Positions 1 to 64,000 of a stretch of 64,000 nt of DNA are shown in pieces; positions within the stretch are counted from its first letter, which is position 1, and each line of letters starts with the position of its first letter. Origin of the DNA: Brachybacterium huguangmaarense (GTDB taxonomy: Bacteria > Actinomycetota > Actinomycetes > Actinomycetales > Dermabacteraceae); the NCBI RefSeq assembly GCF_025725725.1, contig NZ_CP107020.1, positions 1,922,001 through 1,986,000 on the forward strand, given 5' to 3'. The notes beneath the pieces are model-generated. The model made no database searches, was not told the DNA's origin, and saw only the letters and a list, made by a program, of their open reading frames with translations. Made by a program: the position numbers and the translations under genes.

Positions 1-1
1 C

Positions 2-220
2 GTCGACGAGATCCTCTCGGTCGGCGACGAGCCGTTCCAGAAGAAGTGCCTCGCCCGCATCCGCGAGCTCCAGCACGCCGGACGGACCATGGTGATCGTC
101 TCCCACGAGCTCGAGATGCTCGAGCGCCTGTGCACCCGCATCCTCGTGCTGCGCAAGGGGCAGATCATCTTCGACGGCGACCCGGTCGAGGCGGTCGCGA
201 CCCTGCGCGCGACCTCCTGA
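2..220 (+). CDS. Polysaccharide/teichoic-acid export ABC transporter ATP-binding protein, C-terminal fragment
   Basis: Only the last 72 codons are present; the gene runs off the left edge. The fragment starts in the Walker B/D-loop region (VDEILSVGDEPFQKKC), continues to the H-loop (IVSHELEML) and ends with LRKGQIIFDG, the typical end of the ATPase domain. The VGD.EFQKKC signature is typical of Wzt/TagH/RfbE-type ATPases that drive export of lipid-linked polysaccharide or teichoic acid across the membrane. There is no C-terminal sugar-binding extension, so it is a short TagH-like form. It faces the convergent TIGR03089 gene 12 bases away. The substrate cannot be told from this fragment. Confidence 0.85.
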   Translation, partial: VDEILSVGDEPFQKKCLARIRELQHAGRTMVIVSHELEMLERLCTRILVLRKGQIIFDGDPVEAVATLRATS

Positions 221-232
221 GGGCCGGCGCGG

Positions 233-931
233 TCACGGCGCCGCGACGCCCTCGCTCGCGGCCTGCGCCGGGTCCACGCGGGCGGCCGGCCCCACCACGA
301 GGCCGCCGCCGGCGAGCACGGCGAGCAGCGCGGCCGCCACGGCGCCTCCCGCGGCCCCGTCGGAGGCCACGAGCACCGCGCGCGACGCCGGCCCCTCGTC
401 CGGTGCCGGGCCGCTCCACGGCCCGAGCGGCACGCCGAGCGCGTCCCCGCTCGCCCGCACCTCCTGCGCCCAGTCCCGCGTGAGCGGCGGCAGCGGCCCC
501 GGGAAGCGCATCGACAGGGCGACGGCCTCGAGCGCGAGCACCTCGTCGGCGTCGAGCGCCGCCTGGCCCTCGGGGGCGTCGGTCGCGACCGTGCCGCCCG
601 AGGGCGGCGCGGCGGCCGGAGCGGCCGCGGCGTCGTCGCGACCCGGCGCGACGTGGACCTCGAGGCCGAGCGACCACCCGGCGAGGGCGAGCACGAGCCG
701 CTTCCAGTGCGCCGGCAGATCGAGCAGCAGGCCGTCCCCGGCCGCGAGGGCGACCTCGTCGGCCAGATGGTTCACGGACTTGATGACCCACGAGGCGAGC
801 ACGTGCCCGGACAGCTCCGTGCGGCCCTCCTCGCCGTACCAGACCAGGGCGGGCCGCGGGCCCGTCGCCTCGAGGGCGTCCAGGAGCGCGGCGGGCAGGG
901 CGGCGGGAAGTGAACGGCGGGCGGCGGTCAT
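233..931 (-). CDS. TIGR03089 family protein (232 aa)
   Basis: The product matches the actinobacterial TIGR03089 family: an N-terminal LVWYGEEGRTELSGHVLASW segment followed by KSVNHLADE, resembling the first part of an acyl-adenylate (AMP-binding) enzyme but lacking the rest of that fold. No catalytic motif of a full adenylating enzyme is visible, and the function of the family is unknown. The ATG at 931 overlaps the stop of the upstream CofE-like gene in an ATGA arrangement (928-931), so the two are probably translationally coupled. Family members usually lie in the same chromosomal neighbourhood as cell-wall polysaccharide genes. Confidence 0.8.
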   Translation of the reverse strand: MTAARRSLPAALPAALLDALEATGPRPALVWYGEEGRTELSGHVLASWVIKSVNHLADEVALAAGDGLLLDLPAHWKRLVLALAGWSLGLEVHVAPGRDDAAAAPAAAPPSGGTVATDAPEGQAALDADEVLALEAVALSMRFPGPLPPLTRDWAQEVRASGDALGVPLGPWSGPAPDEGPASRAVLVASDGAAGGAVAAALLAVLAGGGLVVGPAARVDPAQAASEGVAAP

Positions 932-2058
932 CGGGGCTCCTCCTCGGGTGCAGGGACGTCGGGCACAAGGACGTCGGGCACAGGGGGGATCTGCACGCGG
1001 ACCTCGACCCCGCCGAGCTCGCGTGCGATCGACTCGGCACCCAGGGCGGTGCGCAACCGCTCGGCGAGCTCGCCGGCGCGCAGGCACGCCTCGGGGCGGG
1101 CGGAGGCCGCGATCACGAGCATGGCGCCGTCGGCGGCCCGCTCGACGCGGGGCCCCTCGGCCCCCGTCTCGCCCGCCGGCGCGGCGGCGTCGCCCGCGCG
1201 CGGGGTGCAGGCCACGGCGATCGCCCGGGCGATGCGTTCGTCGTCGGGCTCGGGGGACATCGCGGCGACGGGCTCGGCGTCCCCGGCCAGCCCGAGCGCC
1301 TGCCACACGGACTCGAGGCTCGGGCGCCGGAACCAGTCGTCCGGTCCCGTGCGCACGAGCTCGCGCGCCGAGGACTCCCGCCGTCCCACTCGGTCGCCGA
1401 GATGGCGCACGATCGCGACCGGGGTGCCCGTGCTCTTGCCCTTGACCAGGTCGGCGGCGCCCGCGAGCTCGTCGGCGAGGGCCCGGACCGTGACGCCGAG
1501 CGGCCGCCCCACGGCGTCGGTGCCGCCGCGCAGGTCCTGCAGCACCTCGAGACCCGCGGCGCCGAGCGCGATGTCCGTCACGCCGGTGCGCCAGATCCGC
1601 GAGGCGGTGTCGGTGAGCACGACCGCCAGGCGCAGCCCGAGCCGCCGCTCGAGGCCGTGGCGGAGCGCGCGCGCCTCCGCGTCGGGGTCCTCGGGGAGCA
1701 GCAGCAGGCCGTCGGGGGAGTTGGAGGCGTCGATCCCGGCGGCCGCGAGCACCGGTCCGCTCGTCGTCTCCACGACGCTCGTGACCACGCTGCCGTGGCG
1801 GCGCCGCAGCACCGGGCGCACGGTCGCCGCCCGGATCGCCTCGGCCTTGCGCGACGGCTCGACGACGAGCCCGCGGCACTTCGAGACGATCTTCGCCGAG
1901 ACGCACAGCACGTCGCCGTCGGCGGCCGGGGCGGGGGAGTCGGGGCCGAGAGCGGCCGCGAGCAGGGCCACCAGGTCGTCGCCGCGCCGGAGCTCCGGCA
2001 GCCCGGTCACCGGGATCAACGTCACCGGCGCCGGGCACGTCTGCTGAGAGGTGTTCAT
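928..2058 (-). CDS. Coenzyme F420-0:L-glutamate ligase-like protein (CofE domain of FbiB)
   Basis: Residues about 10-245 match the CofE/FbiB N-terminal domain, which adds L-glutamate to F420-0 using GTP: VSAKIVSKCRG near the N-terminus, VLTDTASRIWRTGVTDIALG in the middle, then DELAGAADLVKGKSTGTPV. The M. tuberculosis FbiB fold continues into an FMN nitroreductase-like domain; here the last 130 residues are a shorter Ala/Glu-rich segment (LESVWQALGL, ERIARAIAVA) that does not look like a nitroreductase. The fbiA gene that normally separates fbiB from whiB2 is absent: the 5' end faces whiB2 directly. ATG at 2058 lies 185 bases from the divergent whiB2 start. The ligase assignment is good, but a working F420 pathway cannot be inferred from this window. 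Confidence 0.82.
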   Translation of the reverse strand: MNTSQQTCPAPVTLIPVTGLPELRRGDDLVALLAAALGPDSPAPAADGDVLCVSAKIVSKCRGLVVEPSRKAEAIRAATVRPVLRRRHGSVVTSVVETTSGPVLAAAGIDASNSPDGLLLLPEDPDAEARALRHGLERRLGLRLAVVLTDTASRIWRTGVTDIALGAAGLEVLQDLRGGTDAVGRPLGVTVRALADELAGAADLVKGKSTGTPVAIVRHLGDRVGRRESSARELVRTGPDDWFRRPSLESVWQALGLAGDAEPVAAMSPEPDDERIARAIAVACTPRAGDAAAPAGETGAEGPRVERAADGAMLVIAASARPEACLRAGELAERLRTALGAESIARELGGVEVRVQIPPVPDVLVPDVPAPEEEPR

Positions 2059-2165
2059 CTCGCCCTTCCTCGCCGGCGGACCCTCACCCGGGGCATCCTC
2101 GCACGTCGCGCCGGGGTCGCGGTCCTGCGGGGTCCCCGCGGGGCATCGATGCGGCCGCCGCGCGC

Positions 2166-2196
2166 TTGACGCCCCGGAGTTACACCGGTGTACTTT
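2166..2196 (+). promoter_or_regulatory. Candidate whiB2 promoter
   Basis: TTGACG at 2166-2171 and TACTTT at 2191-2196 are separated by 19 bases, slightly long for a housekeeping-sigma promoter (GTACTT one base earlier gives 18). The pair lies about 47 bases upstream of the whiB2 ATG, in an AT-rich patch unlike the surrounding DNA. It could instead be read by an alternative sigma factor. Confidence 0.45.
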
Positions 2197-2242
2197 AGTG
2201 GAGCCCGACCGTCATCCCATGCCCTCACGAGGAGGTCCCCCG

Positions 2243-2545
2243 ATGGACACCGACCGCCCGGACGTGGACATCCGCCGCGAGCTGACCCTCGTGGACCTGA
2301 CGGCGATCACGGACGTCGACGAGCCCGAGGCGTCCTGGCAGGAGCGCGCCCTGTGTGCGCAGACCGACCCCGAGGCCTTCTTCCCGGAGAAGGGCGGCTC
2401 GACCCGCGAGGCCAAGAAGGTGTGCGTCTCGTGCGAGGTGCGCGCCGAGTGCCTCGAGTACGCCCTGCAGAACGACGAGCGGTTCGGGATCTGGGGCGGA
2501 CTGTCCGAGCGCGAGCGCCGCAAGCTGAAGCGTCGCGCGATCTGA
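2243..2545 (+). CDS. whiB2: WhiB-family transcriptional regulator, WhiB2/WhmD type
   Basis: A 100-aa WhiB protein. The four cluster-binding cysteines are at residues 38, 61, 64 and 70 (C-X22-C-X2-C-X5-C), followed by the GIWGG turn and a basic tail (RERRKLKRRAI). WhiB proteins bind a [4Fe-4S] cluster and act with the primary sigma factor; WhiB2/WhmD is the septation and division regulator of mycobacteria. The assignment to WhiB2 rests on length, the acidic N-terminal extension and the fbiB/glycosyltransferase/pmm neighbourhood shared with Rv3260c. The start at 2243 has GAGGAGGT nine bases upstream. Transcription is divergent from the CofE-like gene. Confidence 0.92.
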   Translation: MDTDRPDVDIRRELTLVDLTAITDVDEPEASWQERALCAQTDPEAFFPEKGGSTREAKKVCVSCEVRAECLEYALQNDERFGIWGGLSERERRKLKRRAI

Positions 2546-2580
2546 CGGAGCGCTCCGCGCGCCGTCCCTCCCCCCTGCCT

Positions 2581-5500
2581 GTGATTCCCCCCGTCGTCAC
2601 CGCCCTCGTCCTCGTCCGCGAGGGCGACGATCCGGCGACGGTGCGTGCCGTGCTCGACGCGCTCGCCCACCAGGAGCGCCGACCCGATCACACCCTCGTC
2701 GTGGCCCTCGGCCCCGACGCCCTTGATCTCCCCGACGCACCTGGCCTCGCCGACGCGTCCGACGCCGACGCCGTGGGCACGGCGACGAGCCCCGGCCCGG
2801 ATCTCGCCGCGGCCACCGCGACCGTCCTCGAGACCCTCGACGCCGAGCGCGAGGACGAGGAGAACGATGCCTGCGCGGTCTCGTGGCTCTGGTTCGTGCC
2901 GGCCGCCTCCGTGCCGGGCCGAGGCGCGCTGGGCGCCCAGCTCGCGGCGATCGAGGCCGACGAGGCCGTGGCCGTCGTCGGCGCCAAGCGCCGGTGCCGC
3001 CGCCCCCTCCACGAGGACGCCGGACAGGAGGCGGAGGACCTGCCGCAGCCGCCCGTGCCCGGCCGGACCGCCGACGACGCCGACGGACTCGTCGACGTCG
3101 GCATCACCCTGACCCACGGCGCCCGCATCGTCTCGAGCGCCGGGGCCGGCGAGATCGACCAGGGGCAGGCGGACTGGCGCCGCGACGTGCTCGCCGTGGG
3201 GATCGAGGCCCTGCTCGTCGAGGAGAGCCTGCTGCGCCGTCTCGGCTCCTTCGACCCCGCCCTCGACGACCGCTGGGCCCCGATCGAGCTGTGCCACCGG
3301 GTATGGCGCGCCGGGCGGCGCGTCGAGGTCGTCGCCGCGGCCCGCGCGCTCGAGCAGGAGCACGCCGCCCCGGCGACGGCGCCCGAGGGGGACGAGAGGA
3401 GCGCGCGCGCCCGCACGGACTCGGCCCGCTTCCGCTCGCACCGCAGCGGCCAGCTGTCGACCCGCCTGGCGACCCGTCCGCTGCTCGCAGCGCTCGTGAC
3501 GCTGCTGCTCCTGCCCGTCGTCACCCTCGCGCGGATGGCCGGCGCCGTCGTCACCCACCGCCCGCGCCGGGTGCTCGACGAGCTCGCCGCCGCCTGGCGC
3601 GCCGTGCGCCGGGCCCCCGGCGTGATGGTGCGCAGCGGCCGCGCCTCGCGCCGCGCCCGGGTGCCCCGCCGCTCCCTGGCCCCGCTGTACCTCTCGCGCC
3701 GGCAGACCGTGCGTCGCGACCTCGGGGCCGCCTGGACCGCCCTGATCGCCGACGACGAGCGCAGCCGGCGCATCCGCCGCACCACGTGGGGCATCGCCGG
3801 CACCAGCCACGGGACCCGCGACGCCGACTACGGGCGCCACACCGCATGGACCCTCGCGGTCGCCGTCGCGGCGTGCGCGCTGACCCTCGTCGCCCTGCGC
3901 CCCCTGCTGCGCGCCGGCGACCTGAGCGGGCCGGGGCTCCTGCCTCTCCCGTCGCAGTGGCGCGAGACCTGGCAGGCCGCATGGAGCGACTGGATCCCCG
4001 GCGGCCTCGGCGCGCGCGGCCCCGCCGATCCGCTCGTCCGGGTGCTCGCCCACCTGCCCCTGGGCGGCGACGTGCTCGTCGAGATCCTCGTCCTGGGCGC
4101 CCTCCCGCTGTCGGCGCTCGGCGCCTGGTGGGCGGCGGGAGCCCTCACCCGTGCGGTGGGAGCCCGGCTCGTGCTGAGCGCCGCATGGGCGCTGGCCCCC
4201 TCGTCGCTCGCGGCGCTCGCCGAGGGCCGCTGGCCCCTGCTGCTCGTGCACGTGCTGCTGCCGCCCTTCGCGCTCGCCGTCGCGCGGGCCGTCGGCCTGC
4301 CCCACAAGCGCTCCCAGGCGAGCGTCTCCGCGGCCGCCGCCGCAGGACTCCTGCTCCTCGTCCTCGGCGCCGTCCAGGCCGTGCTCGTGCTGCTCGCCGC
4401 CGTCGCCCTCGTGCTCGTCGCGCTCGCGGTGCCCGGGCGCCGGCTGCGACTGGGCTGGGTGCTGCTGCCCTCGCTCGCCCTGCACGCCCCCTTCGTCCCC
4501 GCCTACGTCGGCTCGCCCCGGACCCTGCTCGCGGTCGGCGGGCAGAGCGGCGCCCCGGCCTCCGTCCCGCCGCACGAGGCGCTCCTGGCCCTGTGGCCCT
4601 CCGCGCCGCCGTCGTGGACCGTGCTCGACGGCCTGCTCGGCGCGGACGCGGCCGCCCTCGCGCCCCTGCTCGTGCTCGCCCCGATCGCGCTCGCCGCGCT
4701 CGTCGCCCCCTTCCTGGCCGCGTCCGCCGGCCGGGTGGGGCGCCTCGGCCTCGTGCTGGCGGCGCTCGCGCTCGCGCTGGCGGCCCTGAGCGGGCATGTC
4801 GCCGTCGGCGTGACCGGCACCCGGAGCGTGCCCGCGCCGCCGCACGCCCTGCTGAGCGCGGCCCTGCTCGCCGTGCTGCTGGCCGCGGGCTGCTCCTTCG
4901 ACGCCCTCGCACGCCGCGACGAGGGCGTCGGCACCGCGCGCCGGGTGCTCACGGTCACCGCCGCCGTCGTGTTCGCCGCCACCACGGCGGTCTCCGTGGC
5001 CGGCTGGGCGCTCGCCCTGGGCCCCTCCCTGCAGATCACGCGCGGCGCCGCGGACGAGATCCCGGCCGCGGCCGCCGACACCGGGCGCGACGCTGCTCGC
5101 CAGCGCACCCTCGTCCTGGGCGGCGCGGACGTCGACGACTCCGCGCAGGCCGTGCCCGTGCGCCTCGTCGTCGGAGGCGGCGACAGCGTGCTCGAGCACT
5201 CCGCGTTCGAGGAGGCGCGCCGGGTCGACGCCGTCGAGGGCGGCGGCACGCCCGACGACGACCCCGCCTCCCGGGCCCTGCTCGCGGCCTCGGGCGGCCT
5301 GATCGCGGGCGACGCCGACGCGGACGCCCTACGCACCCTCGCCGTCTCCTACGTGACCGTGCCCGGCGCCCCGGACGAGCACCCGGCGCTCGTGACCGCG
5401 CTCGACAGCTCCCCGCTCCTGGAGAAGGTGACCGCGAACTCCACGGGCTCGCTCTGGCGCGTGATCGACCAGCGGCCGCGGGCCGCCCTGAGCGGCGAGG

Positions 5501-5832
5501 AGGAGGACGACGTCCTCATCGCGAGCGACGTCGTCGACGCGCAGGGCCGGATCGCCCCCGACCCCGACGCCCCCCGCGTCGTCGTGCTCTCCGAGCGGGC
5601 CTCGGACGCCTGGAGCGCGCACCTCGACGGCCGCCGCCTCGAGACGCTGTCCGTCGACGGCTGGGCGCAGGGCTTCGTGATCCCCGCCGGAGCCTCCGGC
5701 ACGCTCGAGATCGCCGCGCCGGACCCCTGGCGCACCGCCGAGCAGGTGGCGCTGTACGCGGCCGTCGTGCTCACCGCGCTCATCGCGGTCCCGTGGCGGG
5801 GTCGGGCCCCGCGGACCGGGAGGACGACATGA
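2581..5832 (+). CDS. Giant membrane glycosyltransferase (GT2-like N-terminus, polytopic C-terminus)
   Basis: A protein of 1083 aa. The first 270 residues look like a degenerate GT-A family 2 domain (VTALVLVREGDDPATVRAVLDALAHQ, then SFDPALDDRWAPIELCHRVWRAG, the acceptor-side motif of this group). Hydrophobic segments begin near residue 300 (LLAALVTLLLLPVVTL) and about ten more follow between residues 420 and 830. The last 250 residues are an extracytoplasmic-looking soluble domain and one final TM helix. GTG at 2581 is chosen because GT homology starts at once and whiB2 ends at 2545. The stop overlaps the DUF5719 start by four bases. It is probably an envelope polysaccharide enzyme; donor and acceptor are unknown. 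Confidence 0.85.
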   Translation: MIPPVVTALVLVREGDDPATVRAVLDALAHQERRPDHTLVVALGPDALDLPDAPGLADASDADAVGTATSPGPDLAAATATVLETLDAEREDEENDACAVSWLWFVPAASVPGRGALGAQLAAIEADEAVAVVGAKRRCRRPLHEDAGQEAEDLPQPPVPGRTADDADGLVDVGITLTHGARIVSSAGAGEIDQGQADWRRDVLAVGIEALLVEESLLRRLGSFDPALDDRWAPIELCHRVWRAGRRVEVVAAARALEQEHAAPATAPEGDERSARARTDSARFRSHRSGQLSTRLATRPLLAALVTLLLLPVVTLARMAGAVVTHRPRRVLDELAAAWRAVRRAPGVMVRSGRASRRARVPRRSLAPLYLSRRQTVRRDLGAAWTALIADDERSRRIRRTTWGIAGTSHGTRDADYGRHTAWTLAVAVAACALTLVALRPLLRAGDLSGPGLLPLPSQWRETWQAAWSDWIPGGLGARGPADPLVRVLAHLPLGGDVLVEILVLGALPLSALGAWWAAGALTRAVGARLVLSAAWALAPSSLAALAEGRWPLLLVHVLLPPFALAVARAVGLPHKRSQASVSAAAAAGLLLLVLGAVQAVLVLLAAVALVLVALAVPGRRLRLGWVLLPSLALHAPFVPAYVGSPRTLLAVGGQSGAPASVPPHEALLALWPSAPPSWTVLDGLLGADAAALAPLLVLAPIALAALVAPFLAASAGRVGRLGLVLAALALALAALSGHVAVGVTGTRSVPAPPHALLSAALLAVLLAAGCSFDALARRDEGVGTARRVLTVTAAVVFAATTAVSVAGWALALGPSLQITRGAADEIPAAAADTGRDAARQRTLVLGGADVDDSAQAVPVRLVVGGGDSVLEHSAFEEARRVDAVEGGGTPDDDPASRALLAASGGLIAGDADADALRTLAVSYVTVPGAPDEHPALVTALDSSPLLEKVTANSTGSLWRVIDQRPRAALSGEEEDDVLIASDVVDAQGRIAPDPDAPRVVVLSERASDAWSAHLDGRRLETLSVDGWAQGFVIPAGASGTLEIAAPDPWRTAEQVALYAAVVLTALIAVPWRGRAPRTGRTT

Positions 5833-7427
5833 GCGCCCCCGCACCCCGGCGGCGCGTGCGCCCCGTGCTCGCCGTGCTCTCGCTCGTGCCGCTGCTCGGG
5901 GCCGTCGCCCTCGCCCACGAGGCCCCGGCGACCCAGCCCGAGGACGTCACCCGCGGCAGCGCCGCGGTGGCCCCCGCCGCCGTCCAGGACTCGTGCCCCG
6001 GGCCCCTCGCCATCCCCGACGAGCTGCTCGAGACCGGCGGCGACGCCGCCCTCGCGGTGACCGCGCCCACGGACGCCGTGGCCGTGCGCTCGGTCGCCCT
6101 CGAGGCCGACTCCTCGCTCCTGTTCGGCCACCTGAGCGCCTCGGAGACCGGACGCACCGAGGAGGGCGACGTGCCCGCCCCGCAGATCGACGTGACCGGC
6201 GTCGACGGCGAGACCCTTCAGGCGGACGCCGTCGCGGGCGACCTCGGCGCGTCCGTGCTCGGGGCCGACGGCGTCGACGGTCCCGCCCGCGTCGCGATCG
6301 CCGCCGCCGGCTCCCGGGCGGCCGTGTCCGACACCCTCCAGTCGACCACGACGCCCCAGGGGGACTACCGCTCCCTCGCGCTGTCGCGGTGCGCTCCCGC
6401 GGGAGTCGACGCGCAGTTCCTCGGCGCCGCCACCACGACGGGGTCGAGCGCCTCCCTCGTGATGACCAACGACTCCGAGCGGCCCGCGACCGCGTCGGTC
6501 CAGATCGCGACCGAGGACGGGCCGGCCGACATGAAGGGGCGCAGCACCGTCGTCGTCGCCCCCGGGACCACCGAGACCGTGCTGCTCGAGTCGATCGCGC
6601 CCGGCCTGACCGCCACCGGCGTGAGCGTGACGACCATCGGGGCGCCGCTCGCGATGCACGTCCAGTCCACCGAGCGCGACGGGCTCACACCCGGCGGCGC
6701 CGAGATCCAGACGCCCCTCCCGGCCGCCGCGAGGGATCTCGTCGTGCCGGGCGTGCGCGCGAGCGCCGGCCGCGACCCCGTCGCCGTCCTGCTCAACCCC
6801 GGTGGCCACGACGTGACCGCCGACCTCACGGCCGCCGGTCCCGACGGTCCGATCGACGTGGCCGGCGCCTCGGGCGTGACCGTGCCCGCTGGCGCCCTCG
6901 TCGAGGTGCCGCTCGGCGGCCTCGACGCCGCCGCGGGGGCGGACCTGACCGTGTCCGTGCACGGCGACGGCCCCCTGACGGCCGTCGTGCGCTCGAGCGT
7001 GGCCGGTGCCGACCTGCCCGGCGACACGATCGGCGCGCCCGTGGACTTCTCGCTCGCGCCGGCGGCCGGCGCGATCGGCGGCTCGGCCGTGCTCGCCCTG
7101 CCCGCCGAGGGACCGGCCGGCAGCCTCGTGCTCGCCGCCGACGAGGACACGACCGCGACGGTCATCCCCGTGGGCGCCGACGGCGGGGCGGGGACCCCGC
7201 GCACGGTCGAGGTGACGGCCGGGTCCTCCGTCTCGGTCGCCTCGAGCTCGTGGACGGGCACGACGGGGGCTCCCGCCGCGGTCGTCATCGTGCCCGACGA
7301 GCCGGGCGTCCTGCACGGCGCCTGGGTCCAGGCCCCCGACGCGCCCGGCGTCGGCCCCCTGCTGTCCTCGGTCCCCGTCGAGCCCGCCGCGACCGGGGAG
7401 GGCTCCCGGTCGGTCACGGCCGGCTGA
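5829..7427 (+). CDS. DUF5719 family secreted protein
   Basis: A 532-aa exported protein. A short basic start (APRRRVRP) and a hydrophobic stretch (VLAVLSLVPLLGAVALA) form a signal peptide or anchor; the remainder is Ala/Val/Thr/Asp-rich with repeated beta-strand units, as in DUF5719 proteins. There are two Cys (DSCPGPL near residue 56 and LSRCAPAG further on) and no catalytic motif. It overlaps the giant glycosyltransferase (ATGA at 5829-5832), and this pairing is conserved in actinobacteria, which suggests a shared role outside the membrane. The specific function is unknown. Confidence 0.82.
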   Translation: MSAPAPRRRVRPVLAVLSLVPLLGAVALAHEAPATQPEDVTRGSAAVAPAAVQDSCPGPLAIPDELLETGGDAALAVTAPTDAVAVRSVALEADSSLLFGHLSASETGRTEEGDVPAPQIDVTGVDGETLQADAVAGDLGASVLGADGVDGPARVAIAAAGSRAAVSDTLQSTTTPQGDYRSLALSRCAPAGVDAQFLGAATTTGSSASLVMTNDSERPATASVQIATEDGPADMKGRSTVVVAPGTTETVLLESIAPGLTATGVSVTTIGAPLAMHVQSTERDGLTPGGAEIQTPLPAAARDLVVPGVRASAGRDPVAVLLNPGGHDVTADLTAAGPDGPIDVAGASGVTVPAGALVEVPLGGLDAAAGADLTVSVHGDGPLTAVVRSSVAGADLPGDTIGAPVDFSLAPAAGAIGGSAVLALPAEGPAGSLVLAADEDTTATVIPVGADGGAGTPRTVEVTAGSSVSVASSSWTGTTGAPAAVVIVPDEPGVLHGAWVQAPDAPGVGPLLSSVPVEPAATGEGSRSVTAG

Positions 7428-7435
7428 GACCGGCC

Positions 7436-7909
7436 TCAGAGCTCCCAGGCCCCCGGGTCGACGTCCTCGGGATCCATCGACAGCATCGCCCCCACCTGCT
7501 CGGCGAGCACCTGGCGCACGAGCATCTCCAGGTCGCCCGGCAGGCTCGACCGGGTCTCGATCGGCCGGCGGTACAGCACCACGCGCGGAGGATGGTCGCG
7601 ATCCGGCGGCACGTAGCGGCCGAGCGGCACGGACTGCATCTCCCACGGCGTCGGGTCGCTCGGCGGGATGTCCTCGACGGTGATCGCGAGATGCTCGAGG
7701 CGGCGGCCGAACCGCTCCAGGAGAGGGCTCGCCGCGCCGAGCACCGTGTCGTCGAAGCGCTCGCGTCGCGTGAGGTGCCCAGGCAGGTGCGGGGGGATCA
7801 GGTCCCCCCGGAAGCCGCGTCCGTGGCGGTCCCGCCGACGGGGCCGACCGGGGCGCCCCCCGCCGCCCGACCGCGTGATGCCGCCGCTGTGCCCTTCGCC
7901 TCGTGCCAT
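7436..7909 (-). CDS. Rv3259-like protein of the metallopeptidase (zincin-like) family, zinc motif degenerate
   Basis: A 157-aa protein with a basic Gly/Arg-rich N-terminal 35 residues, then RRERFDDTVL, VPLGRYVPPDRDHPPRVVLYRRPIE and LVRQVLAEQVGAMLSMDPEDVDP. The layout matches the small actinobacterial metallopeptidase family (PF06262-like). At the place where that family has HExxH, this protein has AEQVGA, so neither zinc-ligand histidine is seen and it is probably not an active protease. It overlaps the upstream edge of the divergent DUF3499 region and is convergent with DUF5719 eight bases away. The same neighbours surround Rv3259. Confidence 0.78.
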   Translation of the reverse strand: MARGEGHSGGITRSGGGGRPGRPRRRDRHGRGFRGDLIPPHLPGHLTRRERFDDTVLGAASPLLERFGRRLEHLAITVEDIPPSDPTPWEMQSVPLGRYVPPDRDHPPRVVLYRRPIETRSSLPGDLEMLVRQVLAEQVGAMLSMDPEDVDPGAWEL

Positions 7910-7937
7910 GGTCCGACCCTATCGACCCGCGGACCCG

Positions 7938-7943
7938 TATCCT
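7938..7943 (+). promoter_or_regulatory. Candidate -10 element for a leaderless DUF3499 transcript
   Basis: TATCCT ends seven bases before the GTG at 7951. In actinobacteria a TANNNT hexamer at this distance usually marks a leaderless mRNA that begins at the start codon, which also supports choosing GTG 7951. No clear -35 is seen. Confidence 0.45.
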
Positions 7944-7950
7944 GCTTCCC

Positions 7951-8310
7951 GTGCCTGCTCGTGAATGCTCCCGGACCGCGTGCTCCCGGCCCGCCGTCAG
8001 CACGCTGACCTATGTGTACGCGGACTCCACCGCGGTCCTGGGCCCGCTGGCGGCGACGAGCGAGCCCCACACCTACGACCTGTGCCGCGAGCACTCCGCC
8101 GGGCTGACCGTGCCGCTCGGGTGGCGGGTGATCCGCGTGGCTGGCACCGCCGAGGGCACCGACGACCTGGTCGCCCTCGCCGAGGCGGTGCGCGCCGACC
8201 GGGAGGACCGGGACGCGCCGCGCCCGCCCGCCCGCCGCGACGAGCGGGCCGCGGAGCGCCGCACCGGCACCGACCGCCACCTGCACGTGGTCCGGAACCC
8301 CCATGCATGA
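7951..8310 (+). CDS. DUF3499 family protein
   Basis: A 119-aa protein homologous to the Rv3258c family: RECSRTACSRPAVSTLTYVYADS, LGPLAATSEPHTYDLCREHS and LTVPLGWRVIRV. The pattern C-x4-C near the N-terminus with C-x2-H 45 residues later suggests a small zinc-binding fold. The C-terminal third is charged and probably disordered. The longer frame from 7903 overlaps the divergent neighbour, so the internal GTG at 7951 is preferred; it also sits right behind a -10 element. The stop overlaps the phosphomannomutase start by eight bases, indicating an operon. Function unknown. Confidence 0.85.
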   Translation: MPARECSRTACSRPAVSTLTYVYADSTAVLGPLAATSEPHTYDLCREHSAGLTVPLGWRVIRVAGTAEGTDDLVALAEAVRADREDRDAPRPPARRDERAAERRTGTDRHLHVVRNPHA

Positions 8311-9979
8311 CGGGGCCGGGGATCGCGCCGCGAGCACCGACGTCCACGACCTGTCGGCGATCGTCACCTCCTCGGACATCCGCGGCGTCGCGGGCGAGCA
8401 GCTGACGGCCGCCGTGGCCCAGGCCCTGGGCGCCGCCTTCGCCGACCACCTCGACGCCGGCGACCTGATCGTCGCCCATGACATGCGCGTCTCCTCGCCC
8501 GCCCTCGCCGCCGCCTTCGCCGACGGCGCCCGGCTCCGCGGCTCGACGGTCGCCGTCGCCGGCCTGAGCGCGACCGACCAGCTCTACTGCGCCTCCGGGC
8601 TGCACGACGCCGCCGGGGCGATGATCACCGCCTCGCACAACCCCGCCGCCGACAACGGCGTCAAGCTGTGCCGGGCGGGCGCGCGGCCCGTCGGGCGCGA
8701 CACGGGCCTCGACGCGATCCGGCGCGGAGCCGAGGCCTACCTGCGCGCCGGCGTCGTCGCGGAGCGCCCCGGCGGACGGCTCGAGCACGTCGACACCCTC
8801 GCGGACTACGTCGCCCTCATGCTGCGCCTGGTCCCGGTCCCGGCCCGTCGCCCCCTGCGCGTCGTCGTCGACGCCGCCAACGCGATGGCGGCCCTGACCG
8901 TGCCCGCGGTCACCGCGCACCTCGACGCCGTGACCGTGATCCCCCTGCACTTCGAGCTCGACGGCACCTTCCCCCATCACGCGGCCAACCCGCTGGACCT
9001 CACGACCCTCGAGGAGCTGCGCGCGGCCGTGCGCCGCGAGGGCGCCGACCTGGGCCTCGCCTTCGACGGCGACGCCGACCGCTGCGTCGTCGTCGACGAG
9101 ACCGGCACCCCGGTCGCGCCGTCCGCGATCACGGCGCTCATCGCGACCGGCGAGATCGCCCGCGCCCGCGCCGCGGGCGAGGAGGCCCCGGTCGTGGTCG
9201 CCAACCTCGTCTCCTCGCGCCACGTGGGCGAGGCGATCGCCGCCGCGGGCGGACGCCACGTCCGTTCCGCGGTCGGACACTCGCTCATCAAGGACCTGAT
9301 GGCCTCCCATCACGCCGTGTTCGGCGGCGAGCACTCGGCCCACTACTACTTCCGGGACTTCTTCGGGGCCGACTCCGGCATGCTCGCGGCCCTGCACGTG
9401 CTCGCCGCGCTCGAGGCGACCGACGAGCCCCTCTCCCGGCTCGTCGCGCTCCACCACCCGTATGCGACGAGCGGCGAGATCAACTCCCGCGTGCCCGACG
9501 CCGCCGCGGCCCGCGCCCGGGTCCGACAGGTCGTGGGCTCGTGCCCCGGCGTCGTGATCGACGACCTGGACGGCATGACCGTCACCCACTGGGGCGACGA
9601 CCTGCCCCCCGCGGAGCGCTGGTGGTTCTCGCTGCGCTCCTCCCACACCGAACCGCTGCTGCGACTGAACGTCGAGGCCGCCGAGGAGGACACCATGACC
9701 AGAGTCCGCGACGAGGTGCTCGGCCTCGTGCGATCCGAGGACACGCCCGGCACCGAGGACGAGGCGGCCTCGCTCGCCGCCCGCAGCGGCGCCCCGACCG
9801 CCGCGAGCGCCGCCGACGTGCCCGCGTGGGTGCGCGCCGCGCTGCGCTGCCCCGTGTGCCGGGGCGAGCTGCGCGACGCCCCCTCGGCGCTGACGTGCAC
9901 CTCGTGCGCGCGCACCTACCCCGTGAGCGACGGCATCCCGGTCCTGATCCCCGACTACGCCGAGCAGCCCCGGGACTGA
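8303..9979 (+). CDS. Phosphomannomutase/phosphoglucomutase with C-terminal Trm112-like zinc ribbon
   Basis: A 558-aa protein with the four-domain alpha-D-phosphohexomutase fold: SDIRGVAGEQL at the N-terminus, the phosphoserine loop AMITASHNPAADNGVK near residue 110, the metal loop LAFDGDADRCVVVDE near 255, the sugar loop FGGEHSAHYYFRDFF near 345 and the phosphate site SSHTEPLLRLNVE near 450. It interconverts hexose 6- and 1-phosphates, feeding GDP-mannose synthesis for cell-wall glycans (Rv3257c/ManB counterpart). From about residue 508 a Trm112/UPF0434-like ribbon follows: LRCPVCRGELRD with a second pair CTSCARTYPV, then GIPVLIPDYA. In relatives the ribbon is usually a separate small gene, so this looks like a fusion. 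It is co-transcribed with DUF3499. Confidence 0.9.
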   Translation: MHDGAGDRAASTDVHDLSAIVTSSDIRGVAGEQLTAAVAQALGAAFADHLDAGDLIVAHDMRVSSPALAAAFADGARLRGSTVAVAGLSATDQLYCASGLHDAAGAMITASHNPAADNGVKLCRAGARPVGRDTGLDAIRRGAEAYLRAGVVAERPGGRLEHVDTLADYVALMLRLVPVPARRPLRVVVDAANAMAALTVPAVTAHLDAVTVIPLHFELDGTFPHHAANPLDLTTLEELRAAVRREGADLGLAFDGDADRCVVVDETGTPVAPSAITALIATGEIARARAAGEEAPVVVANLVSSRHVGEAIAAAGGRHVRSAVGHSLIKDLMASHHAVFGGEHSAHYYFRDFFGADSGMLAALHVLAALEATDEPLSRLVALHHPYATSGEINSRVPDAAAARARVRQVVGSCPGVVIDDLDGMTVTHWGDDLPPAERWWFSLRSSHTEPLLRLNVEAAEEDTMTRVRDEVLGLVRSEDTPGTEDEAASLAARSGAPTAASAADVPAWVRAALRCPVCRGELRDAPSALTCTSCARTYPVSDGIPVLIPDYAEQPRD

Positions 9980-9995
9980 CGCCCGCGTCTCCCGG

Positions 9996-10841
9996 TCAGC
10001 GGCGGAAGGGGAGGACCGCGACCTGCGCGGCGAGCTCCTGCTCGCGCGCGAGGTCCTCGCGCAGCCGCTGCTCGTCGCGCCGCGACCGCTCGGCGAGCAC
10101 CGCCCGCAGGAACTCCTCGGGGTCCGTCCCCACGGGCGGCGGGGGAGCGACGGAGGGGACCACCCGCTGCACGAGGTCCAGCGCGATGCGTCGCCGGGAC
10201 TCCGGCGCCATCACCCCCGCGCGCGGGAGGAAGGCGCGGATGTCCTGCAGCAGCGTGAGCTCGAGGCGCCCCACATCGGCCGTGGCCGCCCAGGCGCGCA
10301 GCGTCGGCGGCACCTCGGGCCGCACGGGCAGGGGCGCCCGCAGCCGCTCCTGGAGCACGAAGGTGCCGGCGAGCAGGTCGCCGAGGCGCCGCGACCGGCG
10401 GTCCACGAGCGAGACGACGAGGGCGATCGCGCCCGACGTCGACCAGATCTCGAACATCGCCATCACCGCGCGCAGCAGGCTCTGCCGAGCGTGCACGGGG
10501 CCGCCGTCGTCGCGCACGACCCGTGTGCCCAGGGCGAGCCGCCCGAGCGAGCGGCCGTTCGTGAGCAGCTCGGTCAGCACCGGGTGGCCGATGAAGGCCG
10601 CGACGGTCACCGCGACCAGGCCCGCCGCGAGGTAGCCGTCGTCGAGCCCGAACGCCGAGCCGAGGCGGACGACCGCGTAGGTCCCGCCGATCGCGATGAC
10701 CAGCTCGACGAGACCGTCGATCAGGAACGAGGCGAGGCGCACCGCGAACGAGGCAGGCCGCAGATCCAGCAGGACCGCCTCCCCCGTGACGAGGGCGTCG
10801 CGGGACGCCGCGGCGTCGGTGGTGCCCGGGATCGCGTCCAT
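9996..10841 (-). CDS. RDD family membrane protein
   Basis: A 281-aa protein with the RDD domain in residues 20-160: LRPASFAVRLASFLIDGLVE (Arg in helix 1, Asp in FLIDG), two further hydrophobic helices (VAVTVAAFIGHPVLTEL; AMFEIWSTSGAIALVVSLV), then RSRRLGDLLAGTFVL, the conserved end. A 100-residue soluble Arg/Glu-rich tail follows. RDD proteins are small membrane proteins of uncertain function, sometimes implicated in ion exchange. ATG 10841 is preferred over the upstream frame because RDD homology begins shortly after. It is divergent from the SpoIIM-like gene, and these two usually flank the MoxR/DUF58 operon. Confidence 0.88.
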   Translation of the reverse strand: MDAIPGTTDAAASRDALVTGEAVLLDLRPASFAVRLASFLIDGLVELVIAIGGTYAVVRLGSAFGLDDGYLAAGLVAVTVAAFIGHPVLTELLTNGRSLGRLALGTRVVRDDGGPVHARQSLLRAVMAMFEIWSTSGAIALVVSLVDRRSRRLGDLLAGTFVLQERLRAPLPVRPEVPPTLRAWAATADVGRLELTLLQDIRAFLPRAGVMAPESRRRIALDLVQRVVPSVAPPPPVGTDPEEFLRAVLAERSRRDEQRLREDLAREQELAAQVAVLPFRR

Positions 10842-10947
10842 GCCGCCAGTGTCCCAGGTGCGCGCAGTCACCGGGCAGGTCCCCTGGTCGACGCGGGCGG
10901 GGGCGGGCACCGACTTTCGTCTGGGGCCCGCGTGCCGGGCCCCTGCC

Positions 10948-10953
10948 TACCCT
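10948..10953 (+). promoter_or_regulatory. Candidate -10 for a leaderless SpoIIM-like transcript
   Basis: TACCCT is followed by exactly six bases and then GTG at 10960, the usual leaderless spacing in actinobacteria. Confidence 0.45.
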
Positions 10954-10959
10954 GAAGCG

Positions 10960-11955
10960 GTGGACACCGATGCCGTCATCGCCGTCAACCAGCCGTCGTG
11001 GGACCGTCTCGAGGCGCTGGTGAGGACCCGCAGCCTGGACGCCGAGCAGATCGACGAGCTGATCGGGCTCTACCAGCGCACCGCGACGGACCTGTCGACC
11101 GTCCGCTCGACCAACCCCGACCCCGTGCTCACGGCCCGGCTGTCGATGCTGCTGTCGCGCGCGCGATCGCGCATCACGGGTGCGCGGACGCCCCTGTGGT
11201 CCCACGCCCGCGCCTTCGTGCTCGAGGACTTCCCGGCCGCCCTGTGGGCGTCGCGTCGCGGGGTGCTCGTGGCCGCGGCGGTGCTCGTGGCCGCGACCCT
11301 CGGCTCGGCGCTCGCGTTCGGGCTCGACGACTCCCTGCGGGCCTCGATCGTGCCGGAGCCCGAGCAGCGACGCCTCGCGACGCGCGAGTTCACGGCGTAC
11401 TACTTCCAGGGGCAGGCGGGAGGCTTCGCCGCGAACGTCTGGACCAACAACGCCTGGATCACGGTGCAGGCCGTCGTCTTCGGCGTGACGGGCGTCTGGC
11501 CGCTGTGGATGCTCGTCCAGAACGGCCTGAACCTCGGGCTGACCGGTGCGGTCATGGGGGAGTACGACCGGCTCGGCACCTTCTTCGTGCACCTGCTCCC
11601 GCACGGCCTGCTCGAGCTGACGTGCGTGGTCATCGGCGCCGGCGCGGGGCTGCGCCTGTTCTGGTCGTGGCTGCGCCCGGGGCCCCTGCCGCGGCTGTGG
11701 GCCCTCGCGCGCGCGGGCCGCTCGCTCGTGACCGTCGCGATCGGGCTCGTGCCCGTGCTCCTGGTCAGCGGGATCCTCGAGGCCTTCGTGACCCCCTCGC
11801 CGCTCCCCGCCGCGCTGCGGGTCGCGATCGGCACCGGGGTCTGGGTCGTCTTCCTCGTCTACGTCGTCGTGCTCGGGCGCCGGGCGGCGTCGCGCGGCAT
11901 CACGGGCGACCTCTCCGAGGAGGTCATCGGCGACTCCGTCGCCGTCGCCGCGTGA
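10960..11955 (+). CDS. Stage II sporulation protein M-like integral membrane protein (SpoIIM/DUF95)
   Basis: A 331-aa protein. Residues 1-90 are a soluble helical segment (WDRLEALVRTRSLDAEQIDELIGLYQRT); six or so TM helices follow. Diagnostic SpoIIM features are TREFTAYYFQGQAGGFAANVWTNNAWI, the LNLGLTGAVMGEYDRLGTFF loop and HLLPHGLLELT. The family is widespread in non-sporulating actinobacteria next to RDD and MoxR/DUF58 genes; its role is unknown beyond a general link to envelope processes. GTG 10960 follows the neighbouring -10 element with leaderless spacing. The gene is convergent with the DUF58 gene, with 12 bases between stops. Confidence 0.88.
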   Translation: MDTDAVIAVNQPSWDRLEALVRTRSLDAEQIDELIGLYQRTATDLSTVRSTNPDPVLTARLSMLLSRARSRITGARTPLWSHARAFVLEDFPAALWASRRGVLVAAAVLVAATLGSALAFGLDDSLRASIVPEPEQRRLATREFTAYYFQGQAGGFAANVWTNNAWITVQAVVFGVTGVWPLWMLVQNGLNLGLTGAVMGEYDRLGTFFVHLLPHGLLELTCVVIGAGAGLRLFWSWLRPGPLPRLWALARAGRSLVTVAIGLVPVLLVSGILEAFVTPSPLPAALRVAIGTGVWVVFLVYVVVLGRRAASRGITGDLSEEVIGDSVAVAA

Positions 11956-11967
11956 GCGGCTCCGGGC

Positions 11968-13272
11968 TCAGAGCCTGCCCGCCGCCTTGAGCGCGAGGTA
12001 GCCGTCGGCGAGGGCCTGGGGCAGGGCGTCGGGCACGTCGTCGATCACGTGGGCGCCGCCGCGGGTGAGGGCCTCGCCGACCGCCGTGCGCTCCGCGCGC
12101 GCGTGCTCGGCCGCGGCCGCCCGGTAGACCGCTCCCGCGTCGCCGCGCTCGTGCGCCATGGCCGCGAGCGCGGGGTCGGCCACCGAGGCGATGACGAGCG
12201 GGTGCTCGGCCGCGAGGCGCGCCGCGACGGGCACGAGCCCCTGGTGCACGGTTCCCGGCTCGACGGGCGTCACGAGCACGACGAGCGCCCCCTTGCGGGT
12301 GCGGCGGCGGATCTGGGCCGCCGCGAGCTCCCAGTCGGTCTCGACGAGGGCCGGGTGGACGGGGGCGGTCGCGGCGACCACGTCGTGCAGCACGGTGCGC
12401 ACGCTCGAGCCGGTCACCGAGACGTGGGGGATGCGATCGATGCACAGCACGTCCACGCGGTCCCCGGCCTGCGTGGCCAGGGCGGTCAGCAGGAGGGCCG
12501 CGTCGAAGGCGGCGTCCAGGCGCGGCGCGTCGCCGAGGCGGGCGGCCGCGGTGCGCGAGGTGTCCACGACGATCAGCACGTGGCGGTCCCGCTCGGGCCT
12601 CCAGGTGCGCACGACCACGCTGCGTCGGCGCGCGGTCGCCCGCCAGTCGATCGAGCGCACGTCGTCGCCGTCGACGAAGTCCCGCAGCGCGTCGAACTCG
12701 GTGCCCTCCCCGCGCTGGTGCACGGCCGCGAGGCCCTCGATCTCCCGCAGCCGGCGCACGCGGGAGGGCAGATGACGGCGCGAGCCGAAGGGGTGCAGCG
12801 CCATCAGGGCGCCGCGCACGTCGAGGTCGGCGCAGCGCCGCGCGAGCCCGAGCGGACCGATCGCGGCGATCGCGACGGTGCGCGAGGCGTGCGCGCCGCG
12901 GCGCACGGGCACGTAGCGCTGGGAGATCGCGCGGCGCTCGCCCGCGGGGACCGTGATCCTCGCCCGCTGCTCGGCCAGCCCCGCGGTCGGGTCCCACGCG
13001 TCGCGCACGAGCAGGCGCGCACGCCGGGAGGACGGGTTGGTGATCAGCAGGCGGGCGTCGACCGCCCCGCCCAGGCGCACCTGGGCGGCCATGTCCCGGC
13101 GCAGGCGCAGCGAGCGCGGGGGCACCGCCGCGAGGGCGTCGCCGAGCACGAGCACGAGGAGCACGGCGAGGCAGACGAGCACCGTGATCCACGACGGCGC
13201 CACCACGAGGGGGAGCACGCCGACGAGCGCCACGAGAGCGGCGCGCGGGGTGGGCCAGATGCGCATCGGCAT
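11968..13272 (-). CDS. DUF58 domain-containing protein
   Basis: A 434-aa protein. Two hydrophobic segments at residues 10-45 anchor it in the membrane; a beta-rich region follows; the DUF58 signature lies around residues 200-235 (EGTEFDALRDFVDGDDVRSIDWRATARR). Then comes a von Willebrand A-like fold (RHVLIVVDTSRTAAARLG, a DxSxT-type metal site). DUF58 proteins work with MoxR AAA+ ATPases as chaperone-like complexes. It is the last gene of the leftward operon that starts at 17250, three bases after moxR. Confidence 0.9.
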   Translation of the reverse strand: MPMRIWPTPRAALVALVGVLPLVVAPSWITVLVCLAVLLVLVLGDALAAVPPRSLRLRRDMAAQVRLGGAVDARLLITNPSSRRARLLVRDAWDPTAGLAEQRARITVPAGERRAISQRYVPVRRGAHASRTVAIAAIGPLGLARRCADLDVRGALMALHPFGSRRHLPSRVRRLREIEGLAAVHQRGEGTEFDALRDFVDGDDVRSIDWRATARRRSVVVRTWRPERDRHVLIVVDTSRTAAARLGDAPRLDAAFDAALLLTALATQAGDRVDVLCIDRIPHVSVTGSSVRTVLHDVVAATAPVHPALVETDWELAAAQIRRRTRKGALVVLVTPVEPGTVHQGLVPVAARLAAEHPLVIASVADPALAAMAHERGDAGAVYRAAAAEHARAERTAVGEALTRGGAHVIDDVPDALPQALADGYLALKAAGRL

Positions 13273-13275
13273 GCC

Positions 13276-14264
<989 letters not shown>

Positions 14265-14268
<4 letters not shown>

Positions 14269-15485
14269 CGGTCGATCTCCTTCTCGAGACGGTCGAGGTC
14301 GTCGGCGAGGCGCACGAGCTCCTCGTCGGTGCGGACGGGGGTCTCGCCCAGCAGCTCGCGCAGGGCGGCCGGGCTGCGCCCGACGAGCGGCGCGGCGGCG
14401 GCGACGAGCGCGTCGAGGGACTCGCCGCGCCGGATCCCCAGGCGGGAGGCGAGGCGCACCGCGGTGGCCGAGCGCAGCGAGCGCGCGGCGCTCTCGCGCG
14501 CGCCGGCCCGGTGCATCAGACGGGCCCGCCCGGCGGTGAGCTCCTGGGCGCGCACGGTCACGGGCAGCGGCTCGACCACGACGGGGCCGCCGCGCCACAT
14601 GAGCGCCACGAGCAGCACGAGCACGCACACGGCGAGCCACAGCCCGACCGGCCCCATCCAGTCGGGCAGCCGCTCGAACGCGCCCGGCTGGGTCGAGGCC
14701 ATCGGATCCGCGGCCGAGGGCAGGTACCACACGACGTGCCCGTCGCCGAGCGCGTTGAGGGCGACGGCGGCGTTGTCGGCGCCGCCCACCCCGGCGTTCG
14801 TCAGGTAGCGGGCGCTGCCCAGCACGGTCACGTCGCCGCTGCGCATGATGCTCGCGCCGGCGCCGGTGCGGAAGCAACCGCGGGCGGTCTCGGGCCCGGA
14901 GTACACGATGGCCGGGGCGACCTGGTCGCCGTCGGCGTCGAGGGCGACCGGCCCGGGCCGCACCGTCCGGGCCGCGAAGGACGCGTCGGAGCACTCCGCG
15001 TCGGCGCTCAGGCGCGCGTCCTCGTCCTCGACGGTGCCGGTCGGGCGCACACCCGGGGCGAGCACCGCGAGGCCGCCGAAGTCGGGGGTCACGAGCACGA
15101 GGCGCCCGTCGCCCGCGTCGAGGGCCTCGCGCAGCGCCTCGAGCTGGGGACGGTCGAGGGTGGAGGGGGCGGTCACGAGGACCGTGTCCCCGGAGCGCAG
15201 CGCCGCGGCGGCCTCGGCCGTGCGCCGCTCGGTGCGCACCGTGGCACCGCCGTCGCGCAGCACCGTGACCACCGCCTTGGAACCCCCGGGAGCGGGGGAG
15301 GAGGGCTCGAAGGGCGCGTCGCGGTAGGCGCCGCGGGCGAGCGCCGCCCCGAGGGCGGCGACGAGGGCGGCGATCACGACGATCACCGCGATCGTGCGGG
15401 AGCGACGGTCGCCCGTCGCCGGTGCCGGTGCAGGTCCTGGTGCCGGGGCGATGCCCTGCTCGGGGGCGAGGGCGGGCGCGCTCAC
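14265..15485 (-). CDS. DUF4350 domain-containing membrane protein
   Basis: A 406-aa protein with a Pro/Ala-rich cytoplasmic N-terminus, a TM helix (TIAVIVVIAALVAALGAALA), an extracytoplasmic domain with GDTVLVTAPSTLDRPQLEAL and GDGRLVLVTPDFGGLAVL (the DUF4350 core, resembling a glutamine-amidotransferase-like Rossmann fold), a second TM helix (VGLWLAVCVLVLLVALMW) and a cytoplasmic helical tail. GTG 15485 is chosen because it overlaps the upstream stop (GTGA); the longer frame reads back into DUF4129. The middle gene of the MoxR operon; a function is not established. Confidence 0.85.
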
Positions 15486-16105
15486 AGCGTCTCCAGCACG
15501 GCGCGGTCGGGCGAGGCCTGGGCGACGTACTCGGCCAGGCGCACCGCGTCGTCGGCCTGCTTGGCCGTGGCGGGTCGCCACGAGTAGGCGGCCGTGTCGA
15601 AGGCGCGGGCCGCGAGCGCGAGACGGTGGCGCAGCTCCGGGAACGCCGAGGCGGCCCCCTCGGCCGCCTCATGGGCGGTCATGCCGTCGGTGAGGTCGAG
15701 CAGCGTGCGCTCGGCGAGGTCGCGCACGAGGGCGCGGAACGCCAGGACCACGGCCTCGTCCGCGCGGGCGTCGTCGCGCGCATGCTCGGCGCGCACGCGC
15801 AGCTGGGCGGCGGTGAGGGCGGGCTCGGCGTCCAGGGCGGTCTCGGCCCGCACCACGGCGCGGCGTCGGATGCGGCCGGTGCGGCGCAGCACCAGCACGG
15901 CGAGCACGACGATGACGGCGCCGAGGGCGATCGCGATGGCGAGACCGGCGGTGCGTCCCGAGCCGGCGCCGTCGACGAGCGAGGAGACCCAGTCCTGCAG
16001 GAGCCCCAGCAGCCAGTCGATGATGCTCCCGCGGCGGTGATACTCCCCCTTGGACAGCTCCTCGAGGATCCGCCGCCGCGCCTCGTCGGGGTCGACGTCG
16101 TTCAC
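15482..16105 (-). CDS. DUF4129 domain-containing membrane protein
   Basis: A 207-aa protein: an amphipathic N-terminus (DPDEARRRILEELSKGEYH), one TM helix (TAGLAIAIALGAVIVVLAVLVL) and a C-terminal DUF4129 domain (DEAVVLAFRALVRDLAERTLL, then DTAAYSWRPATAKQADDAVRLAEYV). DUF4129 is usually found with transglutaminase-like proteins or in MoxR operons like this one. The N-terminal EELSKGEYH..GSIIDWLLGLLQDW segment is the usual start of the family. It overlaps the genes on both sides by four bases. Confidence 0.87.
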   Translation of the reverse strand: MNDVDPDEARRRILEELSKGEYHRRGSIIDWLLGLLQDWVSSLVDGAGSGRTAGLAIAIALGAVIVVLAVLVLRRTGRIRRRAVVRAETALDAEPALTAAQLRVRAEHARDDARADEAVVLAFRALVRDLAERTLLDLTDGMTAHEAAEGAASAFPELRHRLALAARAFDTAAYSWRPATAKQADDAVRLAEYVAQASPDRAVLETL

Positions 16106-17250
16106 CAGGGCCCTCCGCCGTGCGTCGCGGCCCCGCTCGGCGCCGTCGCGGCGTCACGGGCGTCCCGCGACCGGCGGGTCAGCTCGACGTCCCACGACTC
16201 CCAGCGCATGCGCTGGTCGGCGTAGAGCGCGGCCATGCCCGCGGAGCGGAAGGGCTCGCTCAGCACCGAGGCCACGTAGGCGCCGAGCATCGTGAGGACG
16301 AGCAGCACCGCCATCGCGAGCACCACGAGGCCCGGGCCGCCCGCGAGCAGGATGGCGACGTACGCGACGACGGCGACGATGCCGAAGGCCGACGCGAGCA
16401 CCTGGGTGAGCACGTAGACGAGCAGGACGAGGAGCGCGCCCACGCCGAGCACCCGCCACCGGCGCCGGCCCCGGGTCAGCACGAGCGAGCGGCGGATCGC
16501 GCCGAGGGCGCCGAGCTTCTCGACGACGAGCGCGGGCGCCGTGAGGGCCGTGCGCATCCAGATCACGACCGAGCCGGCCAGGGCGAGCACGAGGGCGAGC
16601 AGGACGGGCACGATCGTCCACCAGTGCGCCTCGTCGGTGAGCAGGAGCGGCAGCAGGCCCAGGCCGACCAGCACGGCCCACAGCACGAGGGTCGCGACGG
16701 CGATGACCAGGCCCGCGAGCACCGCGGAGATTCCGTGGCGCCGGATCGTGCGCCACACCGCGGCGTCGGCCAGCGGCGTGCCGGTCGCTTCGCCGATCGC
16801 GAGCGCCGAGAGGGCGATCGTCACGAGCTGGGCGGCGACGAGCGAGACGAGGCCGGAGGCGAGCGAGGCGCCCAGGGTCACGAGCACCTCGCCGTCGCCC
16901 GGCCCGGTCACGGTCGCCCCGGCGGAGCCGTCCATGCTCGCCTGCACCTGGCCGGCCATCGGCAGGATGGAGGCGCCCGACAGCGCGGTGGTCAGGACGA
17001 AGGAGATCGCGTACACGACCGCGGCCACGAGCAGGCTGATGCGGGGCCTCAGCCGGTAGATGCGGGTGGCGGCACCGAGGATCTCGCCGACGCCGAGGGG
17101 GCGCAGCGGGAACAGCGGGGTGCGGGCCACGAGCTCGCGCTGGAGCGGGCCGGGGGCCGTCGGGCCGCCCGGGGCCGGGGACGCCGCGGCCGTGCCGACG
17201 GCTCCGCTCTCCTCGCCGTTCGTGCCCGGTGCGGTCCACGGGTTCGTCAT
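16102..17250 (-). CDS. Polytopic membrane protein (glycerophosphoryl diester phosphodiesterase membrane-domain/DUF7847-like)
   Basis: A 382-aa protein with a disordered Pro/Ala N-terminus, then LFPLRPLGVGEILGAATRIYRLRPRISLLV, the typical opening of this actinobacterial membrane family, and six or seven TM helices. No enzymatic domain is attached. It is the first gene of the five-gene leftward operon to DUF58, so the promoter should lie in the 232-base gap to mtrA. Its role is probably structural or regulatory in the envelope. Confidence 0.8.
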   Translation of the reverse strand: MTNPWTAPGTNGEESGAVGTAAASPAPGGPTAPGPLQRELVARTPLFPLRPLGVGEILGAATRIYRLRPRISLLVAAVVYAISFVLTTALSGASILPMAGQVQASMDGSAGATVTGPGDGEVLVTLGASLASGLVSLVAAQLVTIALSALAIGEATGTPLADAAVWRTIRRHGISAVLAGLVIAVATLVLWAVLVGLGLLPLLLTDEAHWWTIVPVLLALVLALAGSVVIWMRTALTAPALVVEKLGALGAIRRSLVLTRGRRRWRVLGVGALLVLLVYVLTQVLASAFGIVAVVAYVAILLAGGPGLVVLAMAVLLVLTMLGAYVASVLSEPFRSAGMAALYADQRMRWESWDVELTRRSRDARDAATAPSGAATHGGGPW

Positions 17251-17470
17251 GGCACCTCTCCCGTCGTCTCTGGTGGCGTCGTCCCTGCTGGCCGGAACAC
17301 GGCCACCGTACGGGCCGCGCTCGCCGCCGCAGACCCGACGGAAGTCGATGATCGCCGCTCCTCACGGCGCGTCCCCGGGCGGGGCCCGACCCTCCCGGGG
17401 TCCGGGGCCCGGCGGAGCGGCCCGTGGGTGCGCACCCCCGGGCCTGCGACACGTCGAGCGGGCACGGTGG

Positions 17471-17476
17471 CACAAT
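17471..17476 (+). promoter_or_regulatory. Candidate -10 for a leaderless mtrA transcript
   Basis: CACAAT is followed by six bases and the mtrA ATG at 17483, suggesting transcription starts at or next to the start codon. The first base departs from TANNNT, so this is tentative. The rest of the 232-base divergent gap shows no better element. Confidence 0.35.
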
Positions 17477-17482
17477 GTCGGC

Positions 17483-18169
17483 ATGACGACGCCTTCACGG
17501 ATCCTCGTGGTCGATGATGACGTGGCCATCGCCGAAATGGTGGGGATCGTGCTGCGCGGCAAGGGGTTCGAGGTCGTGACCGCCGCCGACGGCGCCTCCG
17601 CCCTCGACGCCGTGGACCGGATGCACCCGGACGTGGTGCTGCTCGACCTCATGCTCCCGGGCATGGACGGGATCGGCGTGTGCCGCGAGCTGCGCAAGCG
17701 CTCCGGCGTCCCGATCATCATGCTGACCGCGCGCACGGACACCGCCGACGTCGTCGAGGGCCTCGAGGCGGGCGCCGACGACTACCTCACCAAGCCGTTC
17801 GAGCCCGACGAGCTCGTCGCGCGCATCAAGGCCCGGGTCCGGCGCAGCGAGGCCCCCACCACCGAGCGCCTCGCCATCGGGGACCTCACGATCGACGTCG
17901 ACGGTCACGAGGTGCGCCGCGGCCACGAGCTGATCTCCCTGACCCCCCTCGAGTTCGAGCTGCTCGTCCAGCTCGCCCGCAAGCCGTGGCAGGTGTTCAC
18001 GCGCGAGGTGCTGCTGCGCGAGGTCTGGGGCTATCGCCACAGCGCCGACACGCGCCTCGTCAACGTGCACGTCCAGCGGCTGCGCGCCAAGATCGAACGG
18101 GACGTCGACAACCCGCAGGTGATCCTCACGGTGCGCGGCGTCGGGTACCGGGCCGGATCCGCGGGGTGA
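17483..18169 (+). CDS. mtrA: Two-component response regulator MtrA
   Basis: A 228-aa OmpR-family regulator: receiver domain with the acidic pocket VVDDD at residues 10-13, phosphoacceptor Asp55 in [13 protein letters not shown], Thr in MLTAR and Lys in [13 protein letters not shown]; winged-helix output domain with [26 protein letters not shown] and the [15 protein letters not shown] recognition helix. It is very close in sequence to MtrA, the essential actinobacterial regulator of cell-wall hydrolases and division genes. It is followed at once by mtrB and lpqB, the conserved trio. Confidence 0.96.
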
Positions 18170-19884
18170 TGCCCGGCCCGCTCCGGCGGCGCGTGCGAGG
18201 ACTCCCTCTGCGCCTGGCGCGGGCCCTCGACCCGCGCGGATGGTCGCTCGCCGTCCGGGTGGTGTCGGTGACCGTGCTGCTGTCGACCGTGGCGATCCTC
18301 GCGGTCGGCGCGTACCTGTCCTCCGTGATCACCGACGGGCTGTTCGAGCAGCGTCGGGACCGGGTGGTCGCGGAGTCGCTGAGCGCGCGGGAGGGCCTGC
18401 GCGACAGCCTGCAGGAGGCCTCGGGCCGTACCGCGACCCAGCGCCTGGACGCCGTGACCCAGTTCGTCCAGACGGCGCGGGCCGGCAGCGGCGTCGGCGC
18501 CGACCGCGAGATCGCGATCGTGCCCGTCGGCGCCGAGGGCAGCGTCTCCCAGATCAGCACCGATCCGTCCCTCCAGGAGCTCGTCGACGCCGACTTCTCC
18601 GCCGCCGTGGGCCGCTCGCCCGACCGGATCAGCTACAAGAGCGTGGCCATCCCCGGCGACGGACGCGACGAGCCCGGGCTGCTCCTGGGCACGCGCGTGA
18701 CGGTCGCCGGCGCGGGCAGCTACGACCTGTTCCTGCTGTACTCCCTCGAGCCCGAGCAGGAGACCCTCACCTTCATCCAGCGCGTGATCGCGGGGGGCGG
18801 CCTCGTGCTGCTCGCCCTCATGGTCGGCATCGCGATCGTGGTGGCGCGCCTCGTGTCGACGCCCCTGCGTCGCGCCGCGCTCGCCGCCGAGCGCATCGCG
18901 ACGGGGGACCTGTCCAGCCGCGTGGTCGTCTCCGGCGCCGACGAGCTCGCGCGCGTGGGCACGTCCTTCAACGAGATGGCGGAGATCCTGCAGCGCCAAG
19001 TCTCGGACCTCACGGAGCTCTCGCGCGTCCAGCAGCGCTTCGTCTCGGACGTCTCCCATGAGCTGCGCACGCCGCTGACCACGATCCGGATGGCCGCCTC
19101 GGTCCTCCACGACCAGCGCGGCTCCTTCTCCCCGGACGTCGAGCGGACCGTCGAGCTGCTGTCGACGCAGGTGACCCGCTTCGACTCCCTGCTCGAGGAG
19201 CTGCTGGAGATCTCCCGCTTCGACGCGGGCGCCGCCGTGCTCGAGGCCGTCGACACCGACCTGGGCGATCTCGCCCGCCGCGCGATCGCCGACGTCGGCG
19301 CGCTCGCCGCGACCCGCGGCTGCGAGATCCGCCTCGAGTGCGGTCCCGGTTCCCTGCACGCCGTCGTCGACCCCCGCCGGATCGACCGGATCCTGCGCAA
19401 CCTGCTCACCAACGCCCTCGAGCACGGCCCGGGCAGACCCGTGCGCGTCGAGGTCGCCGGCGACGCGGACGCCGTCGCGGTCGTCGTCCAGGACTCCGGT
19501 CCCGGCATCTCGCCGCGCGACGCGGCCCGGGTCTTCGACCGCTTCTGGCGCGCCGACCCCTCGCGCGCCCGGACGATCGGCGGCACCGGGCTGGGCCTCG
19601 CGATCTCGGTCGAGGACGCCCATCTGCACGACGGCTGGCTGCAGGCCTGGGGGCAGGTGGGCGCCGGCGCGGTGTTCCGCCTCACCCTGCCCCGCCGCCC
19701 CGGGGCCACGCTCGCCCGCTCCCCGCTCCCGCTCGAACGGGCGCTCGGGCCCGACGCCCCCTCGGGCATCCCCTCCGGGCTCGCCGCCCCGTCCGACCCC
19801 TGGGCGCCCGCGGAGACGGCGACACCGACCGGCCTGCCCGACCTCGGCGACCACGACCCCGCAGGAGGAGAGCATGCCCGCTGA
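18169..19884 (+). CDS. mtrB: Sensor histidine kinase MtrB
   Basis: A 571-aa kinase: TM1 at residues 25-55, an extracytoplasmic domain of about 150 residues, TM2 around 205-230 ([21 protein letters not shown]), a HAMP domain ([15 protein letters not shown]), the H-box [17 protein letters not shown] with the phosphorylated His near residue 296, N-box [13 protein letters not shown]1 [11 protein letters not shown] and G2 [19 protein letters not shown]. The start shares one base with the mtrA stop. The C-terminal 60 residues are Pro/Ala-rich and variable. MtrB phosphorylates MtrA and localises to septa in mycobacteria. Confidence 0.95.
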
Positions 19885-21589
19885 CCGTCCGTGCCCTGCG
19901 CGCCGCGTCGTCCTCCGCCTCGGGGCGGCGGGCGCGGTCGCGGCGACCGCCGCGTGCGCCCGGATCCCGCGCAGCTCCTCGGTCGACTCGACGCCCGTCG
20001 GCGATGCGCAGGACGTCGGCGCGCCCTACGTGCAGCCGCGCCCGCCCGCCGACGGCGCGAGCCCCGTCGAGATCGTGACGGGATTCGTGCAGGCCGGCGT
20101 CGGCATCGACGACGACTTCGCGGTCGCCCGCTCCTATCTCACGGCCGACGCGCGCCGGAGCTGGGAGCCGACCGCCGCCGTGACGGTGTACTCGGGGGGC
20201 CAGGAGTTCGACGCCGCGTCCACCGGCACCGGGAGCGTCAAGCTGTCCGTCGAGGCCGTGGCCCAGGTCGACGCCCAGGGCGTGCGCACCGTGCTGGCCG
20301 CGACCTCGGCGCGGGAGATCGACATCGCCCTCGAGCAGGTCGACGGGCAGTGGCGGATCAGCCGCCCGCCGGCCGGGATCTTCCTGTCCGAGCAGGCCTT
20401 CGAGATCCTGTTCACCCCGGGGCGGCTGTACTTCCCCGAGCCCCGCCGGCGCCACCTCGTGCCCGACGTGCGCTGGGTGACCTCGCAGGGGCAGGCGGCG
20501 GCGCTGCTCCGCCAGCTCGGCGGCGGCCCGGCCCCGTGGCTCGCCGCGGCGGTCGCCTCGGCCGTGCCCGCCGCCCTCGGGACCGAGCGCAGCACCGTCT
20601 CGACGGACCGTCTGGGCGCCGTGCAGGTCACGCTCCCGGCCGCGATCGCGGCGATGGACCGCCAGGAGCGCGCCGTCGCGCTGGCCCAGATCACCGCGAC
20701 CCTGCGCTCCCTGCCGCTGCTGGGCGAGGCGAGCCTCGTCTCCGGCGGTGAGCAGCTCGTGGTCGACCCGGCCCTCGAGCTCGCGCGGGCCCTGCCCGGT
20801 CACCGGCCGCTCGGAGCCGGGGCCACCGGGATCGTCACCCTCGCCGAGGGCGGCGCCGCGCCCGCGCCGCTCGTCCCCGACCTCGCGGCGACCGCGCTGC
20901 GCGACCCGGCGCTGTCGTCCGCGGGCGTGCAGGCCGCCGCGCTCGCCGACGACGGCCACACCCTCCTCATCGCGACCACCGACTCCTCGGCGCCCGTGCG
21001 CACGGTCGCACCCGGGACCGTGCTCGCGGGGCCGTGCATCGACGACCTCGGCTACGTCTGGACCGCCCCGCGGGACACGAGCGGCGCCGTCGAGGCCTTC
21101 GTCGGCGCCGACGTCTCACGGGACGTGCGGCTCGACGCCCCCTGGCTCGTGGGACGCGAGCCGGTCTGGCTGCACCTGGCCCCCGACGCGACCCGGCTGG
21201 TGGTTCTCTCGGACGGCCCGGACTCCGCGCGGATCGACCTGTGCGCCGTCGCCCGGGACGCCCAGGGCACGCCGACGGCGCTCACCGAGCCGGTGACCGT
21301 GCCGACGGGCGCCGCCGACCTCACGAGCCTGGTCCAGGCCACGTGGTACGACGAGGTCGCCGTGATCCTGCTGGGCGCGGACGCCGACGGGGCGCCGCGC
21401 GCCGTCGTGGACGACCTGGCCACGGGCGCCGAGAGCCTGCCCGCCCCGCCCGTCGGCACCACCCGCCTGGCGGGCAGCGCGACGGCCGGGGTCATCTTCA
21501 GCTCGACCGACGAGCCGTCGCTGGCCCGCAGCGACGGCTCCACCTGGAGCTTCCTCTCCGAGCCCGCGAGCTGCCCCTCGTTCTACTGA
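19874..21589 (+). CDS. lpqB: Lipoprotein LpqB
   Basis: A 571-aa lipoprotein. A twin-Arg-like basic N-terminus ([11 protein letters not shown]) and hydrophobic [11 protein letters not shown] end in the lipobox cysteine near residue 28. A GerMN domain covers about residues 190-310 and a degenerate beta-propeller the C-terminal half, the arrangement of LpqB. LpqB binds the MtrB sensor domain and tunes MtrA phosphorylation. It overlaps mtrB by 11 bases and ends with a Cys-containing tail (EPASCPSFY). Confidence 0.93.
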
Positions 21590-21674
21590 GCGCCGCGGCG
21601 CCCGCCGGCCCTCCCCACGCCGGGGTCGTCCACCGGGGCCGACGCCGCGCCGCGCACGCTGCTGTGATCGGACC

Positions 21675-22553
21675 ATGACGGACGGGGCCGAGGAGCAGGG
21701 CACGGCGCGAGGGATCTGCGCGACGCTGCGCACGGCCCTGATCCGCGCCGCGCGCGACACCGCCGGGCTCGTCGTGCCGATCGTGTGCCCGTGCGGCGTC
21801 GAGGGGACGATCCCGTGCGCCCGGTGCGCCGCGAGCCTCGCGGTCGCCCCACGACGGGTCGAGGCCGTCTGCTCCGCGCTCCAGGTGCTCACCGCCGCCG
21901 ACGCCCGCGGCGGGACCGCCGACTTCTCACCCCTGCTGCCGGTGCTCGCCCTCGGCGAGCACACGGGCGATCTGCGCCGGCTCGTCCTGGCCTGGAAGAA
22001 CGGCGGCCAGCTGTGCCTCGCGCGACCCTTCGGCCGGGCCCTCGCACCCGCCCTCGGACGCCTCGCAGCCGGCGCGGGGACCGCCGTGGGGACCGGCACG
22101 GCGGCCGTGGCCGGGACCGGGGGAGAGGGCGGCGTCGCGGGCCTCGCCCTCGTGCCGGTGCCCTCGAGCCTCGCGCACCGGCTGCGTCGCGGCGAGGACC
22201 ACACCGCGATGCTCGCCGCCGAGATCGCACGGGAGGCGGGCGGCGAGGTCGTGCGCGCCCTCGCCCTGGGCGGCGGCACCCAGGCCGGCAAGGGCGCGCG
22301 CGAGCGCCGCGCGGGGCGCCGGGACCGGATGCGGGTGCGGCGGGCGGGGCGCGAGCCGCGGCAGGCGGTCCTCGTCGACGACGTCGTGACCACCGGGGCC
22401 ACCCTGCGCGGCGCGCGCGACGCCCTGCTCGCGCACGGCTGGAGCGTGCACGGCGCCCTCGTCCTCGCCGCGGCGCGGGTGCCCGGCGGCGCCGTCGAGG
22501 TGCCCGGGACGGGCGCGGCGGACGAGGGTGTCCGGAACCTGGGAAGAAGGTGA
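21675..22553 (+). CDS. ComF family protein (phosphoribosyltransferase-like)
   Basis: A 292-aa protein: the N-terminal zinc ribbon CPCGVEGTIPCARCAA, YKN-like LRRLVLAWKNGGQ, LVPVPSSLAHRLRRGEDHTAMLA, then the PRPP-binding loop AVLVDDVVTTGATLRGARDALL. ComF homologues support DNA uptake in Bacillus, but most actinobacterial copies have an unknown role. The same gene sits between lpqB and the hibernation factor in mycobacteria (Rv3242c). An Ala/Gly/Thr-rich insert of about 25 residues (GAGTAVGTGTAAVAGTGGEG) lies ahead of the PRT core. Confidence 0.9.
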   Translation: MTDGAEEQGTARGICATLRTALIRAARDTAGLVVPIVCPCGVEGTIPCARCAASLAVAPRRVEAVCSALQVLTAADARGGTADFSPLLPVLALGEHTGDLRRLVLAWKNGGQLCLARPFGRALAPALGRLAAGAGTAVGTGTAAVAGTGGEGGVAGLALVPVPSSLAHRLRRGEDHTAMLAAEIAREAGGEVVRALALGGGTQAGKGARERRAGRRDRMRVRRAGREPRQAVLVDDVVTTGATLRGARDALLAHGWSVHGALVLAAARVPGGAVEVPGTGAADEGVRNLGRR

Positions 22554-22685
22554 GACGCACACCACAGGGCATGGCATGCTGGTCCTTCCAGCAGATGCCC
22601 TCGAGCTCGAGGAGGTGCCCTTCCATCCCACGCCACGCGGCCGGGCGGACGAAGCGGCCGCGACCCGAGTCAAGGAGGAAACGTC

Positions 22686-23339
22686 ATGGAGATCAACGTC
22701 GTCGGACGCCATATGGATGTCCCCGACCGCTTTCGTCGCCACCTGGAGGACAAGCTCGACAAGGTCACCCAGCTCGCGCCCGCGGCGCTCAGGGTGGATG
22801 TCGAGGTCTCCCAGGAGAAGAACCCGCGCCAGAGCGAGCTGAGCGACCGCGTGGAGCTGACCGTCCACGACCGCGGCGCGGTGATCCGCTCCGAGGCCCG
22901 CGCCGATGACCTGTACGCCGCCCTCGACGTCGCCTACGGCAAGCTGCTCGAGCGCCTCCGCCGCGCCCGGGACCGCCGCAAGGACCACCGCCGCGGCCGT
23001 GAGCGCTCGCACTCCGCTCCCGAGACCGTGCGCACGATGACTCCCGCCGAGGGCATCGAGACGATCGGCGCCACCGCCGGGGACGAGACGACCGTGGAGG
23101 CCGTGCTCGGCGTCGACGGCGAGAGCCCGATCGTGATCCGCGAGAAGCGGCATGCCGCGACCCCCATGTCGATCGACGACGCGCTCTACCGGATGGAGCT
23201 CGTCGGCCACGACTTCTTCCTGTTCATCGACGAGGGGACCGGCAACCCCAAGGTGGTCTACCGCCGCAAGGGCTGGGACTACGGCGTGATCGAGCTCGAG
23301 GCCGGCGCCGCCGAGCCGCAGGAAGCCGACGCCTCCTGA
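22686..23339 (+). CDS. hpf: Ribosome hibernation promoting factor, long form
   Basis: A 217-aa protein. Residues 1-100 are the S30AE/YfiA domain (MEINVVGRHMDVPDRFRRHLEDKLDKV; DDLYAALDVAYGKLLERLRR); a basic linker follows; residues 155-205 are the C-terminal dimerisation domain (PMSIDDALYRMELVGHDFFL, VVYRRKGWDYGVIELE). Long HPF dimerises 70S ribosomes into inactive 100S particles in stationary phase. A good RBS (AAGGAGG) precedes ATG 22686. Ends at a GC-rich terminator. Confidence 0.95.
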   Translation: MEINVVGRHMDVPDRFRRHLEDKLDKVTQLAPAALRVDVEVSQEKNPRQSELSDRVELTVHDRGAVIRSEARADDLYAALDVAYGKLLERLRRARDRRKDHRRGRERSHSAPETVRTMTPAEGIETIGATAGDETTVEAVLGVDGESPIVIREKRHAATPMSIDDALYRMELVGHDFFLFIDEGTGNPKVVYRRKGWDYGVIELEAGAAEPQEADAS

Positions 23340-23357
23340 CCCGTCCGGGACGACCGA

Positions 23358-23400
23358 CACGGCCGCGCGGACCCGGCACGGACCGGGCCGCGCGGCCGTG
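23358..23400 (+). terminator. Hairpin terminator after hpf
   Basis: A 13-bp perfect stem (23358-23370 with 23388-23400, arm CACGGCCGCGCGG) with a 17-base loop lies 19 bases after the hpf stop. No T-run follows, as is common in high-GC actinobacteria. Confidence 0.7.
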
Positions 23401-23422
23401 CCGTGTCCGGCGGCGCCCGACG

Positions 23423-23468
23423 CCCCGACCGTCGGAGGGCGCTGACCCCGACCGTCGGAGGGCGCTGA
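23423..23468 (+). repeat. Perfect 23-bp tandem duplication
   Basis: Two head-to-tail copies of a 23-bp unit, beginning CCCCGACCGTCGG and ending GGGCGCTGA, occupy 23423-23445 and 23446-23468. They lie just upstream of a possible -10 (TAGGTT at 23469-23474) for the next gene. Confidence 0.85.
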
Positions 23469-23540
23469 TAGGTTCCGGCGCGTGGCACGGAAGGGGCAGA
23501 TCCCGCCGTGCGCGCGCCGTCCGCGACCCGAGGAGACCTC

Positions 23541-24821
23541 ATGCCCGACCGTGTGACCTGGGCGCAGGCCCGCCGCATCGCCCTGCGCAGCCAGGGCATC
23601 GGACGCGGCCGCCGCGAGGCGGCGCCCGACCGCCGGTCGAGCCGCGAGGCCCTGCGTCGCACGATCGCCCGCACCCACCTGCTCCAGATCGACTCGGTCA
23701 GCGTCTTCGCCCGCGCCCACCACATGCCCGTCTTCACCCGTGCCGGGCGCTGGGACCCCGCCGTGCTCGACACCGCCTCCGCGCCGGGGCCGCGCCGCCT
23801 GCTCGTCGAGTCCCTCGCGCACGAGGCCGCCTACACGACCCTGCCCGTGCACGACCTGCTCGCGTTCCGGCGCCGCCGAGCCGCCCGGAAGGACTGGGGC
23901 GCCGTGCGCCGCGCTGCGGGCGCCGACCCCGACGTGCTCGCGGGCATCGAGCGCACGATCGCCGAGCACGGCCCCGTGAGCGCCGCCGCCGTCTCGCGTC
24001 TGCGCGGCGACGACCGCAAGCCCGAGCAGGGATGGGGATGGCGACGCACCGACACCCAGTGGATCGTCGAGTACCTGTTCCGCAGCGGCCGCCTGGACTG
24101 CGTGGGCCGCAACGCGGCGTTCGAGCGCCTCTACATCCTCGCCGAGGACCGTGCGGCCGCGCCGCTCGAGCTCGACGTCGGCGCGTTCGAGCCCGATGCC
24201 CCGGACGAGGACCCGGCGGCGGTGCTCGAGCTGGCCCGGCGCGCCGCGGCGGCCCTGGGCATCGCCACGCCCGCCGACATCGCCGACTACTTCCGCCTGC
24301 CGCAGCGCGAGGTCGCCCCCGCCCTCGCGACCCTGCGCGCGAGCGGCGAGCTGCGCACGGTGGCCGTCGGCCACCCCCGCGGTGACCGGGAGATGCTGCG
24401 CTGGCACGAGGCGCCCTCGGCGGCGCCCGTCGCCGCCGAGGCCCTCGTGAGCCCCTTCGACCCCGTCGCCTTCTTCCGCCGGCGCCTCGCAGAGCTGTTC
24501 GACGTCGAGTACCGCATCGGCATCTACACGCCGCGCGAGCAGCGCACCCACGGCTACTACCCGCTGCCCTTCCTGCTCGGTGACCGCTTCGAGGCCCGCG
24601 TGGACCTGCGCGCGGACCGCGCCCGCGGCGTGCTCGAGGTGTGCGAGGTCCATCGCGAGCCGCTCGTGCACCTCGGCCGGCGCCACCGCCCCGAGCCTGC
24701 GGCCGTCGCCCGGGCGCTGGCCCGAGAGCTCGAGCGCGCGGCCGCCTGGCAGGGCCTCACCGCGATCGAGGTCAGGCCCCTCGGGGACCTCGCGCCCGGG
24801 CTCGCCGCCGCCCTCACCTGA
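23541..24821 (+). CDS. Winged-helix AlkZ/YcaQ-like DNA glycosylase family protein (HTH_42)
   Basis: A 426-aa protein of the winged-helix DNA glycosylase superfamily: THLLQIDSVSVFARAHHMPVFTR near residue 50, LVESLAHEAAYTTLPVHDLLAF near 95, LGIATPADIADYFRLP near 240 and VSPFDPVAFFRRRLAELFDVEYRIGIYTP near 300, ending with ALARELERAAAWQGL. The Gln-x-Asp in LLQIDSV occupies the catalytic QxQ/QxD position of AlkZ/YcaQ enzymes, which unhook DNA interstrand crosslinks. ATG 23541 has AGGAG ten bases upstream. The repair activity is inferred from family membership. Confidence 0.82.
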   Translation: MPDRVTWAQARRIALRSQGIGRGRREAAPDRRSSREALRRTIARTHLLQIDSVSVFARAHHMPVFTRAGRWDPAVLDTASAPGPRRLLVESLAHEAAYTTLPVHDLLAFRRRRAARKDWGAVRRAAGADPDVLAGIERTIAEHGPVSAAAVSRLRGDDRKPEQGWGWRRTDTQWIVEYLFRSGRLDCVGRNAAFERLYILAEDRAAAPLELDVGAFEPDAPDEDPAAVLELARRAAAALGIATPADIADYFRLPQREVAPALATLRASGELRTVAVGHPRGDREMLRWHEAPSAAPVAAEALVSPFDPVAFFRRRLAELFDVEYRIGIYTPREQRTHGYYPLPFLLGDRFEARVDLRADRARGVLEVCEVHREPLVHLGRRHRPEPAAVARALARELERAAAWQGLTAIEVRPLGDLAPGLAAALT

Positions 24822-25029
24822 GAGCGGTGCCCGGCGCCGTCGTCCGGAGCGGCGCAGACCCTCCCGGGGCGATGAGGCACACGCGCCGTAGGATGGACCG
24901 CGGCCCGTCTGCCACACTGGACGGCGCATCCGGGCGCGTGGACCTGCGCCCAGCTGGACACCACCGGCCGCAGCGGCCGGTCCGACGATCCGGGACGGGC
25001 CCTGCCCGGCCCGCGAATGGGGAGCACGA

Positions 25030-27831
<2,802 letters not shown>

Positions 27832-27994
27832 CGACGCTCGGGCGCCGGGATCGCCATGTCCGAGGAGGGCGGGGCGTCCGCGGTGTCCGGCGGGACGCGG
27901 GGCGTCTGCGAAGGGGACGCAACAGAGCCTGCGGTCGCGGTGACCGACGGCCGGTGTCTCGTCTCGGTGCCGCGCGAGAGACGAGGAGGTCGTG

Positions 27995-28213
27995 ATGGCC
28001 CGCAGACGAATCGACTGTGACGGCGAGGTCTTCGAGGTGTCGTCCGGCCCGCAGGGCACGACCCATGACACGTGGATCTCCGGCCCTCACGACGGGTACG
28101 GTTTCAGCTCGTCGAGCTCGAGCGGGCGTTCGCCGACCCCTGCCGAGCACGTGGAGAGCACCCGCGACTTTCTCGCGCTGATCGACCGCGACACCGGTTA
28201 CATCGAGGACTGA
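27995..28213 (+). CDS. Small hypothetical protein (72 aa)
   Basis: The ATG at 27995 has GAGGAGG six bases upstream; a GTG three bases earlier is too close to that RBS. The product begins basic (ARRRIDCDGEVFEVSSGPQG), has a Ser run (GFSSSSSSGR) and ends acidic (RDFLALIDRDTGYIED). No domain is recognised. The spacing downstream of secA and the strong RBS argue that it is expressed. Function unknown. Confidence 0.6.
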   Translation: MARRRIDCDGEVFEVSSGPQGTTHDTWISGPHDGYGFSSSSSSGRSPTPAEHVESTRDFLALIDRDTGYIED

Positions 28214-28239
28214 GCCGACGGACGCGCAGCTCGCGGAGC

Positions 28240-28650
28240 TCATCCGATCTCGAGCACGGTGACCTTCCAGCCGCGCGGGCGCAGCTCCCAGCGCATGGCG
28301 ATGAAGCGTGCGCGGCCGGTCTCGAGCAGGACGGCGCTCGCCTCGACCGTCGTCTCGTTGACGACACATGTGCGCACCCCGCGCAGCACGACCCGGGAGG
28401 GCAGTGCTCGCACGGCGCTCGCGCTCGTGGCCCGCAGACGGCGTGTGAGGTGCGCGCGACGCTCGAGCATCGTGGTGATCTCCGGTGTGACCAGGCGGGA
28501 CAGGGTGGCCACGGGACGCTGGTCGCGGATGATCTCGACCGCGAAGCGGGCGACGGACTCGACCATGCGCTCGGCGGTGCGGGGATCCTCGAGGGGAAGG
28601 GGAACGCCGCTCGTGTCGGCGGCGACGGGACGCTGATCGGTCGCGGTCAT
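28240..28650 (-). CDS. Rv3235 family protein (DUF6459)
   Basis: A 136-aa protein with the family core AERMVESVARFAVEIIRDQRPVATLSRLVTPEITTML, then TCVVNETTVEASAVL and RFIAMRWELRPRGWKVTVLEIG. This small alpha/beta fold is found only in actinobacteria close to secA; its role is unknown. ATG 28650 overlaps the stop of the LysM gene by four bases, so the pair is an operon. The name Rv3235 family follows the mycobacterial homologue. Confidence 0.85.
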   Translation of the reverse strand: MTATDQRPVAADTSGVPLPLEDPRTAERMVESVARFAVEIIRDQRPVATLSRLVTPEITTMLERRAHLTRRLRATSASAVRALPSRVVLRGVRTCVVNETTVEASAVLLETGRARFIAMRWELRPRGWKVTVLEIG

Positions 28651-29681
28651 CTCGGCTCCTGGTGGGATGCGCTCTCGGTGGCGGGGAAGCCGGCCGGGAC
28701 GGTGAGCCGCTGTCCCGGTTCGATGTGGTCGGGATCGGCCCCGATCACGGTGCGGTTGGTCTCGTAGAGGATCGGCCAGGCGGCGGCCACGTCCGCGTCG
28801 GCGTCGGGCGCCGGTCCCAGCAGGTCGTCGGTGATGTCCCACAGGCAGTCGCCGCGCTCGACGACGACGATGCGCGGTGCCTGCTCGGGCCTGGCACGCC
28901 CGGGGGCCTCGGCCCGAGGCGGCATGGCCGCGTCCGACGACGTGGGGGCCTGCCCGGCATCGGGGGCCTGCCCGGGGTCGGGGGCGGGCTGCGCCCAGCC
29001 GAGAGGCGGAAGGTCCGAGCCGTCGGGCTGAGAGGGTATGGACGGGGACGGGGACGGAACTGTCGCGTCGTCCCTCTCGTCGCCGCCCGTCTCGTCGCCG
29101 TGCTCGTCGTCTGCGGGGAGAGCGGGGGCCGTCGTGCCGAGCAGGGCTGCGGAGAGAGCGGCGTGGTCGGCCAGGAGCCCGGGCGCGCGGATCGCCGCGG
29201 TGCCCGCGGTGTCGTCGAGCACGCTGCCGGCTCCGGGGTCGGCGACGGCGGCCACGGCGGGCGGCGCCGCGTCCGCGGCCGGCTCGGCGTGGGCGACGGC
29301 CACGGACAGCCCGGAGGCGGCCGAGGCCACCATCGCCGACGCGGCGATCCGGCGCGCGAGCGACGGGGCGAGCGTGCCCAGCAGCGTGAGACCCCTGCGG
29401 CCCGCGGCGCCACGGCCTCGTGATACCAGGACGACGGTCGCGAGAGTGCCGATCACGGTGAGGTAGGCGCATGCGAGCGCGGTCGCCGCGGTGAGGACGG
29501 CGAGGAGTCCGAGGAGCAGCGCCGGCTCTCCGGTGAGCGCCCCCGCCGTCACGCCGGTGCGGGCGGCCGCGGCCGCCGCGATCACGGAGCCTGCCGCGGC
29601 GAGCAGCGTGCCGGCCACGGTCGCCGTCGTCCGCGCGAAGACCGACGCGGCCGTCTCGGACGCACCCCGGGATCCGTTCAT
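28647..29681 (-). CDS. LysM peptidoglycan-binding domain membrane protein
   Basis: A 344-aa protein: two TM helices near the N-terminus (VAGTLLAAAGSVIAAAAAA; LLLGLLAVLTAATALACAYL), a third around residue 115 ending in AVAHAEP, a long Pro/Ala/Asp/Gly-rich extracytoplasmic linker, and a C-terminal LysM domain from residue 270 (IVVVERGDCLWDITDDLLG, WPILYETNRTVIG, IEPGQRLTVP). It probably anchors the membrane to peptidoglycan. ATG 29681 is chosen because hydrophobic segments follow directly; the longer frame runs through the phased repeat upstream. Confidence 0.85.
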   Translation of the reverse strand: MNGSRGASETAASVFARTTATVAGTLLAAAGSVIAAAAAARTGVTAGALTGEPALLLGLLAVLTAATALACAYLTVIGTLATVVLVSRGRGAAGRRGLTLLGTLAPSLARRIAASAMVASAASGLSVAVAHAEPAADAAPPAVAAVADPGAGSVLDDTAGTAAIRAPGLLADHAALSAALLGTTAPALPADDEHGDETGGDERDDATVPSPSPSIPSQPDGSDLPPLGWAQPAPDPGQAPDAGQAPTSSDAAMPPRAEAPGRARPEQAPRIVVVERGDCLWDITDDLLGPAPDADADVAAAWPILYETNRTVIGADPDHIEPGQRLTVPAGFPATESASHQEPR

Positions 29682-29703
29682 CCTGCCCCACCCCCATCGT
29701 GTC

Positions 29704-29731
29704 GTTTGATGCAGTTTGATGTCATGTGATG
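29704..29731. repeat. Three 10-bp-phased TTTGATG-type repeats in a divergent promoter region
   Basis: GTTTGATG at 29704-29711 and 29714-29721 and ATGTGATG at 29724-29731 repeat with exactly one helical turn spacing; a looser fourth copy (GTTGAATGG) follows. The patch is AT-rich against high-GC surroundings and lies 23-50 bases upstream of the LysM gene. Head-to-tail repeats with this pitch suit a BldC/MerR-like protein that polymerises on DNA. Confidence 0.55.
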
Positions 29732-29834
29732 TTGAATGGACCCTAGCCGCGCGTGATCGTGTGCACAAGAGGGCTGACGGCTCGGGGCATCGATCGGACA
29801 CCTCGCCGCCGACGGGGACACACCTGGTCGCCGC

Positions 29835-29840
29835 TACAGT
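29835..29840 (+). promoter_or_regulatory. Candidate -10 for a leaderless transcript
   Basis: TACAGT, six bases, then GTG at 29847: the leaderless pattern. It supports the GTG rather than the ATG two codons later. Confidence 0.45.
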
Positions 29841-29846
29841 GAACGC

Positions 29847-30395
29847 GTGTCGATGGACGGGATGTTCGAGGATCTCGAGGGGCGCCTCGCGCATCTCGAG
29901 GATCAGCAGATGCGGGCGACCGCCGAGGACCTCGCCCGGGCCGAGCGGAGCCAGGTGGCGCTCGTCGACCGGCTCCGCGCCGCCGAGGGGCTGCCGCTCG
30001 TCGTGCATCTCACGGTGGGAGGCTCCGTCGAGGGACCGGTCGCGGAGATCGGCCGCACCTGGATGATGCTGGGCCGCGAGCACGATCGTGGGGCGCGCGC
30101 GGTGATCCCGCTCGCCCAGGTCACGTCGATCGAGGGACTGCCCGCCCGGGCACGACCCGCTCCGGCCTCTCCGCTGGGCGCACGACCGCTCACCTCGGTG
30201 CTGCGCCGGATCGCCCGCGACCGCTCCCTGGTGCGGGTGCAGACGCCCTCGGCGACGCTGCCGGGTCGACTCGCGAGCGTCGGGGAGGACTTCGTGGACA
30301 TCGTGTCCCTGCCGACGGGGGAGCGGGGCGCGGTGGCGGGCGGCGGCATCTCGACGATCCCCCTCGCCGCGATCGTCCTCGTCTCGCTCGACTGA
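29847..30395 (+). CDS. Conserved actinobacterial hypothetical protein (182 aa)
   Basis: Residues 1-45 form an amphipathic helix (MFEDLEGRLAHLEDQQMRATAEDLARAE); the rest is beta-rich with LVVHLTVGGSVEGPVAEIGRTWMML and LPGRLASVGEDFVDIVSL, two repeats that look like small SH3/Sm-like barrels. Arg/Pro-rich loops join them. No catalytic motif is present. The leaderless spacing behind TACAGT fixes the GTG start. It is followed by the convergent HTH gene. Function unknown. Confidence 0.75.
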   Translation: MSMDGMFEDLEGRLAHLEDQQMRATAEDLARAERSQVALVDRLRAAEGLPLVVHLTVGGSVEGPVAEIGRTWMMLGREHDRGARAVIPLAQVTSIEGLPARARPAPASPLGARPLTSVLRRIARDRSLVRVQTPSATLPGRLASVGEDFVDIVSLPTGERGAVAGGGISTIPLAAIVLVSLD

Positions 30396-30444
30396 GGTCG
30401 CGAGTCAGGCCGCGGCTCCGCGCCTCGCGGGCGCAGCGGTCAGC

Positions 30445-30675
30445 TCAGCGGTTCTGCCCGGCCTCGAGAGCGCGTTCGGCGGCCAGCTGACGTTCGGTCT
30501 CGGCGTAGCTGCGCTCGATGTACGCCTCGATCTCGGACTGCTCGACCCGCCACTGGCCGCGGCCCCCGACCTTGATCGCGCGCAGCTCGCCCGATCGCAC
30601 GAGCGCATAGGCCTGGGAGGCCGAGATCGACAGCATCTCGGCCACGTCGGACAGGGGTACGAAGCGAGCGGGCAT
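30445..30675 (-). CDS. Excisionase/BldC-like helix-turn-helix protein
   Basis: A 76-aa protein that is nearly all winged-HTH: FVPLSDVAEMLSISASQAYALVRSGELRAIKVGGRGQWRVEQSEIEAYIER, a MerR-like HTH_17 domain, then a charged helix. Proteins of this size include phage excisionases and the developmental regulator BldC. Since there is no integrase nearby and the neighbours are core actinobacterial genes, a host regulator is more likely. ATG 30675 has GAGG six bases upstream; ATG 30687 is possible. It might bind the phased repeats about 0.9 kb away. Confidence 0.82.
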   Translation of the reverse strand: MPARFVPLSDVAEMLSISASQAYALVRSGELRAIKVGGRGQWRVEQSEIEAYIERSYAETERQLAAERALEAGQNR

Positions 30676-30910
30676 CACGGTCCTCATCGGCTCGTCGCGG
30701 GGAAGCGGCTCGAGCCATTGTGCCACCGTGCGACCGGCTCCACCCCGCGGGCCCCTGCCGCAGTGGACGGCACGGCCGATATCCACAGCCGGGCCCCTCA
30801 CCGCGCGCCGGCGGCCGTCGTGGCCTAGTCTGCCCCGTACGGCACCGCACAGGGCCGTGCCGAGTTCGGGGGGACATCGGGGTCTCCTTGTCGACCATCG
30901 AGGAGGCACC

Positions 30911-31546
30911 GTGACCGCCGCCGCCCTTCGCCTGCGCCGTCCCCGCTGGCGCGACCCGCGCCTGCTCATCGGCATCGTGCTCGTGCTCGTGAGCGTGATC
31001 GCCGGGATGCTGCTCCTCTCGCGCCTCTCGGCGACGACCACGGTGCTCGTGGCACGCGGGGACGTCGTCGTCGGCGACATCCTCGAGGCCGACGACTTCA
31101 CGACCGCCGAGCTGCGCCTCGGCGAGCAGGTCGCCCGCTACGCGGACTCGCCGGACGACATCCCCGACGGCGCGGTTGCGACCGCCACCGTGCACGCCGG
31201 CGAGCTGCTGCCCCTCAGCGCGATCGGGCAGGCCGACGGCGTCGAGCTGCGGCCCGTCGTGGTCGCGGTCGACAGCGCCGTCGCGGCCTCCGTCGGTCCG
31301 GGCGCGCAGGTCGAGCTGTGGACGACGCCGACCGGGACGTCGACCGATGCCCGCGCCACCTCGACCCTGCTCGTCGAGGACGGCGTGGTCCGCTCGGTCG
31401 ACGAGGGCAGCTCGCTCGGGATGCGCTCGATGACCATCGAGGTGCTCGTGGCCGCCGACGACGTGCCGGCCGTGCTCGAGGCGCTCGCCGCCGACGACCG
31501 GCTCGACGTGATCGCGGTCCCCGGCGCCCGCGGGGCCACGCCGTGA
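30911..31546 (+). CDS. SAF domain-containing (CpaB/RcpC-like) membrane protein
   Basis: A 211-aa protein with a basic N-terminus, one TM helix (LLIGIVLVLVSVIAGMLLLS) and a SAF domain (TVLVARGDVVVGDILEADDFTTAELRLGEQ, then VATATVHAGELLPLSAIG). CpaB/RcpC proteins with this layout help assemble Flp/Tad pili in the periplasm or cell wall. GTG 30911 has a perfect AGGAGG ten bases upstream. It overlaps the CpaE-like gene (GTGA), so the two form an operon, 15 kb from tadABC. Confidence 0.82.
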   Translation: MTAAALRLRRPRWRDPRLLIGIVLVLVSVIAGMLLLSRLSATTTVLVARGDVVVGDILEADDFTTAELRLGEQVARYADSPDDIPDGAVATATVHAGELLPLSAIGQADGVELRPVVVAVDSAVAASVGPGAQVELWTTPTGTSTDARATSTLLVEDGVVRSVDEGSSLGMRSMTIEVLVAADDVPAVLEALAADDRLDVIAVPGARGATP

Positions 31547-32796
31547 TCGACGTCGTGCTGTGCGCCTCGGGGAGCGACGAGGTCCGCATCGTGCACGGGA
31601 TCGCCCAGGAGCACGCCCGCGACCTGCGCGTGGTGCGGCGCTGTGCCGATCTCGCCGAGACGCTCGGGGTCGTCACGGCCGGGCTCGGGGACGTCGTGCT
31701 CATCGATCTCGCCGTGCGGGGCCTCAGCCGCGACGCCCTCGCCGACCTCATGGACGCGGGCGCCGCCGTCGTCGGCATCGCGCACCCCGGGGCGGCGGGC
31801 TCGACCACGCTCGGGCTGCGGCACGTCGTGGACGCCGATGCGCCGGTCGCCGACGTGGCCAGGACGCTCCTCGCGGCCCTCGACCCCGAGGAGCCGGCTG
31901 CCGACGCAGGGGTGCTGCCTGACGGCGAGACGGACGGCCCGCGCGGCCGGATGATCGCCGTCTGGGGCCCGCTCGGCGCCCCGGGGCGTTCGACCCTGGC
32001 CGCGAACCTCGCCCATGAGGCGGCTCTCGGAGGCACCTCGACGATCCTCGTGGACGCGGACACGTACGGCTCCGCGCTCGCACAGATCCTCGGGATCCTC
32101 GACGAGTCGCCCGGCCTGGTCGCGGCGTGCCGGGCGAGCAGCCGCGGCACCCTCGACGCCGAGGCGGTGGCCGCGCTGGTCCCCGACGTGCATCCGCAGC
32201 TGCGCTTCCTGAGCGGCATCGGGGTGGCCGCCCGCTGGCCCGAGGTGCGCGACAGCTCGCTCGAGGGGGTGTGGGACGCGCTGCGGGCGGCCGGCTCCCT
32301 GATCGTCGTGGACGCCGGCTTCTGCCTCGAGGAGGACGAGGAGCTCAGCTACGACACGATGGCTCCGCGCCGCAACGCCGCGACCACGAGCGCCCTCGCG
32401 CACGCCGACGCCGTGGTCGCCGTGGTCGGCGCGGACCCGGTCTCGATCACGCGCCTGCTGCGGGAGGCGGAGAGGCTCGGCGAGCTGGGGGTCGACCGGC
32501 CCCACGTGGTCGTCAACCGCCACGCATCTCCCGTCCCGGTCGACCGGGTGCGCGAACTCGTGGCCTCACGCCTCCCGGTCGCCTCGGTGACCGTGCTGCC
32601 GGACGATCCCGCCACCTGCCGGCGAGCGGCCTGGGACGGGTCGCTGCTGTCCGAGGCGGGCCCGCGCACGCCGCTGCGACGGGCCGTGAAGGACCTCGCC
32701 CTCGCGCTCGCCCTCGCTCTCGCCGCCGACGGCGTGGAGGAGTCGGCGCCCGAGGTCGCCGCCTCCGCGCGCGTCGGGCCGCGCGTCGGGCGCTGA
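31543..32796 (+). CDS. CpaE-like MinD/ParA-fold protein
   Basis: A 417-aa protein. Residues 1-120 resemble a receiver-like domain; from about 138 a MinD/ParA P-loop fold follows: MIAVWGPLGAPGRSTLAANLAHEA, TILVDADTYGSALAQILGI, SLIVVDAGF and ADAVVAVVGADPVSITRLLREAERL. The deviant Walker A is GAPGRST: the signature lysine is missing and the usual GKS/T lysine is Arg. CpaE-like proteins place Tad pilus machinery at cell poles. The substitutions suggest altered nucleotide handling, a trait also seen in other actinobacterial copies of this family. Confidence 0.8.
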   Translation: MIDVVLCASGSDEVRIVHGIAQEHARDLRVVRRCADLAETLGVVTAGLGDVVLIDLAVRGLSRDALADLMDAGAAVVGIAHPGAAGSTTLGLRHVVDADAPVADVARTLLAALDPEEPAADAGVLPDGETDGPRGRMIAVWGPLGAPGRSTLAANLAHEAALGGTSTILVDADTYGSALAQILGILDESPGLVAACRASSRGTLDAEAVAALVPDVHPQLRFLSGIGVAARWPEVRDSSLEGVWDALRAAGSLIVVDAGFCLEEDEELSYDTMAPRRNAATTSALAHADAVVAVVGADPVSITRLLREAERLGELGVDRPHVVVNRHASPVPVDRVRELVASRLPVASVTVLPDDPATCRRAAWDGSLLSEAGPRTPLRRAVKDLALALALALAADGVEESAPEVAASARVGPRVGR

Positions 32797-32967
32797 GCAG
32801 GTCAGGACCCGGCTGGCGGGTACCTCCGGACGGCCTCGTCGCACCTATGCCGCGACCCCCGTGCCCCGAAGCTGACGTCGGGCGCTGGAGTGATCCCCCG
32901 TGCGCTGCATCGGACGCCGCGCCCCGCTCCCGCATCGCCCGTCATGTCGGGAGATCATCGTCGGAAG

Positions 32968-33028
32968 ATCGAGATCGCCTTTTCGGGCGGAATTCCACGA
33001 GAATTCCACCCGAAAAGGCGATCTCGAT
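32968..33028. repeat. Long near-perfect inverted repeat (28-bp arms)
   Basis: Left arm 32968-32995 and right arm 33001-33028 are complementary at 27 of 28 positions (one C/T change) around a five-base loop, CACGA. It lies about 170 bases after the CpaE-like gene in a region of nearly 400 bases without a confident gene. It could be a bidirectional terminator, but there is no T-run, and its right arm ends within the ATG of a small frame at 33027. Confidence 0.8.
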
Positions 33029-33197
33029 GACGGGCACTGCGACGGACACTCGGGACATGGATCGTGACGCGCATCGGGACGCGCGTCGTGACGGACATCG
33101 GGTCGCGCATCTGGACGCGCACTCGACGCCTCCCGAGTCACCACGGACGCCCGGCACACGGTCCCGTCGCGCCACCGTGACAGGATGGCGCCCATGA
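33027..33197 (+). CDS. Possible small His/Arg/Asp-rich protein (56 aa)
   Basis: ATG 33027 follows AAAAGG by eight or nine bases, and that ribosome-site-like sequence is inside the stem of the long hairpin. The frame ends in an ATGA overlap with the DUF6912 start at 33194. The product carries four-residue repeats (DRDAHRDARRDGHRVAHLDA) encoded by 12-bp tandem DNA units, then a Pro/Arg/Thr-rich tail. No homologue is recognised. The overlap and possible RBS favour a gene, but the repeat could instead be untranslated. Confidence 0.3.
   Translation: MTGTATDTRDMDRDAHRDARRDGHRVAHLDAHSTPPESPRTPGTRSRRATVTGWRP
33061..33120 (+). repeat. Five 12-bp tandem repeats
   Basis: Units at 33061, 33073, 33085, 33097 and 33109 follow a consensus close to ATCGGGACGCGC, each with one or two changes. 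A partial sixth unit follows. It lies in the gap downstream of the long hairpin. Confidence 0.75.
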
Positions 33198-33661
33198 GGA
33201 TCTACGTGCCCCTGCTCCCCGCCGACATCGAGGTCCTGCGCCGTGCCGAGACCCCGGCAGGACGCCTTGCGCTCGCGAGCGGACGCCCCGCATGGGCCGT
33301 CACCCCGGCGGCCCGCGACGACCGGGCCGGAGAGGATCTCGACGACCTCGAGTACGACGCGCTCCAGGACGCCGTGTACGCGGATCTCGAGGATCCCGCG
33401 CGGCGCTCGGCGTCGGGCGCGCGCCGCCTGGGCGTTGTCGCGGGCGACGTCTCCGACCAGGCCGTCGCCGACGCCTCGCCCACCGGCGGCGCGTTCGGCG
33501 TCGTCATGGCCCGCGGCGAGGAGCTGCGGATCGCGAGCCTGCACGTGACCGAGCAGGGCGCCGCCGCGATCCGCGCCGACGACACCGACCCGGCGCTGCT
33601 GTGGTTCGACGTCGCGGAGCTGCCCGCGGCGCTCGACTACCTCGCCGAGCCCGCCGCGTAG
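33194..33661 (+). CDS. DUF6912 family protein
   Basis: A 155-aa protein with the family opening MRIYVPLLPADIEVLRRAE, a YDALQDAVYADLEDP segment and GVVAGDVSDQAVADA. It is a small soluble actinobacterial family of unknown function. ATG 33194 is preferred to the ATG three codons earlier because it matches the family start and leaves room for the possible RBS at ACAGG. The 3' end overlaps the convergent DUF2505 gene by 25 bases. Confidence 0.8.
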   Translation: MRIYVPLLPADIEVLRRAETPAGRLALASGRPAWAVTPAARDDRAGEDLDDLEYDALQDAVYADLEDPARRSASGARRLGVVAGDVSDQAVADASPTGGAFGVVMARGEELRIASLHVTEQGAAAIRADDTDPALLWFDVAELPAALDYLAEPAA

Positions 33662-34143
33662 TCGGCCGCGCTGCGCTCCTCGAGGGCGAGCACGCGCGAG
33701 ACGTAGGGCAGGGCCGCCTGCTCGATCTTCCGACCCAGCAGCGGCACCTTCGCCACGAGCTCGCCGTCGATGCGCATCTCGGCGCCCGCCTCGCCCTCGG
33801 GCGTGAGCGCGACGTCGCCGGTCATGCTCGCGGGCGCCCCGGCGACCTCGAAGGCGATGCTGCCGCGCCGCGACCCGTCCGCAGCGGGCGCCTGCCACGT
33901 CTGGGTCTCCCGGATCGTCACGGTGGTCCCGACGAAGCGACGCATGAGGTCCGGGATGCCGTCGGTGGGCATCTCGATGGACGTGGTCACGGTGAACGCG
34001 TCGGCCGGATCGCCCTGCACGGTCGCGGTCGCCTCGTGCGCGTGCAGCACCCGGGCGCGCACGTCCGCATAGGCGGGGTCCGCGTACATGCTCGCGACGT
34101 CGGCGACCCCGAGCGGCAGGTGCAGCGTCTCGGACAGGTGCAT
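33637..34143 (-). CDS. DUF2505 domain-containing protein
   Basis: A 168-aa protein matching DUF2505 (START/Bet v1-like fold): VADVASMYADPAYADVRARVLHA, ADAFTVTTSIEMPTDGIPDLMRRFVG, RRGSIAFEVAGAPASMTGDVAL and ELVAKVPLLGRKIEQAALPYV. Members are cytosolic and probably bind a lipid or hydrophobic ligand; the function is unknown. The 3' end overlaps DUF6912 by 25 bases in the convergent orientation. The start at 34143 is 104 bases from the divergent pdtaS gene. Confidence 0.85.
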   Translation of the reverse strand: MHLSETLHLPLGVADVASMYADPAYADVRARVLHAHEATATVQGDPADAFTVTTSIEMPTDGIPDLMRRFVGTTVTIRETQTWQAPAADGSRRGSIAFEVAGAPASMTGDVALTPEGEAGAEMRIDGELVAKVPLLGRKIEQAALPYVSRVLALEERSAADYAAGSAR

Positions 34144-34235
34144 GGCAGGGGTTCCTCTCGTGGTGGCGGGACGGACCGGTGGCGCCGCGGCGCGGCGGGC
34201 CCGTCGTGCGTCCGACCCTAGTGCCCGCGCGCCCC

Positions 34236-34241
34236 TATCCT
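34236..34241 (+). promoter_or_regulatory. Candidate -10 for a leaderless pdtaS transcript
   Basis: TATCCT, six bases, then ATG at 34248. This exactly fits the leaderless pattern and supports the chosen start. Confidence 0.5.
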
Positions 34242-34247
34242 GGGATC

Positions 34248-35741
34248 ATGCCGAGCCTTGCGAAGTTCCTCTCCGACGCGCCCGGGCACGACGAGCGTGC
34301 CGCCGAATGGCTGCAGCTCCTGGTGGGGGACTGGAACCTCATCTCCGACCTCATGCGCGCCGACCTCGTGCTGTGGGTCCAGCGGGAGGGCGAGGCGGTC
34401 GCGGTCGCGCATTGCCGCCCGTCGACCGGCTCGACCGTCTACTACGAGGATCCGGTCGGGGGGCGTGCCACGGCCGAGAGCAATCCCGACCTGCTGGCCC
34501 TGCTCACCGGGCAGACGGACTCCGCGCCCGTGCGCCGCGTGCAGCGCGAGGGGCGCGAGGCCGAGCTGTTCATGGTCCCGGTCCGCAAGGACGGCCGCAC
34601 GATCGCGGTCGTCACCGTCGAGTCGCCGCTCCCGACCTCGGCGCCCTCGGAGTCGGAGTCCCGCTTCACGGAGATGGGCCGGCGCCTGCTGCGCATGGTC
34701 GCGGCGGGGGCCTTCCCGATCGCGGGCGCCCCGATCCCGCCGCGCCGCGGTGCACCGCGCGTGGTCGACGGCATCGTCGAGCTCGACGACCAGGGGGTCG
34801 TGCTGTGGGCCTCCCCGAACGCCCTCTCGGCGTTCCACCGCTTCGGGGTGGCCGGCGAGATGGTCGGCACCACGCTCGCGGAGCTGTCCACGGCGGTCCT
34901 GCAGTCCCGGGCGCCGGTCGACGAGTCCCTCCCGCTCGTGCTCATGGGCCGTGCCGCGTGGCGCAGCGACATGCAGGCCCGCGGGGGCACCCTCTCGCTG
35001 AGGGCGGTCCCGCTCACGCAGGGCGGGGTCAGGACCGGTGCGATCGTGCTCGTGCGCGACGTGACCGAGCTGCGTCGCCGCGAGCGCGAGCTCATGACCA
35101 AGGACGCGACGATCCGCGAGGTCCATCACCGGGTCAAGAACAACCTGCAGACCGTCGCCGCGCTGCTGCGCCTGCAGTCGCGGCGCATGACGTCCCCCGA
35201 GGCGCGCGCCGCACTCACGGAGGCGATGCGGCGCGTCTCGACGATCGCGCTCGTGCACGAGTCGCTCCTCCAGGGCAGCGAGGAGGCCGTGTTCTTCGAC
35301 GAGGTGATCGACCGCTGCCTGCGCCTCGCGGTCGACGCCGCGAGCGCGTCGGTGCGCCGGGTCGACGCCGAGCCCATCGACGGCGCGCCCCAGGTCGAGG
35401 TCCGCACCGAGCGTATCGGCAAGGCCGGTACGGTCAACGCGGAGGAGGCCACACCGCTCGCCCTCGTGGTCACCGAGCTCGTGACCAACGCCGTCGAGCA
35501 CGGGCTCGCGACGACCGGCGGGACCCTGACGGTGCGCAGCGAGCGCACGGGCTCGCACCTGGTGATCCAGATCGAGGACGACGGCATCGGGATGGGCGAC
35601 GCCAAGCCCACCGGGCTGGGCACGAACATCGCCTCGACCCTCGTCCAGGGCGAGCTGGGCGGCACCCTGACGTGGGACAGCATGCCCGAGGGCGGGACGC
35701 GCGCGACCCTCGACGTCTACCTCGACCCGATCACCGTCTGA
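34248..35741 (+). CDS. pdtaS: Sensor histidine kinase PdtaS
   Basis: A 497-aa soluble kinase: an N-terminal GAF-like domain (SLAKFLSDAPGHDERAAEWLQLLVGDW, LVLWVQREGEAVAVAHCRPSTGS), a PAS domain around residues 170-280, and a HisKA_2 domain with IREVHHRVKNNLQTVAALLRLQ (phosphorylated His near 293) followed by the ATPase domain (VVTELVTNAVEHGL, IEDDGIGMGDAKPTGLGTNI). PdtaS acts with the antiterminator PdtaR, which is not in this window. No TM segment is present, consistent with cytosolic PdtaS. Convergent with whiB1 as in mycobacteria. Confidence 0.92.
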   Translation: MPSLAKFLSDAPGHDERAAEWLQLLVGDWNLISDLMRADLVLWVQREGEAVAVAHCRPSTGSTVYYEDPVGGRATAESNPDLLALLTGQTDSAPVRRVQREGREAELFMVPVRKDGRTIAVVTVESPLPTSAPSESESRFTEMGRRLLRMVAAGAFPIAGAPIPPRRGAPRVVDGIVELDDQGVVLWASPNALSAFHRFGVAGEMVGTTLAELSTAVLQSRAPVDESLPLVLMGRAAWRSDMQARGGTLSLRAVPLTQGGVRTGAIVLVRDVTELRRRERELMTKDATIREVHHRVKNNLQTVAALLRLQSRRMTSPEARAALTEAMRRVSTIALVHESLLQGSEEAVFFDEVIDRCLRLAVDAASASVRRVDAEPIDGAPQVEVRTERIGKAGTVNAEEATPLALVVTELVTNAVEHGLATTGGTLTVRSERTGSHLVIQIEDDGIGMGDAKPTGLGTNIASTLVQGELGGTLTWDSMPEGGTRATLDVYLDPITV

Positions 35742-35776
35742 CGGCTCGGCGGCCGCCGCCGAGGAGCGGGCATGAC

Positions 35777-35806
35777 GAAGGCCGGCCCCCGCGGGGACCG
35801 GCCTTC
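35777..35806. terminator. Bidirectional terminator between pdtaS and whiB1
   Basis: GAAGGCCGGCCC at 35777-35788 pairs with GGACCGGCCTTC at 35795-35806 (one mismatch). It lies in the 78-base gap between two converging genes. Confidence 0.75.
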
Positions 35807-35819
35807 GAGCGCAGCGGGG

Positions 35820-36068
35820 TCAGCCGGCGCGACGGGCGCGCGCGGTGCGGCGCTTCAGCGAGCGGCGCTCGTCCTCGGACAGGCCGCCCCAGACGCCCGA
35901 GTCCTGGCCGCTCTCGAGGGCGAACTTCAGGCAGGTGGTCATCACGTCGCAGCGCTGGCAGACCGCCTTGGCCTCCTGGATCTGTGTGATCGCCGGTCCG
36001 GTATTGCCGATCGGGAAGAACAGCTCGGGATCCTGTGTGAGGCATTCTGCGCGGTGGCGCCAGTCCAT
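35820..36068 (-). CDS. whiB1: WhiB-family regulator, WhiB1 type
   Basis: An 82-aa WhiB protein: cysteines at residues 9, 37, 40 and 46, the GVWGG motif and a basic tail (RRSLKRRTARARRAG). WhiB1 is the essential NO-sensitive [4Fe-4S] regulator that binds the primary sigma factor. The assignment rests on the very short N-terminus (MDWRHRAEC), the Pro-Ile-Gly-Asn-Thr-Gly-Pro loop and the neighbouring pdtaS, as for Rv3219/Rv3220c. ATG 36068 is preceded by a purine-rich GGAAAGAGAG. Confidence 0.93.
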   Translation of the reverse strand: MDWRHRAECLTQDPELFFPIGNTGPAITQIQEAKAVCQRCDVMTTCLKFALESGQDSGVWGGLSEDERRSLKRRTARARRAG

Positions 36069-36374
36069 CGAAACTCTCTCTTTCCAGAGCATCCCGCCGG
36101 ACTCCCGAAGGGTGCCGGCACAATGCGGTTCGTCCCGCAGGACGTGTGCAGAAGGGTCATCGCCGATGCGTGAGGAGACCTGTCCTCGGCGCCATCGGGC
36201 CGTGATCCATTGTCCCCAGCGGCGTGAACGCGCGACAAGGGATTGTGCGGCCCACTTCGGTGGCACTTCCCACACCACGCACCCTTGCGCCCTCGGACGC
36301 GCCGCCCGCACGAGCCCGCGACCCGCGAGGGGCGGAGCCCGGAGGGTCCCTGCCGGGCCGATACAGTGCACGTC
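36069..36374. promoter_or_regulatory. Divergent intergenic region upstream of whiB1
   Basis: A 306-base region between whiB1 (minus) and the small membrane protein (plus). TACAGT at 36362-36367 lies seven bases before ATG 36375 and is a candidate leaderless -10 for that gene. A TGTGC-N6-GTCAT at about 36145 only weakly recalls a CRP site. No convincing whiB1 promoter was identified by eye. Confidence 0.4.
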
Positions 36375-36782
36375 ATGACCCGGTCCGAGCCCGATCCCGC
36401 TCCCTCGTCCTCCCGCCCTCGCGCCGCCGCGGTGGGCCTGCTGGCCCTCGAGGCGCTCGCTCTGCTCGCGATCGCCTCGCTCGCCCTGCTCGACGGGGCG
36501 CGCAGCACGGGCGAGCTGCGGACCTTCGCGATGGGCCTCGCCGCGTTCCTCGCGATCTTCGCCGTGCTGGTCGGCGCGGCGGCCCTCTCGGTCATGCGCG
36601 AGCGGCGCTTCGGCATCGGCTTCGGGATCACCTGGCAGCTGTTCCAGGCCCTCGTCGGCGCCTCGCTGCTGCGAGCCTCGCTCTATGCGGCGGGCGTGTT
36701 CGCGCTGGTCACGGCGATCCTCACGTTCGTGCTGCTGTTCCAGCTGTCCCGGACGACGCCGACGCCGCTCGAGCGGGACTGA
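36375..36782 (+). CDS. Small four-TM membrane protein
   Basis: A 135-aa protein with four predicted TM helices: VGLLALEALALLAIASLAL, FAMGLAAFLAIFAVLVGAAAL, a weaker FGITWQLFQALVGASLL, and AGVFALVTAILTFVLLFQL. A short Pro/Ser-rich N-terminus precedes. No catalytic residue is seen. It is the conserved small gene often found beside whiB1 in actinobacteria. The ATG lies seven bases after a TACAGT -10 element. Function unknown. Confidence 0.72.
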   Translation: MTRSEPDPAPSSSRPRAAAVGLLALEALALLAIASLALLDGARSTGELRTFAMGLAAFLAIFAVLVGAAALSVMRERRFGIGFGITWQLFQALVGASLLRASLYAAGVFALVTAILTFVLLFQLSRTTPTPLERD

Positions 36783-36827
36783 TCCCGCCGAGCGGCGCCG
36801 ACCGCGGGGCCGTGGGCGCGTCCGGGT

Positions 36828-39347
36828 CTACTCGTCGGCGGCCGCGAGCGCCTGGGCGGGCGCGGTCCGTGCCGCGCGGCGCCCGGGCAGCACCGAGGCC
36901 GCCCAGCCGGCGAGCACGGCCAGCACGAGCACGGCGGCGATCTGCACCCACGGGATCGTGATGGTCACCGGGAACGCACCGCCGAGGATGCACCAGATCC
37001 CGGCCACGCCGTAGACCCCGCCGAGCACGATGCCGAGCACGGCTCCGATGAAGGCGAGCAGCACGCCCTCCCAGCCGAGCATCGAGCGCATCTGGCCGCG
37101 CGTGGTCCCGAGCGCGCGCAGGAGCGCGTTCTCGCCGCTGCGCTCGATCACGCCGAGGCTCAGCGTGTTGGCCACGCCCACGAGCGCGACGAGCACGGCG
37201 ACCGCGAGCAGGGCCAGCGTGATCCCCAGCAGCACGTCGAGGACCTGCCCGTAGGTCTCCCGCTCGACGCCGTCGAAGTCGGCCTGCGCCTCGACGAAGC
37301 CGTCCTGGGCCAGGACGTCCTGCACGTCGCCGGCGACCGTCATGGCGTCGGCGTCGCCCCGTTCGGGCGAGCCCGGAGCGGCGAAGCGGGCGAGCACGAC
37401 GGGCTGGACCTGGTCGCCGGCCAGGGCGTGGAGCGTCGCGGGCGTGGTCAGCGACAGGTGGAGGTTGCCGTCGACGTGCACGGTGACGGTCACCGTGGCG
37501 CCGTCGGCGCCGGTCAGCTCGAGGCGCTGGCCGTCGCTGACGCCGAAACGCGTGGCCCGGTCGGTGCCGAGCACGATGACGTCGTCGTGGAGCTCGGGGG
37601 CCAGGTCGTCGCGGTTGGAGACCGCGGCGATCTGCTCGGGGCTTGCTGCGTACAGCGTCATGTCCTCGGCGGCGTGCACGTCGACGTCGGCGCGGGCGGC
37701 CGTCTCGGTGGCGGCGATCCCGCGTACGTCCCCGATGCGGGTGGCGGCGTCGGCGGGCAGCGCCGCGCCGGTGATCACCGCGTCGATGGGGCGGGCGTCG
37801 GCGAGGTCCCGCGCGAGCGAGACGTCCGCGGTGCGGGCCCCGACGGACATCATGGTCATGAGCGTCGTGCCGATCACGAGCGCCGCGATCGTGGCGGCGC
37901 TGCGGCCCGGGTGACGGCGCGTGGTCGCCGCGGCGAGCCGCGCGGGCGTGCCGCCGAGGCGGCCGACGACGGCGCCCACGGCCCGGGCCAGCGGACCGGT
38001 CAGGGCGACGAGCAGGAGCAGCAGGCCGACGAAGCTGACGATGCCGCCGATCACGCCCAGCACGATCCCCATGCCCGCCTGGCCGGAGCTGGACAGGGCG
38101 GCCCCGCCGACGAGCGCCCCCAGGCCGAGCACGAGGGCGACGACGCCGATGCCCTCCCGGACGCCGAAGCGACGGGCCGCGGCCGGGGGCTCGGGGCGGA
38201 GCGCCTGCAGCGGCGCCACGCGCGTGGCGCGCCGTGCCGGCAGGACGCCGGAGACGAGCGCGAGGACCACGCCGACCACGAGCGGGAGCACGATGGACAG
38301 GACCGTCACGGGCACGGCGAGCACGCCGGGCAGCCAGCCGAGGCCCCAGACCCCGAGCAGCACGGCCTGGACGAACAGGTGCCCGAGCACGGTGCCGAGC
38401 GCCGATCCGACGAGCCCGACCAGGAGCGTCTCCCGGGTGACGATGCCCGCGACCTGACGGCGCGAGGCCCCCAGCGTGCGCAGCAGGGCGAGCGAACGGG
38501 TCTGCTGGGCCAGGGTGACGGTGAAGGTGTTGGCGATGACCACGGCCGTCGTCAGCAGGGCGATCACGACGAAGACGACGAGGATCGCGCCGAGGAACGC
38601 GAAGCCCTGCATCATGCCCTGGACCTGGTCCTCGATCGCCTCGGCACCCGTGCGGACCGCCAGGCCCGAGGTGCTCGCGGCCGCGGCCACCGCTGAGGCG
38701 TCCTCGCCCGGTGCGACGGAGGCGAACCAGGTGTTGGTCATCTGCTGGGTCGCGTCGCCGAACACGAGCCCAGCGGCCGCCGCGGAGACATGCAGGCCCG
38801 ACATGCCCATGCCGAGGGCCTGGGCGGTGGTGGGCGCGGTGATGCCCGTGACGGTGAAGGCCGGGTCGCCCGCGGACGGGTCCGTCCCGGCGAGCTGGTC
38901 ACGCGGGATGGTGATGCGGTCGCCGACCTCCGCGCCCAGGCTGCGGGCCGTCGAGTCGTCGAGCACCACCTCGTCGGCTGCGGAGGCGGCACGGCCGGAG
39001 GCCAGGTCCAGGGGCTGCACGGAGGCGGGAAGCTCGCCGGTGATCTGCACGAACGCGGGCCGGGCCGGGTCGGGTCCGGTGACCTGCGCGTAGGAGGTCA
39101 GCACGGGCGTGACGTCCCGGGCGCCGGGGATGTCGGGAGCCTGCGCCCCGTACTCCTCGGTGCTCGCGACGAGGTCCACCCCCGCGTAGGTCTGCTCGGC
39201 GCTCGCGCGCAGCGAGGCGGTCACGAGGCTGCCGGCGAGCACCATGACCGTGACGAAGGCGGTCGACAGGGCGATCGCGATGATCGCGGCGACGTGGCGC
39301 CGGGTGGGGGTCAGGCGCACCCGGCGACGCTGGGCGGCGCGGCTCAT
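36828..39347 (-). CDS. ABC transporter permease with two FtsX domains
   Basis: An 839-aa MacB/FtsX-type permease. TM1 lies at about residues 18-40 (VAAIIAIALSTAFVTVMVLAGSLV), a large extracytoplasmic loop follows, then the first FtsX block (LGAILVVFVVIALLTTAVVIANTFTV; LALLRTLGASRRQVAGIV). A second copy ends the protein (VALVGVANTLSLGVIERSGENALLRALGTTRGQM). Such permeases export peptides or lipids or act in mechanotransmission, usually with one ATPase. It overlaps the ATPase gene by four bases. The neighbouring two-component system suggests a stress or antimicrobial-peptide role. Confidence 0.88.
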   Translation of the reverse strand: MSRAAQRRRVRLTPTRRHVAAIIAIALSTAFVTVMVLAGSLVTASLRASAEQTYAGVDLVASTEEYGAQAPDIPGARDVTPVLTSYAQVTGPDPARPAFVQITGELPASVQPLDLASGRAASAADEVVLDDSTARSLGAEVGDRITIPRDQLAGTDPSAGDPAFTVTGITAPTTAQALGMGMSGLHVSAAAAGLVFGDATQQMTNTWFASVAPGEDASAVAAAASTSGLAVRTGAEAIEDQVQGMMQGFAFLGAILVVFVVIALLTTAVVIANTFTVTLAQQTRSLALLRTLGASRRQVAGIVTRETLLVGLVGSALGTVLGHLFVQAVLLGVWGLGWLPGVLAVPVTVLSIVLPLVVGVVLALVSGVLPARRATRVAPLQALRPEPPAAARRFGVREGIGVVALVLGLGALVGGAALSSSGQAGMGIVLGVIGGIVSFVGLLLLLVALTGPLARAVGAVVGRLGGTPARLAAATTRRHPGRSAATIAALVIGTTLMTMMSVGARTADVSLARDLADARPIDAVITGAALPADAATRIGDVRGIAATETAARADVDVHAAEDMTLYAASPEQIAAVSNRDDLAPELHDDVIVLGTDRATRFGVSDGQRLELTGADGATVTVTVHVDGNLHLSLTTPATLHALAGDQVQPVVLARFAAPGSPERGDADAMTVAGDVQDVLAQDGFVEAQADFDGVERETYGQVLDVLLGITLALLAVAVLVALVGVANTLSLGVIERSGENALLRALGTTRGQMRSMLGWEGVLLAFIGAVLGIVLGGVYGVAGIWCILGGAFPVTITIPWVQIAAVLVLAVLAGWAASVLPGRRAARTAPAQALAAADE

Positions 39348-40129
39348 CGGCCCGACTCCTCGGCCCGGTGGGCGGGGGCCGCGGCGTGCTCGAGGCGCTC
39401 GTCGGCGATGATGCGGCCGTCGGCCATGGTGACGATGCGGTCGGCGCGCTCGGCGGCGTCCCGCTCGTGCGTGACCATCACGACGGTCTGCCCGAAGCGC
39501 TCGACGCTCAGGCGCAGGAAGTCGAGCACCTCGTCGGTGGTGGCGGTGTCGAGGTTGCCGGTGGGCTCGTCGGCGAAGACGACGGCCGGGGAGGTGATGA
39601 GGGCGCGCGCGATCGCGACCCGCTGGATCTGGCCGCCCGAGAGCTGGGAGGGGAGGTGGTCGAGCCGATCGGAGAGCCCGAGGGCGCCGACGACCGTGTC
39701 GTGCCACTCGCGGTCCACCCGCGCCCCGGCGAGGTCGAGCGGGAGCAGCAGGTTCTGCTCGGCCGTGAGCATGGGCAGCAGGTTGAAGCTCTGGAACACG
39801 AAGCCGATCCGCTCGCGGCGCAGACGCGTGAGCGCGTTGTCGGACAGGCTCGTGATCTCGGTGCCGTCGATGCTGACGCTGCCGCCGTCGACCACGTCGA
39901 GGCCGGCCAGGGAGTGCAGGAGGGTCGACTTGCCCGAGCCGGAGGGCCCCATGATCGCGGTGAACTCCCCGCGGGCGAGGTCGAGGTCGACGCCGGCGAG
40001 CGCCCGGACGGCGCTCTCGCCGCTGCCGTAGGTGCGGGTCAGACCGCGAGCGCTCACCGCGGCCGGGCGGGCGGCGGGATCCGGCTGCGGCTCCTGCGGG
40101 GCGGTCGAGAGGCGGGTGGTGGCGGACAT
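39344..40129 (-). CDS. ABC transporter ATP-binding protein (MacB/LolD type)
   Basis: A 261-aa ATPase: A-loop GLTRTYGSGESAV, Walker A IMGPSGSGKSTLLHSLAGLD near residue 60, Q-loop GFVFQSFNLLPMLTAEQN, signature LSGGQIQRVAIARALI, Walker B AVVFADEPTGNLDTATTDEV and H-loop VVMVTHERDAAERAD. The TGNLD D-loop is typical of MacB/LolD/FtsE enzymes that partner FtsX-domain permeases. ATG 40129 has AGGAG seven bases upstream. The 3' end overlaps the permease start. Confidence 0.93.
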   Translation of the reverse strand: MSATTRLSTAPQEPQPDPAARPAAVSARGLTRTYGSGESAVRALAGVDLDLARGEFTAIMGPSGSGKSTLLHSLAGLDVVDGGSVSIDGTEITSLSDNALTRLRRERIGFVFQSFNLLPMLTAEQNLLLPLDLAGARVDREWHDTVVGALGLSDRLDHLPSQLSGGQIQRVAIARALITSPAVVFADEPTGNLDTATTDEVLDFLRLSVERFGQTVVMVTHERDAAERADRIVTMADGRIIADERLEHAAAPAHRAEESGR

Positions 40130-40240
40130 GTCGCTCCTGGAGGGGTCGGGACGGGGGAACGTGACCACTGTCCCGCGACCGGGGACGGCGGGGCATCGGC
40201 CGGGAGGTCCTCCCGGGTCGCGCGAGGTGCGACCGACGGC

Positions 40241-40276
40241 GGAGGCCGGGTCATCCCCGGGGATGACCCGGCCTCC
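40241..40276. terminator. Perfect 36-bp palindrome, probable terminator of the two-component operon
   Basis: GGAGGCCGGGTCATCC at 40241-40256 pairs perfectly with 40261-40276 around CCGG, so the whole 36 bases are palindromic. It lies 19 bases after the response-regulator stop and 112 bases upstream of the ABC ATPase start. It separates the two modules but could also be a dyad operator. Confidence 0.7.
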
Positions 40277-40294
40277 CGGGATGCTGGCCGATGG

Positions 40295-40987
40295 TCACTC
40301 GCCGGGCGTGACGAGGCCCGTCTCGAAGGCGATGATGACGGCCTGCACGCGGTCGCGGGCGTGCAGCTTGGCCAGGACCCGCCCCACGTGGGTCTTGACG
40401 GTGGCCTCGGCGACGAACAGCTCGGCCCCGATCTCCGTGTTCGACAGGCCCTTGGCCATGAGCCGCAGCACGTCGGTCTCGCGCTCGGTGAGGGTCTCGA
40501 GGACCGTCGCGTCCTTCTCGGCGGCCGGGGTGGCGGCGACCATCTGGGACAGCAGCCGCCGGGTGGCCGAGGGGGCGATCACGGCGTCGCCGCGGTGCAC
40601 GGTGCGGATGGCGCCGAGCAGCTCCTCGGGCTGGGCGTCCTTGAGCAGGAACCCGCTCGCGCCCGCGCGGATGGCGGCCACGACGTAGTCGTCGAGGTCG
40701 AAGGTGGTCAGCACGATGATGCGCGGGGCACGGCCCTCGGGCGCCTGCTCGAGGATCCGTGCGGTGGCCTCGATGCCGTCCATGCGGGGCATGCGCACGT
40801 CCATCAGCACGACGTCGACGCTGTGAGCCCGCAGCTGCTCGACGGCGTCGGCGCCGTCGGCGGCCTGGAGGACCACCTCGAGGTCGTCCTGGGAGTCGAT
40901 CACCATCGAGAAGCCCGCCCTCACGAGCGGCTGGTCGTCGACGAGGGCGATGCGCAGGGGGCCGGGGCGGTCGGGAACGGTGGTCAT
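40295..40987 (-). CDS. LuxR/NarL-family response regulator
   Basis: A 230-aa regulator: receiver domain with acidic residues at 17-18 (LVDDQPLVRAGF), phosphoacceptor Asp63 (VVLMDVRMPRMDG), VLTTFDLDDYVVAAIRAGASGFLLKD; and a C-terminal LuxR HTH (LTERETDVLRLMAKGLSNTEIGAELFVAEATVKTHVGRVLAKL). It overlaps the kinase gene by four bases. The pair with the downstream ABC exporter suggests control of that exporter. Confidence 0.93.
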   Translation of the reverse strand: MTTVPDRPGPLRIALVDDQPLVRAGFSMVIDSQDDLEVVLQAADGADAVEQLRAHSVDVVLMDVRMPRMDGIEATARILEQAPEGRAPRIIVLTTFDLDDYVVAAIRAGASGFLLKDAQPEELLGAIRTVHRGDAVIAPSATRRLLSQMVAATPAAEKDATVLETLTERETDVLRLMAKGLSNTEIGAELFVAEATVKTHVGRVLAKLHARDRVQAVIIAFETGLVTPGE

Positions 40988-42312
40988 GTCGGCGGTCCTT
41001 GTCGGGTGGGGGCGGCGGGGGTCGGGAGGGGAGCGAGGGCGGCGCCGGGGGCGGGCCGGGGAGCGCGAGGCCGGGTCGGCGTCGCGCCGAGCGGGATGCG
41101 CGCGGACACGCGGAAGCCTCCCGCGGGCAGGGGGCCGGCGGCGAGGGTGCCGCCGTGCAGGGTCACGCGCTCGCGCATCCCGGTGAGCCCGTGGCCGTGG
41201 CCGTCGGAGTCCGGGTCGGTGCCGCGCCCGTCGTCGGTCACGTCGATCGCGAGCCGGCCCGGGGTGCGATGCACGGCCACGCGCGCCTTCGCAGCTGGAC
41301 CGGCGTGCTTGAGCACGTTGGTCAGGGCCTCCTGGACCAGGCGGAACATCGACAGACCGAGGGCAGGCGGCAGGTCGGCGAGGTCGCCGGTGAGGTCCGC
41401 CTCGACCGTGAGCCCGGTGGCGCGCACGCGTGCCAGCAGCTCGGGCAGCGTGGTCAGGTCCGGCTGGGGGCCGAAGCTCGTCTCCTCCTCGTGGCGCAGC
41501 ACGCCCAGCAGGGAGCGCATGTCGGCGAGGGCGGCACGGCCGGTGGTGCCGATGGTCTCGAGCACCTCGGCGGCCTTCTCGGGGCGCTGGGAGGCGATGA
41601 ACCGTCCGCCGTCGGCCTGGGCGATGATGACCGACAGCGAGTGGGCGACGACGTCGTGCATCTCGCGGGCGATCCGGGCGCGCTCGTCGGCGACCGCGAG
41701 GGCCGCGCGCTGCTCGCGCTCGCGCTCGGCCTGCTCGGCGCGCTCCCGGGCCAGGCGCACCTGGTCGGCCCGGGCGTGCTGGTAGCGGCCCAGTGCCCAC
41801 GTGCCGGCGACGGCCACGAGGCCGACGCCGAGGCTCATGACGAAGGTGATCGCAGTCTCGAGCGAATCCCGGTAGTCGGAGGAGAGGTACAGGGAGGCGA
41901 AGCCGCCGGCCTGGAGGAGGGCGCCGACGGCCGCGGCGACGAGCGCGAGGCGGCCCGTGCGCACGGAGCCGTGGGCGGTCGCGCAGAACAGCGCGTAGAA
42001 GATCATGGCGTCGCCGAGCACCGCCGTGGACTCCGACCCGAGATGCAGGGCCCCGAGCAGGAAGTGGAGCACCGCGAGGATGCCGATCAGGAGGGCCGAG
42101 AGGCCCGGGCGGGTGCGGCCGAAGGCGCCCAGGGCGACCATCGGGACCGTGAAGACCCACCAGAACTCGATCGTGCCGCCCACCACGCCGGCCAGCAGCA
42201 GGAAGACGGCGGCGCCGCCGAAGATCACGCCGTCGACCTCGCCCGGGTGCTCGACCACCCAGCGGAAGGGGTCCCGGCGCGGGCGCGGGGACGGCGGGGC
42301 GGACAGGCTCAT
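40984..42312 (-). CDS. Sensor histidine kinase (HisKA_3/DesK type)
   Basis: A 442-aa kinase. Five TM helices lie in residues 28-175; a short coiled coil rich in Glu/Arg follows; the HisKA_3 box is ERARIAREMHDVVAHSLSVI with the phosphorylated His near residue 225; the ATPase domain has LVQEALTNVLKHAG and DDGRGTDPDSDGHGHGLTGM. No large extracytoplasmic domain is present, so the signal may be in the membrane, as for intramembrane-sensing kinases of antibiotic stress systems. It is the first gene of the TCS pair. Confidence 0.92.
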   Translation of the reverse strand: MSLSAPPSPRPRRDPFRWVVEHPGEVDGVIFGGAAVFLLLAGVVGGTIEFWWVFTVPMVALGAFGRTRPGLSALLIGILAVLHFLLGALHLGSESTAVLGDAMIFYALFCATAHGSVRTGRLALVAAAVGALLQAGGFASLYLSSDYRDSLETAITFVMSLGVGLVAVAGTWALGRYQHARADQVRLARERAEQAEREREQRAALAVADERARIAREMHDVVAHSLSVIIAQADGGRFIASQRPEKAAEVLETIGTTGRAALADMRSLLGVLRHEEETSFGPQPDLTTLPELLARVRATGLTVEADLTGDLADLPPALGLSMFRLVQEALTNVLKHAGPAAKARVAVHRTPGRLAIDVTDDGRGTDPDSDGHGHGLTGMRERVTLHGGTLAAGPLPAGGFRVSARIPLGATPTRPRAPRPAPGAALAPLPTPAAPTRQGPPT

Positions 42313-42424
42313 GGCTCGAGCGTATCGCCGCCCTGGAGACCGCCGCCTCCGCCCGCGGGCGGACGTGACGGGCCCGGCGTCCCCCTGGGAACGGACCCCG
42401 GCGGCCGCGTGCGGACGGGGCGGG

Positions 42425-43186
42425 TCAGTCGGCGACGAGAATGCTCGGGCCCGTCGCCTCGAGCAGCCCGGGCGCGTCGTGGCGCACGCTGCCCACCTCC
42501 GGGCCGACGGGTCGCAGCGCGAGGTCGGTGTCCGGGAGCAGATGGGCGTCGTCGAGGATCCAGGCCTGGGCCTCGGCCGCGTCGTCCATCTGGGGTGACA
42601 GCCACGCGTCCACCTGATCGCGACGGAGCATCACGGGCGTGCGGCCGTGGAGGTCGGCGAGGACCTCGTGGCTCGACGCGCGCGTGATGACGGTCGCGGT
42701 CAGCAGCCAGCGGCCGTCCTCGCTCGCCGCGGGGCCCGCGTGGTGTCCGTGGCCCTTCCACCAGGAGACGAGCGCCGCCATGTAGAGGGTCGAGCCGTCG
42801 GCCGCTGCCACGTAGTAGGGCTGCCTGGTCGTCGAGCCGGCGGTGCGGCGCCACTCGTAGTAGCCGTCCATCGGCACGATCGCCCGGTACCGGGACAGGG
42901 AGCCGCGGAAGGAGGGCTTGGAGCGCAGGGTCTCGCGCCGGGCGTTGAAGGTGCGCGCGGAGGCCGACTCGTCGGTCGCGAAGGAGGGCAGCAGTCCCCA
43001 GCGGGCCACCCGGAGGGCACGCAGCGCCGCACCCGAGGTCCGGTCGATCGACTCGGTGACCACATAGATCGGTGTGGTCGGCGGGATGTTCCAGCGCGGC
43101 CGGATCGTGGGGTCGGCGAGGTCGACGGTGTCGAGGTCGTCGACGAGCGGCTCGATCTCCTGGTAGAACGCGAAGCGTCCGCACAC
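42425..43186 (-). CDS. SOS response-associated peptidase family protein (SRAP/YedK), chromosomal copy
   Basis: A 253-aa SRAP protein: Cys2 exposed after Met removal (MCGRFAFYQEIE), the conserved Asn in TFNARRETL, Glu in MDGYYEWRRT and His in DLHGRTPVM. These residues form the thiazolidine crosslink to abasic sites in single-stranded DNA. The start is fixed by the need for Cys at position 2. It lies three bases from the YihY gene, on the same strand. A second SRAP gene is carried by the prophage (51957-52670). Confidence 0.93.
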   Translation of the reverse strand: MCGRFAFYQEIEPLVDDLDTVDLADPTIRPRWNIPPTTPIYVVTESIDRTSGAALRALRVARWGLLPSFATDESASARTFNARRETLRSKPSFRGSLSRYRAIVPMDGYYEWRRTAGSTTRQPYYVAAADGSTLYMAALVSWWKGHGHHAGPAASEDGRWLLTATVITRASSHEVLADLHGRTPVMLRRDQVDAWLSPQMDDAAEAQAWILDDAHLLPDTDLALRPVGPEVGSVRHDAPGLLEATGPSILVAD

Positions 43187-43189
43187 GGC

Positions 43190-44377
43190 TCAGTCGTCGC
43201 GGGACTCGGGGGAGGTGGCGTCGGAGCGCGTGGGATGCGAGCCGCCCCGCTCGCGGCCGACCGAGCCGGTCAGACGGGAGTCATCGCCCGTGTACGCCTC
43301 GGAGTCGCGGTGGAGGTTCTCCAGGCGCAGGTCGCGGCCCGCGTCGACGACCTCCTCGTACTTCTGCTCCTTCTTCTCGGCGCCCTTCTCGCCGCGCAGC
43401 GGCAGGACGAGGGAGTCCTCGGCGGGCTTGCCGGCGGTGAGCTCCTTGGCGCGCTCGAACTCCGCGTCGACCTCGGCGCCCATGACCACCACGATGTTCA
43501 TGACCCACAGGGCGAACAGGATGGCCATGAGGCCGCCGATCGCGCCGTAGCTCGAGTAGCTGGCGAAGGTGGACAGGTAGATCGAGAGGACGACGGCCGC
43601 GACCGCGATGCCGACCACGGCGAAGACGCCCCCGGGGGAGATGAGGCGGAAGGGCTTCTTGACGTTCGGCGCGGCCCAGTAGACGAGGGAGATCACGAGG
43701 ATCAGCAGGATCACGATGACGGGCCACTTGACCCATGTCCACACCGGCAGGAACGTGTCGGAGAGGAAGTCGAGGGCCCCGGTGGCGCCCACCCGGCTCG
43801 CGATGGGGCCGGCGACCGAGTCGACCAGGGTGCGGTTGAGCAGGAGCGAGACCATGATGAGGAGGATCCCGACGATGAAGCCGAGGGTCACGCCGAGCAT
43901 CGAGCCGTTGAGCTTGATCGCGTTGCGGCCCTCGGGGATGTCGTAGATCTGGTTGGACACACGCGAGAAGGCCTTGACGTAGGCCGAGGCCGACCACAGG
44001 GCGGTCGCGATGCCGATGATGAGGGCGATCGTGCCGCCGGTCGCCGAGCCCATGAGCTTGTCGAGCGTGGCGTCGACGAGTGTGTTCAACGCCTGGGGGT
44101 CGTCCATCGACTGTCCGAGGCCGGAGCGCGCGATCCCGTCCTTGAGGACGCCGGAGATCTGGTCCTGGATGCCCGACAGCAGCAGGGTGGCGAGGGAGAA
44201 GACCGCCAGCAGCGTCGGCGCGAGGGACAGCACGAGGAAGTACGTGAGCTTGGCGGCCTGGTCGGTGCCCTGATCGCGCGAGAACTCGCTCAGCACCCGC
44301 TTGGCCATGTACTTCCATCCGCTGCCCGTGAGCTTGGGGTCGTTCGCGGCATCGTCCTTCGTCGCTGTGCGGGGCAT
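43190..44377 (-). CDS. YihY/virulence factor BrkB family membrane protein
   Basis: A 395-aa protein with the YihY core in residues 25-310: DQGTDQAAKLTYFLVLSLAPTLLAVFSLA (TM1), WSASAYVKAFSRVSNQIYDI, then TM segments ending with GLMAILFALWVMNIVVVMGAEVDAEFERA. A charged 85-residue cytoplasmic tail follows. The family, once thought to be RNase BN, is an inner-membrane protein of unknown function. ATG 44377 is preceded by AGGAGG. The gene follows a terminator hairpin that ends the next operon. Confidence 0.9.
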   Translation of the reverse strand: MPRTATKDDAANDPKLTGSGWKYMAKRVLSEFSRDQGTDQAAKLTYFLVLSLAPTLLAVFSLATLLLSGIQDQISGVLKDGIARSGLGQSMDDPQALNTLVDATLDKLMGSATGGTIALIIGIATALWSASAYVKAFSRVSNQIYDIPEGRNAIKLNGSMLGVTLGFIVGILLIMVSLLLNRTLVDSVAGPIASRVGATGALDFLSDTFLPVWTWVKWPVIVILLILVISLVYWAAPNVKKPFRLISPGGVFAVVGIAVAAVVLSIYLSTFASYSSYGAIGGLMAILFALWVMNIVVVMGAEVDAEFERAKELTAGKPAEDSLVLPLRGEKGAEKKEQKYEEVVDAGRDLRLENLHRDSEAYTGDDSRLTGSVGRERGGSHPTRSDATSPESRDD

Positions 44378-44456
44378 CGCGGCCTCCTGTCTGAGATGCA
44401 AGTGCGGGGAAGATCGGGGACATCGTCCCACGTCCGCGGGGCCGACGCCCCGATAC

Positions 44457-44495
44457 GGCGAACGCCCGGCCGGAGCAGCCGGCCCGGCGTTCGCC
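44457..44495. terminator. Terminator after the DUF3618 operon
   Basis: A 17-bp stem with one mismatch (44457-44473 with 44479-44495, arm beginning GGCGAACGC) and a five-base loop lies 16 bases past the DUF3618 stop. Confidence 0.75.
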
Positions 44496-44511
44496 GTGAA
44501 CGCGTGCGCGG

Positions 44512-45123
44512 TCAGCTCGAGCGCACGTCGTCCGCCGCTCCCTTGGCGGAATCGACGACGTCCTCCGTCTGGGACTGCCCCTCGCTCTTGACGTTCTGGG
44601 CGCTCTCGACGGCCGAGTCCTTGATGGTGGACGCCGCCTCCTGCGCCGGCTCCTTGAGGTCCTCGGCGACGGCACGCACCTGCTGCTTCGCCTCGTCCAG
44701 GACCGGCTCGGCCTTTTCCTCGACGCGCGAGGCCGCTCGCTTCTCGGCATCGCTGACGGGCAGCAGCGAGGCGACCAGCATGCCGGCGCCGAGGGCGATC
44801 AGGCCGGCGGCCAACGGATTGCCCTGGGTGCCGCGCTTGACCTTCGAGGGCACCTGCTGGGCCGTGGCCGAGGCGTCGTTCGCGACCGACTGCACCGTGT
44901 CCCGCGCGCTCGAGGCGGCGTCCGACGCGCGGGTGCCCGCGTCGTCGGCGCTGCCCATGATCCGCTCGCGGACGGTGTTGACCTTGTCCTTGACCTTGTC
45001 CGTCTGCCGCTGAGCGATGTTCGACGGGCTGACCTTGTCCGTGACGGCATCGACGTCCGTCGACAGGTTCTGACGGGTGCGCTCGATCTCGGCGCGGATC
45101 TCTTCGGGGCTCTGCTGTGTCAT
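44512..45123 (-). CDS. DUF3618 domain-containing membrane protein
   Basis: A 203-aa protein. Residues 1-55 match DUF3618 (EEIRAEIERTRQNLSTDVDAVTDKVSPSNIA). A Lys/Ala/Ser-rich helical stretch leads to one TM helix (NPLAAGLIALGAGMLVASLLP near residue 110), and a long charged helical tail follows, resembling LEA-type repeats (DLKEPAQEAASTIKDSAVES). It is the last gene of the three-gene envelope operon; the start overlaps the holin-X stop (ATGA). Confidence 0.85.
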   Translation of the reverse strand: MTQQSPEEIRAEIERTRQNLSTDVDAVTDKVSPSNIAQRQTDKVKDKVNTVRERIMGSADDAGTRASDAASSARDTVQSVANDASATAQQVPSKVKRGTQGNPLAAGLIALGAGMLVASLLPVSDAEKRAASRVEEKAEPVLDEAKQQVRAVAEDLKEPAQEAASTIKDSAVESAQNVKSEGQSQTEDVVDSAKGAADDVRSS

Positions 45124-45551
45124 CGTGCTTCCTTCGATGGGGTGACGGCTTCCGGAATCTTCTTGAGGGAGTCGGTGGTCTGGGGAACCCCCTCGATCTG
45201 GTCGAGGCTCTTCTTGCCGGTGATCGCGAGGACGGCGGCGACGATGCCCCACAGCACGGCGACGATCACGGCCGACCACGCATAGCCGACGGCGGTGCCG
45301 CCGATCGCCGCCCACAGCGCGATGGACAGGAACAGCAGGACGAAGTGCCCGGCGACGCCCGCCCCGCCCAGCAGTCCGGCTCCTCGCCCCGCCTTCTTGG
45401 CGGATTCCCTGAGCTCGGCCTTGGCCAGCGCGGTCTCCTGGCGGATGAGCGTCGAGAGGTCGGTGCTCACCTGTGACAGGAGCGTGCCCAGCGACTCGTC
45501 CTGGGCGCGCCGCTCAGCCTCGGTCGCAGGTGGCGTGTACTCGGTGCTCAC
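45120..45551 (-). CDS. Actinobacterial phage-holin family protein (Holin-X, PF07332)
   Basis: A 143-aa protein: the family opening SLGTLLSQVSTDLSTLIRQETALAKAELRESAKKAG and two TM helices (GHFVLLFLSIALWAAIGGTA; WSAVIVAVLWGIVAAVLAITG). Despite the name these are chromosomal proteins in actinobacteria, usually beside DUF3618 genes, and not part of a phage. The function is unknown. It overlaps its neighbours by four bases on both sides. Confidence 0.88.
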   Translation of the reverse strand: MSTEYTPPATEAERRAQDESLGTLLSQVSTDLSTLIRQETALAKAELRESAKKAGRGAGLLGGAGVAGHFVLLFLSIALWAAIGGTAVGYAWSAVIVAVLWGIVAAVLAITGKKSLDQIEGVPQTTDSLKKIPEAVTPSKEAR

Positions 45552-46399
45552 GGCCGGCCGCCTCGAGGATCGGGGATCTCGTTCCAGGCGACCGGTTGGT
45601 CGGCGACCGCCGGGATGTCAGGACGCGGCGGCACGGGTGGCACCGCGGCGTCCCCGTAGCCGTAGGCGGCGTCGGGGGAGCGGTCCGTCGGGGGACCCGC
45701 GGGCGCGTTCAGGGCATTCGCGGAGGTCGTTCGGTCAGCGGCGCCCTGGCCGTCGTCCTGCGTGCGATTGTCGACCACGCTCCGCGTGAGACGTCCTGCC
45801 ACCAGGCCGAGGCCCGCCGCGATGCCCAGGAAGGCGAGCGGTCGGCGTCGGGCGAAGCTCTTGACCTCCTCGAGCACGTCACCGGGCTCGTGATTCTCGA
45901 GCCACTGCGCGGCCGCTCCGGTGCGCTCGTTGATCTGTCCGGCGAGCTCCGTGACCAGGCCCTGATCCGGCGTCTGGCCCTGTGCCACGCGGCCGAGGTC
46001 GTCACTCAGGCTCCGCAGGGCGCCACCGGCGCGGTTCAGTTGGTCGGAGGCCTGGGAGTTGAGGCTCGAGGTGGTCTCGTCGAGCAGCTTGCGCCCTTGT
46101 CGGACGGTGTCGTCCTTCACGGAGGCCGCCTCGTCCTTGGCCGTCTCGGCGACGGAGCGTCCGGCCTCGCGGGCGTCCCCGGCGACGTCCTTCGCCGCGT
46201 CCTTGGCCTGATCCGCGGTGCTGTCGTCACCCTGATCCGGCGTGGGGGGCAGCTCGTCGGTGCTCCCGACGACCGGGGCCGGGGGCGGAGGGACGACGGG
46301 CCCCGGTGGCGGGGGCACGGCAGGGGCCGCAGGGTCGGTGTCCGAGGCGTCACCGGGCATTCCGGAGCCGTATCGGGACGGGGGGTAGGGATCAGTCAT
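45548..46399 (-). CDS. Pro-rich membrane-anchored protein, first gene of the DUF3618/holin-X operon
   Basis: A 283-aa protein. A Pro-rich N-terminus (PPPPGPVVPPPPAPVV) leads to a charged helical LEA-like segment (ADQAKDAAKDVAGDAREAGRSVAETAKDE), a second helical region and one short hydrophobic segment (LAFLGIAAGLGLVAGRL). The C-terminal tail is again Pro-rich. The helical part resembles stress-protective CsbD/LEA proteins. ATG 46399 has AAGGAG upstream. No enzyme motif is visible; an envelope-structuring role is inferred. Confidence 0.75.
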   Translation of the reverse strand: MTDPYPPSRYGSGMPGDASDTDPAAPAVPPPPGPVVPPPPAPVVGSTDELPPTPDQGDDSTADQAKDAAKDVAGDAREAGRSVAETAKDEAASVKDDTVRQGRKLLDETTSSLNSQASDQLNRAGGALRSLSDDLGRVAQGQTPDQGLVTELAGQINERTGAAAQWLENHEPGDVLEEVKSFARRRPLAFLGIAAGLGLVAGRLTRSVVDNRTQDDGQGAADRTTSANALNAPAGPPTDRSPDAAYGYGDAAVPPVPPRPDIPAVADQPVAWNEIPDPRGGRP

Positions 46400-46856
46400 G
46401 GCTGTCTCCTTCCGAGAGTGCGGGCGGTCTCGCGGGTGCGAGGCGCCGCGCGGGATGTGGTGCGTGGGCGGCACGGTGATGCCGTCCGGGTCGATGGGCA
46501 CCGGTGTCGACGACGTGATCGCGGCGCGGCGGTGTGCACCACGTCACATCCGTGTGGTTCGACGATACTCGGCGCTCCCGGCAGGAGCGACGGCGGGGCG
46601 CTCGGAGTTGAACGACGATGGTGATTGTGGTGGGGGCTCTCATTCCGAGATGGACGGGAGTCTCGACCGCTCGAGCCCACGGACGGCCTCGAGGTATCGG
46701 CGGGTCGACCCGCTCTCCCTGTGGTCGACCAGCCCGCTTGTCCACAGCGAGGGACCCGGCCGCGCAGAGGGCGCCGAGGCCGTCTAGAGTGACCCCCATG
46801 CGAGACGTGCGTCACAGGGGGTGATGTGCGAGGGGAGCTCGGGGGGAGGTCCGCGC
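46400..46856. promoter_or_regulatory. Divergent promoter region between the holin-X operon and tadA
   Basis: A 457-base gap. TAGAGT at 46785-46790 is a candidate -10 for tadABC, without a clear -35. On the other strand TATCGT (complement of 46562-46567) could serve the leftward operon. No reading frame with a good start was found; the rest holds nothing I can name. Confidence 0.35.
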
Positions 46857-48080
46857 GTGGACGCACTGTCCGTCATCGAGGCCGAGGCCCGGGAGCTGAT
46901 CCGCCGCCGCGGTCTGGACTCCCAGGCCGACCAGCTCGAGCCGCTCATCCGTGACGTGGTCGAGGACTACGAACACCGCGCGGCGCAGGGCGCCGTGCCT
47001 CCCCTGCGCGACGAGGAGTCCGTCGTGGCCTCGGTCGCGGCTCGGATCGGCGGCTTCGGACCGCTTCAGGAGTTCCTGGACGACCCCGCCATCGAGGAGG
47101 TGTGGATCAACTCGCCGAGCGAGGTCTTCGTGGCCCGCAATGGCCGCAGCGAGCTGACCCCGCTCGTGCTGTCGGACGACCAGGTGCGCAGCATCGTCGA
47201 GCGGATGCTGGTCAGCTCCGGACGCCGACTGGACTTGTCGAGCCCGTTCGTCGACGCGCTCCTGCCGGACGGGAGCCGCCTGCACGTCGTCATCCCCTCC
47301 GTCACCCGGCGCCACTGGTCGGTCAACATCCGCAAGTTCGTCGCCCGCGCCCACTCCCTCGAGGACCTCGTCGCACTCGGCTCTCTGCCCGCGCATGCGG
47401 CCGCATTCCTCGACGCCGCCGTCGCGGCGGGTCTCAACCTGATCGTGAGCGGCGCCACGGGAGCCGGGAAGACCACGTTCCTGAACTGCCTCGCCAGCTC
47501 CGTGGGCCCTCGCGAGCGCGTCGTCACGATCGAGGAGGTCTTCGAGCTCGACCTGCGCCTGCGCGACGTCGTCGGCATGCAGACGCGCCAGCCCAATCTC
47601 GAAGGGACGGGCGAGATCTCGATGCGGCGCCTCGTGCGGGAGTCACTGCGCATGCGCCCGAGCCGCATCGTCGTCGGCGAGGTACGCGAGGCGGAGAGCC
47701 TCGACATGCTCATCTCCCTCAACAGCGGCCTGCCCGGCATGGCCTCGCTGCACGCGAACTCCGCGCGCGACGCCGTCACCAAGCTGTGCACCCTGCCGCT
47801 GCTCGCCGGGGAGAACGTGTCGAGCCAGTTCGTGGTGCCGACGGTCGCCTCCTGCATCGACATCGTCGTCCACCTGGACATCCTCGCCACCGGAGTGCGC
47901 CGCGTGCGGGAGATCGTGGGCCTGCCCGGTCGGGTCGAGGAGGGCGTCGTCGAGATCTCCGACCTGTTCCATCTGCGCGGTGATCGCCTCGTCCGCGGCG
48001 ACGGGTTCCCGCCTCACGTCGAACGGTTCGAACGTGCCGGCCACGACGTGGCCGCCCTGCTGGGGAGGGCCGCCGCATGA
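46857..48080 (+). CDS. tadA: Tad/Flp pilus assembly ATPase (TadA/CpaF family)
   Basis: A 407-aa GspE/VirB11-type ATPase: an N-terminal helical domain, IEEVWINSPSEVFVARNG (residues 80-98), Walker A LIVSGATGAGKTTFLNCLAS near residue 200, Asp box VVTIEEVFELDLRL, Walker B-like RPSRIVVGEVREAESLDML and His box LPGMASLHANSARDA. It powers extension and retraction of Flp pili. GTG 46857 has GGGGAGG seven bases upstream; the ATG frame from 46821 lacks this. It overlaps tadB by four bases. Confidence 0.93.
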   Translation: MDALSVIEAEARELIRRRGLDSQADQLEPLIRDVVEDYEHRAAQGAVPPLRDEESVVASVAARIGGFGPLQEFLDDPAIEEVWINSPSEVFVARNGRSELTPLVLSDDQVRSIVERMLVSSGRRLDLSSPFVDALLPDGSRLHVVIPSVTRRHWSVNIRKFVARAHSLEDLVALGSLPAHAAAFLDAAVAAGLNLIVSGATGAGKTTFLNCLASSVGPRERVVTIEEVFELDLRLRDVVGMQTRQPNLEGTGEISMRRLVRESLRMRPSRIVVGEVREAESLDMLISLNSGLPGMASLHANSARDAVTKLCTLPLLAGENVSSQFVVPTVASCIDIVVHLDILATGVRRVREIVGLPGRVEEGVVEISDLFHLRGDRLVRGDGFPPHVERFERAGHDVAALLGRAAA

Positions 48081-48955
48081 GAGCCGGGGCGCTCATCGGG
48101 CTCCTGCTCGGGCTCGGCCTCCTCGCGATCTGGGTGTCGGCCTGGCAGACCGAGTCCATATCGTCATCGTCCCGCCGCACCGTCGTGGACAGCTGGATGG
48201 ACCGGCTTCGCGACGATCTGACCCGGGTCGGCCTGGCGACCGTGCCGCCGGGAGCGGTGCCCGCCGTCTGCATCGGGCTCGGCCTGGTCGTGGCCGCCGC
48301 GGTCTACTCCTTCTCGACGGCCTCGGTGATCGCGCTGGCCCTCGGCATCGCGAGCGCCCTCATGCCGCTCGTGCTCATCCGCTCCCTCGCCTACCGGCGG
48401 CGCGTCCAGCTGCGGGAGGTGTGGCCCGAGGTGGTCGACCACGTGAACTCGGCGATCAGGGCCGGCTTGTCGCTGCCGGAGGCGCTCGTCCAGGTGGGGC
48501 GCACCGGGCCCGAGGAGCTGCGTCCGCCGTTCGTCGACTTCGCCCACGACTATCAGGCCAGTGGCGACTTCGGAGCCAGTCTGGACCGTCTGAAGGTACG
48601 GCTCGCGGATCCGGTGGGGGACCGCATCATCGAGGCCCTGCGGATCACGCGGGATGTCGGCGGCACCGATCTGGGCGTCCTGCTCCGCACCCTCTCGGCC
48701 TTCCTCCGGGAGGACGCCCGCACCCGTGCCGAGCTCGAGGCGCGCCAGTCGTGGACCGTCAACGCGTCCCGGCTCGCCCTCGCGGCGCCGTGGATCGTGC
48801 TCGCGCTCATGTCGACGCGCCCGCCGGCGGCCGAGGCCTACGACTCGACGGCCGGGCTCGTCCTGATCGTCGCGGGCGCCGCCGTCTCGCTGCTCGCCTA
48901 TCGGGTGATGATGCGCATCGCGCGTCTTCCCCAGGACGAGCGGGTGCTGCGATGA
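48077..48955 (+). CDS. tadB: Tad pilus membrane platform protein TadB (T2SS F family)
   Basis: A 292-aa protein with a TM helix at the N-terminus (ALIGLLLGLGLLAIWVSA), a pair around residues 65-105, a soluble GspF-type domain (LREVWPEVVDHVNSAIRAGLSLPEALVQVG; DVGGTDLGVLLRTLSAFLRED) and two C-terminal TM helices. It forms the inner-membrane platform with TadC for the TadA motor. It overlaps the genes on both sides by four bases. Confidence 0.9.
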   Translation: MRAGALIGLLLGLGLLAIWVSAWQTESISSSSRRTVVDSWMDRLRDDLTRVGLATVPPGAVPAVCIGLGLVVAAAVYSFSTASVIALALGIASALMPLVLIRSLAYRRRVQLREVWPEVVDHVNSAIRAGLSLPEALVQVGRTGPEELRPPFVDFAHDYQASGDFGASLDRLKVRLADPVGDRIIEALRITRDVGGTDLGVLLRTLSAFLREDARTRAELEARQSWTVNASRLALAAPWIVLALMSTRPPAAEAYDSTAGLVLIVAGAAVSLLAYRVMMRIARLPQDERVLR

Positions 48956-49899
48956 CCCTCGACCACCCCCTCGCCATCGGAGCCGTCCTCGGGCTGCTGC
49001 TCGGCCTGGGCCTCGTCCTGCTGATCCTCGACAACCCGTGGACGCGTCGGCGCGACCTCGCCGCCCGGATCGACCCCTATCTGCGACGGGGCACGGCACG
49101 CAGCAGCCTGCTCGCCCCGGGAGCACCGACGACCGGTGCCGCGTCGGTGCTGCGCGTGCTCGCCGGTCCTCTGGCCGACCGGGCCATCGGCCTGCTCGAA
49201 CGTCTCACCGGCAACGCGGCGCAGCTCGAGCGACGCCTGCGGCTCGCCGGCCGCCGGGGGAGCGTCGAGGGGTTCCGGGTCGAGCAGGTGGTCTGGGGCA
49301 TCGGCGGCGGCGTGATCGGGCTCGTGCTCGCCCTGGCCGCGGTCACCATGCGCGGCGCCTCGCCCGTGCTGGGCCTGGCACTCATCGTGCTGGGCGTGGT
49401 CGGCGGCGTCGTCGCCCGCGACTATCTGCTGTCCTCGGCGATCTCGCGTCGCGGCGCGCGCATGGCCCGGGAGTTCCCGACCGTCGCCGATCTGCTCGCC
49501 CTCGCCGTCGCCGCGGGGGAAGGGCCCGTCGCGGCGATGGAGCGCGTCGCGCGCACGAGCCGCGGCGCGCTGCCCGCGGAGTTCGCGGCGACCGTCGCCG
49601 AGATCCGGGCAGGGGCGACGGTGAGCCAGGCCCTCATCGGCCTCGGCGACCGTACGCCGCTCGACGCGCTCGGCCGCTTCGGCGAGGGCGTCGCCGTGGC
49701 GATCGAGCGCGGCACCCCACTCGCCGACGTGCTGCGCGCCCAGGCGCAGGACGCCCGCGAGGCCTCCAAGCGCGACCTCATGGAGATCGCCGGGCGACGC
49801 GAGATCGCCATGATGATCCCGGTCGTCTTCTTCATCCTCCCGCTCGTCATCGTCTTCGCGGTCTTCCCCGGCATCGCCGTCCTCGACATCTCCCTGTGA
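48952..49899 (+). CDS. tadC: Tad pilus membrane platform protein TadC (T2SS F family)
   Basis: A 315-aa protein with TM helices at residues 9-28, 105-125 and 130-150, then a GspF-type domain (FPTVADLLALAVAAGEGPVAAMERVARTS; ALDALGRFGEGVAVAIERGTPL-like), and a final TM helix (IPVVFFILPLVIVFAVFPG). It partners TadB. The overlap ATGA at 48952-48955 fixes the start. The next gene is the truncated pilin-like gene, so in the ancestor the operon continued. Confidence 0.9.
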   Translation: MTLDHPLAIGAVLGLLLGLGLVLLILDNPWTRRRDLAARIDPYLRRGTARSSLLAPGAPTTGAASVLRVLAGPLADRAIGLLERLTGNAAQLERRLRLAGRRGSVEGFRVEQVVWGIGGGVIGLVLALAAVTMRGASPVLGLALIVLGVVGGVVARDYLLSSAISRRGARMAREFPTVADLLALAVAAGEGPVAAMERVARTSRGALPAEFAATVAEIRAGATVSQALIGLGDRTPLDALGRFGEGVAVAIERGTPLADVLRAQAQDAREASKRDLMEIAGRREIAMMIPVVFFILPLVIVFAVFPGIAVLDISL

Positions 49900-49951
49900 C
49901 GCGCGCTGCTCATCACGACCCCATCCCGATCCCCATCCGAAGGAGAACACC

Positions 49952-50119
49952 ATGACCATCCACCGCGACACCCTGATGCGCCGCCCCATCCGTGCGGGGC
50001 GACATCTGGCGAGATCCCGCCCCCTGATCCGCGTGCTCTCCTCCGATCGCGGCGACGTGCCCGGCTGGGTGATGATCACGCTCGTGAACAGCACCGAGAG
50101 ACCCGTCTGCGACCAGTGA
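49952..50119 (+). pseudogene. Pilin-like gene of the tad operon, truncated by prophage insertion
   Basis: ATG 49952 has GAAGGAGAA upstream. The 55-residue frame begins with a basic leader (HRDTLMRRPIRAGRHLARSR) and reaches SSDRGDVPGWVMITLV, the conserved start of the small membrane protein that follows tadC in many Micrococcales (RGDVPGWV followed by a hydrophobic helix). Right after VMITLV the hydrophobic helix is missing and the frame ends NSTERPVCDQ. The breakpoint coincides with the start of phage-type genes. I read it as the attL side of a prophage that split the gene. The small-protein family is recalled from knowledge, not searched. Confidence 0.65.
50062..50090. other. Probable prophage left attachment region (attL)
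   Basis: Pilin-like homology stops within the sequence TGGGTGATGATCACGCTCGT (about 50063-50082). The crossover core should be in or next to it. No second copy is in the window, so the exact core is undefined. Confidence 0.45.
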
Positions 50120-50159
50120 CCGCGCGAGAACGTCAGCTGGCGGTGCCAGACTCCCGGCC

Positions 50160-50558
50160 ATGGACGACCCGACCCGCTCCACGCCGTACCCAACGACGAG
50201 CCCGGCAGCGCCGCTTCCCGGATACGAGCGGTTCTTCGCGTTCGAGTCGATGCAGACCACCGTGAGCACCGTGACCATCGGCTACCGGCTCACGCTGCGG
50301 GGCGTGACGCCGATCGAGACGATGCCGAGCACCCGGGACGAGTCCCTGCCCGAGTACTCGATCCGTGTGACCCTCGGTGACCACGAGGTGGTGCTCACGG
50401 TCGACGAGTGGGGCGGCCGCGGCGAGGAGCTGGACACGTGGCTGCGCGACTGGATCGTCGAGCGGGTCAGCTGGACGCGAGCCGGCGTCGCGAGCGGGCG
50501 GTCGCGGAAGGATCCGGGCTGGTTGAGGGTTCTACGGGAGCAAGCGCCCTGGCGGTGA
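50160..50558 (+). CDS. Hypothetical prophage-edge protein (132 aa)
   Basis: The first frame inside the prophage. It has a Pro/Thr-rich N-terminus (TRSTPYPTTSPAAPLPGYERFF), then beta-rich TVSTVTIGYRLTLRGV and SIRVTLGDHEVVLTVDEWGGRGEELDTWLRDWIVERV, and a Trp/Arg-rich end. No signal peptide or known motif is seen. The ATG at 50160 lacks a strong RBS; start is uncertain. Being between attL and the next promoter, it may be a lysogenic-conversion (moron) gene. Function unknown. Confidence 0.55.
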   Translation: MDDPTRSTPYPTTSPAAPLPGYERFFAFESMQTTVSTVTIGYRLTLRGVTPIETMPSTRDESLPEYSIRVTLGDHEVVLTVDEWGGRGEELDTWLRDWIVERVSWTRAGVASGRSRKDPGWLRVLREQAPWR

Positions 50559-50591
50559 CGCGTGCGGCCAAGACTCAATCAGCCCTACCCC

Positions 50592-50620
50592 TTGCGCACC
50601 CTATTTTAGGGTGCTAGTCT
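50592..50620 (+). promoter_or_regulatory. Promoter with a palindromic operator in its spacer
   Basis: TTGCGC at 50592-50597 and TAGTCT at 50615-50620 are 17 bases apart. Between them is a perfect inverted repeat, GCACCCT-ATTTT-AGGGTGC (50596-50614), overlapping the -35 and abutting the -10. A dimer bound there would block RNA polymerase. The obvious candidate repressor is the Aca2-like HTH protein two genes downstream. Confidence 0.7.
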
Positions 50621-50674
50621 TGAGGCACGAGGTCAGGGGAACAGCCCCAGACCAGGACCGACTAGGAGTCGATC

Positions 50675-50881
50675 ATGAACGAGCAGACCTTCACCACCAA
50701 GCAGGACGCGATCGAGCAGCTCATCCTCCCCGCCCTCGAGGTCCCCGGCGTGTCCACCGTCGCCGACTACGACGTCGACGCCATCGCTGACGAGGTCCTC
50801 GGCGACTACGAGCAGGGCTACGCCCAGCAGGTCGACACGGACGCCTTCTGGGAGATCGTCGCCAAGCACGAGAACGCCTGA
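50675..50881 (+). CDS. Small acidic protein, candidate anti-CRISPR (68 aa)
   Basis: A 68-aa acidic protein (FTTKQDAIEQLILPALEV, YDVDAIADEVLGDYEQGY, DTDAFWEIVAKHENA), predicted mostly helical. Similar small proteins occur in actinobacterial phages and plasmids without a known function. It is the first gene after a strong promoter with a palindromic operator and is followed by a hairpin and an Aca2-like regulator, the arrangement of acr-aca operons. The anti-CRISPR role is inference from position only. TAGGAG nine bases upstream supports the ATG at 50675. Confidence 0.7.
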   Translation: MNEQTFTTKQDAIEQLILPALEVPGVSTVADYDVDAIADEVLGDYEQGYAQQVDTDAFWEIVAKHENA

Positions 50882-50892
50882 CCACCCACCAG

Positions 50893-50922
50893 CGCCCCGG
50901 CCCCCATCGCGGAGCCGGGGCG
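50893..50922 (+). terminator. Intercistronic hairpin between the acidic gene and the HTH gene
   Basis: A perfect 9-bp stem (CGCCCCGGC at 50893-50901 with 50914-50922) and a 12-base loop follow the stop at 50881. It may partly terminate transcription so that the regulator is made at a lower level than the first gene. Confidence 0.6.
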
Positions 50923-50943
50923 TCCCTGACCATGGAGGTATCC

Positions 50944-51384
50944 ATGAAGACCACACCCACCCCCGACAGCCGCTCCTCTGCCGAGCAGCACGTCGCCGAG
51001 CCCCGCATGACCGGCGGCGAGCTGATGACCATCCGCGACTGGCTCGGCCTGACCGGCGACGTCCTCGCGAGCATCCTCGGCGTCGACCCCCGTACCGTCC
51101 GCGCCTGGGAGTCCGGCAAGTACCGCATCCCCGACGGCGTCCGCGAGGACATCGAACGGATCGAGGCCGACACCGCAACTGCGGTCGGGGAACTCGTCGA
51201 CGCCCTCAACATCGCGCGAGACCCAGCCGTGGTCGTCTACCGCACCGACGCCGAGCTGCACGATGCCCGCCCCGACACCAGACACCTCACGGCCCGCTGG
51301 TGGCGGCACGTCGTCGCCCGCGCCGCGCAGGAGGTCCCCGGCATCGAGATCGGCACCCGCGCCGAGCTCGACACCACGGCGTGA
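50944..51384 (+). CDS. Aca2-like HTH regulator (DUF1870/YdiL-type)
   Basis: A 146-aa protein. After a 20-residue disordered N-terminus, MTGGELMTIRDWLGLTGDVLASILGVDPRTVRAWESGKYRIPDGVREDI is a lambda-repressor-like HTH with the WESG and P-x-G-V landmarks of the DUF1870/YdiL family; a C-terminal domain has VVVYRTDAEL, RHLTARWWRHVVARAAQ. Aca2, the anti-CRISPR-associated repressor, has this same two-part layout. In acr operons Aca binds the acr promoter and shuts it off after the initial burst. ATG 50944 has GGAGGT upstream; ATG 50932 would overlap that site. Confidence 0.8.
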   Translation: MKTTPTPDSRSSAEQHVAEPRMTGGELMTIRDWLGLTGDVLASILGVDPRTVRAWESGKYRIPDGVREDIERIEADTATAVGELVDALNIARDPAVVVYRTDAELHDARPDTRHLTARWWRHVVARAAQEVPGIEIGTRAELDTTA

Positions 51385-51400
51385 CCCAGAGCCGCTACCG

Positions 51401-51916
51401 ATGACGACCCCCGAGCCGCGCCACGGCTACCTCGACGAGTGGGACGGCCGACTGATCTGCCACGAGTGCGGCCGCGGCTACCTCCACCTCGCGACCCACG
51501 CCCGCGCAGCCCACGACCTCACGGCCGCCGAGTACCGCGAGCGCCACGGCCTCGGCATGTCGACCAGTCTCGTCGCGTCCTCCGTCGCGGCCGACATGCG
51601 GGAGCGTGCCTCCCGCCCCGAGGTGCTCGCCCGACTCGCAACCGTCCGCGACCCCGATGCCCTGGCGGCGCACCGGGGTCGGCAGTCGTGGAGGCCCGAG
51701 GTCGTCCGCAAGGCCGTCGACCGCGGCGCATCCACCCGCGTCCCCGTCCCCGACGCACTGGTCCGAGGGATGCCGCCGTGGGAGGACCTCCTCGCATGGA
51801 CCAGCTCAGCACACGGGATCATCGCCCAGGGCTACGCCGTGCGCGCCCTCGCGGACGCCTGCGGCCGATCCCAGGCCACCGTCGCCCAGCGGCTGCGACG
51901 CCACCCGCGCACCTGA
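51401..51916 (+). CDS. Ros/MucR-like zinc-finger DNA-binding protein
   Basis: A 171-aa protein. Residues 15-55 match the Ros/MucR C2H2-type finger found in actinophages: RLICHECGRGYLHLATHARAAHDLTAAEYRERHGL (Cys-x2-Cys, His-x3/4-His). The middle is charged, and the last 60 residues hold an HTH-like segment (YAVRALADACGRSQATVAQRLRRH). It lies 16 bases after the Aca2-like gene, so it is in the same operon. Possible roles are transcriptional control or DNA recognition. The RBS is not obvious. Confidence 0.72.
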   Translation: MTTPEPRHGYLDEWDGRLICHECGRGYLHLATHARAAHDLTAAEYRERHGLGMSTSLVASSVAADMRERASRPEVLARLATVRDPDALAAHRGRQSWRPEVVRKAVDRGASTRVPVPDALVRGMPPWEDLLAWTSSAHGIIAQGYAVRALADACGRSQATVAQRLRRHPRT

Positions 51917-51956
51917 CGGACTACGCTCAACCCCACCACGACGGGGGAGGCAGCTC

Positions 51957-52670
51957 ATGTGCGGGAGATTCGTGCTCGAGATCGACGAGGCAGGGCTCCT
52001 GCATGCGTACGTCGCCACCAAGGGAGGTGACGGCAGGGACTGGACGCCCACATACTCGATCGCCCCGTCCACCATGGCCCCGGTGATCCGCGAGCACGTC
52101 GACGACGACGGGCAGACCGTCAGGATGGTCGAGCCCGCACGGTGGGGCCTGCAACCGTCATGGGCGAAGGACAAGGGACCGAGGCCGATCAACGCGCGCT
52201 ACGAGGGCGTGACGAGCAACGGCATGTTCCGCAGCGCGTTCGCGTCCCAGAGGGTCGTCGTGCCGATGAGCGGCTACTACGAGTGGGTCGAGACCGAGAC
52301 AGGGAAGCAGCCGTACTACGTGCACCCCCGCGAGGGCGGTCTCCTGCACGCGGCCGGTCTCGCCGCCGCGCGCAGGGAGGGTGAGGGCTGGGCGGTGACG
52401 TTCACGATCATCACCCGGGAGGCGCGCGACGCCGCCGGCCAGGTCCACGACCGGATGCCCGCCTACCTCCCCGACGACTTGCTCGCCGACTGGCTCGCCC
52501 CCGGGAAGCTCGAGCAGGTCGAACGCGAGCACCTGCACTCCGAGCTCGGCGCGGCATCCGAGACGATCGCGCGTGACCTCGTCACCCACCCCGTCGACCG
52601 GAAGGTCAACAGCACGCGGGCCGCGGACCGGTCAGACGCGTCGCTGATTAGGCCGGTCGAGTTCGGGTGA
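51957..52670 (+). CDS. SRAP (YedK/HMCES) family protein, prophage copy
   Basis: A 237-aa SRAP protein: Cys2 (MCGRFVLEIDEAG), Asn in PINARYEGV, Glu in MSGYYEWVET and His in QVHDRMPAYL, the complete crosslinking set. It senses abasic sites in single-stranded DNA and forms a thiazolidine bond to them. It is the last gene of the plus-strand cassette; a GGGGGAGG element sits ten bases before the ATG. It is only moderately similar to the chromosomal SRAP at 42425-43186, so it was acquired separately with the phage. Confidence 0.92.
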   Translation: MCGRFVLEIDEAGLLHAYVATKGGDGRDWTPTYSIAPSTMAPVIREHVDDDGQTVRMVEPARWGLQPSWAKDKGPRPINARYEGVTSNGMFRSAFASQRVVVPMSGYYEWVETETGKQPYYVHPREGGLLHAAGLAAARREGEGWAVTFTIITREARDAAGQVHDRMPAYLPDDLLADWLAPGKLEQVEREHLHSELGAASETIARDLVTHPVDRKVNSTRAADRSDASLIRPVEFG

Positions 52671-52752
52671 TGTTAGTTGCCTGAGCTAGGTGACCGGACT
52701 CCACCTTCCCTGGGGCACCACCCTTTTTTCACGCTAGAGCGACCCCGTGGGA

Positions 52753-53202
52753 TCAACTCTCGGTGATCTCGAATACCAATTCTCCGGCGTGTAGGATGGG
52801 GATTACGAAGGGGTCCCCGAACACGCGCTGAGTCAAATCTGCGACGGCCTGTCGAATGTATGGAAGCAACGCCATGACGGCGACGCGATTCACAAATTCC
52901 TCCGCGGCCCCCTTCGATACTGCAATATTTTCCGTGAAGGTGTAGGTCGCGGAGGCGTCCACGATTACGACGCCTATTCCCATATCCATTCTGGTGCGCA
53001 GTCGGGCACTAAATTCGCGGTCGCTGACTATGTGCTTCAAATAAAACTCTGGCTCTGCATCCGTCGGCAACTCCGACTCGCTTGACCAGTCCTCGTTTAT
53101 CACGGCAGAGAGCTCGTAGAAATTCACTGACTCGAGGTTTGCTCCGGCGTCGAGCATTTGTACTGCCGACTCAAAGTGAATTGTCTTGGCAGGGTCGCTC
53201 AT
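52753..53202 (-). CDS. SecB-like chaperone
   Basis: A 149-aa protein of the SecB fold. The diagnostic C-terminal half is RVAVMALLPYIRQAVADLTQRVFGDPFVIPIL, close to the YPYIREYVYDLTGR region of the SecB-like antitoxin chaperone Rv1957. The beta strands ahead of it (FSARLRTRMDMGIGVVIVDASATYTF) also fit SecB. Actinobacteria usually lack the export SecB, so a solitary SecB-like protein next to an HTH gene suggests a chaperone of a toxin-antitoxin system. The ATG overlaps the HTH stop (53199-53202). Base composition is clearly AT-richer than the neighbours. Confidence 0.8.
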   Translation of the reverse strand: MSDPAKTIHFESAVQMLDAGANLESVNFYELSAVINEDWSSESELPTDAEPEFYLKHIVSDREFSARLRTRMDMGIGVVIVDASATYTFTENIAVSKGAAEEFVNRVAVMALLPYIRQAVADLTQRVFGDPFVIPILHAGELVFEITES

Positions 53203-53810
53203 GCGTGCGCCACCGACTTCTCGACCCACGACTGAGCTTGATACCGCACGCGAAGTGAATTTCTGCGGCCGTGCTCTATGGGAATCACGCGGCCTCGCGT
53301 GGCCCCACGAGACCACCCTTCGTTTCGCTTCGCATAACGCCATCGGGCTAATGCGCCGTTGAGGGCATCCACCATGTCTGCAGGGAGAGGGTGGGGCAAT
53401 TCTTCCGCCAGGCACACACCGTTCTTGCTTGCCCATTCGTACACTTCTACCCAGCGCCAAATCGGCGAGGCCGAGATCCGATCAAAGGGGGCAGGGAAGT
53501 GGTCGCGGCGTTTTCCAGCTGACCAGAGACGTACCGACTCGCGGCTGGCTCCAAGCCTTTCCGCTATGTCGCTCGTGCTAACCAGATCGAGGCCAATGCG
53601 AGCGATGTGCCCGCCGATCGCGTTCACGTCTGCGTTGATTCGAGCCCAGGCGTCAATGGCTGAGCCCGCCTCGATCTCGACTTCAAGTTCGATCGCTCCA
53701 TGGATTGACGCAGGGAGCGCCACGTACGGCAGCTCTTCGAGTGCTTTCATCTGACGCTCGTCGTCCAAGCTGACCCCGTGCAAGATGAGGTTGACTTCGT
53801 ATGCGGTCAT
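53199..53810 (-). CDS. HTH protein, candidate antitoxin of a TAC module
   Basis: A 203-aa protein. Residues 1-85 form a beta/alpha domain (MTAYEVNLILHGVSLDDERQ, ELEVEIEAGSAIDAWARINADV) like the ligand or oligomerisation domains of HicB-type proteins. Residues 90-145 hold an HTH (LVSTSDIAERLGASRESVRLWSAGKR, PIWRWVEVYEWA). The last 60 residues are basic and could be the chaperone-addiction segment that SecB-like proteins recognise. ATG 53810 has GGAGG upstream. A GTTGGC-N4-GCCAAC dyad lies 33 bases upstream of the start, fitting autoregulation. The antitoxin role is inferred from the order of genes. Confidence 0.72.
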   Translation of the reverse strand: MTAYEVNLILHGVSLDDERQMKALEELPYVALPASIHGAIELEVEIEAGSAIDAWARINADVNAIGGHIARIGLDLVSTSDIAERLGASRESVRLWSAGKRRDHFPAPFDRISASPIWRWVEVYEWASKNGVCLAEELPHPLPADMVDALNGALARWRYAKRNEGWSRGATRGRVIPIEHGRRNSLRVRYQAQSWVEKSVAHA

Positions 53811-53842
53811 CGTTGCCTCCACTCTCCGATCTTCGCACACGT

Positions 53843-53858
53843 GTTGGCGCTTGCCAAC
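53843..53858 (-). promoter_or_regulatory. Dyad operator upstream of the HTH-SecB-like pair
   Basis: GTTGGC and GCCAAC form a perfect 6+4+6 inverted repeat in the gap between the small HicA-like gene and the HTH gene. The position suits an autorepressor site. Confidence 0.55.
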
Positions 53859-53865
53859 GTGGGGA

Positions 53866-54108
53866 CTACCACTGAGCTCTGCTGGGCGCGCACCCGTGTG
53901 CGCACTTGCGTGACTGCTTCCAGATGGCGCGCGCGGTGTTCCGGCCGGTGGCGTAGACGGTGATCTTGCAAGGGACCTCATCGTCCGTGCAGTGCAGGAA
54001 CCCGGCTGGGTGCGCACGCGGACCGGCCTCCGAGTAGTTCCATCCGAACTCGCGGCAGAGAACCCTGACGCACTTCTTGGCGTCCGGGTCCTGCGGCAAG
54101 CCCCCCAT
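53866..54108 (-). CDS. Small HicA-like protein, candidate toxin of the TAC module (80 aa)
   Basis: An 80-aa protein: DPDAKKCVRVLCREFGWNY, AHPAGFLHCTDDEVPCKITVYATG and RNTARAIWKQSRKCAHGC. The helix-Gly-Trp, single His-rich strand and C-terminal Arg-Asn-Thr helix recall HicA RNases (GW...GSHH...TL..ILKQ), with His at the place of the catalytic His. Two extra Cys and a His at the end could bind zinc. ATG 54108 has GGAGG seven bases upstream; the longer frame lacks a start site. It is upstream of the HTH and SecB-like genes on the same strand. The toxin role is a hypothesis; similarity is weak. Confidence 0.5.
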   Translation of the reverse strand: MGGLPQDPDAKKCVRVLCREFGWNYSEAGPRAHPAGFLHCTDDEVPCKITVYATGRNTARAIWKQSRKCAHGCAPSRAQW

Positions 54109-54179
54109 GGTCCTCCGATCGCCGATCCGAAGGCAGTGTACGCGATGACCTCGCGTGGGGGAGCGGGGCGCAAATGCAG

Positions 54180-54223
54180 GAAGTGCCCCCACCCAGACCG
54201 TGAGGTCCAGGCGGGGGCACTTC
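54180..54223 (-). terminator. Terminator of the prophage late operon
   Basis: A perfect 11-bp stem (GAAGTGCCCCC at 54180-54190 with 54213-54223) lies two bases past the stop of the zinc-ribbon gene. It closes the leftward tail-lysis operon and insulates the HicA-like gene. Confidence 0.8.
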
Positions 54224-54224
54224 T

Positions 54225-54383
54225 TCATGCGGTGCGTGCGCGGCGGCGGGCGGTCAGCTCGCGGGACTCGTCACTGTCGGAGAGGGCGCACATGTCCCTC
54301 GCGGTGATCGACGACCAGACCGCCCCGCACTCGGGGCACTCGAAGTGGCCGTCGGGCTGGTCCCAGTCAGGCCGGCTCATCAT
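54225..54383 (-). CDS. Small zinc-ribbon protein (52 aa)
   Basis: A 52-aa protein, MMSRPDWDQPDGHFECPECG and onward, with CPEC followed 12 residues later by a lone Cys (RDMCALSDSDES), and a basic tail (RELTARRRARTA). The half zinc ribbon suggests a DNA- or metal-binding role. It overlaps the holin-like gene by 17 bases and is the last gene of the late operon, right before the terminator. Confidence 0.6.
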   Translation of the reverse strand: MMSRPDWDQPDGHFECPECGAVWSSITARDMCALSDSDESRELTARRRARTA

Positions 54384-54750
54384 CGACTGACGCATGGGTC
54401 GCGCGGACGTCCGCGTCGGTCAGCGGGGCCGGTGTGCTCACGGGGTGATCGTCCTTGGGCCGCTCCTCCTGGGCGGGCAGAGCAGCCAGCCACGGCAGGT
54501 AGAGGCGGAGCCACGCGTCGACGACCGGGAGAGCCATGACCCGCTGGATGGCACCGAGCACCAGGAGGGCGGTGCCGACCCAGCCGACGGCGAGCGCGGG
54601 GTCCTCGCCGGCTGCAGCCTGGTAGATCAGCGGTGCCATGCCGGCGAACGCGACGACGGCCCACAGGACGGTGCGGAGGACTGCCCGCCACGGGTGGGCG
54701 ACCTGGGTGGCGACGCCGGTGTCGGCGCGGTGGGTGTGGGCGGTGGTCAT
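54367..54750 (-). CDS. Holin-like protein, two TM helices (127 aa)
   Basis: An N-terminal His/Thr-rich stretch (TTAHTHRADTGVATQV), two TM helices (AVLRTVLWAVVAFAGMAPLIYQ and ALAVGWVGTALLVLGAIQRVMAL) and a soluble Glu/Lys/Asp-rich C-terminus. Class II holins have this topology. It sits in a run of small membrane genes after the endolysin. ATG 54750 overlaps the next gene's stop. Confidence 0.7.
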   Translation of the reverse strand: MTTAHTHRADTGVATQVAHPWRAVLRTVLWAVVAFAGMAPLIYQAAAGEDPALAVGWVGTALLVLGAIQRVMALPVVDAWLRLYLPWLAALPAQEERPKDDHPVSTPAPLTDADVRATHASVDDEPA

Positions 54751-55028
54751 GGTCGTGCCTTTCGGTGATGGGTGAGGGTGATGCCGATGGCGCACCAGGC
54801 GAGCGCCGGCGTGTAGATCAGGACGCGCGGGCCGCGGGGGAGGTCCAGGACGATGCCCTCGGCGAACGCCCACCCGGTGGCGGCGACCATCGCGAGCATC
54901 CCCATCAGCAGGAACCTCGTCTGTGTCGGCTGGGTCTTCCACCAGTCGATGGCGCGGGCCGCCTGGATGAGCACGTAGACGGCCAGCGCGATGTTGAGCA
55001 CACGGATCGCGTCGAACGGGTCGATCAT
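54747..55028 (-). CDS. Holin-like small membrane protein, three TM helices (93 aa)
   Basis: A 93-aa protein: IRVLNIALAVYVLIQAARAI, FLLMGMLAMVAATGWAFAEG and VLIYTPALAWCAIGITLTH, three TM helices, with a basic end (HHRKARP). Class I holin topology. Overlaps both neighbours by four bases. Which of the four membrane proteins is the true holin cannot be decided. Confidence 0.65.
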   Translation of the reverse strand: MIDPFDAIRVLNIALAVYVLIQAARAIDWWKTQPTQTRFLLMGMLAMVAATGWAFAEGIVLDLPRGPRVLIYTPALAWCAIGITLTHHRKARP

Positions 55029-55324
55029 TCGTCCTCCTCGCTGGGCAGGGGCTTGAACGTGGGTCGAGGGGGCGGCGGTGGCGGCTTCTGCTGCCAGATG
55101 TGCGCCTCGAGCAGGTTCACGTGGTCAGACAGGATCTCGAGGTATGCCTCGACGTGCCGTAGTCGACGCTGCTGGGAGTCCCGATCCCTTTTCAGGCGGT
55201 CCAGCTCGCGGGACATGTGCTCCGGCAGAGACGCCGTCCTCCCCGACCGGGCCACGTACACCGATCCGATGAGCCCGATGAACGCAACCACAGCGCCGGG
55301 GCCGATCAGGGACGACCACTCCAT
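55025..55324 (-). CDS. Membrane-anchored coiled-coil lysis-region protein (99 aa)
   Basis: One N-terminal TM helix (LIGPGAVVAFIGLIGSVYVA), then a coiled coil (SRELDRLKRDRDSQQRRLRHVEAYLEILSDHVNLLEAH) and a Pro-rich end (KPPPPPPRPTFKPLPSEEDE). This layout is typical of small proteins next to holins in actinophages (DUF2746-like). It may be a spanin-like or holin-partner protein. Confidence 0.65.
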   Translation of the reverse strand: MEWSSLIGPGAVVAFIGLIGSVYVARSGRTASLPEHMSRELDRLKRDRDSQQRRLRHVEAYLEILSDHVNLLEAHIWQQKPPPPPPRPTFKPLPSEEDE

Positions 55325-55746
55325 CAGTCCTCCTCACGGTGCACGGGCAGGTCGGGCTGGCGGGTGACGGTCCACAGGGCCAGGCCGGTCAGGAGGTAGG
55401 TGCCGGTGGAGATCCAGTCCGACCCGGTACCACTGCCCATCGCCCACGCCCACGCGTACCCGAGGCCCCAGATCACCCACATGCCGCCGACTGCGGCGAT
55501 GGCCCACAGCCACCGGGCGATGATCGCGGACCACACGCACAGGAGGCCCACGAGGATCCATGCGACGCCGAGTAGCGCCTGCGACACGTCGAATGTTTCG
55601 AGAACGCCGCCGCGAGGGTTGGGTCCGTCAGCACCGTGGGCTGCGCCGTACGCCCAGCCCCGCCAGATCGCGCCGATACCGAGCAGCAGCACCATCCAAC
55701 GGCGGGCCGTGCTGGTCCTCCCCCTCGACACTGGTGGTCTCGTCAT
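55324..55746 (-). CDS. Four-TM membrane protein of the lysis region (140 aa)
   Basis: Basic N-terminus (SRGRTSTARRWMVLLLGIGAIW) and about four TM segments ending with IVGLLCVWSAIIARWLWAIAA-like, GGMWVIWGLGYAWAWAM and YLLTGLALWTV. The protein is very Trp-rich. No enzyme motif is seen. The stop shares one base with the next start. Possible holin or superinfection protein. Confidence 0.65.
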   Translation of the reverse strand: MTRPPVSRGRTSTARRWMVLLLGIGAIWRGWAYGAAHGADGPNPRGGVLETFDVSQALLGVAWILVGLLCVWSAIIARWLWAIAAVGGMWVIWGLGYAWAWAMGSGTGSDWISTGTYLLTGLALWTVTRQPDLPVHREED

Positions 55747-55807
55747 GGAGTCACCTCCCCGGGTGTGGCGCGGGGCCGGTGCCGGGCCTCACCGGCCCCG
55801 CGCTCGG

Positions 55808-56905
55808 TCACTGGATTCCCGCGGCGTGCTTGCGGGCCAGGGCGATGCCCCGGTCGGCGGCGGTAAAGCCGGCGTCGAACGTGTTGATGAACCGCTGGAT
55901 GCCGCGGGACAGCTCAGGCCCCCAGATGCCGCGGTCCACGGTCACGCCCACGTACGCCTCGAGGCACCGCACGAGCTTCGACGCGTTCCCCTTGTGGTCG
56001 GGGTCGTGATCCCAGACCTTCGGGACGATCGCGTTGCCGATCTGGGCGGCGGTGCGCACCTGGTCGGAGATCTCGTCATCCACCGGCAGATCGAAGTACG
56101 CGTAGAGCGCGTGGAGGTCGCCGAGCCCGAGACGACCGTCCTGCGGGCGACCTTGCCGGATCTGCACCTTCGTGTGCGTCGCGACGCCGTACCGGCCATC
56201 GACGGCCAGGGGGATCGCGGTGTTGATCTCCTCGACGACCTCGTTGACCTCGGAGCCTACGAGCCGCGCGAACGTCGTCACGCCGGGGAAGCCGTCGACG
56301 ACCAGGCCCTGCGATCGCTGGAAGTCCTTGGTGCGGGCGACGGTCTTGGCGGTGATGTACCGCACCGAGCCCACGCCGAGGGCCTTGTTGATCTGGAGCG
56401 CGTCGTCGGCGGAGATCCCGAAGAACGGCACGTGGAAGCCATCCAGCCGCCACGAGCCGCCGCCGATCATGTAGCCGCGGCGGTTGGAGTAGTAGCCACC
56501 ACCGTCCGCCGTCGAGCCGCCCCGGTTGGAGGTGTTGCCGCCGGCGAGCGCCGGGTTGGACGAGGACACGATGAGCACGCATGCGTCGGTGTGGGCGGTC
56601 GCGCCGTTGTGCAGGACGATCCCGGCAGCGCCGAGCGTCGCCGAGCGGGGCCCGCGGTACCGGCCGACCTCGCGGGAGTAGTTGCGGAGGACGCCGGTCG
56701 AGGCTGTGTCGAGGGTGCCGCCGGCCTGGCCGGTCTCGATCATGCCTGCCGCGTGGGCGTCGACGCACCACGGCTCGGGGCCGCGGCCGCAGCGCTTGGA
56801 GTACCAGTTGCGGTTCGAGCCGGGCGGGACCTCCCACGGCCCCTGCTTGAGCTGGGCACGGTTGAAGTCGAGGTAAAGCGCGCGGCCGTCGGCGTAGGTC
56901 TTCAT
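55808..56905 (-). CDS. Endolysin (CHAP-like amidase/endopeptidase with peptidoglycan-binding domains)
   Basis: A 365-aa protein. The N-terminal 150 residues hold a Cys-His enzyme core: EPWCVDAHAAGMIETGQ near residue 45, IVLHNGATAHTDACVLIV near residue 98. Two peptidoglycan-binding-like repeats follow: FQRSQGLVVDGFPGVTTFARLVG and VDRGIWGPELSRGIQRFINT. It lies between the tail genes and the holin candidates, the normal place for a lysin. No signal peptide is present, so export needs the holin. Confidence 0.82.
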   Translation of the reverse strand: MKTYADGRALYLDFNRAQLKQGPWEVPPGSNRNWYSKRCGRGPEPWCVDAHAAGMIETGQAGGTLDTASTGVLRNYSREVGRYRGPRSATLGAAGIVLHNGATAHTDACVLIVSSSNPALAGGNTSNRGGSTADGGGYYSNRRGYMIGGGSWRLDGFHVPFFGISADDALQINKALGVGSVRYITAKTVARTKDFQRSQGLVVDGFPGVTTFARLVGSEVNEVVEEINTAIPLAVDGRYGVATHTKVQIRQGRPQDGRLGLGDLHALYAYFDLPVDDEISDQVRTAAQIGNAIVPKVWDHDPDHKGNASKLVRCLEAYVGVTVDRGIWGPELSRGIQRFINTFDAGFTAADRGIALARKHAAGIQ

Positions 56906-57072
56906 CAGGCGACCTCCCCGTCGTTGTCGGTGCCGAGGTCGGGGGCCTCGGTCAGGTCGATGTCGTCGTCTCCGACCTCGACCGGGTCGGCGGGGATCTC
57001 GGCCGGGTCGATGTTCAGTTCCTCGGGCGAGAGGTCCGGGTCGACGGGCAGGTCATCGGGATTGGTGGTCAC
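56905..57072 (-). CDS. Small acidic phage protein (55 aa)
   Basis: GTG 57072 is preceded by AGGAGG with a six-base spacing. The product is almost entirely Asp/Glu/Pro (TTNPDDLPVDPDLSPEELNI, VEVGDDDIDLTEAPDLG). It shares one base with the endolysin start. The role is unknown; it may be a linker of the lysin. Confidence 0.6.
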   Translation of the reverse strand: MTTNPDDLPVDPDLSPEELNIDPAEIPADPVEVGDDDIDLTEAPDLGTDNDGEVA

Positions 57073-57096
57073 GGGGTGCCTCCTCAGGGCATGCGA

Positions 57097-57124
57097 AAGG
57101 CCCCGACCGTGTGGGCGGGGCCTT
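57097..57124 (-). terminator. Hairpin between the tail genes and the lysis cassette
   Basis: AAGGCCCCG at 57097-57105 pairs perfectly with CGGGGCCTT at 57116-57124, followed on the minus strand by TTCGC. It could lower read-through into the lysis genes. Confidence 0.7.
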
Positions 57125-57138
57125 GATGGGTGGATGGG

Positions 57139-57456
57139 TCAGGCGGTGGGTGCGGGCGGGTAGAGCGCGTCGGCGACCGTCGTCCATGCCTCGGCGACGA
57201 CGTACGTGATCGCTCCGTCGTCGACGGCGGCGTGCCCGCAGTCGGAGCACGTGGCATCCGCGACCGTGGGGTTTGTCGCGACGTGTGCGAGGAAGTGCGC
57301 GACCACGGACGAGGGGTCGATCAGGGCCTGCGCGGCCAGGCGGCCGGACGGCCCCTCCTCCTGAGCCTTCGCCGAGGCGGCCTGACGGATCGCGGCCTCG
57401 GTGCGGGCCCGCATCGTCGCGTTCTGGGTGGTTCGAGAGACACCGATGAGGGTCAT
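57139..57456 (-). CDS. Hypothetical phage protein (105 aa)
   Basis: An alpha-helical N-terminus (TTQNATMRARTEAAIRQAASAKAQEEG) and a C-terminal domain with CSDCGHAAVDDG, a Cys-x2-Cys pair. It follows the giant tail gene by six bases. No homologue is recognised. It is probably a tail accessory or chaperone gene. Confidence 0.65.
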   Translation of the reverse strand: MTLIGVSRTTQNATMRARTEAAIRQAASAKAQEEGPSGRLAAQALIDPSSVVAHFLAHVATNPTVADATCSDCGHAAVDDGAITYVVAEAWTTVADALYPPAPTA

Positions 57457-57462
57457 GAGAGC

Positions 57463-60400
57463 TCACTTCCTGTAGGTGATGTCGATGGATGCGTTCTGTC
57501 CGCGGACGTAGTGGTCGAGGTTGGTGGAGTCGGTCGACAGCCCGAAGCCTCGGTACGCACCCGAGCGGAAGCCCGCGCACATCGCGGCGTCGGTGATCGT
57601 CACCGAGTACGCGCCACCGGCCCTGACCTTCACTCCCGCGACCACCGTGTTCAGCCCCGCAGCACCGGACGGGAACGAGCTGTTGCCGTGGAGGCGGACC
57701 TCAGCGATACCGCCAGCCGATGCGTAAGTGTGGGAGATCGTGAAGTTCAGGATCACCTTCTCGACCGTGGACCCCGACAGGGCCCCAGTCATGTCCGCGA
57801 ACAGCCACAGGCCCTCACGGTTGCCGTACGAGGAGTACTGCCCCTGCACGGCGTCGCCGCTGGACTTCAGGCCGTTCTGGCCCCGCCGGTACGTGCCGAC
57901 GGCCGTGTGGTCACGGTGGAGCGAGTACCGCTGGATCGTCGCCGGTGGCGGCGTGCTGCCCGACCCGGACCCCACTTCCTTCGCGTCCTGCCACGCGGCA
58001 CCGGTGTACTCGATGGCAAGGCCAAGGTCCTCGACGACGAGCTCCACAGGGCGAGTCCCCTCGGACGACACCTGGTGGTAGTCCTCAGGGCACTCGGTAC
58101 GGATGATGAACGAGTAGCCCTTCGGTGCTGCGAGATCCTGAGTCGTCACGATCCGGGACATCGGCGCGAGACGGTCGATCGCGGAGTTCAGTCCCGAGCA
58201 CTGCGACAGCGTCTGGAACTGGCTCACGTCCGTCACCGGCATCGGAGCCCACTCCAAGTAGCCCCGCACCCACGCCGCCTTCGAATACCCCGCGATGGGG
58301 ATCGGCGACGACGTGACCCGGTACGTGCGACCCGGCTGCAGCGTCACCGGAAGCTCCAGGACACGGGTCCTGGACTTCCTGATCTCCGTCCACGGCAACG
58401 ACCGGTAGCCGCGCCCGATGATGCCCTGGGGCAGCGCCGCCAGACGGTCCTCGAGCGACGTCCCGTCGACCGACAGGGACCGCGCCTCGACGTCCTGGAG
58501 CACGGCGTTGCCGTCACCATCGATGGTGGCCCCACCGATCGTGAGCAGCTGCGTGCCAGAGGGTCCGATGCGGACCATCTCGTACTCCGCGCCGTCAGGG
58601 TCGACGCCCCAGAGGATCAGGCCTTCGGACGTGAGCTCGAGACGCTGGCCCTCGGCGTCGGTGCGGAACTTCCCCGACGTGATCAGCGTGGCCGCGAGCT
58701 CCGCGATCACCGCGGAGTCGATCTGCGCGCCGTTGGTGCGCAGGTTCTGGATGTACGCCTCCTGGATGGAGGCAGTCGCCGCCGCGATCTTCTGCGCCAC
58801 GAGCTCGTTGAGGTCCGCGGCCGTCGCCACGAGCTGGGAGACGTTGATCTTCACGAACGAGCCGACGGCGGCCGCGATGTCCTCGGCGTCGATCTGCCCG
58901 GCGGCGATCTTCTTCGCCGAGAAGATGTTCGCGAACAGCTTGTCGACCACGGCGGTCGCGATGTTCGCGGTCCCGGCGGTGAGCTTGGCGACGTCGAGCG
59001 CCGCGATGACCTCGGAACGGATCAGCACGGGCTTCCACGCCGAGCCGTCCCAGGTCCACTGCCCCTTGACGTTCCGGGTCGCGAGCGCGTCGACCTGCAT
59101 CCACGTGTCGCCGGCCACGACACCCGGCACGGACGCCGATGCCGCCGACGTCGACCAGCGGGTCGCGTTCTTCCCGTTCGCCGACGCCGTGATCTCCGAC
59201 GTGATCTGCCCGCGAGCCGCGGCGAGCGCGTCGGCGGCGTCCTGCTTTGCGGCGTTGGCCTTCGTGGAGGCGTCCTCCGCGGCCCGCTGAGCGATCAGCG
59301 CGTCGGCGGCGTCCGCGGCTGCCCGCGCGGCGTCCACGGCCGCCTGGCGGGCCGCCTCGGCCTTCTGCGTGGCATCGGTGCCGGACGCGGCGATCGCGTC
59401 GGCCTTGGCCTGGTCGGCCTTGGTCTTCGCATCGGCGGCCGCCGCGTTCTTGGCGGCGGTCTCCGCGGCCGCGGCCTTCGCCGTAGCATCCGCAGACGCC
59501 GCAGTGATAGCGGCCTGCTTCGCAGCATCAGCCTTGGTAGTCGCGTCCGCCTTCGCGTCCGCGAGCGCCTGGTCCGCCTTGGCCTTCGCATCCGCGGCAG
59601 CGGCAGCCAGCGCCGCGGCCTTCGCCGCATCTGCCTTGGCCTGGGCGTCCGCGGCCGCCGCGGTGATCGCGGCCTGCTTGGCGGCATCGGCCTTCTGCTG
59701 GGCGTCCGTGGCCGCCGATGCCTTCGCGGCATCGGCCTTCTGCTGGGCATCGGTCGCCGCGGCGGCGAGCGCGTCGGCCTTGGCCTGGGAGGCCTTGGCC
59801 GTGGCGTCCGCCGACGCGGCCGTGGTGGCCGCGGTCTTCGCGGCGTCCGCCATGGCCTGCGCCTGGGCGGGTGTGGCCTTGGAGTCCGCGGTCTGCTGGG
59901 CCTTGGTCGCGTCGGTCTGCGCCTTGCCGGCGGCATCCTGGGCGGCCTTGAGCGCCGGGTACGCGTCCGTGATGTCCACGAGCCGCAGCTCGTCGAGATA
60001 CACCGTCTGGCCGGCGTTGGCGGCCTGGTTGTAGGCCGTCGGCTGCGCGCAGTAGTACCGGAAGCGGACGGTCCCCTCGGGCGCGGTGACCGTCCACGAG
60101 GGCCGCACGAGCTTCCCGTTCGGCACGGTGATCGCCGCCGAAGCCTGCAGGGGGTAGGAGATGCGAGCGTCGGTCTTGTCCCACGCCTCCAGCTGGATCG
60201 TCCACGCCGACCCGGAGTCCGAGAACACCGACGCGGCGAGCATGTAGGTGTGCCCCGGGATCACGTCCACGAACCCGTACGCGCCGAAGTTGTTGCCGTT
60301 GGTGCCGGGAGCGGTGTACCGGATCGCCCAGGCGCCGTCGGTCGCGTGCTCCTGCACGCGCTCGATGCGCCCATTGGACAGCGCCGGCACCGGCCCCTTG

Positions 60401-61305
60401 CCCCGCTCGAAGCTCGGATCATCCCAGACGGTCGGTCCCTTGGCGAGATCCGACTTCATCTGGTCGGCCGTGGCCTGCGCGGTGACCGCGGCATTGAACG
60501 CGTCGCGGGCGTCGAGCACCCCCTTGTCGGCGGTGCGCTGCGCGGCTTCGGCCGTGGACTGCGCGGTCGCCGCGGCCGCCTTCGCAGCGTCCGCGGTGGA
60601 CTGGGCGGTGACGGCCTTCGTGTTCGCGGCCGCGGCAGACTGCGCGGCGGCCTTGATGTCGGAGTCCTCGACCTCGACCCACGCCGACTGGCCCGGCACC
60701 CACACGCGCGTGCTTGCGTCGCTCGGCTTGACCCAGAGGTTCGACGACGAGCGGTCCGCCGCCGGCGGCTCCGTCTCGGAGTAGATCACGCGGCCCTTGG
60801 AGTCCGCGATCCCCGCGGCCTGCAACGCGGCCTGCGACGCCGCCGACGCGGCCTGCACCGCGGCATCCGCGGTCTGCTGCGCCGACACCGCCTGATCCCG
60901 CGCGGCCGCGAGATCACTCACGAGCCCCGACAGGTCACCCGACACGCCACCGAGACCATCGGCGAGCGCCTGGTCGAGCTCGGCGAGGTCATCCTCGAGG
61001 GCGGGCAGGCGCACGTCCCGGAGCTCTGCGACCGCGGTCTCGCCGGCGGCGATCCGCTCGACGGAGGATGCGAGGTCGGTTTCGAGCTGCTCGGCACGCT
61101 CGGTCGTGTCGTCGAGCTCGACGACGAAGTGCCGCACCGACCGCTTCTCGCCCGCCGCGTCGATGAACGTCGAGTCGCCCGTCGGGCCCATGTCCTTCAC
61201 ACCGTGAGGGACGGTGTCGCGCTCACGCACCTGCTCGAGCTGCTTGCGGCGCAGGTCGGCGAGCGCGCGCTCGGGCGAGGGGCGCAGGTTGATGCGCTTC
61301 ACCAT
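57463..61305 (-). CDS. Large minor tail/receptor-binding protein with a long Ala-rich coiled coil
   Basis: A 1280-aa protein. Residues 1-150 open with MVKRINLRPSPERALADLRR and helices; residues about 150-260 have TVDTAKAAA-type repeats; a jelly-roll-like carbohydrate-binding domain is around 300-450 (YTAPGTNGNNFGAYGFVDVIPG, TVRFRYYCAQPT). Residues about 455-690 are an extreme Ala/Lys/Asp repeat (ADAAKAAALAAAAADAKAKA). Then AKLTAGTANIATAVVDKLFA, the phage tail-fibre core, and C-terminal beta domains ending in DHYVRGQNASIDITYRK. It is likely the central fibre or receptor-binding protein. ATG 61305 overlaps the upstream gene by seven bases. Confidence 0.8.
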   Translation of the reverse strand: MVKRINLRPSPERALADLRRKQLEQVRERDTVPHGVKDMGPTGDSTFIDAAGEKRSVRHFVVELDDTTERAEQLETDLASSVERIAAGETAVAELRDVRLPALEDDLAELDQALADGLGGVSGDLSGLVSDLAAARDQAVSAQQTADAAVQAASAASQAALQAAGIADSKGRVIYSETEPPAADRSSSNLWVKPSDASTRVWVPGQSAWVEVEDSDIKAAAQSAAAANTKAVTAQSTADAAKAAAATAQSTAEAAQRTADKGVLDARDAFNAAVTAQATADQMKSDLAKGPTVWDDPSFERGKGPVPALSNGRIERVQEHATDGAWAIRYTAPGTNGNNFGAYGFVDVIPGHTYMLAASVFSDSGSAWTIQLEAWDKTDARISYPLQASAAITVPNGKLVRPSWTVTAPEGTVRFRYYCAQPTAYNQAANAGQTVYLDELRLVDITDAYPALKAAQDAAGKAQTDATKAQQTADSKATPAQAQAMADAAKTAATTAASADATAKASQAKADALAAAATDAQQKADAAKASAATDAQQKADAAKQAAITAAAADAQAKADAAKAAALAAAAADAKAKADQALADAKADATTKADAAKQAAITAASADATAKAAAAETAAKNAAAADAKTKADQAKADAIAASGTDATQKAEAARQAAVDAARAAADAADALIAQRAAEDASTKANAAKQDAADALAAARGQITSEITASANGKNATRWSTSAASASVPGVVAGDTWMQVDALATRNVKGQWTWDGSAWKPVLIRSEVIAALDVAKLTAGTANIATAVVDKLFANIFSAKKIAAGQIDAEDIAAAVGSFVKINVSQLVATAADLNELVAQKIAAATASIQEAYIQNLRTNGAQIDSAVIAELAATLITSGKFRTDAEGQRLELTSEGLILWGVDPDGAEYEMVRIGPSGTQLLTIGGATIDGDGNAVLQDVEARSLSVDGTSLEDRLAALPQGIIGRGYRSLPWTEIRKSRTRVLELPVTLQPGRTYRVTSSPIPIAGYSKAAWVRGYLEWAPMPVTDVSQFQTLSQCSGLNSAIDRLAPMSRIVTTQDLAAPKGYSFIIRTECPEDYHQVSSEGTRPVELVVEDLGLAIEYTGAAWQDAKEVGSGSGSTPPPATIQRYSLHRDHTAVGTYRRGQNGLKSSGDAVQGQYSSYGNREGLWLFADMTGALSGSTVEKVILNFTISHTYASAGGIAEVRLHGNSSFPSGAAGLNTVVAGVKVRAGGAYSVTITDAAMCAGFRSGAYRGFGLSTDSTNLDHYVRGQNASIDITYRK

Positions 61306-62447
61306 GTGAGCTCCTCTCCGAGCTGGTCCTCCTGGCATTCGACCGTGACCGTGCTGTTCGTGAGGTCGTACTTCGCGGAGATGATGCGGAGGGTGTAGGT
61401 CCCGTCGGGGATGTTGAGCCAGCCGGTGAGGGTGGCCTCGACGGCGTCTCCGACGTTCCAAGATCCGATCGGGGACTCGGCGGTGGACTCGACGGTGAAC
61501 GTGACCTGGTCGATGCCCTGGGATGCGAGGGTCGAGGTGGCCTTGGAGCGGAGCAGGTCGAGGTTCTCCGTGTCGGTGTCGCTGATCGTGGTCTCGAGCA
61601 GCGGCATGTACTCGGGGATCGTCTTGGCCTCGGCGATCTGCAGGGCGATGCCAGCTCCCTCACCGGCGCCCGTGGCGTACACGCGGTGCGCGAGGCGGGT
61701 GGCGTTCGAGGTGACCTCGACGTTGGCGATGGGGGACTGCTGGGCGGTGGAGTCCCAGAGCACCTGGGCGGTCTGAGGGATGGTTGGTTGGCCCTCGGTG
61801 CCGGTGCAGAGCACCCACTCGAAGCGGGTGCGGTTGGAGCCTGCGACGAAGCGGGGGCGGAGCATGACGTCGGGGCCGCCGATGACCTCGGTGATCTCGG
61901 TGATCCGTTTCCACGCGAGGTTGTTCGCGACGTTCCATCCCTCGTAGGTGCGCTGACGGACGGCGGGCTCCTCCGGCGGGATCACGATCGGCAGCCAGCC
62001 GGCGCGCTTCGACGTGGCGGCCGTGATGATCCGTCCGACGATCGAGCCGAGGGACACGCCCGACCAGTCGAGGACGGAGAGCTTGAGCGCCTCCTCCTGC
62101 CCGGGACGGAAGTCGCCTGCGAGGACCTCGCGATGCGAGAGCAGGGCACCGATGCCACCGGCCGAGATCTCGAGCTTCCCGGTCTTCGGAGTGTCCTTGA
62201 CGGGCTTGTCGATCGGGCCGGCCGCGATCAGGGTCTCTTCGATGTACTCGTCCTCGTAGGACACCAGGAGAGCGCCCGCCCAAGGCGACCACCAGGAGCG
62301 CTCCACGCCGACGAGCTCGGACCGGTTGCAGGTGGCCGACATCGACTCGATGTCGTTGAGTGGGATCTCGGTGCTGCCGGTGCTGTGCGCGATCGAAGGG
62401 CCGACGATCCCGGTCATGGTCTGGCCGAGGTAGACGCGCCAGGTCAC
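61299..62447 (-). CDS. Minor tail protein (382 aa)
   Basis: A 382-aa protein with VTWRVYLGQTMTGIVGPSIA, WSPWAGALLVSYEDEYIEETLIAAGPI and RTYEGWNVANNLAWKRITEI, typical of the second tail gene after Dit in actinobacterial siphophages (tail-associated, structural or gp27-like hub). GTG 62447 overlaps the preceding stop (GTGA). It has WNVGDAVEATLTGWLNIPDGTYTLRII near the C-terminus. Confidence 0.78.
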   Translation of the reverse strand: MTWRVYLGQTMTGIVGPSIAHSTGSTEIPLNDIESMSATCNRSELVGVERSWWSPWAGALLVSYEDEYIEETLIAAGPIDKPVKDTPKTGKLEISAGGIGALLSHREVLAGDFRPGQEEALKLSVLDWSGVSLGSIVGRIITAATSKRAGWLPIVIPPEEPAVRQRTYEGWNVANNLAWKRITEITEVIGGPDVMLRPRFVAGSNRTRFEWVLCTGTEGQPTIPQTAQVLWDSTAQQSPIANVEVTSNATRLAHRVYATGAGEGAGIALQIAEAKTIPEYMPLLETTISDTDTENLDLLRSKATSTLASQGIDQVTFTVESTAESPIGSWNVGDAVEATLTGWLNIPDGTYTLRIISAKYDLTNSTVTVECQEDQLGEELTW

Positions 62448-63274
62448 CAGATCATCCCGATGTCGACGACCTCGAAGCGGTTGCCCGGGCGCTTCTCCGT
62501 GCCACCGCCGACGTGGATGATGGGCTTGCCACCGTTGACCGCGACGCGCCGCTTCACGCTGATCGTGTGCGTCCCCTCGAGCACCCACTCCGACGCGGTG
62601 TACGTCTTCGTGTCGCCGATCGTGTCGACCACCATCTCCGGAGCGAAGAACAGCGTGGAGTCCAGCCAGATCTCCCACACGAACGACGACTTCGCGTCGG
62701 AGGCCGCTGTCTGGGACAGCCGGAAGTCGAGCAGCCTGTCCGTGGGGAGGCTGATGTTCCCGGAGTACACGACCTGAGCGGTCGTGCTCGAGGAGAGCAC
62801 ACCCCGGTAGGCCGTGGAGTCGACCCAGCGGAGCAGGCGACCCATGGACGCGCCGAACAGCATCGCGTAGCCCCGGTCCAGGACAGAAGCGGGAGCGCCT
62901 GTCGTCGCCGTGATGCCCGCCGGGACCGTGCGCTTGCCGATCAGCGCCGACCCCGCTGGGACCGACGCGCCGATCCGGACCGCACCATCGACCCCGACGT
63001 ACAGGAAATCGGTGCGCGAGCCCGTCGCGGGCGCGGGGTTGGTCGGCACGGTCGTCGCGTCGACGGGCACCAGCACGGCCCGCGCGTCACCCGTCGGGAT
63101 GTAGACGACCCCGGCGGCGACGGCCCACTTCATCGACGACGTGCCGGTGACCTCACAGCCACGCACGATCAACGGAGCCTGCGCCCGGTACAGAGACCAG
63201 ATCACACGCTGCAGGCCCTCCGGGGTGGTGCCATCGCCCTCGGCGTCCGGGGCCAGACCGAACGGGTAGCCCAT
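62444..63274 (-). CDS. Tail protein (276 aa)
   Basis: A 276-aa protein: PFGLAPDAEGDGTTPEGLQRVIWSLYRAQAPLIVRG, WAVAAGVVYIPTGDARAVLVPV, and a beta-rich C-terminus with KRRVAVNGGKPIIHVGGG. The N-terminal half resembles minor tail proteins with a triplet of beta sandwiches. It overlaps the next gene by four bases. No enzyme signature. Confidence 0.75.
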   Translation of the reverse strand: MGYPFGLAPDAEGDGTTPEGLQRVIWSLYRAQAPLIVRGCEVTGTSSMKWAVAAGVVYIPTGDARAVLVPVDATTVPTNPAPATGSRTDFLYVGVDGAVRIGASVPAGSALIGKRTVPAGITATTGAPASVLDRGYAMLFGASMGRLLRWVDSTAYRGVLSSSTTAQVVYSGNISLPTDRLLDFRLSQTAASDAKSSFVWEIWLDSTLFFAPEMVVDTIGDTKTYTASEWVLEGTHTISVKRRVAVNGGKPIIHVGGGTEKRPGNRFEVVDIGMIW

Positions 63275-63285
63275 CGGGGGCCTCC

Positions 63286-64000
63286 TCACATGTAGGTGTC
63301 TCGGTGGTGCACCTCGCACCACCCGTCCCCGCCCTGCAGCGGAGAGAAGTCAGGGGAGACGGATCCGCCCGGCGGGATCGACGACCACTGCCGCACCGTC
63401 GCGCGGTGCGTGACGTTGGTGCCGCCGATCCAGACGGACCCAGCCATCCGCACCTCGAGCGGAGCGCCCCGGTTGATCGGCCACGGCCACTCGACCGTGC
63501 GCCCGGCGACGGTGATCCGAGCGCCACCCGGGAAGTCGCCGACGACGAGGTACGTCGGCCAGGCCTCGACGTTGCCGCCGTTGAAGACCGGGTCGTTCGA
63601 CGTGATGCCCGTCCCGTAGTTCAGGACCCCAGCCGGGGAGAACAGCGGGTAGCGCAGGCCGATGCCCGTCCCGATCGGATGCAGGAACGTCACCCGTTCG
63701 TCGCCGTACAGCACAGGGTCAGGTGCCGTCAGCGGCACGGACAGACCGAACGTCGACGGCGACACCCGGGACGGCAGGATCTCGCCCGTCCGCTCCACGA
63801 CCGCCTCGAGCGCCGGCACACCCGACTCCTCGACACGGAGCGTCGCCGACTCTCCATCAGCGAGCAGCGCCGACAGGCGCCGCTTCTCCACGTTCGCCGC
63901 CTCCCACGACTCCGCGTGGACCCGCAGAGGCAGCTCCAGCGTCCTCGGCGAGCGTGTGCGTGTCGTCGGAAACGAGCCGTGGCCGGCCCGCTCCTGGTTC
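63286..64000 (-). CDS. Siphovirus distal tail (Dit)-like protein, partial
   Basis: The frame continues to the right edge, so the N-terminus is missing (at least 238 codons are present). Visible features are SPRTLELPLRVHAESWEAANVEKRRLSALLADGESATL, which resembles the Dit N-terminal ring domain, and a galectin-like C-terminal half (PGGARITVAGRTVEWPWPINRGAPL; VWIGGTNVTHRATVRQWSSIPPGGS). Dit proteins sit at the tail tip and anchor the fibre. Assigned by position and fold clues. Confidence 0.72.
   Translation of the reverse strand, partial: NQERAGHGSFPTTRTRSPRTLELPLRVHAESWEAANVEKRRLSALLADGESATLRVEESGVPALEAVVERTGEILPSRVSPSTFGLSVPLTAPDPVLYGDERVTFLHPIGTGIGLRYPLFSPAGVLNYGTGITSNDPVFNGGNVEAWPTYLVVGDFPGGARITVAGRTVEWPWPINRGAPLEVRMAGSVWIGGTNVTHRATVRQWSSIPPGGSVSPDFSPLQGGDGWCEVHHRDTYM

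Follow-up and report, generated by a model that had tools for sequence, protein, structure and literature searches.

A candidate acr–aca type operon with a palindromic promoter and predicted leader stem-loops in an actinobacterial prophage

In the acrIF8–aca2 operon of Pectobacterium phage ZF40, a small gene is followed by Aca2. Birkholz et al. reportedly showed, in Nature in 2024, that Aca2 represses translation via stem-loops in the leader.

An Aca2–RNA complex has been reported (PMC11239489). Shehreen et al. 2022 describe inverted repeats in the core promoters of acr–aca operons and a known acr with 35 of 1223 Aca2-like genes (PMC9410906). For Actinobacteria, the available text of the AcaFinder paper gives four Aca families, all colocalised with AcrIC5 (PMC9765179). 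The available text of Yin et al. 2019 gives 15 putative acr–aca loci in Actinobacteria, supported by self-targeting spacers, adds 15 putative type I-E loci (five classes beyond Gammaproteobacteria), and reports that acr–aca loci are common in genomes lacking CRISPR (520 genomes, 47.2%; PMC6739104).

Here we analyse an operon from the left end of a prophage. With a probability of roughly 60%, it is of the acr–aca type: the first gene likely encodes a type I-E inhibitor, and the Aca2-like protein likely represses the operon via a promoter palindrome and leader hairpins. The window is the whole stretch of DNA analysed (64,000 nucleotides), and coordinates without a prefix refer to it.

Anatomy of the operon

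The operon and its downstream neighbours comprise the following features.

50592–50620 (+): promoter, with the −35 element TTGCGC at 50592–50597, a 17-bp spacer, and the −10 element TAGTCT at 50615–50620
50596–50614 (no strand): palindromic operator GCACCCTATTTTAGGGTGC, predicted binding site of the Aca2-like protein, its symmetry kept in relatives
50631–50653 (+): leader stem-loop SL1, 23 nt, GGTC-A-GGGG-AACAG-CCCC-A-GACC, predicted by comparison of leaders
50659–50671 (+): leader stem-loop SL2, CGACT-AGG-AGTCG, predicted, enclosing the Shine-Dalgarno sequence
50675–50881 (+): gene for a 68-aa acidic protein, a candidate type I-E anti-CRISPR with a DAIADEVL...FWEIV domain
50893–50922 (+): intergenic hairpin with 9-bp perfect arms (50893–50901 and 50914–50922) and no T-run
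50944–51384 (+): gene for the Aca2-like HTH regulator, 146 aa, with an alternative upstream ATG at 50932
51401–51916 (+): gene for a ROS/MucR-type regulator, 171 aa (PF05443, E 3.9e-10)
51957–52670 (+): gene for an SRAP (HMCES/YedK-type) protein (PF02586, E 7.6e-56)

The palindrome GCACCCTATTTTAGGGTGC is perfect and can be read equally well as 7+5+7 or 8+3+8. It covers the final two bases of the −35 element and overlaps the core promoter of the Aca2-like gene's own operon. The aligned leaders of relatives likewise have similar promoters in front, and perfect palindrome arms of at least 6 are found in 37 of the 45 unique leader promoters (this one and those of the relatives), as compared with 4.1% of shuffles. 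The letters of the operator vary among the relatives (GCACCCTA, GCTTCCTA, ACCTCCTA, TACCCCACG), and its symmetry and position are kept in most. No T-run follows the intergenic hairpin; therefore, it is not a standard terminator. The ROS/MucR-type gene and then the SRAP gene lie directly downstream of the operon in the same direction and may be cotranscribed with it. The phage-borne SRAP gene (within 51401–52670) may have a further anti-defence or repair function.

The HTH protein passes the curated score of PF08965 (Aca2_YdiL; 32.3 bits against 23.8, or 32.4 bits from the shorter start), and among PDB sequences its four best matches are all Aca2. The N-terminal HTH, the long backbone helix, and the C-terminal dimerisation elements are present (a1–a4, b1, a5, a6, b2). 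The sequence profile clearly favours Aca2 (E 1e-9) over YdiL (E 0.012), the folds are tied within about 1 Z, and the protein also resembles MqsA and HigA. The ATG at 50944 is the likelier start, because the Shine-Dalgarno sequence GGAGGT lies just upstream of it and the database copy P0016 is 146 aa long.

A lone Aca2-like gene, 60% identical, is located at L037:5836–6381 (Dermabacter, G044). It overlaps a thymidylate-kinase-like gene and has no leader match, and the CRISPR array of its host is about 1 kb away; it is a candidate anti-anti-CRISPR.

The 68-aa protein has a pI of 4.05 and a charge of about −13. It matches PHROG 27679 (function listed as unknown; E 3.7e-6) and has no match in PADLOC-DB, Pfam or NCBIfam, nor with any Acr or AcrIE among PDB sequences. 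With the same libraries, no known acr is recognised beside the operon; the small gene precedes the Aca2-like gene. The predicted fold (pLDDT 82) has no PDB match (best E 1.1). A BFVD search puts six unnamed phage proteins on top (E ≤ 1.4e-3); these look like family relatives, and three are 30–39% identical. The domain family has the consensus DYDxDAIADEVLGDY...FWEIVAKH and 15 close database members including the 68-aa protein; a small-protein scan of viral sequences returns only 3 loci. The gene is small, prophage-encoded and adjacent to the Aca2-like gene, which is the context of an acr.

The initial annotation had described an acr–aca layout of operator-promoter, 68-aa acidic gene, hairpin and HTH gene, and this layout is confirmed in each of its parts: the 17-bp-spaced promoter with its perfect palindrome, the small acidic product, the 9-bp hairpin between the genes, and the Aca2-like HTH protein. 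Its anti-CRISPR interpretation is supported. SL1 and SL2, both 5' of the first gene, were absent from it.

Predicted leader stem-loops and first genes among relatives

Relatives of the Aca2-like gene were gathered from genomes (22 loci), viral contigs (25 loci) and related genomes. The leader AGGGGANCAGCCCC lies upstream of many of them. Twelve viral stretches contain the exact 23-mer, and 11 of them have the Aca2-like gene 258–1256 bp downstream on the same strand; the twelfth ends 110 bases past the motif, and the other piece of that contig has an Aca2-like gene. A looser 16-mer retrieves 65 stretches, which the leader model divides into 32 at 30 bits or more and 33 below. An Aca2-like gene lies within 3 kb in 26 of the 32 (3 end early, 3 lack it), as compared with none of the 33 weaker ones. 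Twenty-one of the 32 come from contigs that went into the model; of the 11 that do not, which include two near-identical pairs, 7 have the gene, 1 ends early and 3 are without it. When 396 genomes of the phylum are searched, the leader model finds 4 at E ≤ 0.001: the host, where the operon leader is the sole significant match, G364 and G478, all three with an Aca2-like gene nearby, and G445 without one. SL1 does not always mark an Aca2-like gene: in L129, L116, L143 and G445 (L151), the hairpin scores at least 30 bits and the gene is absent from the examined stretch.

SL1 is paired in 94.7% of cells across 28 leaders (19 distinct). Its covariation is 0.188, as compared with 0.086 in shuffles, none of 500 of which is as high, and at most 0.065 in slid controls. 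Three pairs are changed on both sides, a number matched by 34 of 500 shuffles. The inner GGGG/CCCC is invariant, and the outer stem covaries. For SL2, 36 of the 39 unique leaders have the Shine-Dalgarno sequence inside the best stem, and 19 stem sequences occur; at least four Watson-Crick pairs form in 33 of the 39, as compared with 23% of shuffled segments, a rougher test because simple shuffles were used and a frequent stem, CCGG, is self-complementary. Taken alone, the operon leader folds with ordinary energy (z −0.81); the case for structure comes from comparison. In Rfam, neither SL1 nor the operon belongs to a family, the sole match being far below the gathering score and on the opposite strand. 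The comparison suggests that the Aca2-like protein may bind RNA at the leader.

Hairpins of similar form occur in other settings. At L090:2339–2366 (−), a second SL1-like hairpin with another outer stem (AGCCC/GGGCT) precedes a further gene start of the same operon; no promoter is seen in front of it. In Mycobacterium phage Cracklewink, three weak leader-like hairpins (L022:1047, 1788 and 3500; 13–19 bits) each follow the motif TCTAGTGAGCTATA; one of them lies beyond the Aca2-like gene, and a multi-gene regulon is possible. In L100/L110, a weaker leader-like hairpin and promoter palindrome are followed by a 132-aa gene (read in L100) and, further on, by a 68-aa non-Aca2-like HTH gene.

The interval from leader to Aca2-like gene yields 29 cargo proteins, in 10 similarity clusters, from 26 of 27 loci. 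These proteins are 50–185 aa long and unrelated in sequence. The cargo genes were called by a GC3 rule, at least one of them looks mis-framed (L090), and the largest cluster (14 proteins) is chained via two-domain proteins. Regulation is common to the relatives, and the first gene is exchanged, as in acr–aca operons. The two nearest relatives of the 68-aa protein appear to be paired with an Aca2-like protein, as judged from contigs of equal size (37,020; 10,777). As judged by spacing, G364 and the viral stretch L133 have a single cargo, a 60-aa weak member of the domain family (26% identity). G010 (60% identity), phages Boilgate and Journey13, and other contigs also have the domain, with no Aca2-like gene in the flanks examined. 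G010 combines its 60% identical small gene with type I-E, and has neither an Aca2-like gene nor a self-target in the 60 kb examined. Against the preferred reading stand these occurrences, G010 among them, together with distant versions of the domain, likewise with no Aca2-like gene in the examined flanks, in six genomes of the same genus that have neither Cas1 nor Cse1, and G118, which has a weak leader match, the small gene and an Aca2-like gene without Cse1. The missing match to a known acr or to a PDB fold, the tested carriers that lack Cse1, the imperfect self-targets of control prophages (see below), the ordinary folding energy of the leader and the shuffles that equal its three double changes count against it as well.

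Host type I-E system and self-targeting

An 8-bp common core, TCACGCTC, was taken by eye to mark the ends of the prophage; it is present at window position 50076 and at C1:2020719, 48.6 kb apart. Integrase, terminase, portal and tape-measure genes are in the same prophage; from an invertase match, we infer that the integrase is of the serine type. The following features belong to the prophage.

50076–64000 (no strand): left part of the prophage, which extends to about C1:2020719 (48.6 kb in total)
54902–54934 (−): target of host spacer 86 (1/33 mismatches)
55603–55635 (+): target of host spacer 12 (4/33 mismatches)
60499–60531 (+): target of host spacer 83 (5/33 mismatches)

By eye, the prophage lies within an flp-type pilin gene of a tad locus, with the pilin start on the left and the rest past the integrase (split pilin sites: 49952–50119 and L035 around 14719). 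Since the pilin gene appears to be split, integration may disable the pilus.

The host genome (G000, 3.26 Mb) has a complete type I-E locus, cas3-cse1-cse2-cas7-cas5-cas6-cas1-cas2, with 128 repeats and 127 spacers (126 without one 50-nt spacer). Five of the 127 spacers match the prophage with 0–5 mismatches (spacer 15, 0; 86, 1; 16, 2; 12, 4; 83, 5), spacer 89 matches with 6, and all these targets are within the prophage. The target of spacer 15 is identical over 33/33 positions and has GAA on the PAM side, the expected PAM. The spacers were searched against 104 kb from the window start, where matches with 7–8 mismatches occur elsewhere too; shuffled spacers never have fewer than 9 mismatches in the window. 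The initial annotation suggested looking in the host genus for CRISPR-Cas with spacers to this phage; the host itself has a complete type I-E system with one perfect and four imperfect matches. A complete matching system with a self-targeting spacer is the setting of an Acr, and imperfect hits occur in control prophages too.

Cse1 is present in 8 of 16 tested Aca2-like carriers, as compared with 29 of 148 relatives over the cut-off (Fisher p 0.011, kinship ignored; the 148 include G000 and G044). The CRISPR status of carriers was judged by Cse1, and weak or partial Aca2-like carriers (G045, G049, G147, L042, L047, L049–L057) are outside this count. Two of the eight were left out of the self-targeting count: G044 has no leader and its stretch contains the array, and G190 has no array in the examined pieces. 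Five of the remaining six type I-E hosts (G000, G364, G590, G587 and G586) have perfect own-array matches (32/32), which sit on the stretch or contig carrying the leader and Aca2-like gene; the sixth, G591 (17 spacers, 27.5-kb contig), has no self-target. Foreign pairings of 7 arrays with other elements give two weak hits in 42. Of 34 hits, 22 carry AA in the PAM position, as compared with a background of 1–3%, and so does the sole G586 hit.

As controls, prophages of type I-E relatives were used. The terminase family is present in 4 of 20 such relatives; G100 (a fragment) was dropped, and the other three gave four prophage stretches of 40–60 kb without the leader core. Perfect self-targets are found in 5 of 6 leader elements and 0 of 4 controls (Fisher p 0.048). 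At up to 2 mismatches, the counts are 5 of 6 and 2 of 4 (p 0.5), both control hits being imperfect (1–2 mismatches), and G049 (around C1:990000), one of these two controls, is itself a carrier of a distant Aca2-like gene. Self-targeting therefore supports the anti-CRISPR reading but is not unique to this layout, and because imperfect self-targeting is common in other prophages (2 of 4 controls), CRISPR evasion by the 68-aa gene is probable, not proven.

The G049 prophage (L205:9501–13017, also L225 and a 43-kb IMG/VR contig) has, in order, endolysin and holin, a 102-aa gene, the distant Aca2-like gene (E 1.8e-14 with the profile made here, below the Pfam cut-off), a 175-aa gene and a 760-aa protein, in which Cse1 is joined to a C-terminal HTH. 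Beyond it lie FUR, ZnuA and further chromosomal genes, with no other cas genes, and the leader model has no match at this operon. That a phage carries a subunit of type I-E Cascade behind an Aca2-like gene is consistent with an anti-type I-E role of the regulator group; that the Cse1–HTH protein is a Cascade decoy is a guess.

Competing readings and described systems

Under the preferred reading, the 68-aa inhibitor would bind either Cascade or Cas3 and might do so as an acidic mimic of DNA. On phage entry, the unrepressed promoter would give a burst of inhibitor; accumulating repressor would then shut off transcription at the palindrome, and also translation at SL1/SL2, where the ribosome-binding site lies within a stem-loop. 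In the lysogen, low-level expression of the operon would keep the self-targeting array harmless.

Three alternatives were considered. The first, which we regard as unlikely, keeps a true Aca2-type switch but has the cargo counter other defences or serve another early phage function, with CRISPR evaded through another prophage gene. It would accommodate cargo of diverse size and unrelated sequence, the half of tested carriers that lack Cse1, and the weak leader-like hairpins before several genes in Cracklewink. It does not account for the same small domain, albeit weakly alike, being the only leader-to-Aca2-like cargo in the self-targeted G000 and G364, nor for the distant Aca2-like gene two genes before a lone Cse1 gene in G049.

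The second holds that the prophage survives because the host CRISPR is silent or because its target sites are escape variants, and takes the operon for an ordinary pair of YdiL-like, autoregulated phage genes; it appears decidedly improbable. All eight host cas ORFs are uninterrupted and above family cut-offs, spacer 15 matches perfectly with the expected PAM, and perfect self-targets recur in G364, G590, G587 and G586. In its favour are the mismatches in several spacers, the fact that the cas genes are known here from sequence, and the failure of the fold to separate Aca2 from YdiL and SO3848.

A type II toxin–antitoxin pair, with the first gene as toxin and the HTH protein as antitoxin, would share the small gene, HTH gene, promoter palindrome and likeness to MqsA and HigA, but is very improbable, since the first protein has no toxin family match, is strongly acidic, and is swapped for unrelated proteins in relatives, unlike a fixed toxin partner.

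Returning to the acr–aca reading, we give even odds to a broader form of it: a phylum-wide cassette, spread over phages and elements of actinobacteria, in which a promoter palindrome, a two-hairpin leader and an Aca2-like repressor that binds both DNA and RNA would control exchangeable inhibitors of type I-E Cascade. The DAIADEVL proteins, with 68 aa in this operon and 60 aa in G364, would then form an AcrIE family new to actinobacteria, and the leader RNA would be the bait. Since the promoter and leader layout recurs, with exchangeable first genes, in many further sequences of viruses and actinobacteria, it could serve as bait for new CRISPR blockers. A conserved leader RNA tied to an Aca2-like gene would be a searchable flag for anti-defence genes of Actinomycetota, without protein homology. 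In addition, control of anti-CRISPRs by an HTH repressor through both DNA and mRNA is a recent idea that becomes directly testable in distant relatives, and the natural self-targeting hosts are ready test systems.

Among titles and abstract openings, we found no published description of the leader or of an actinobacterial aca2-type operon. New here are the self-targeting of the host type I-E system, the two leader stem-loops, the exchange of first genes, and the perfect self-targeting in five of six hosts. The operon resembles acrIF8–aca2 of ZF40 in gene order, in the inverted repeat in the core promoter (PMC9410906), and in the family and fold of Aca2. It differs in that the host is actinobacterial with type I-E here and type I-F there, the first genes are unrelated, and SL1 has a fixed GGGG-ANCAG-CCCC core with no Rfam match. 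YdiL (1S4K) is a far weaker sequence-profile match than Aca2 (E 0.012 vs 1e-9), and SO3848 (2OX6) is not among the sequence-profile matches at E ≤ 1. In the main text of Shehreen et al. 2022, as available, words for actinobacteria and Streptomyces occur 0 times and leader RNA is unmentioned (PMC9410906). The AcaFinder families share the Actinobacteria with this locus, which has type I-E and an Aca2-like regulator instead of the AcrIC5 named in the available text (PMC9765179). The loci of Yin et al. 2019 were found by the same two-sided reasoning, with leader RNA unmentioned in the available text, and the present locus may be among their actinobacterial or type I-E loci (PMC6739104).
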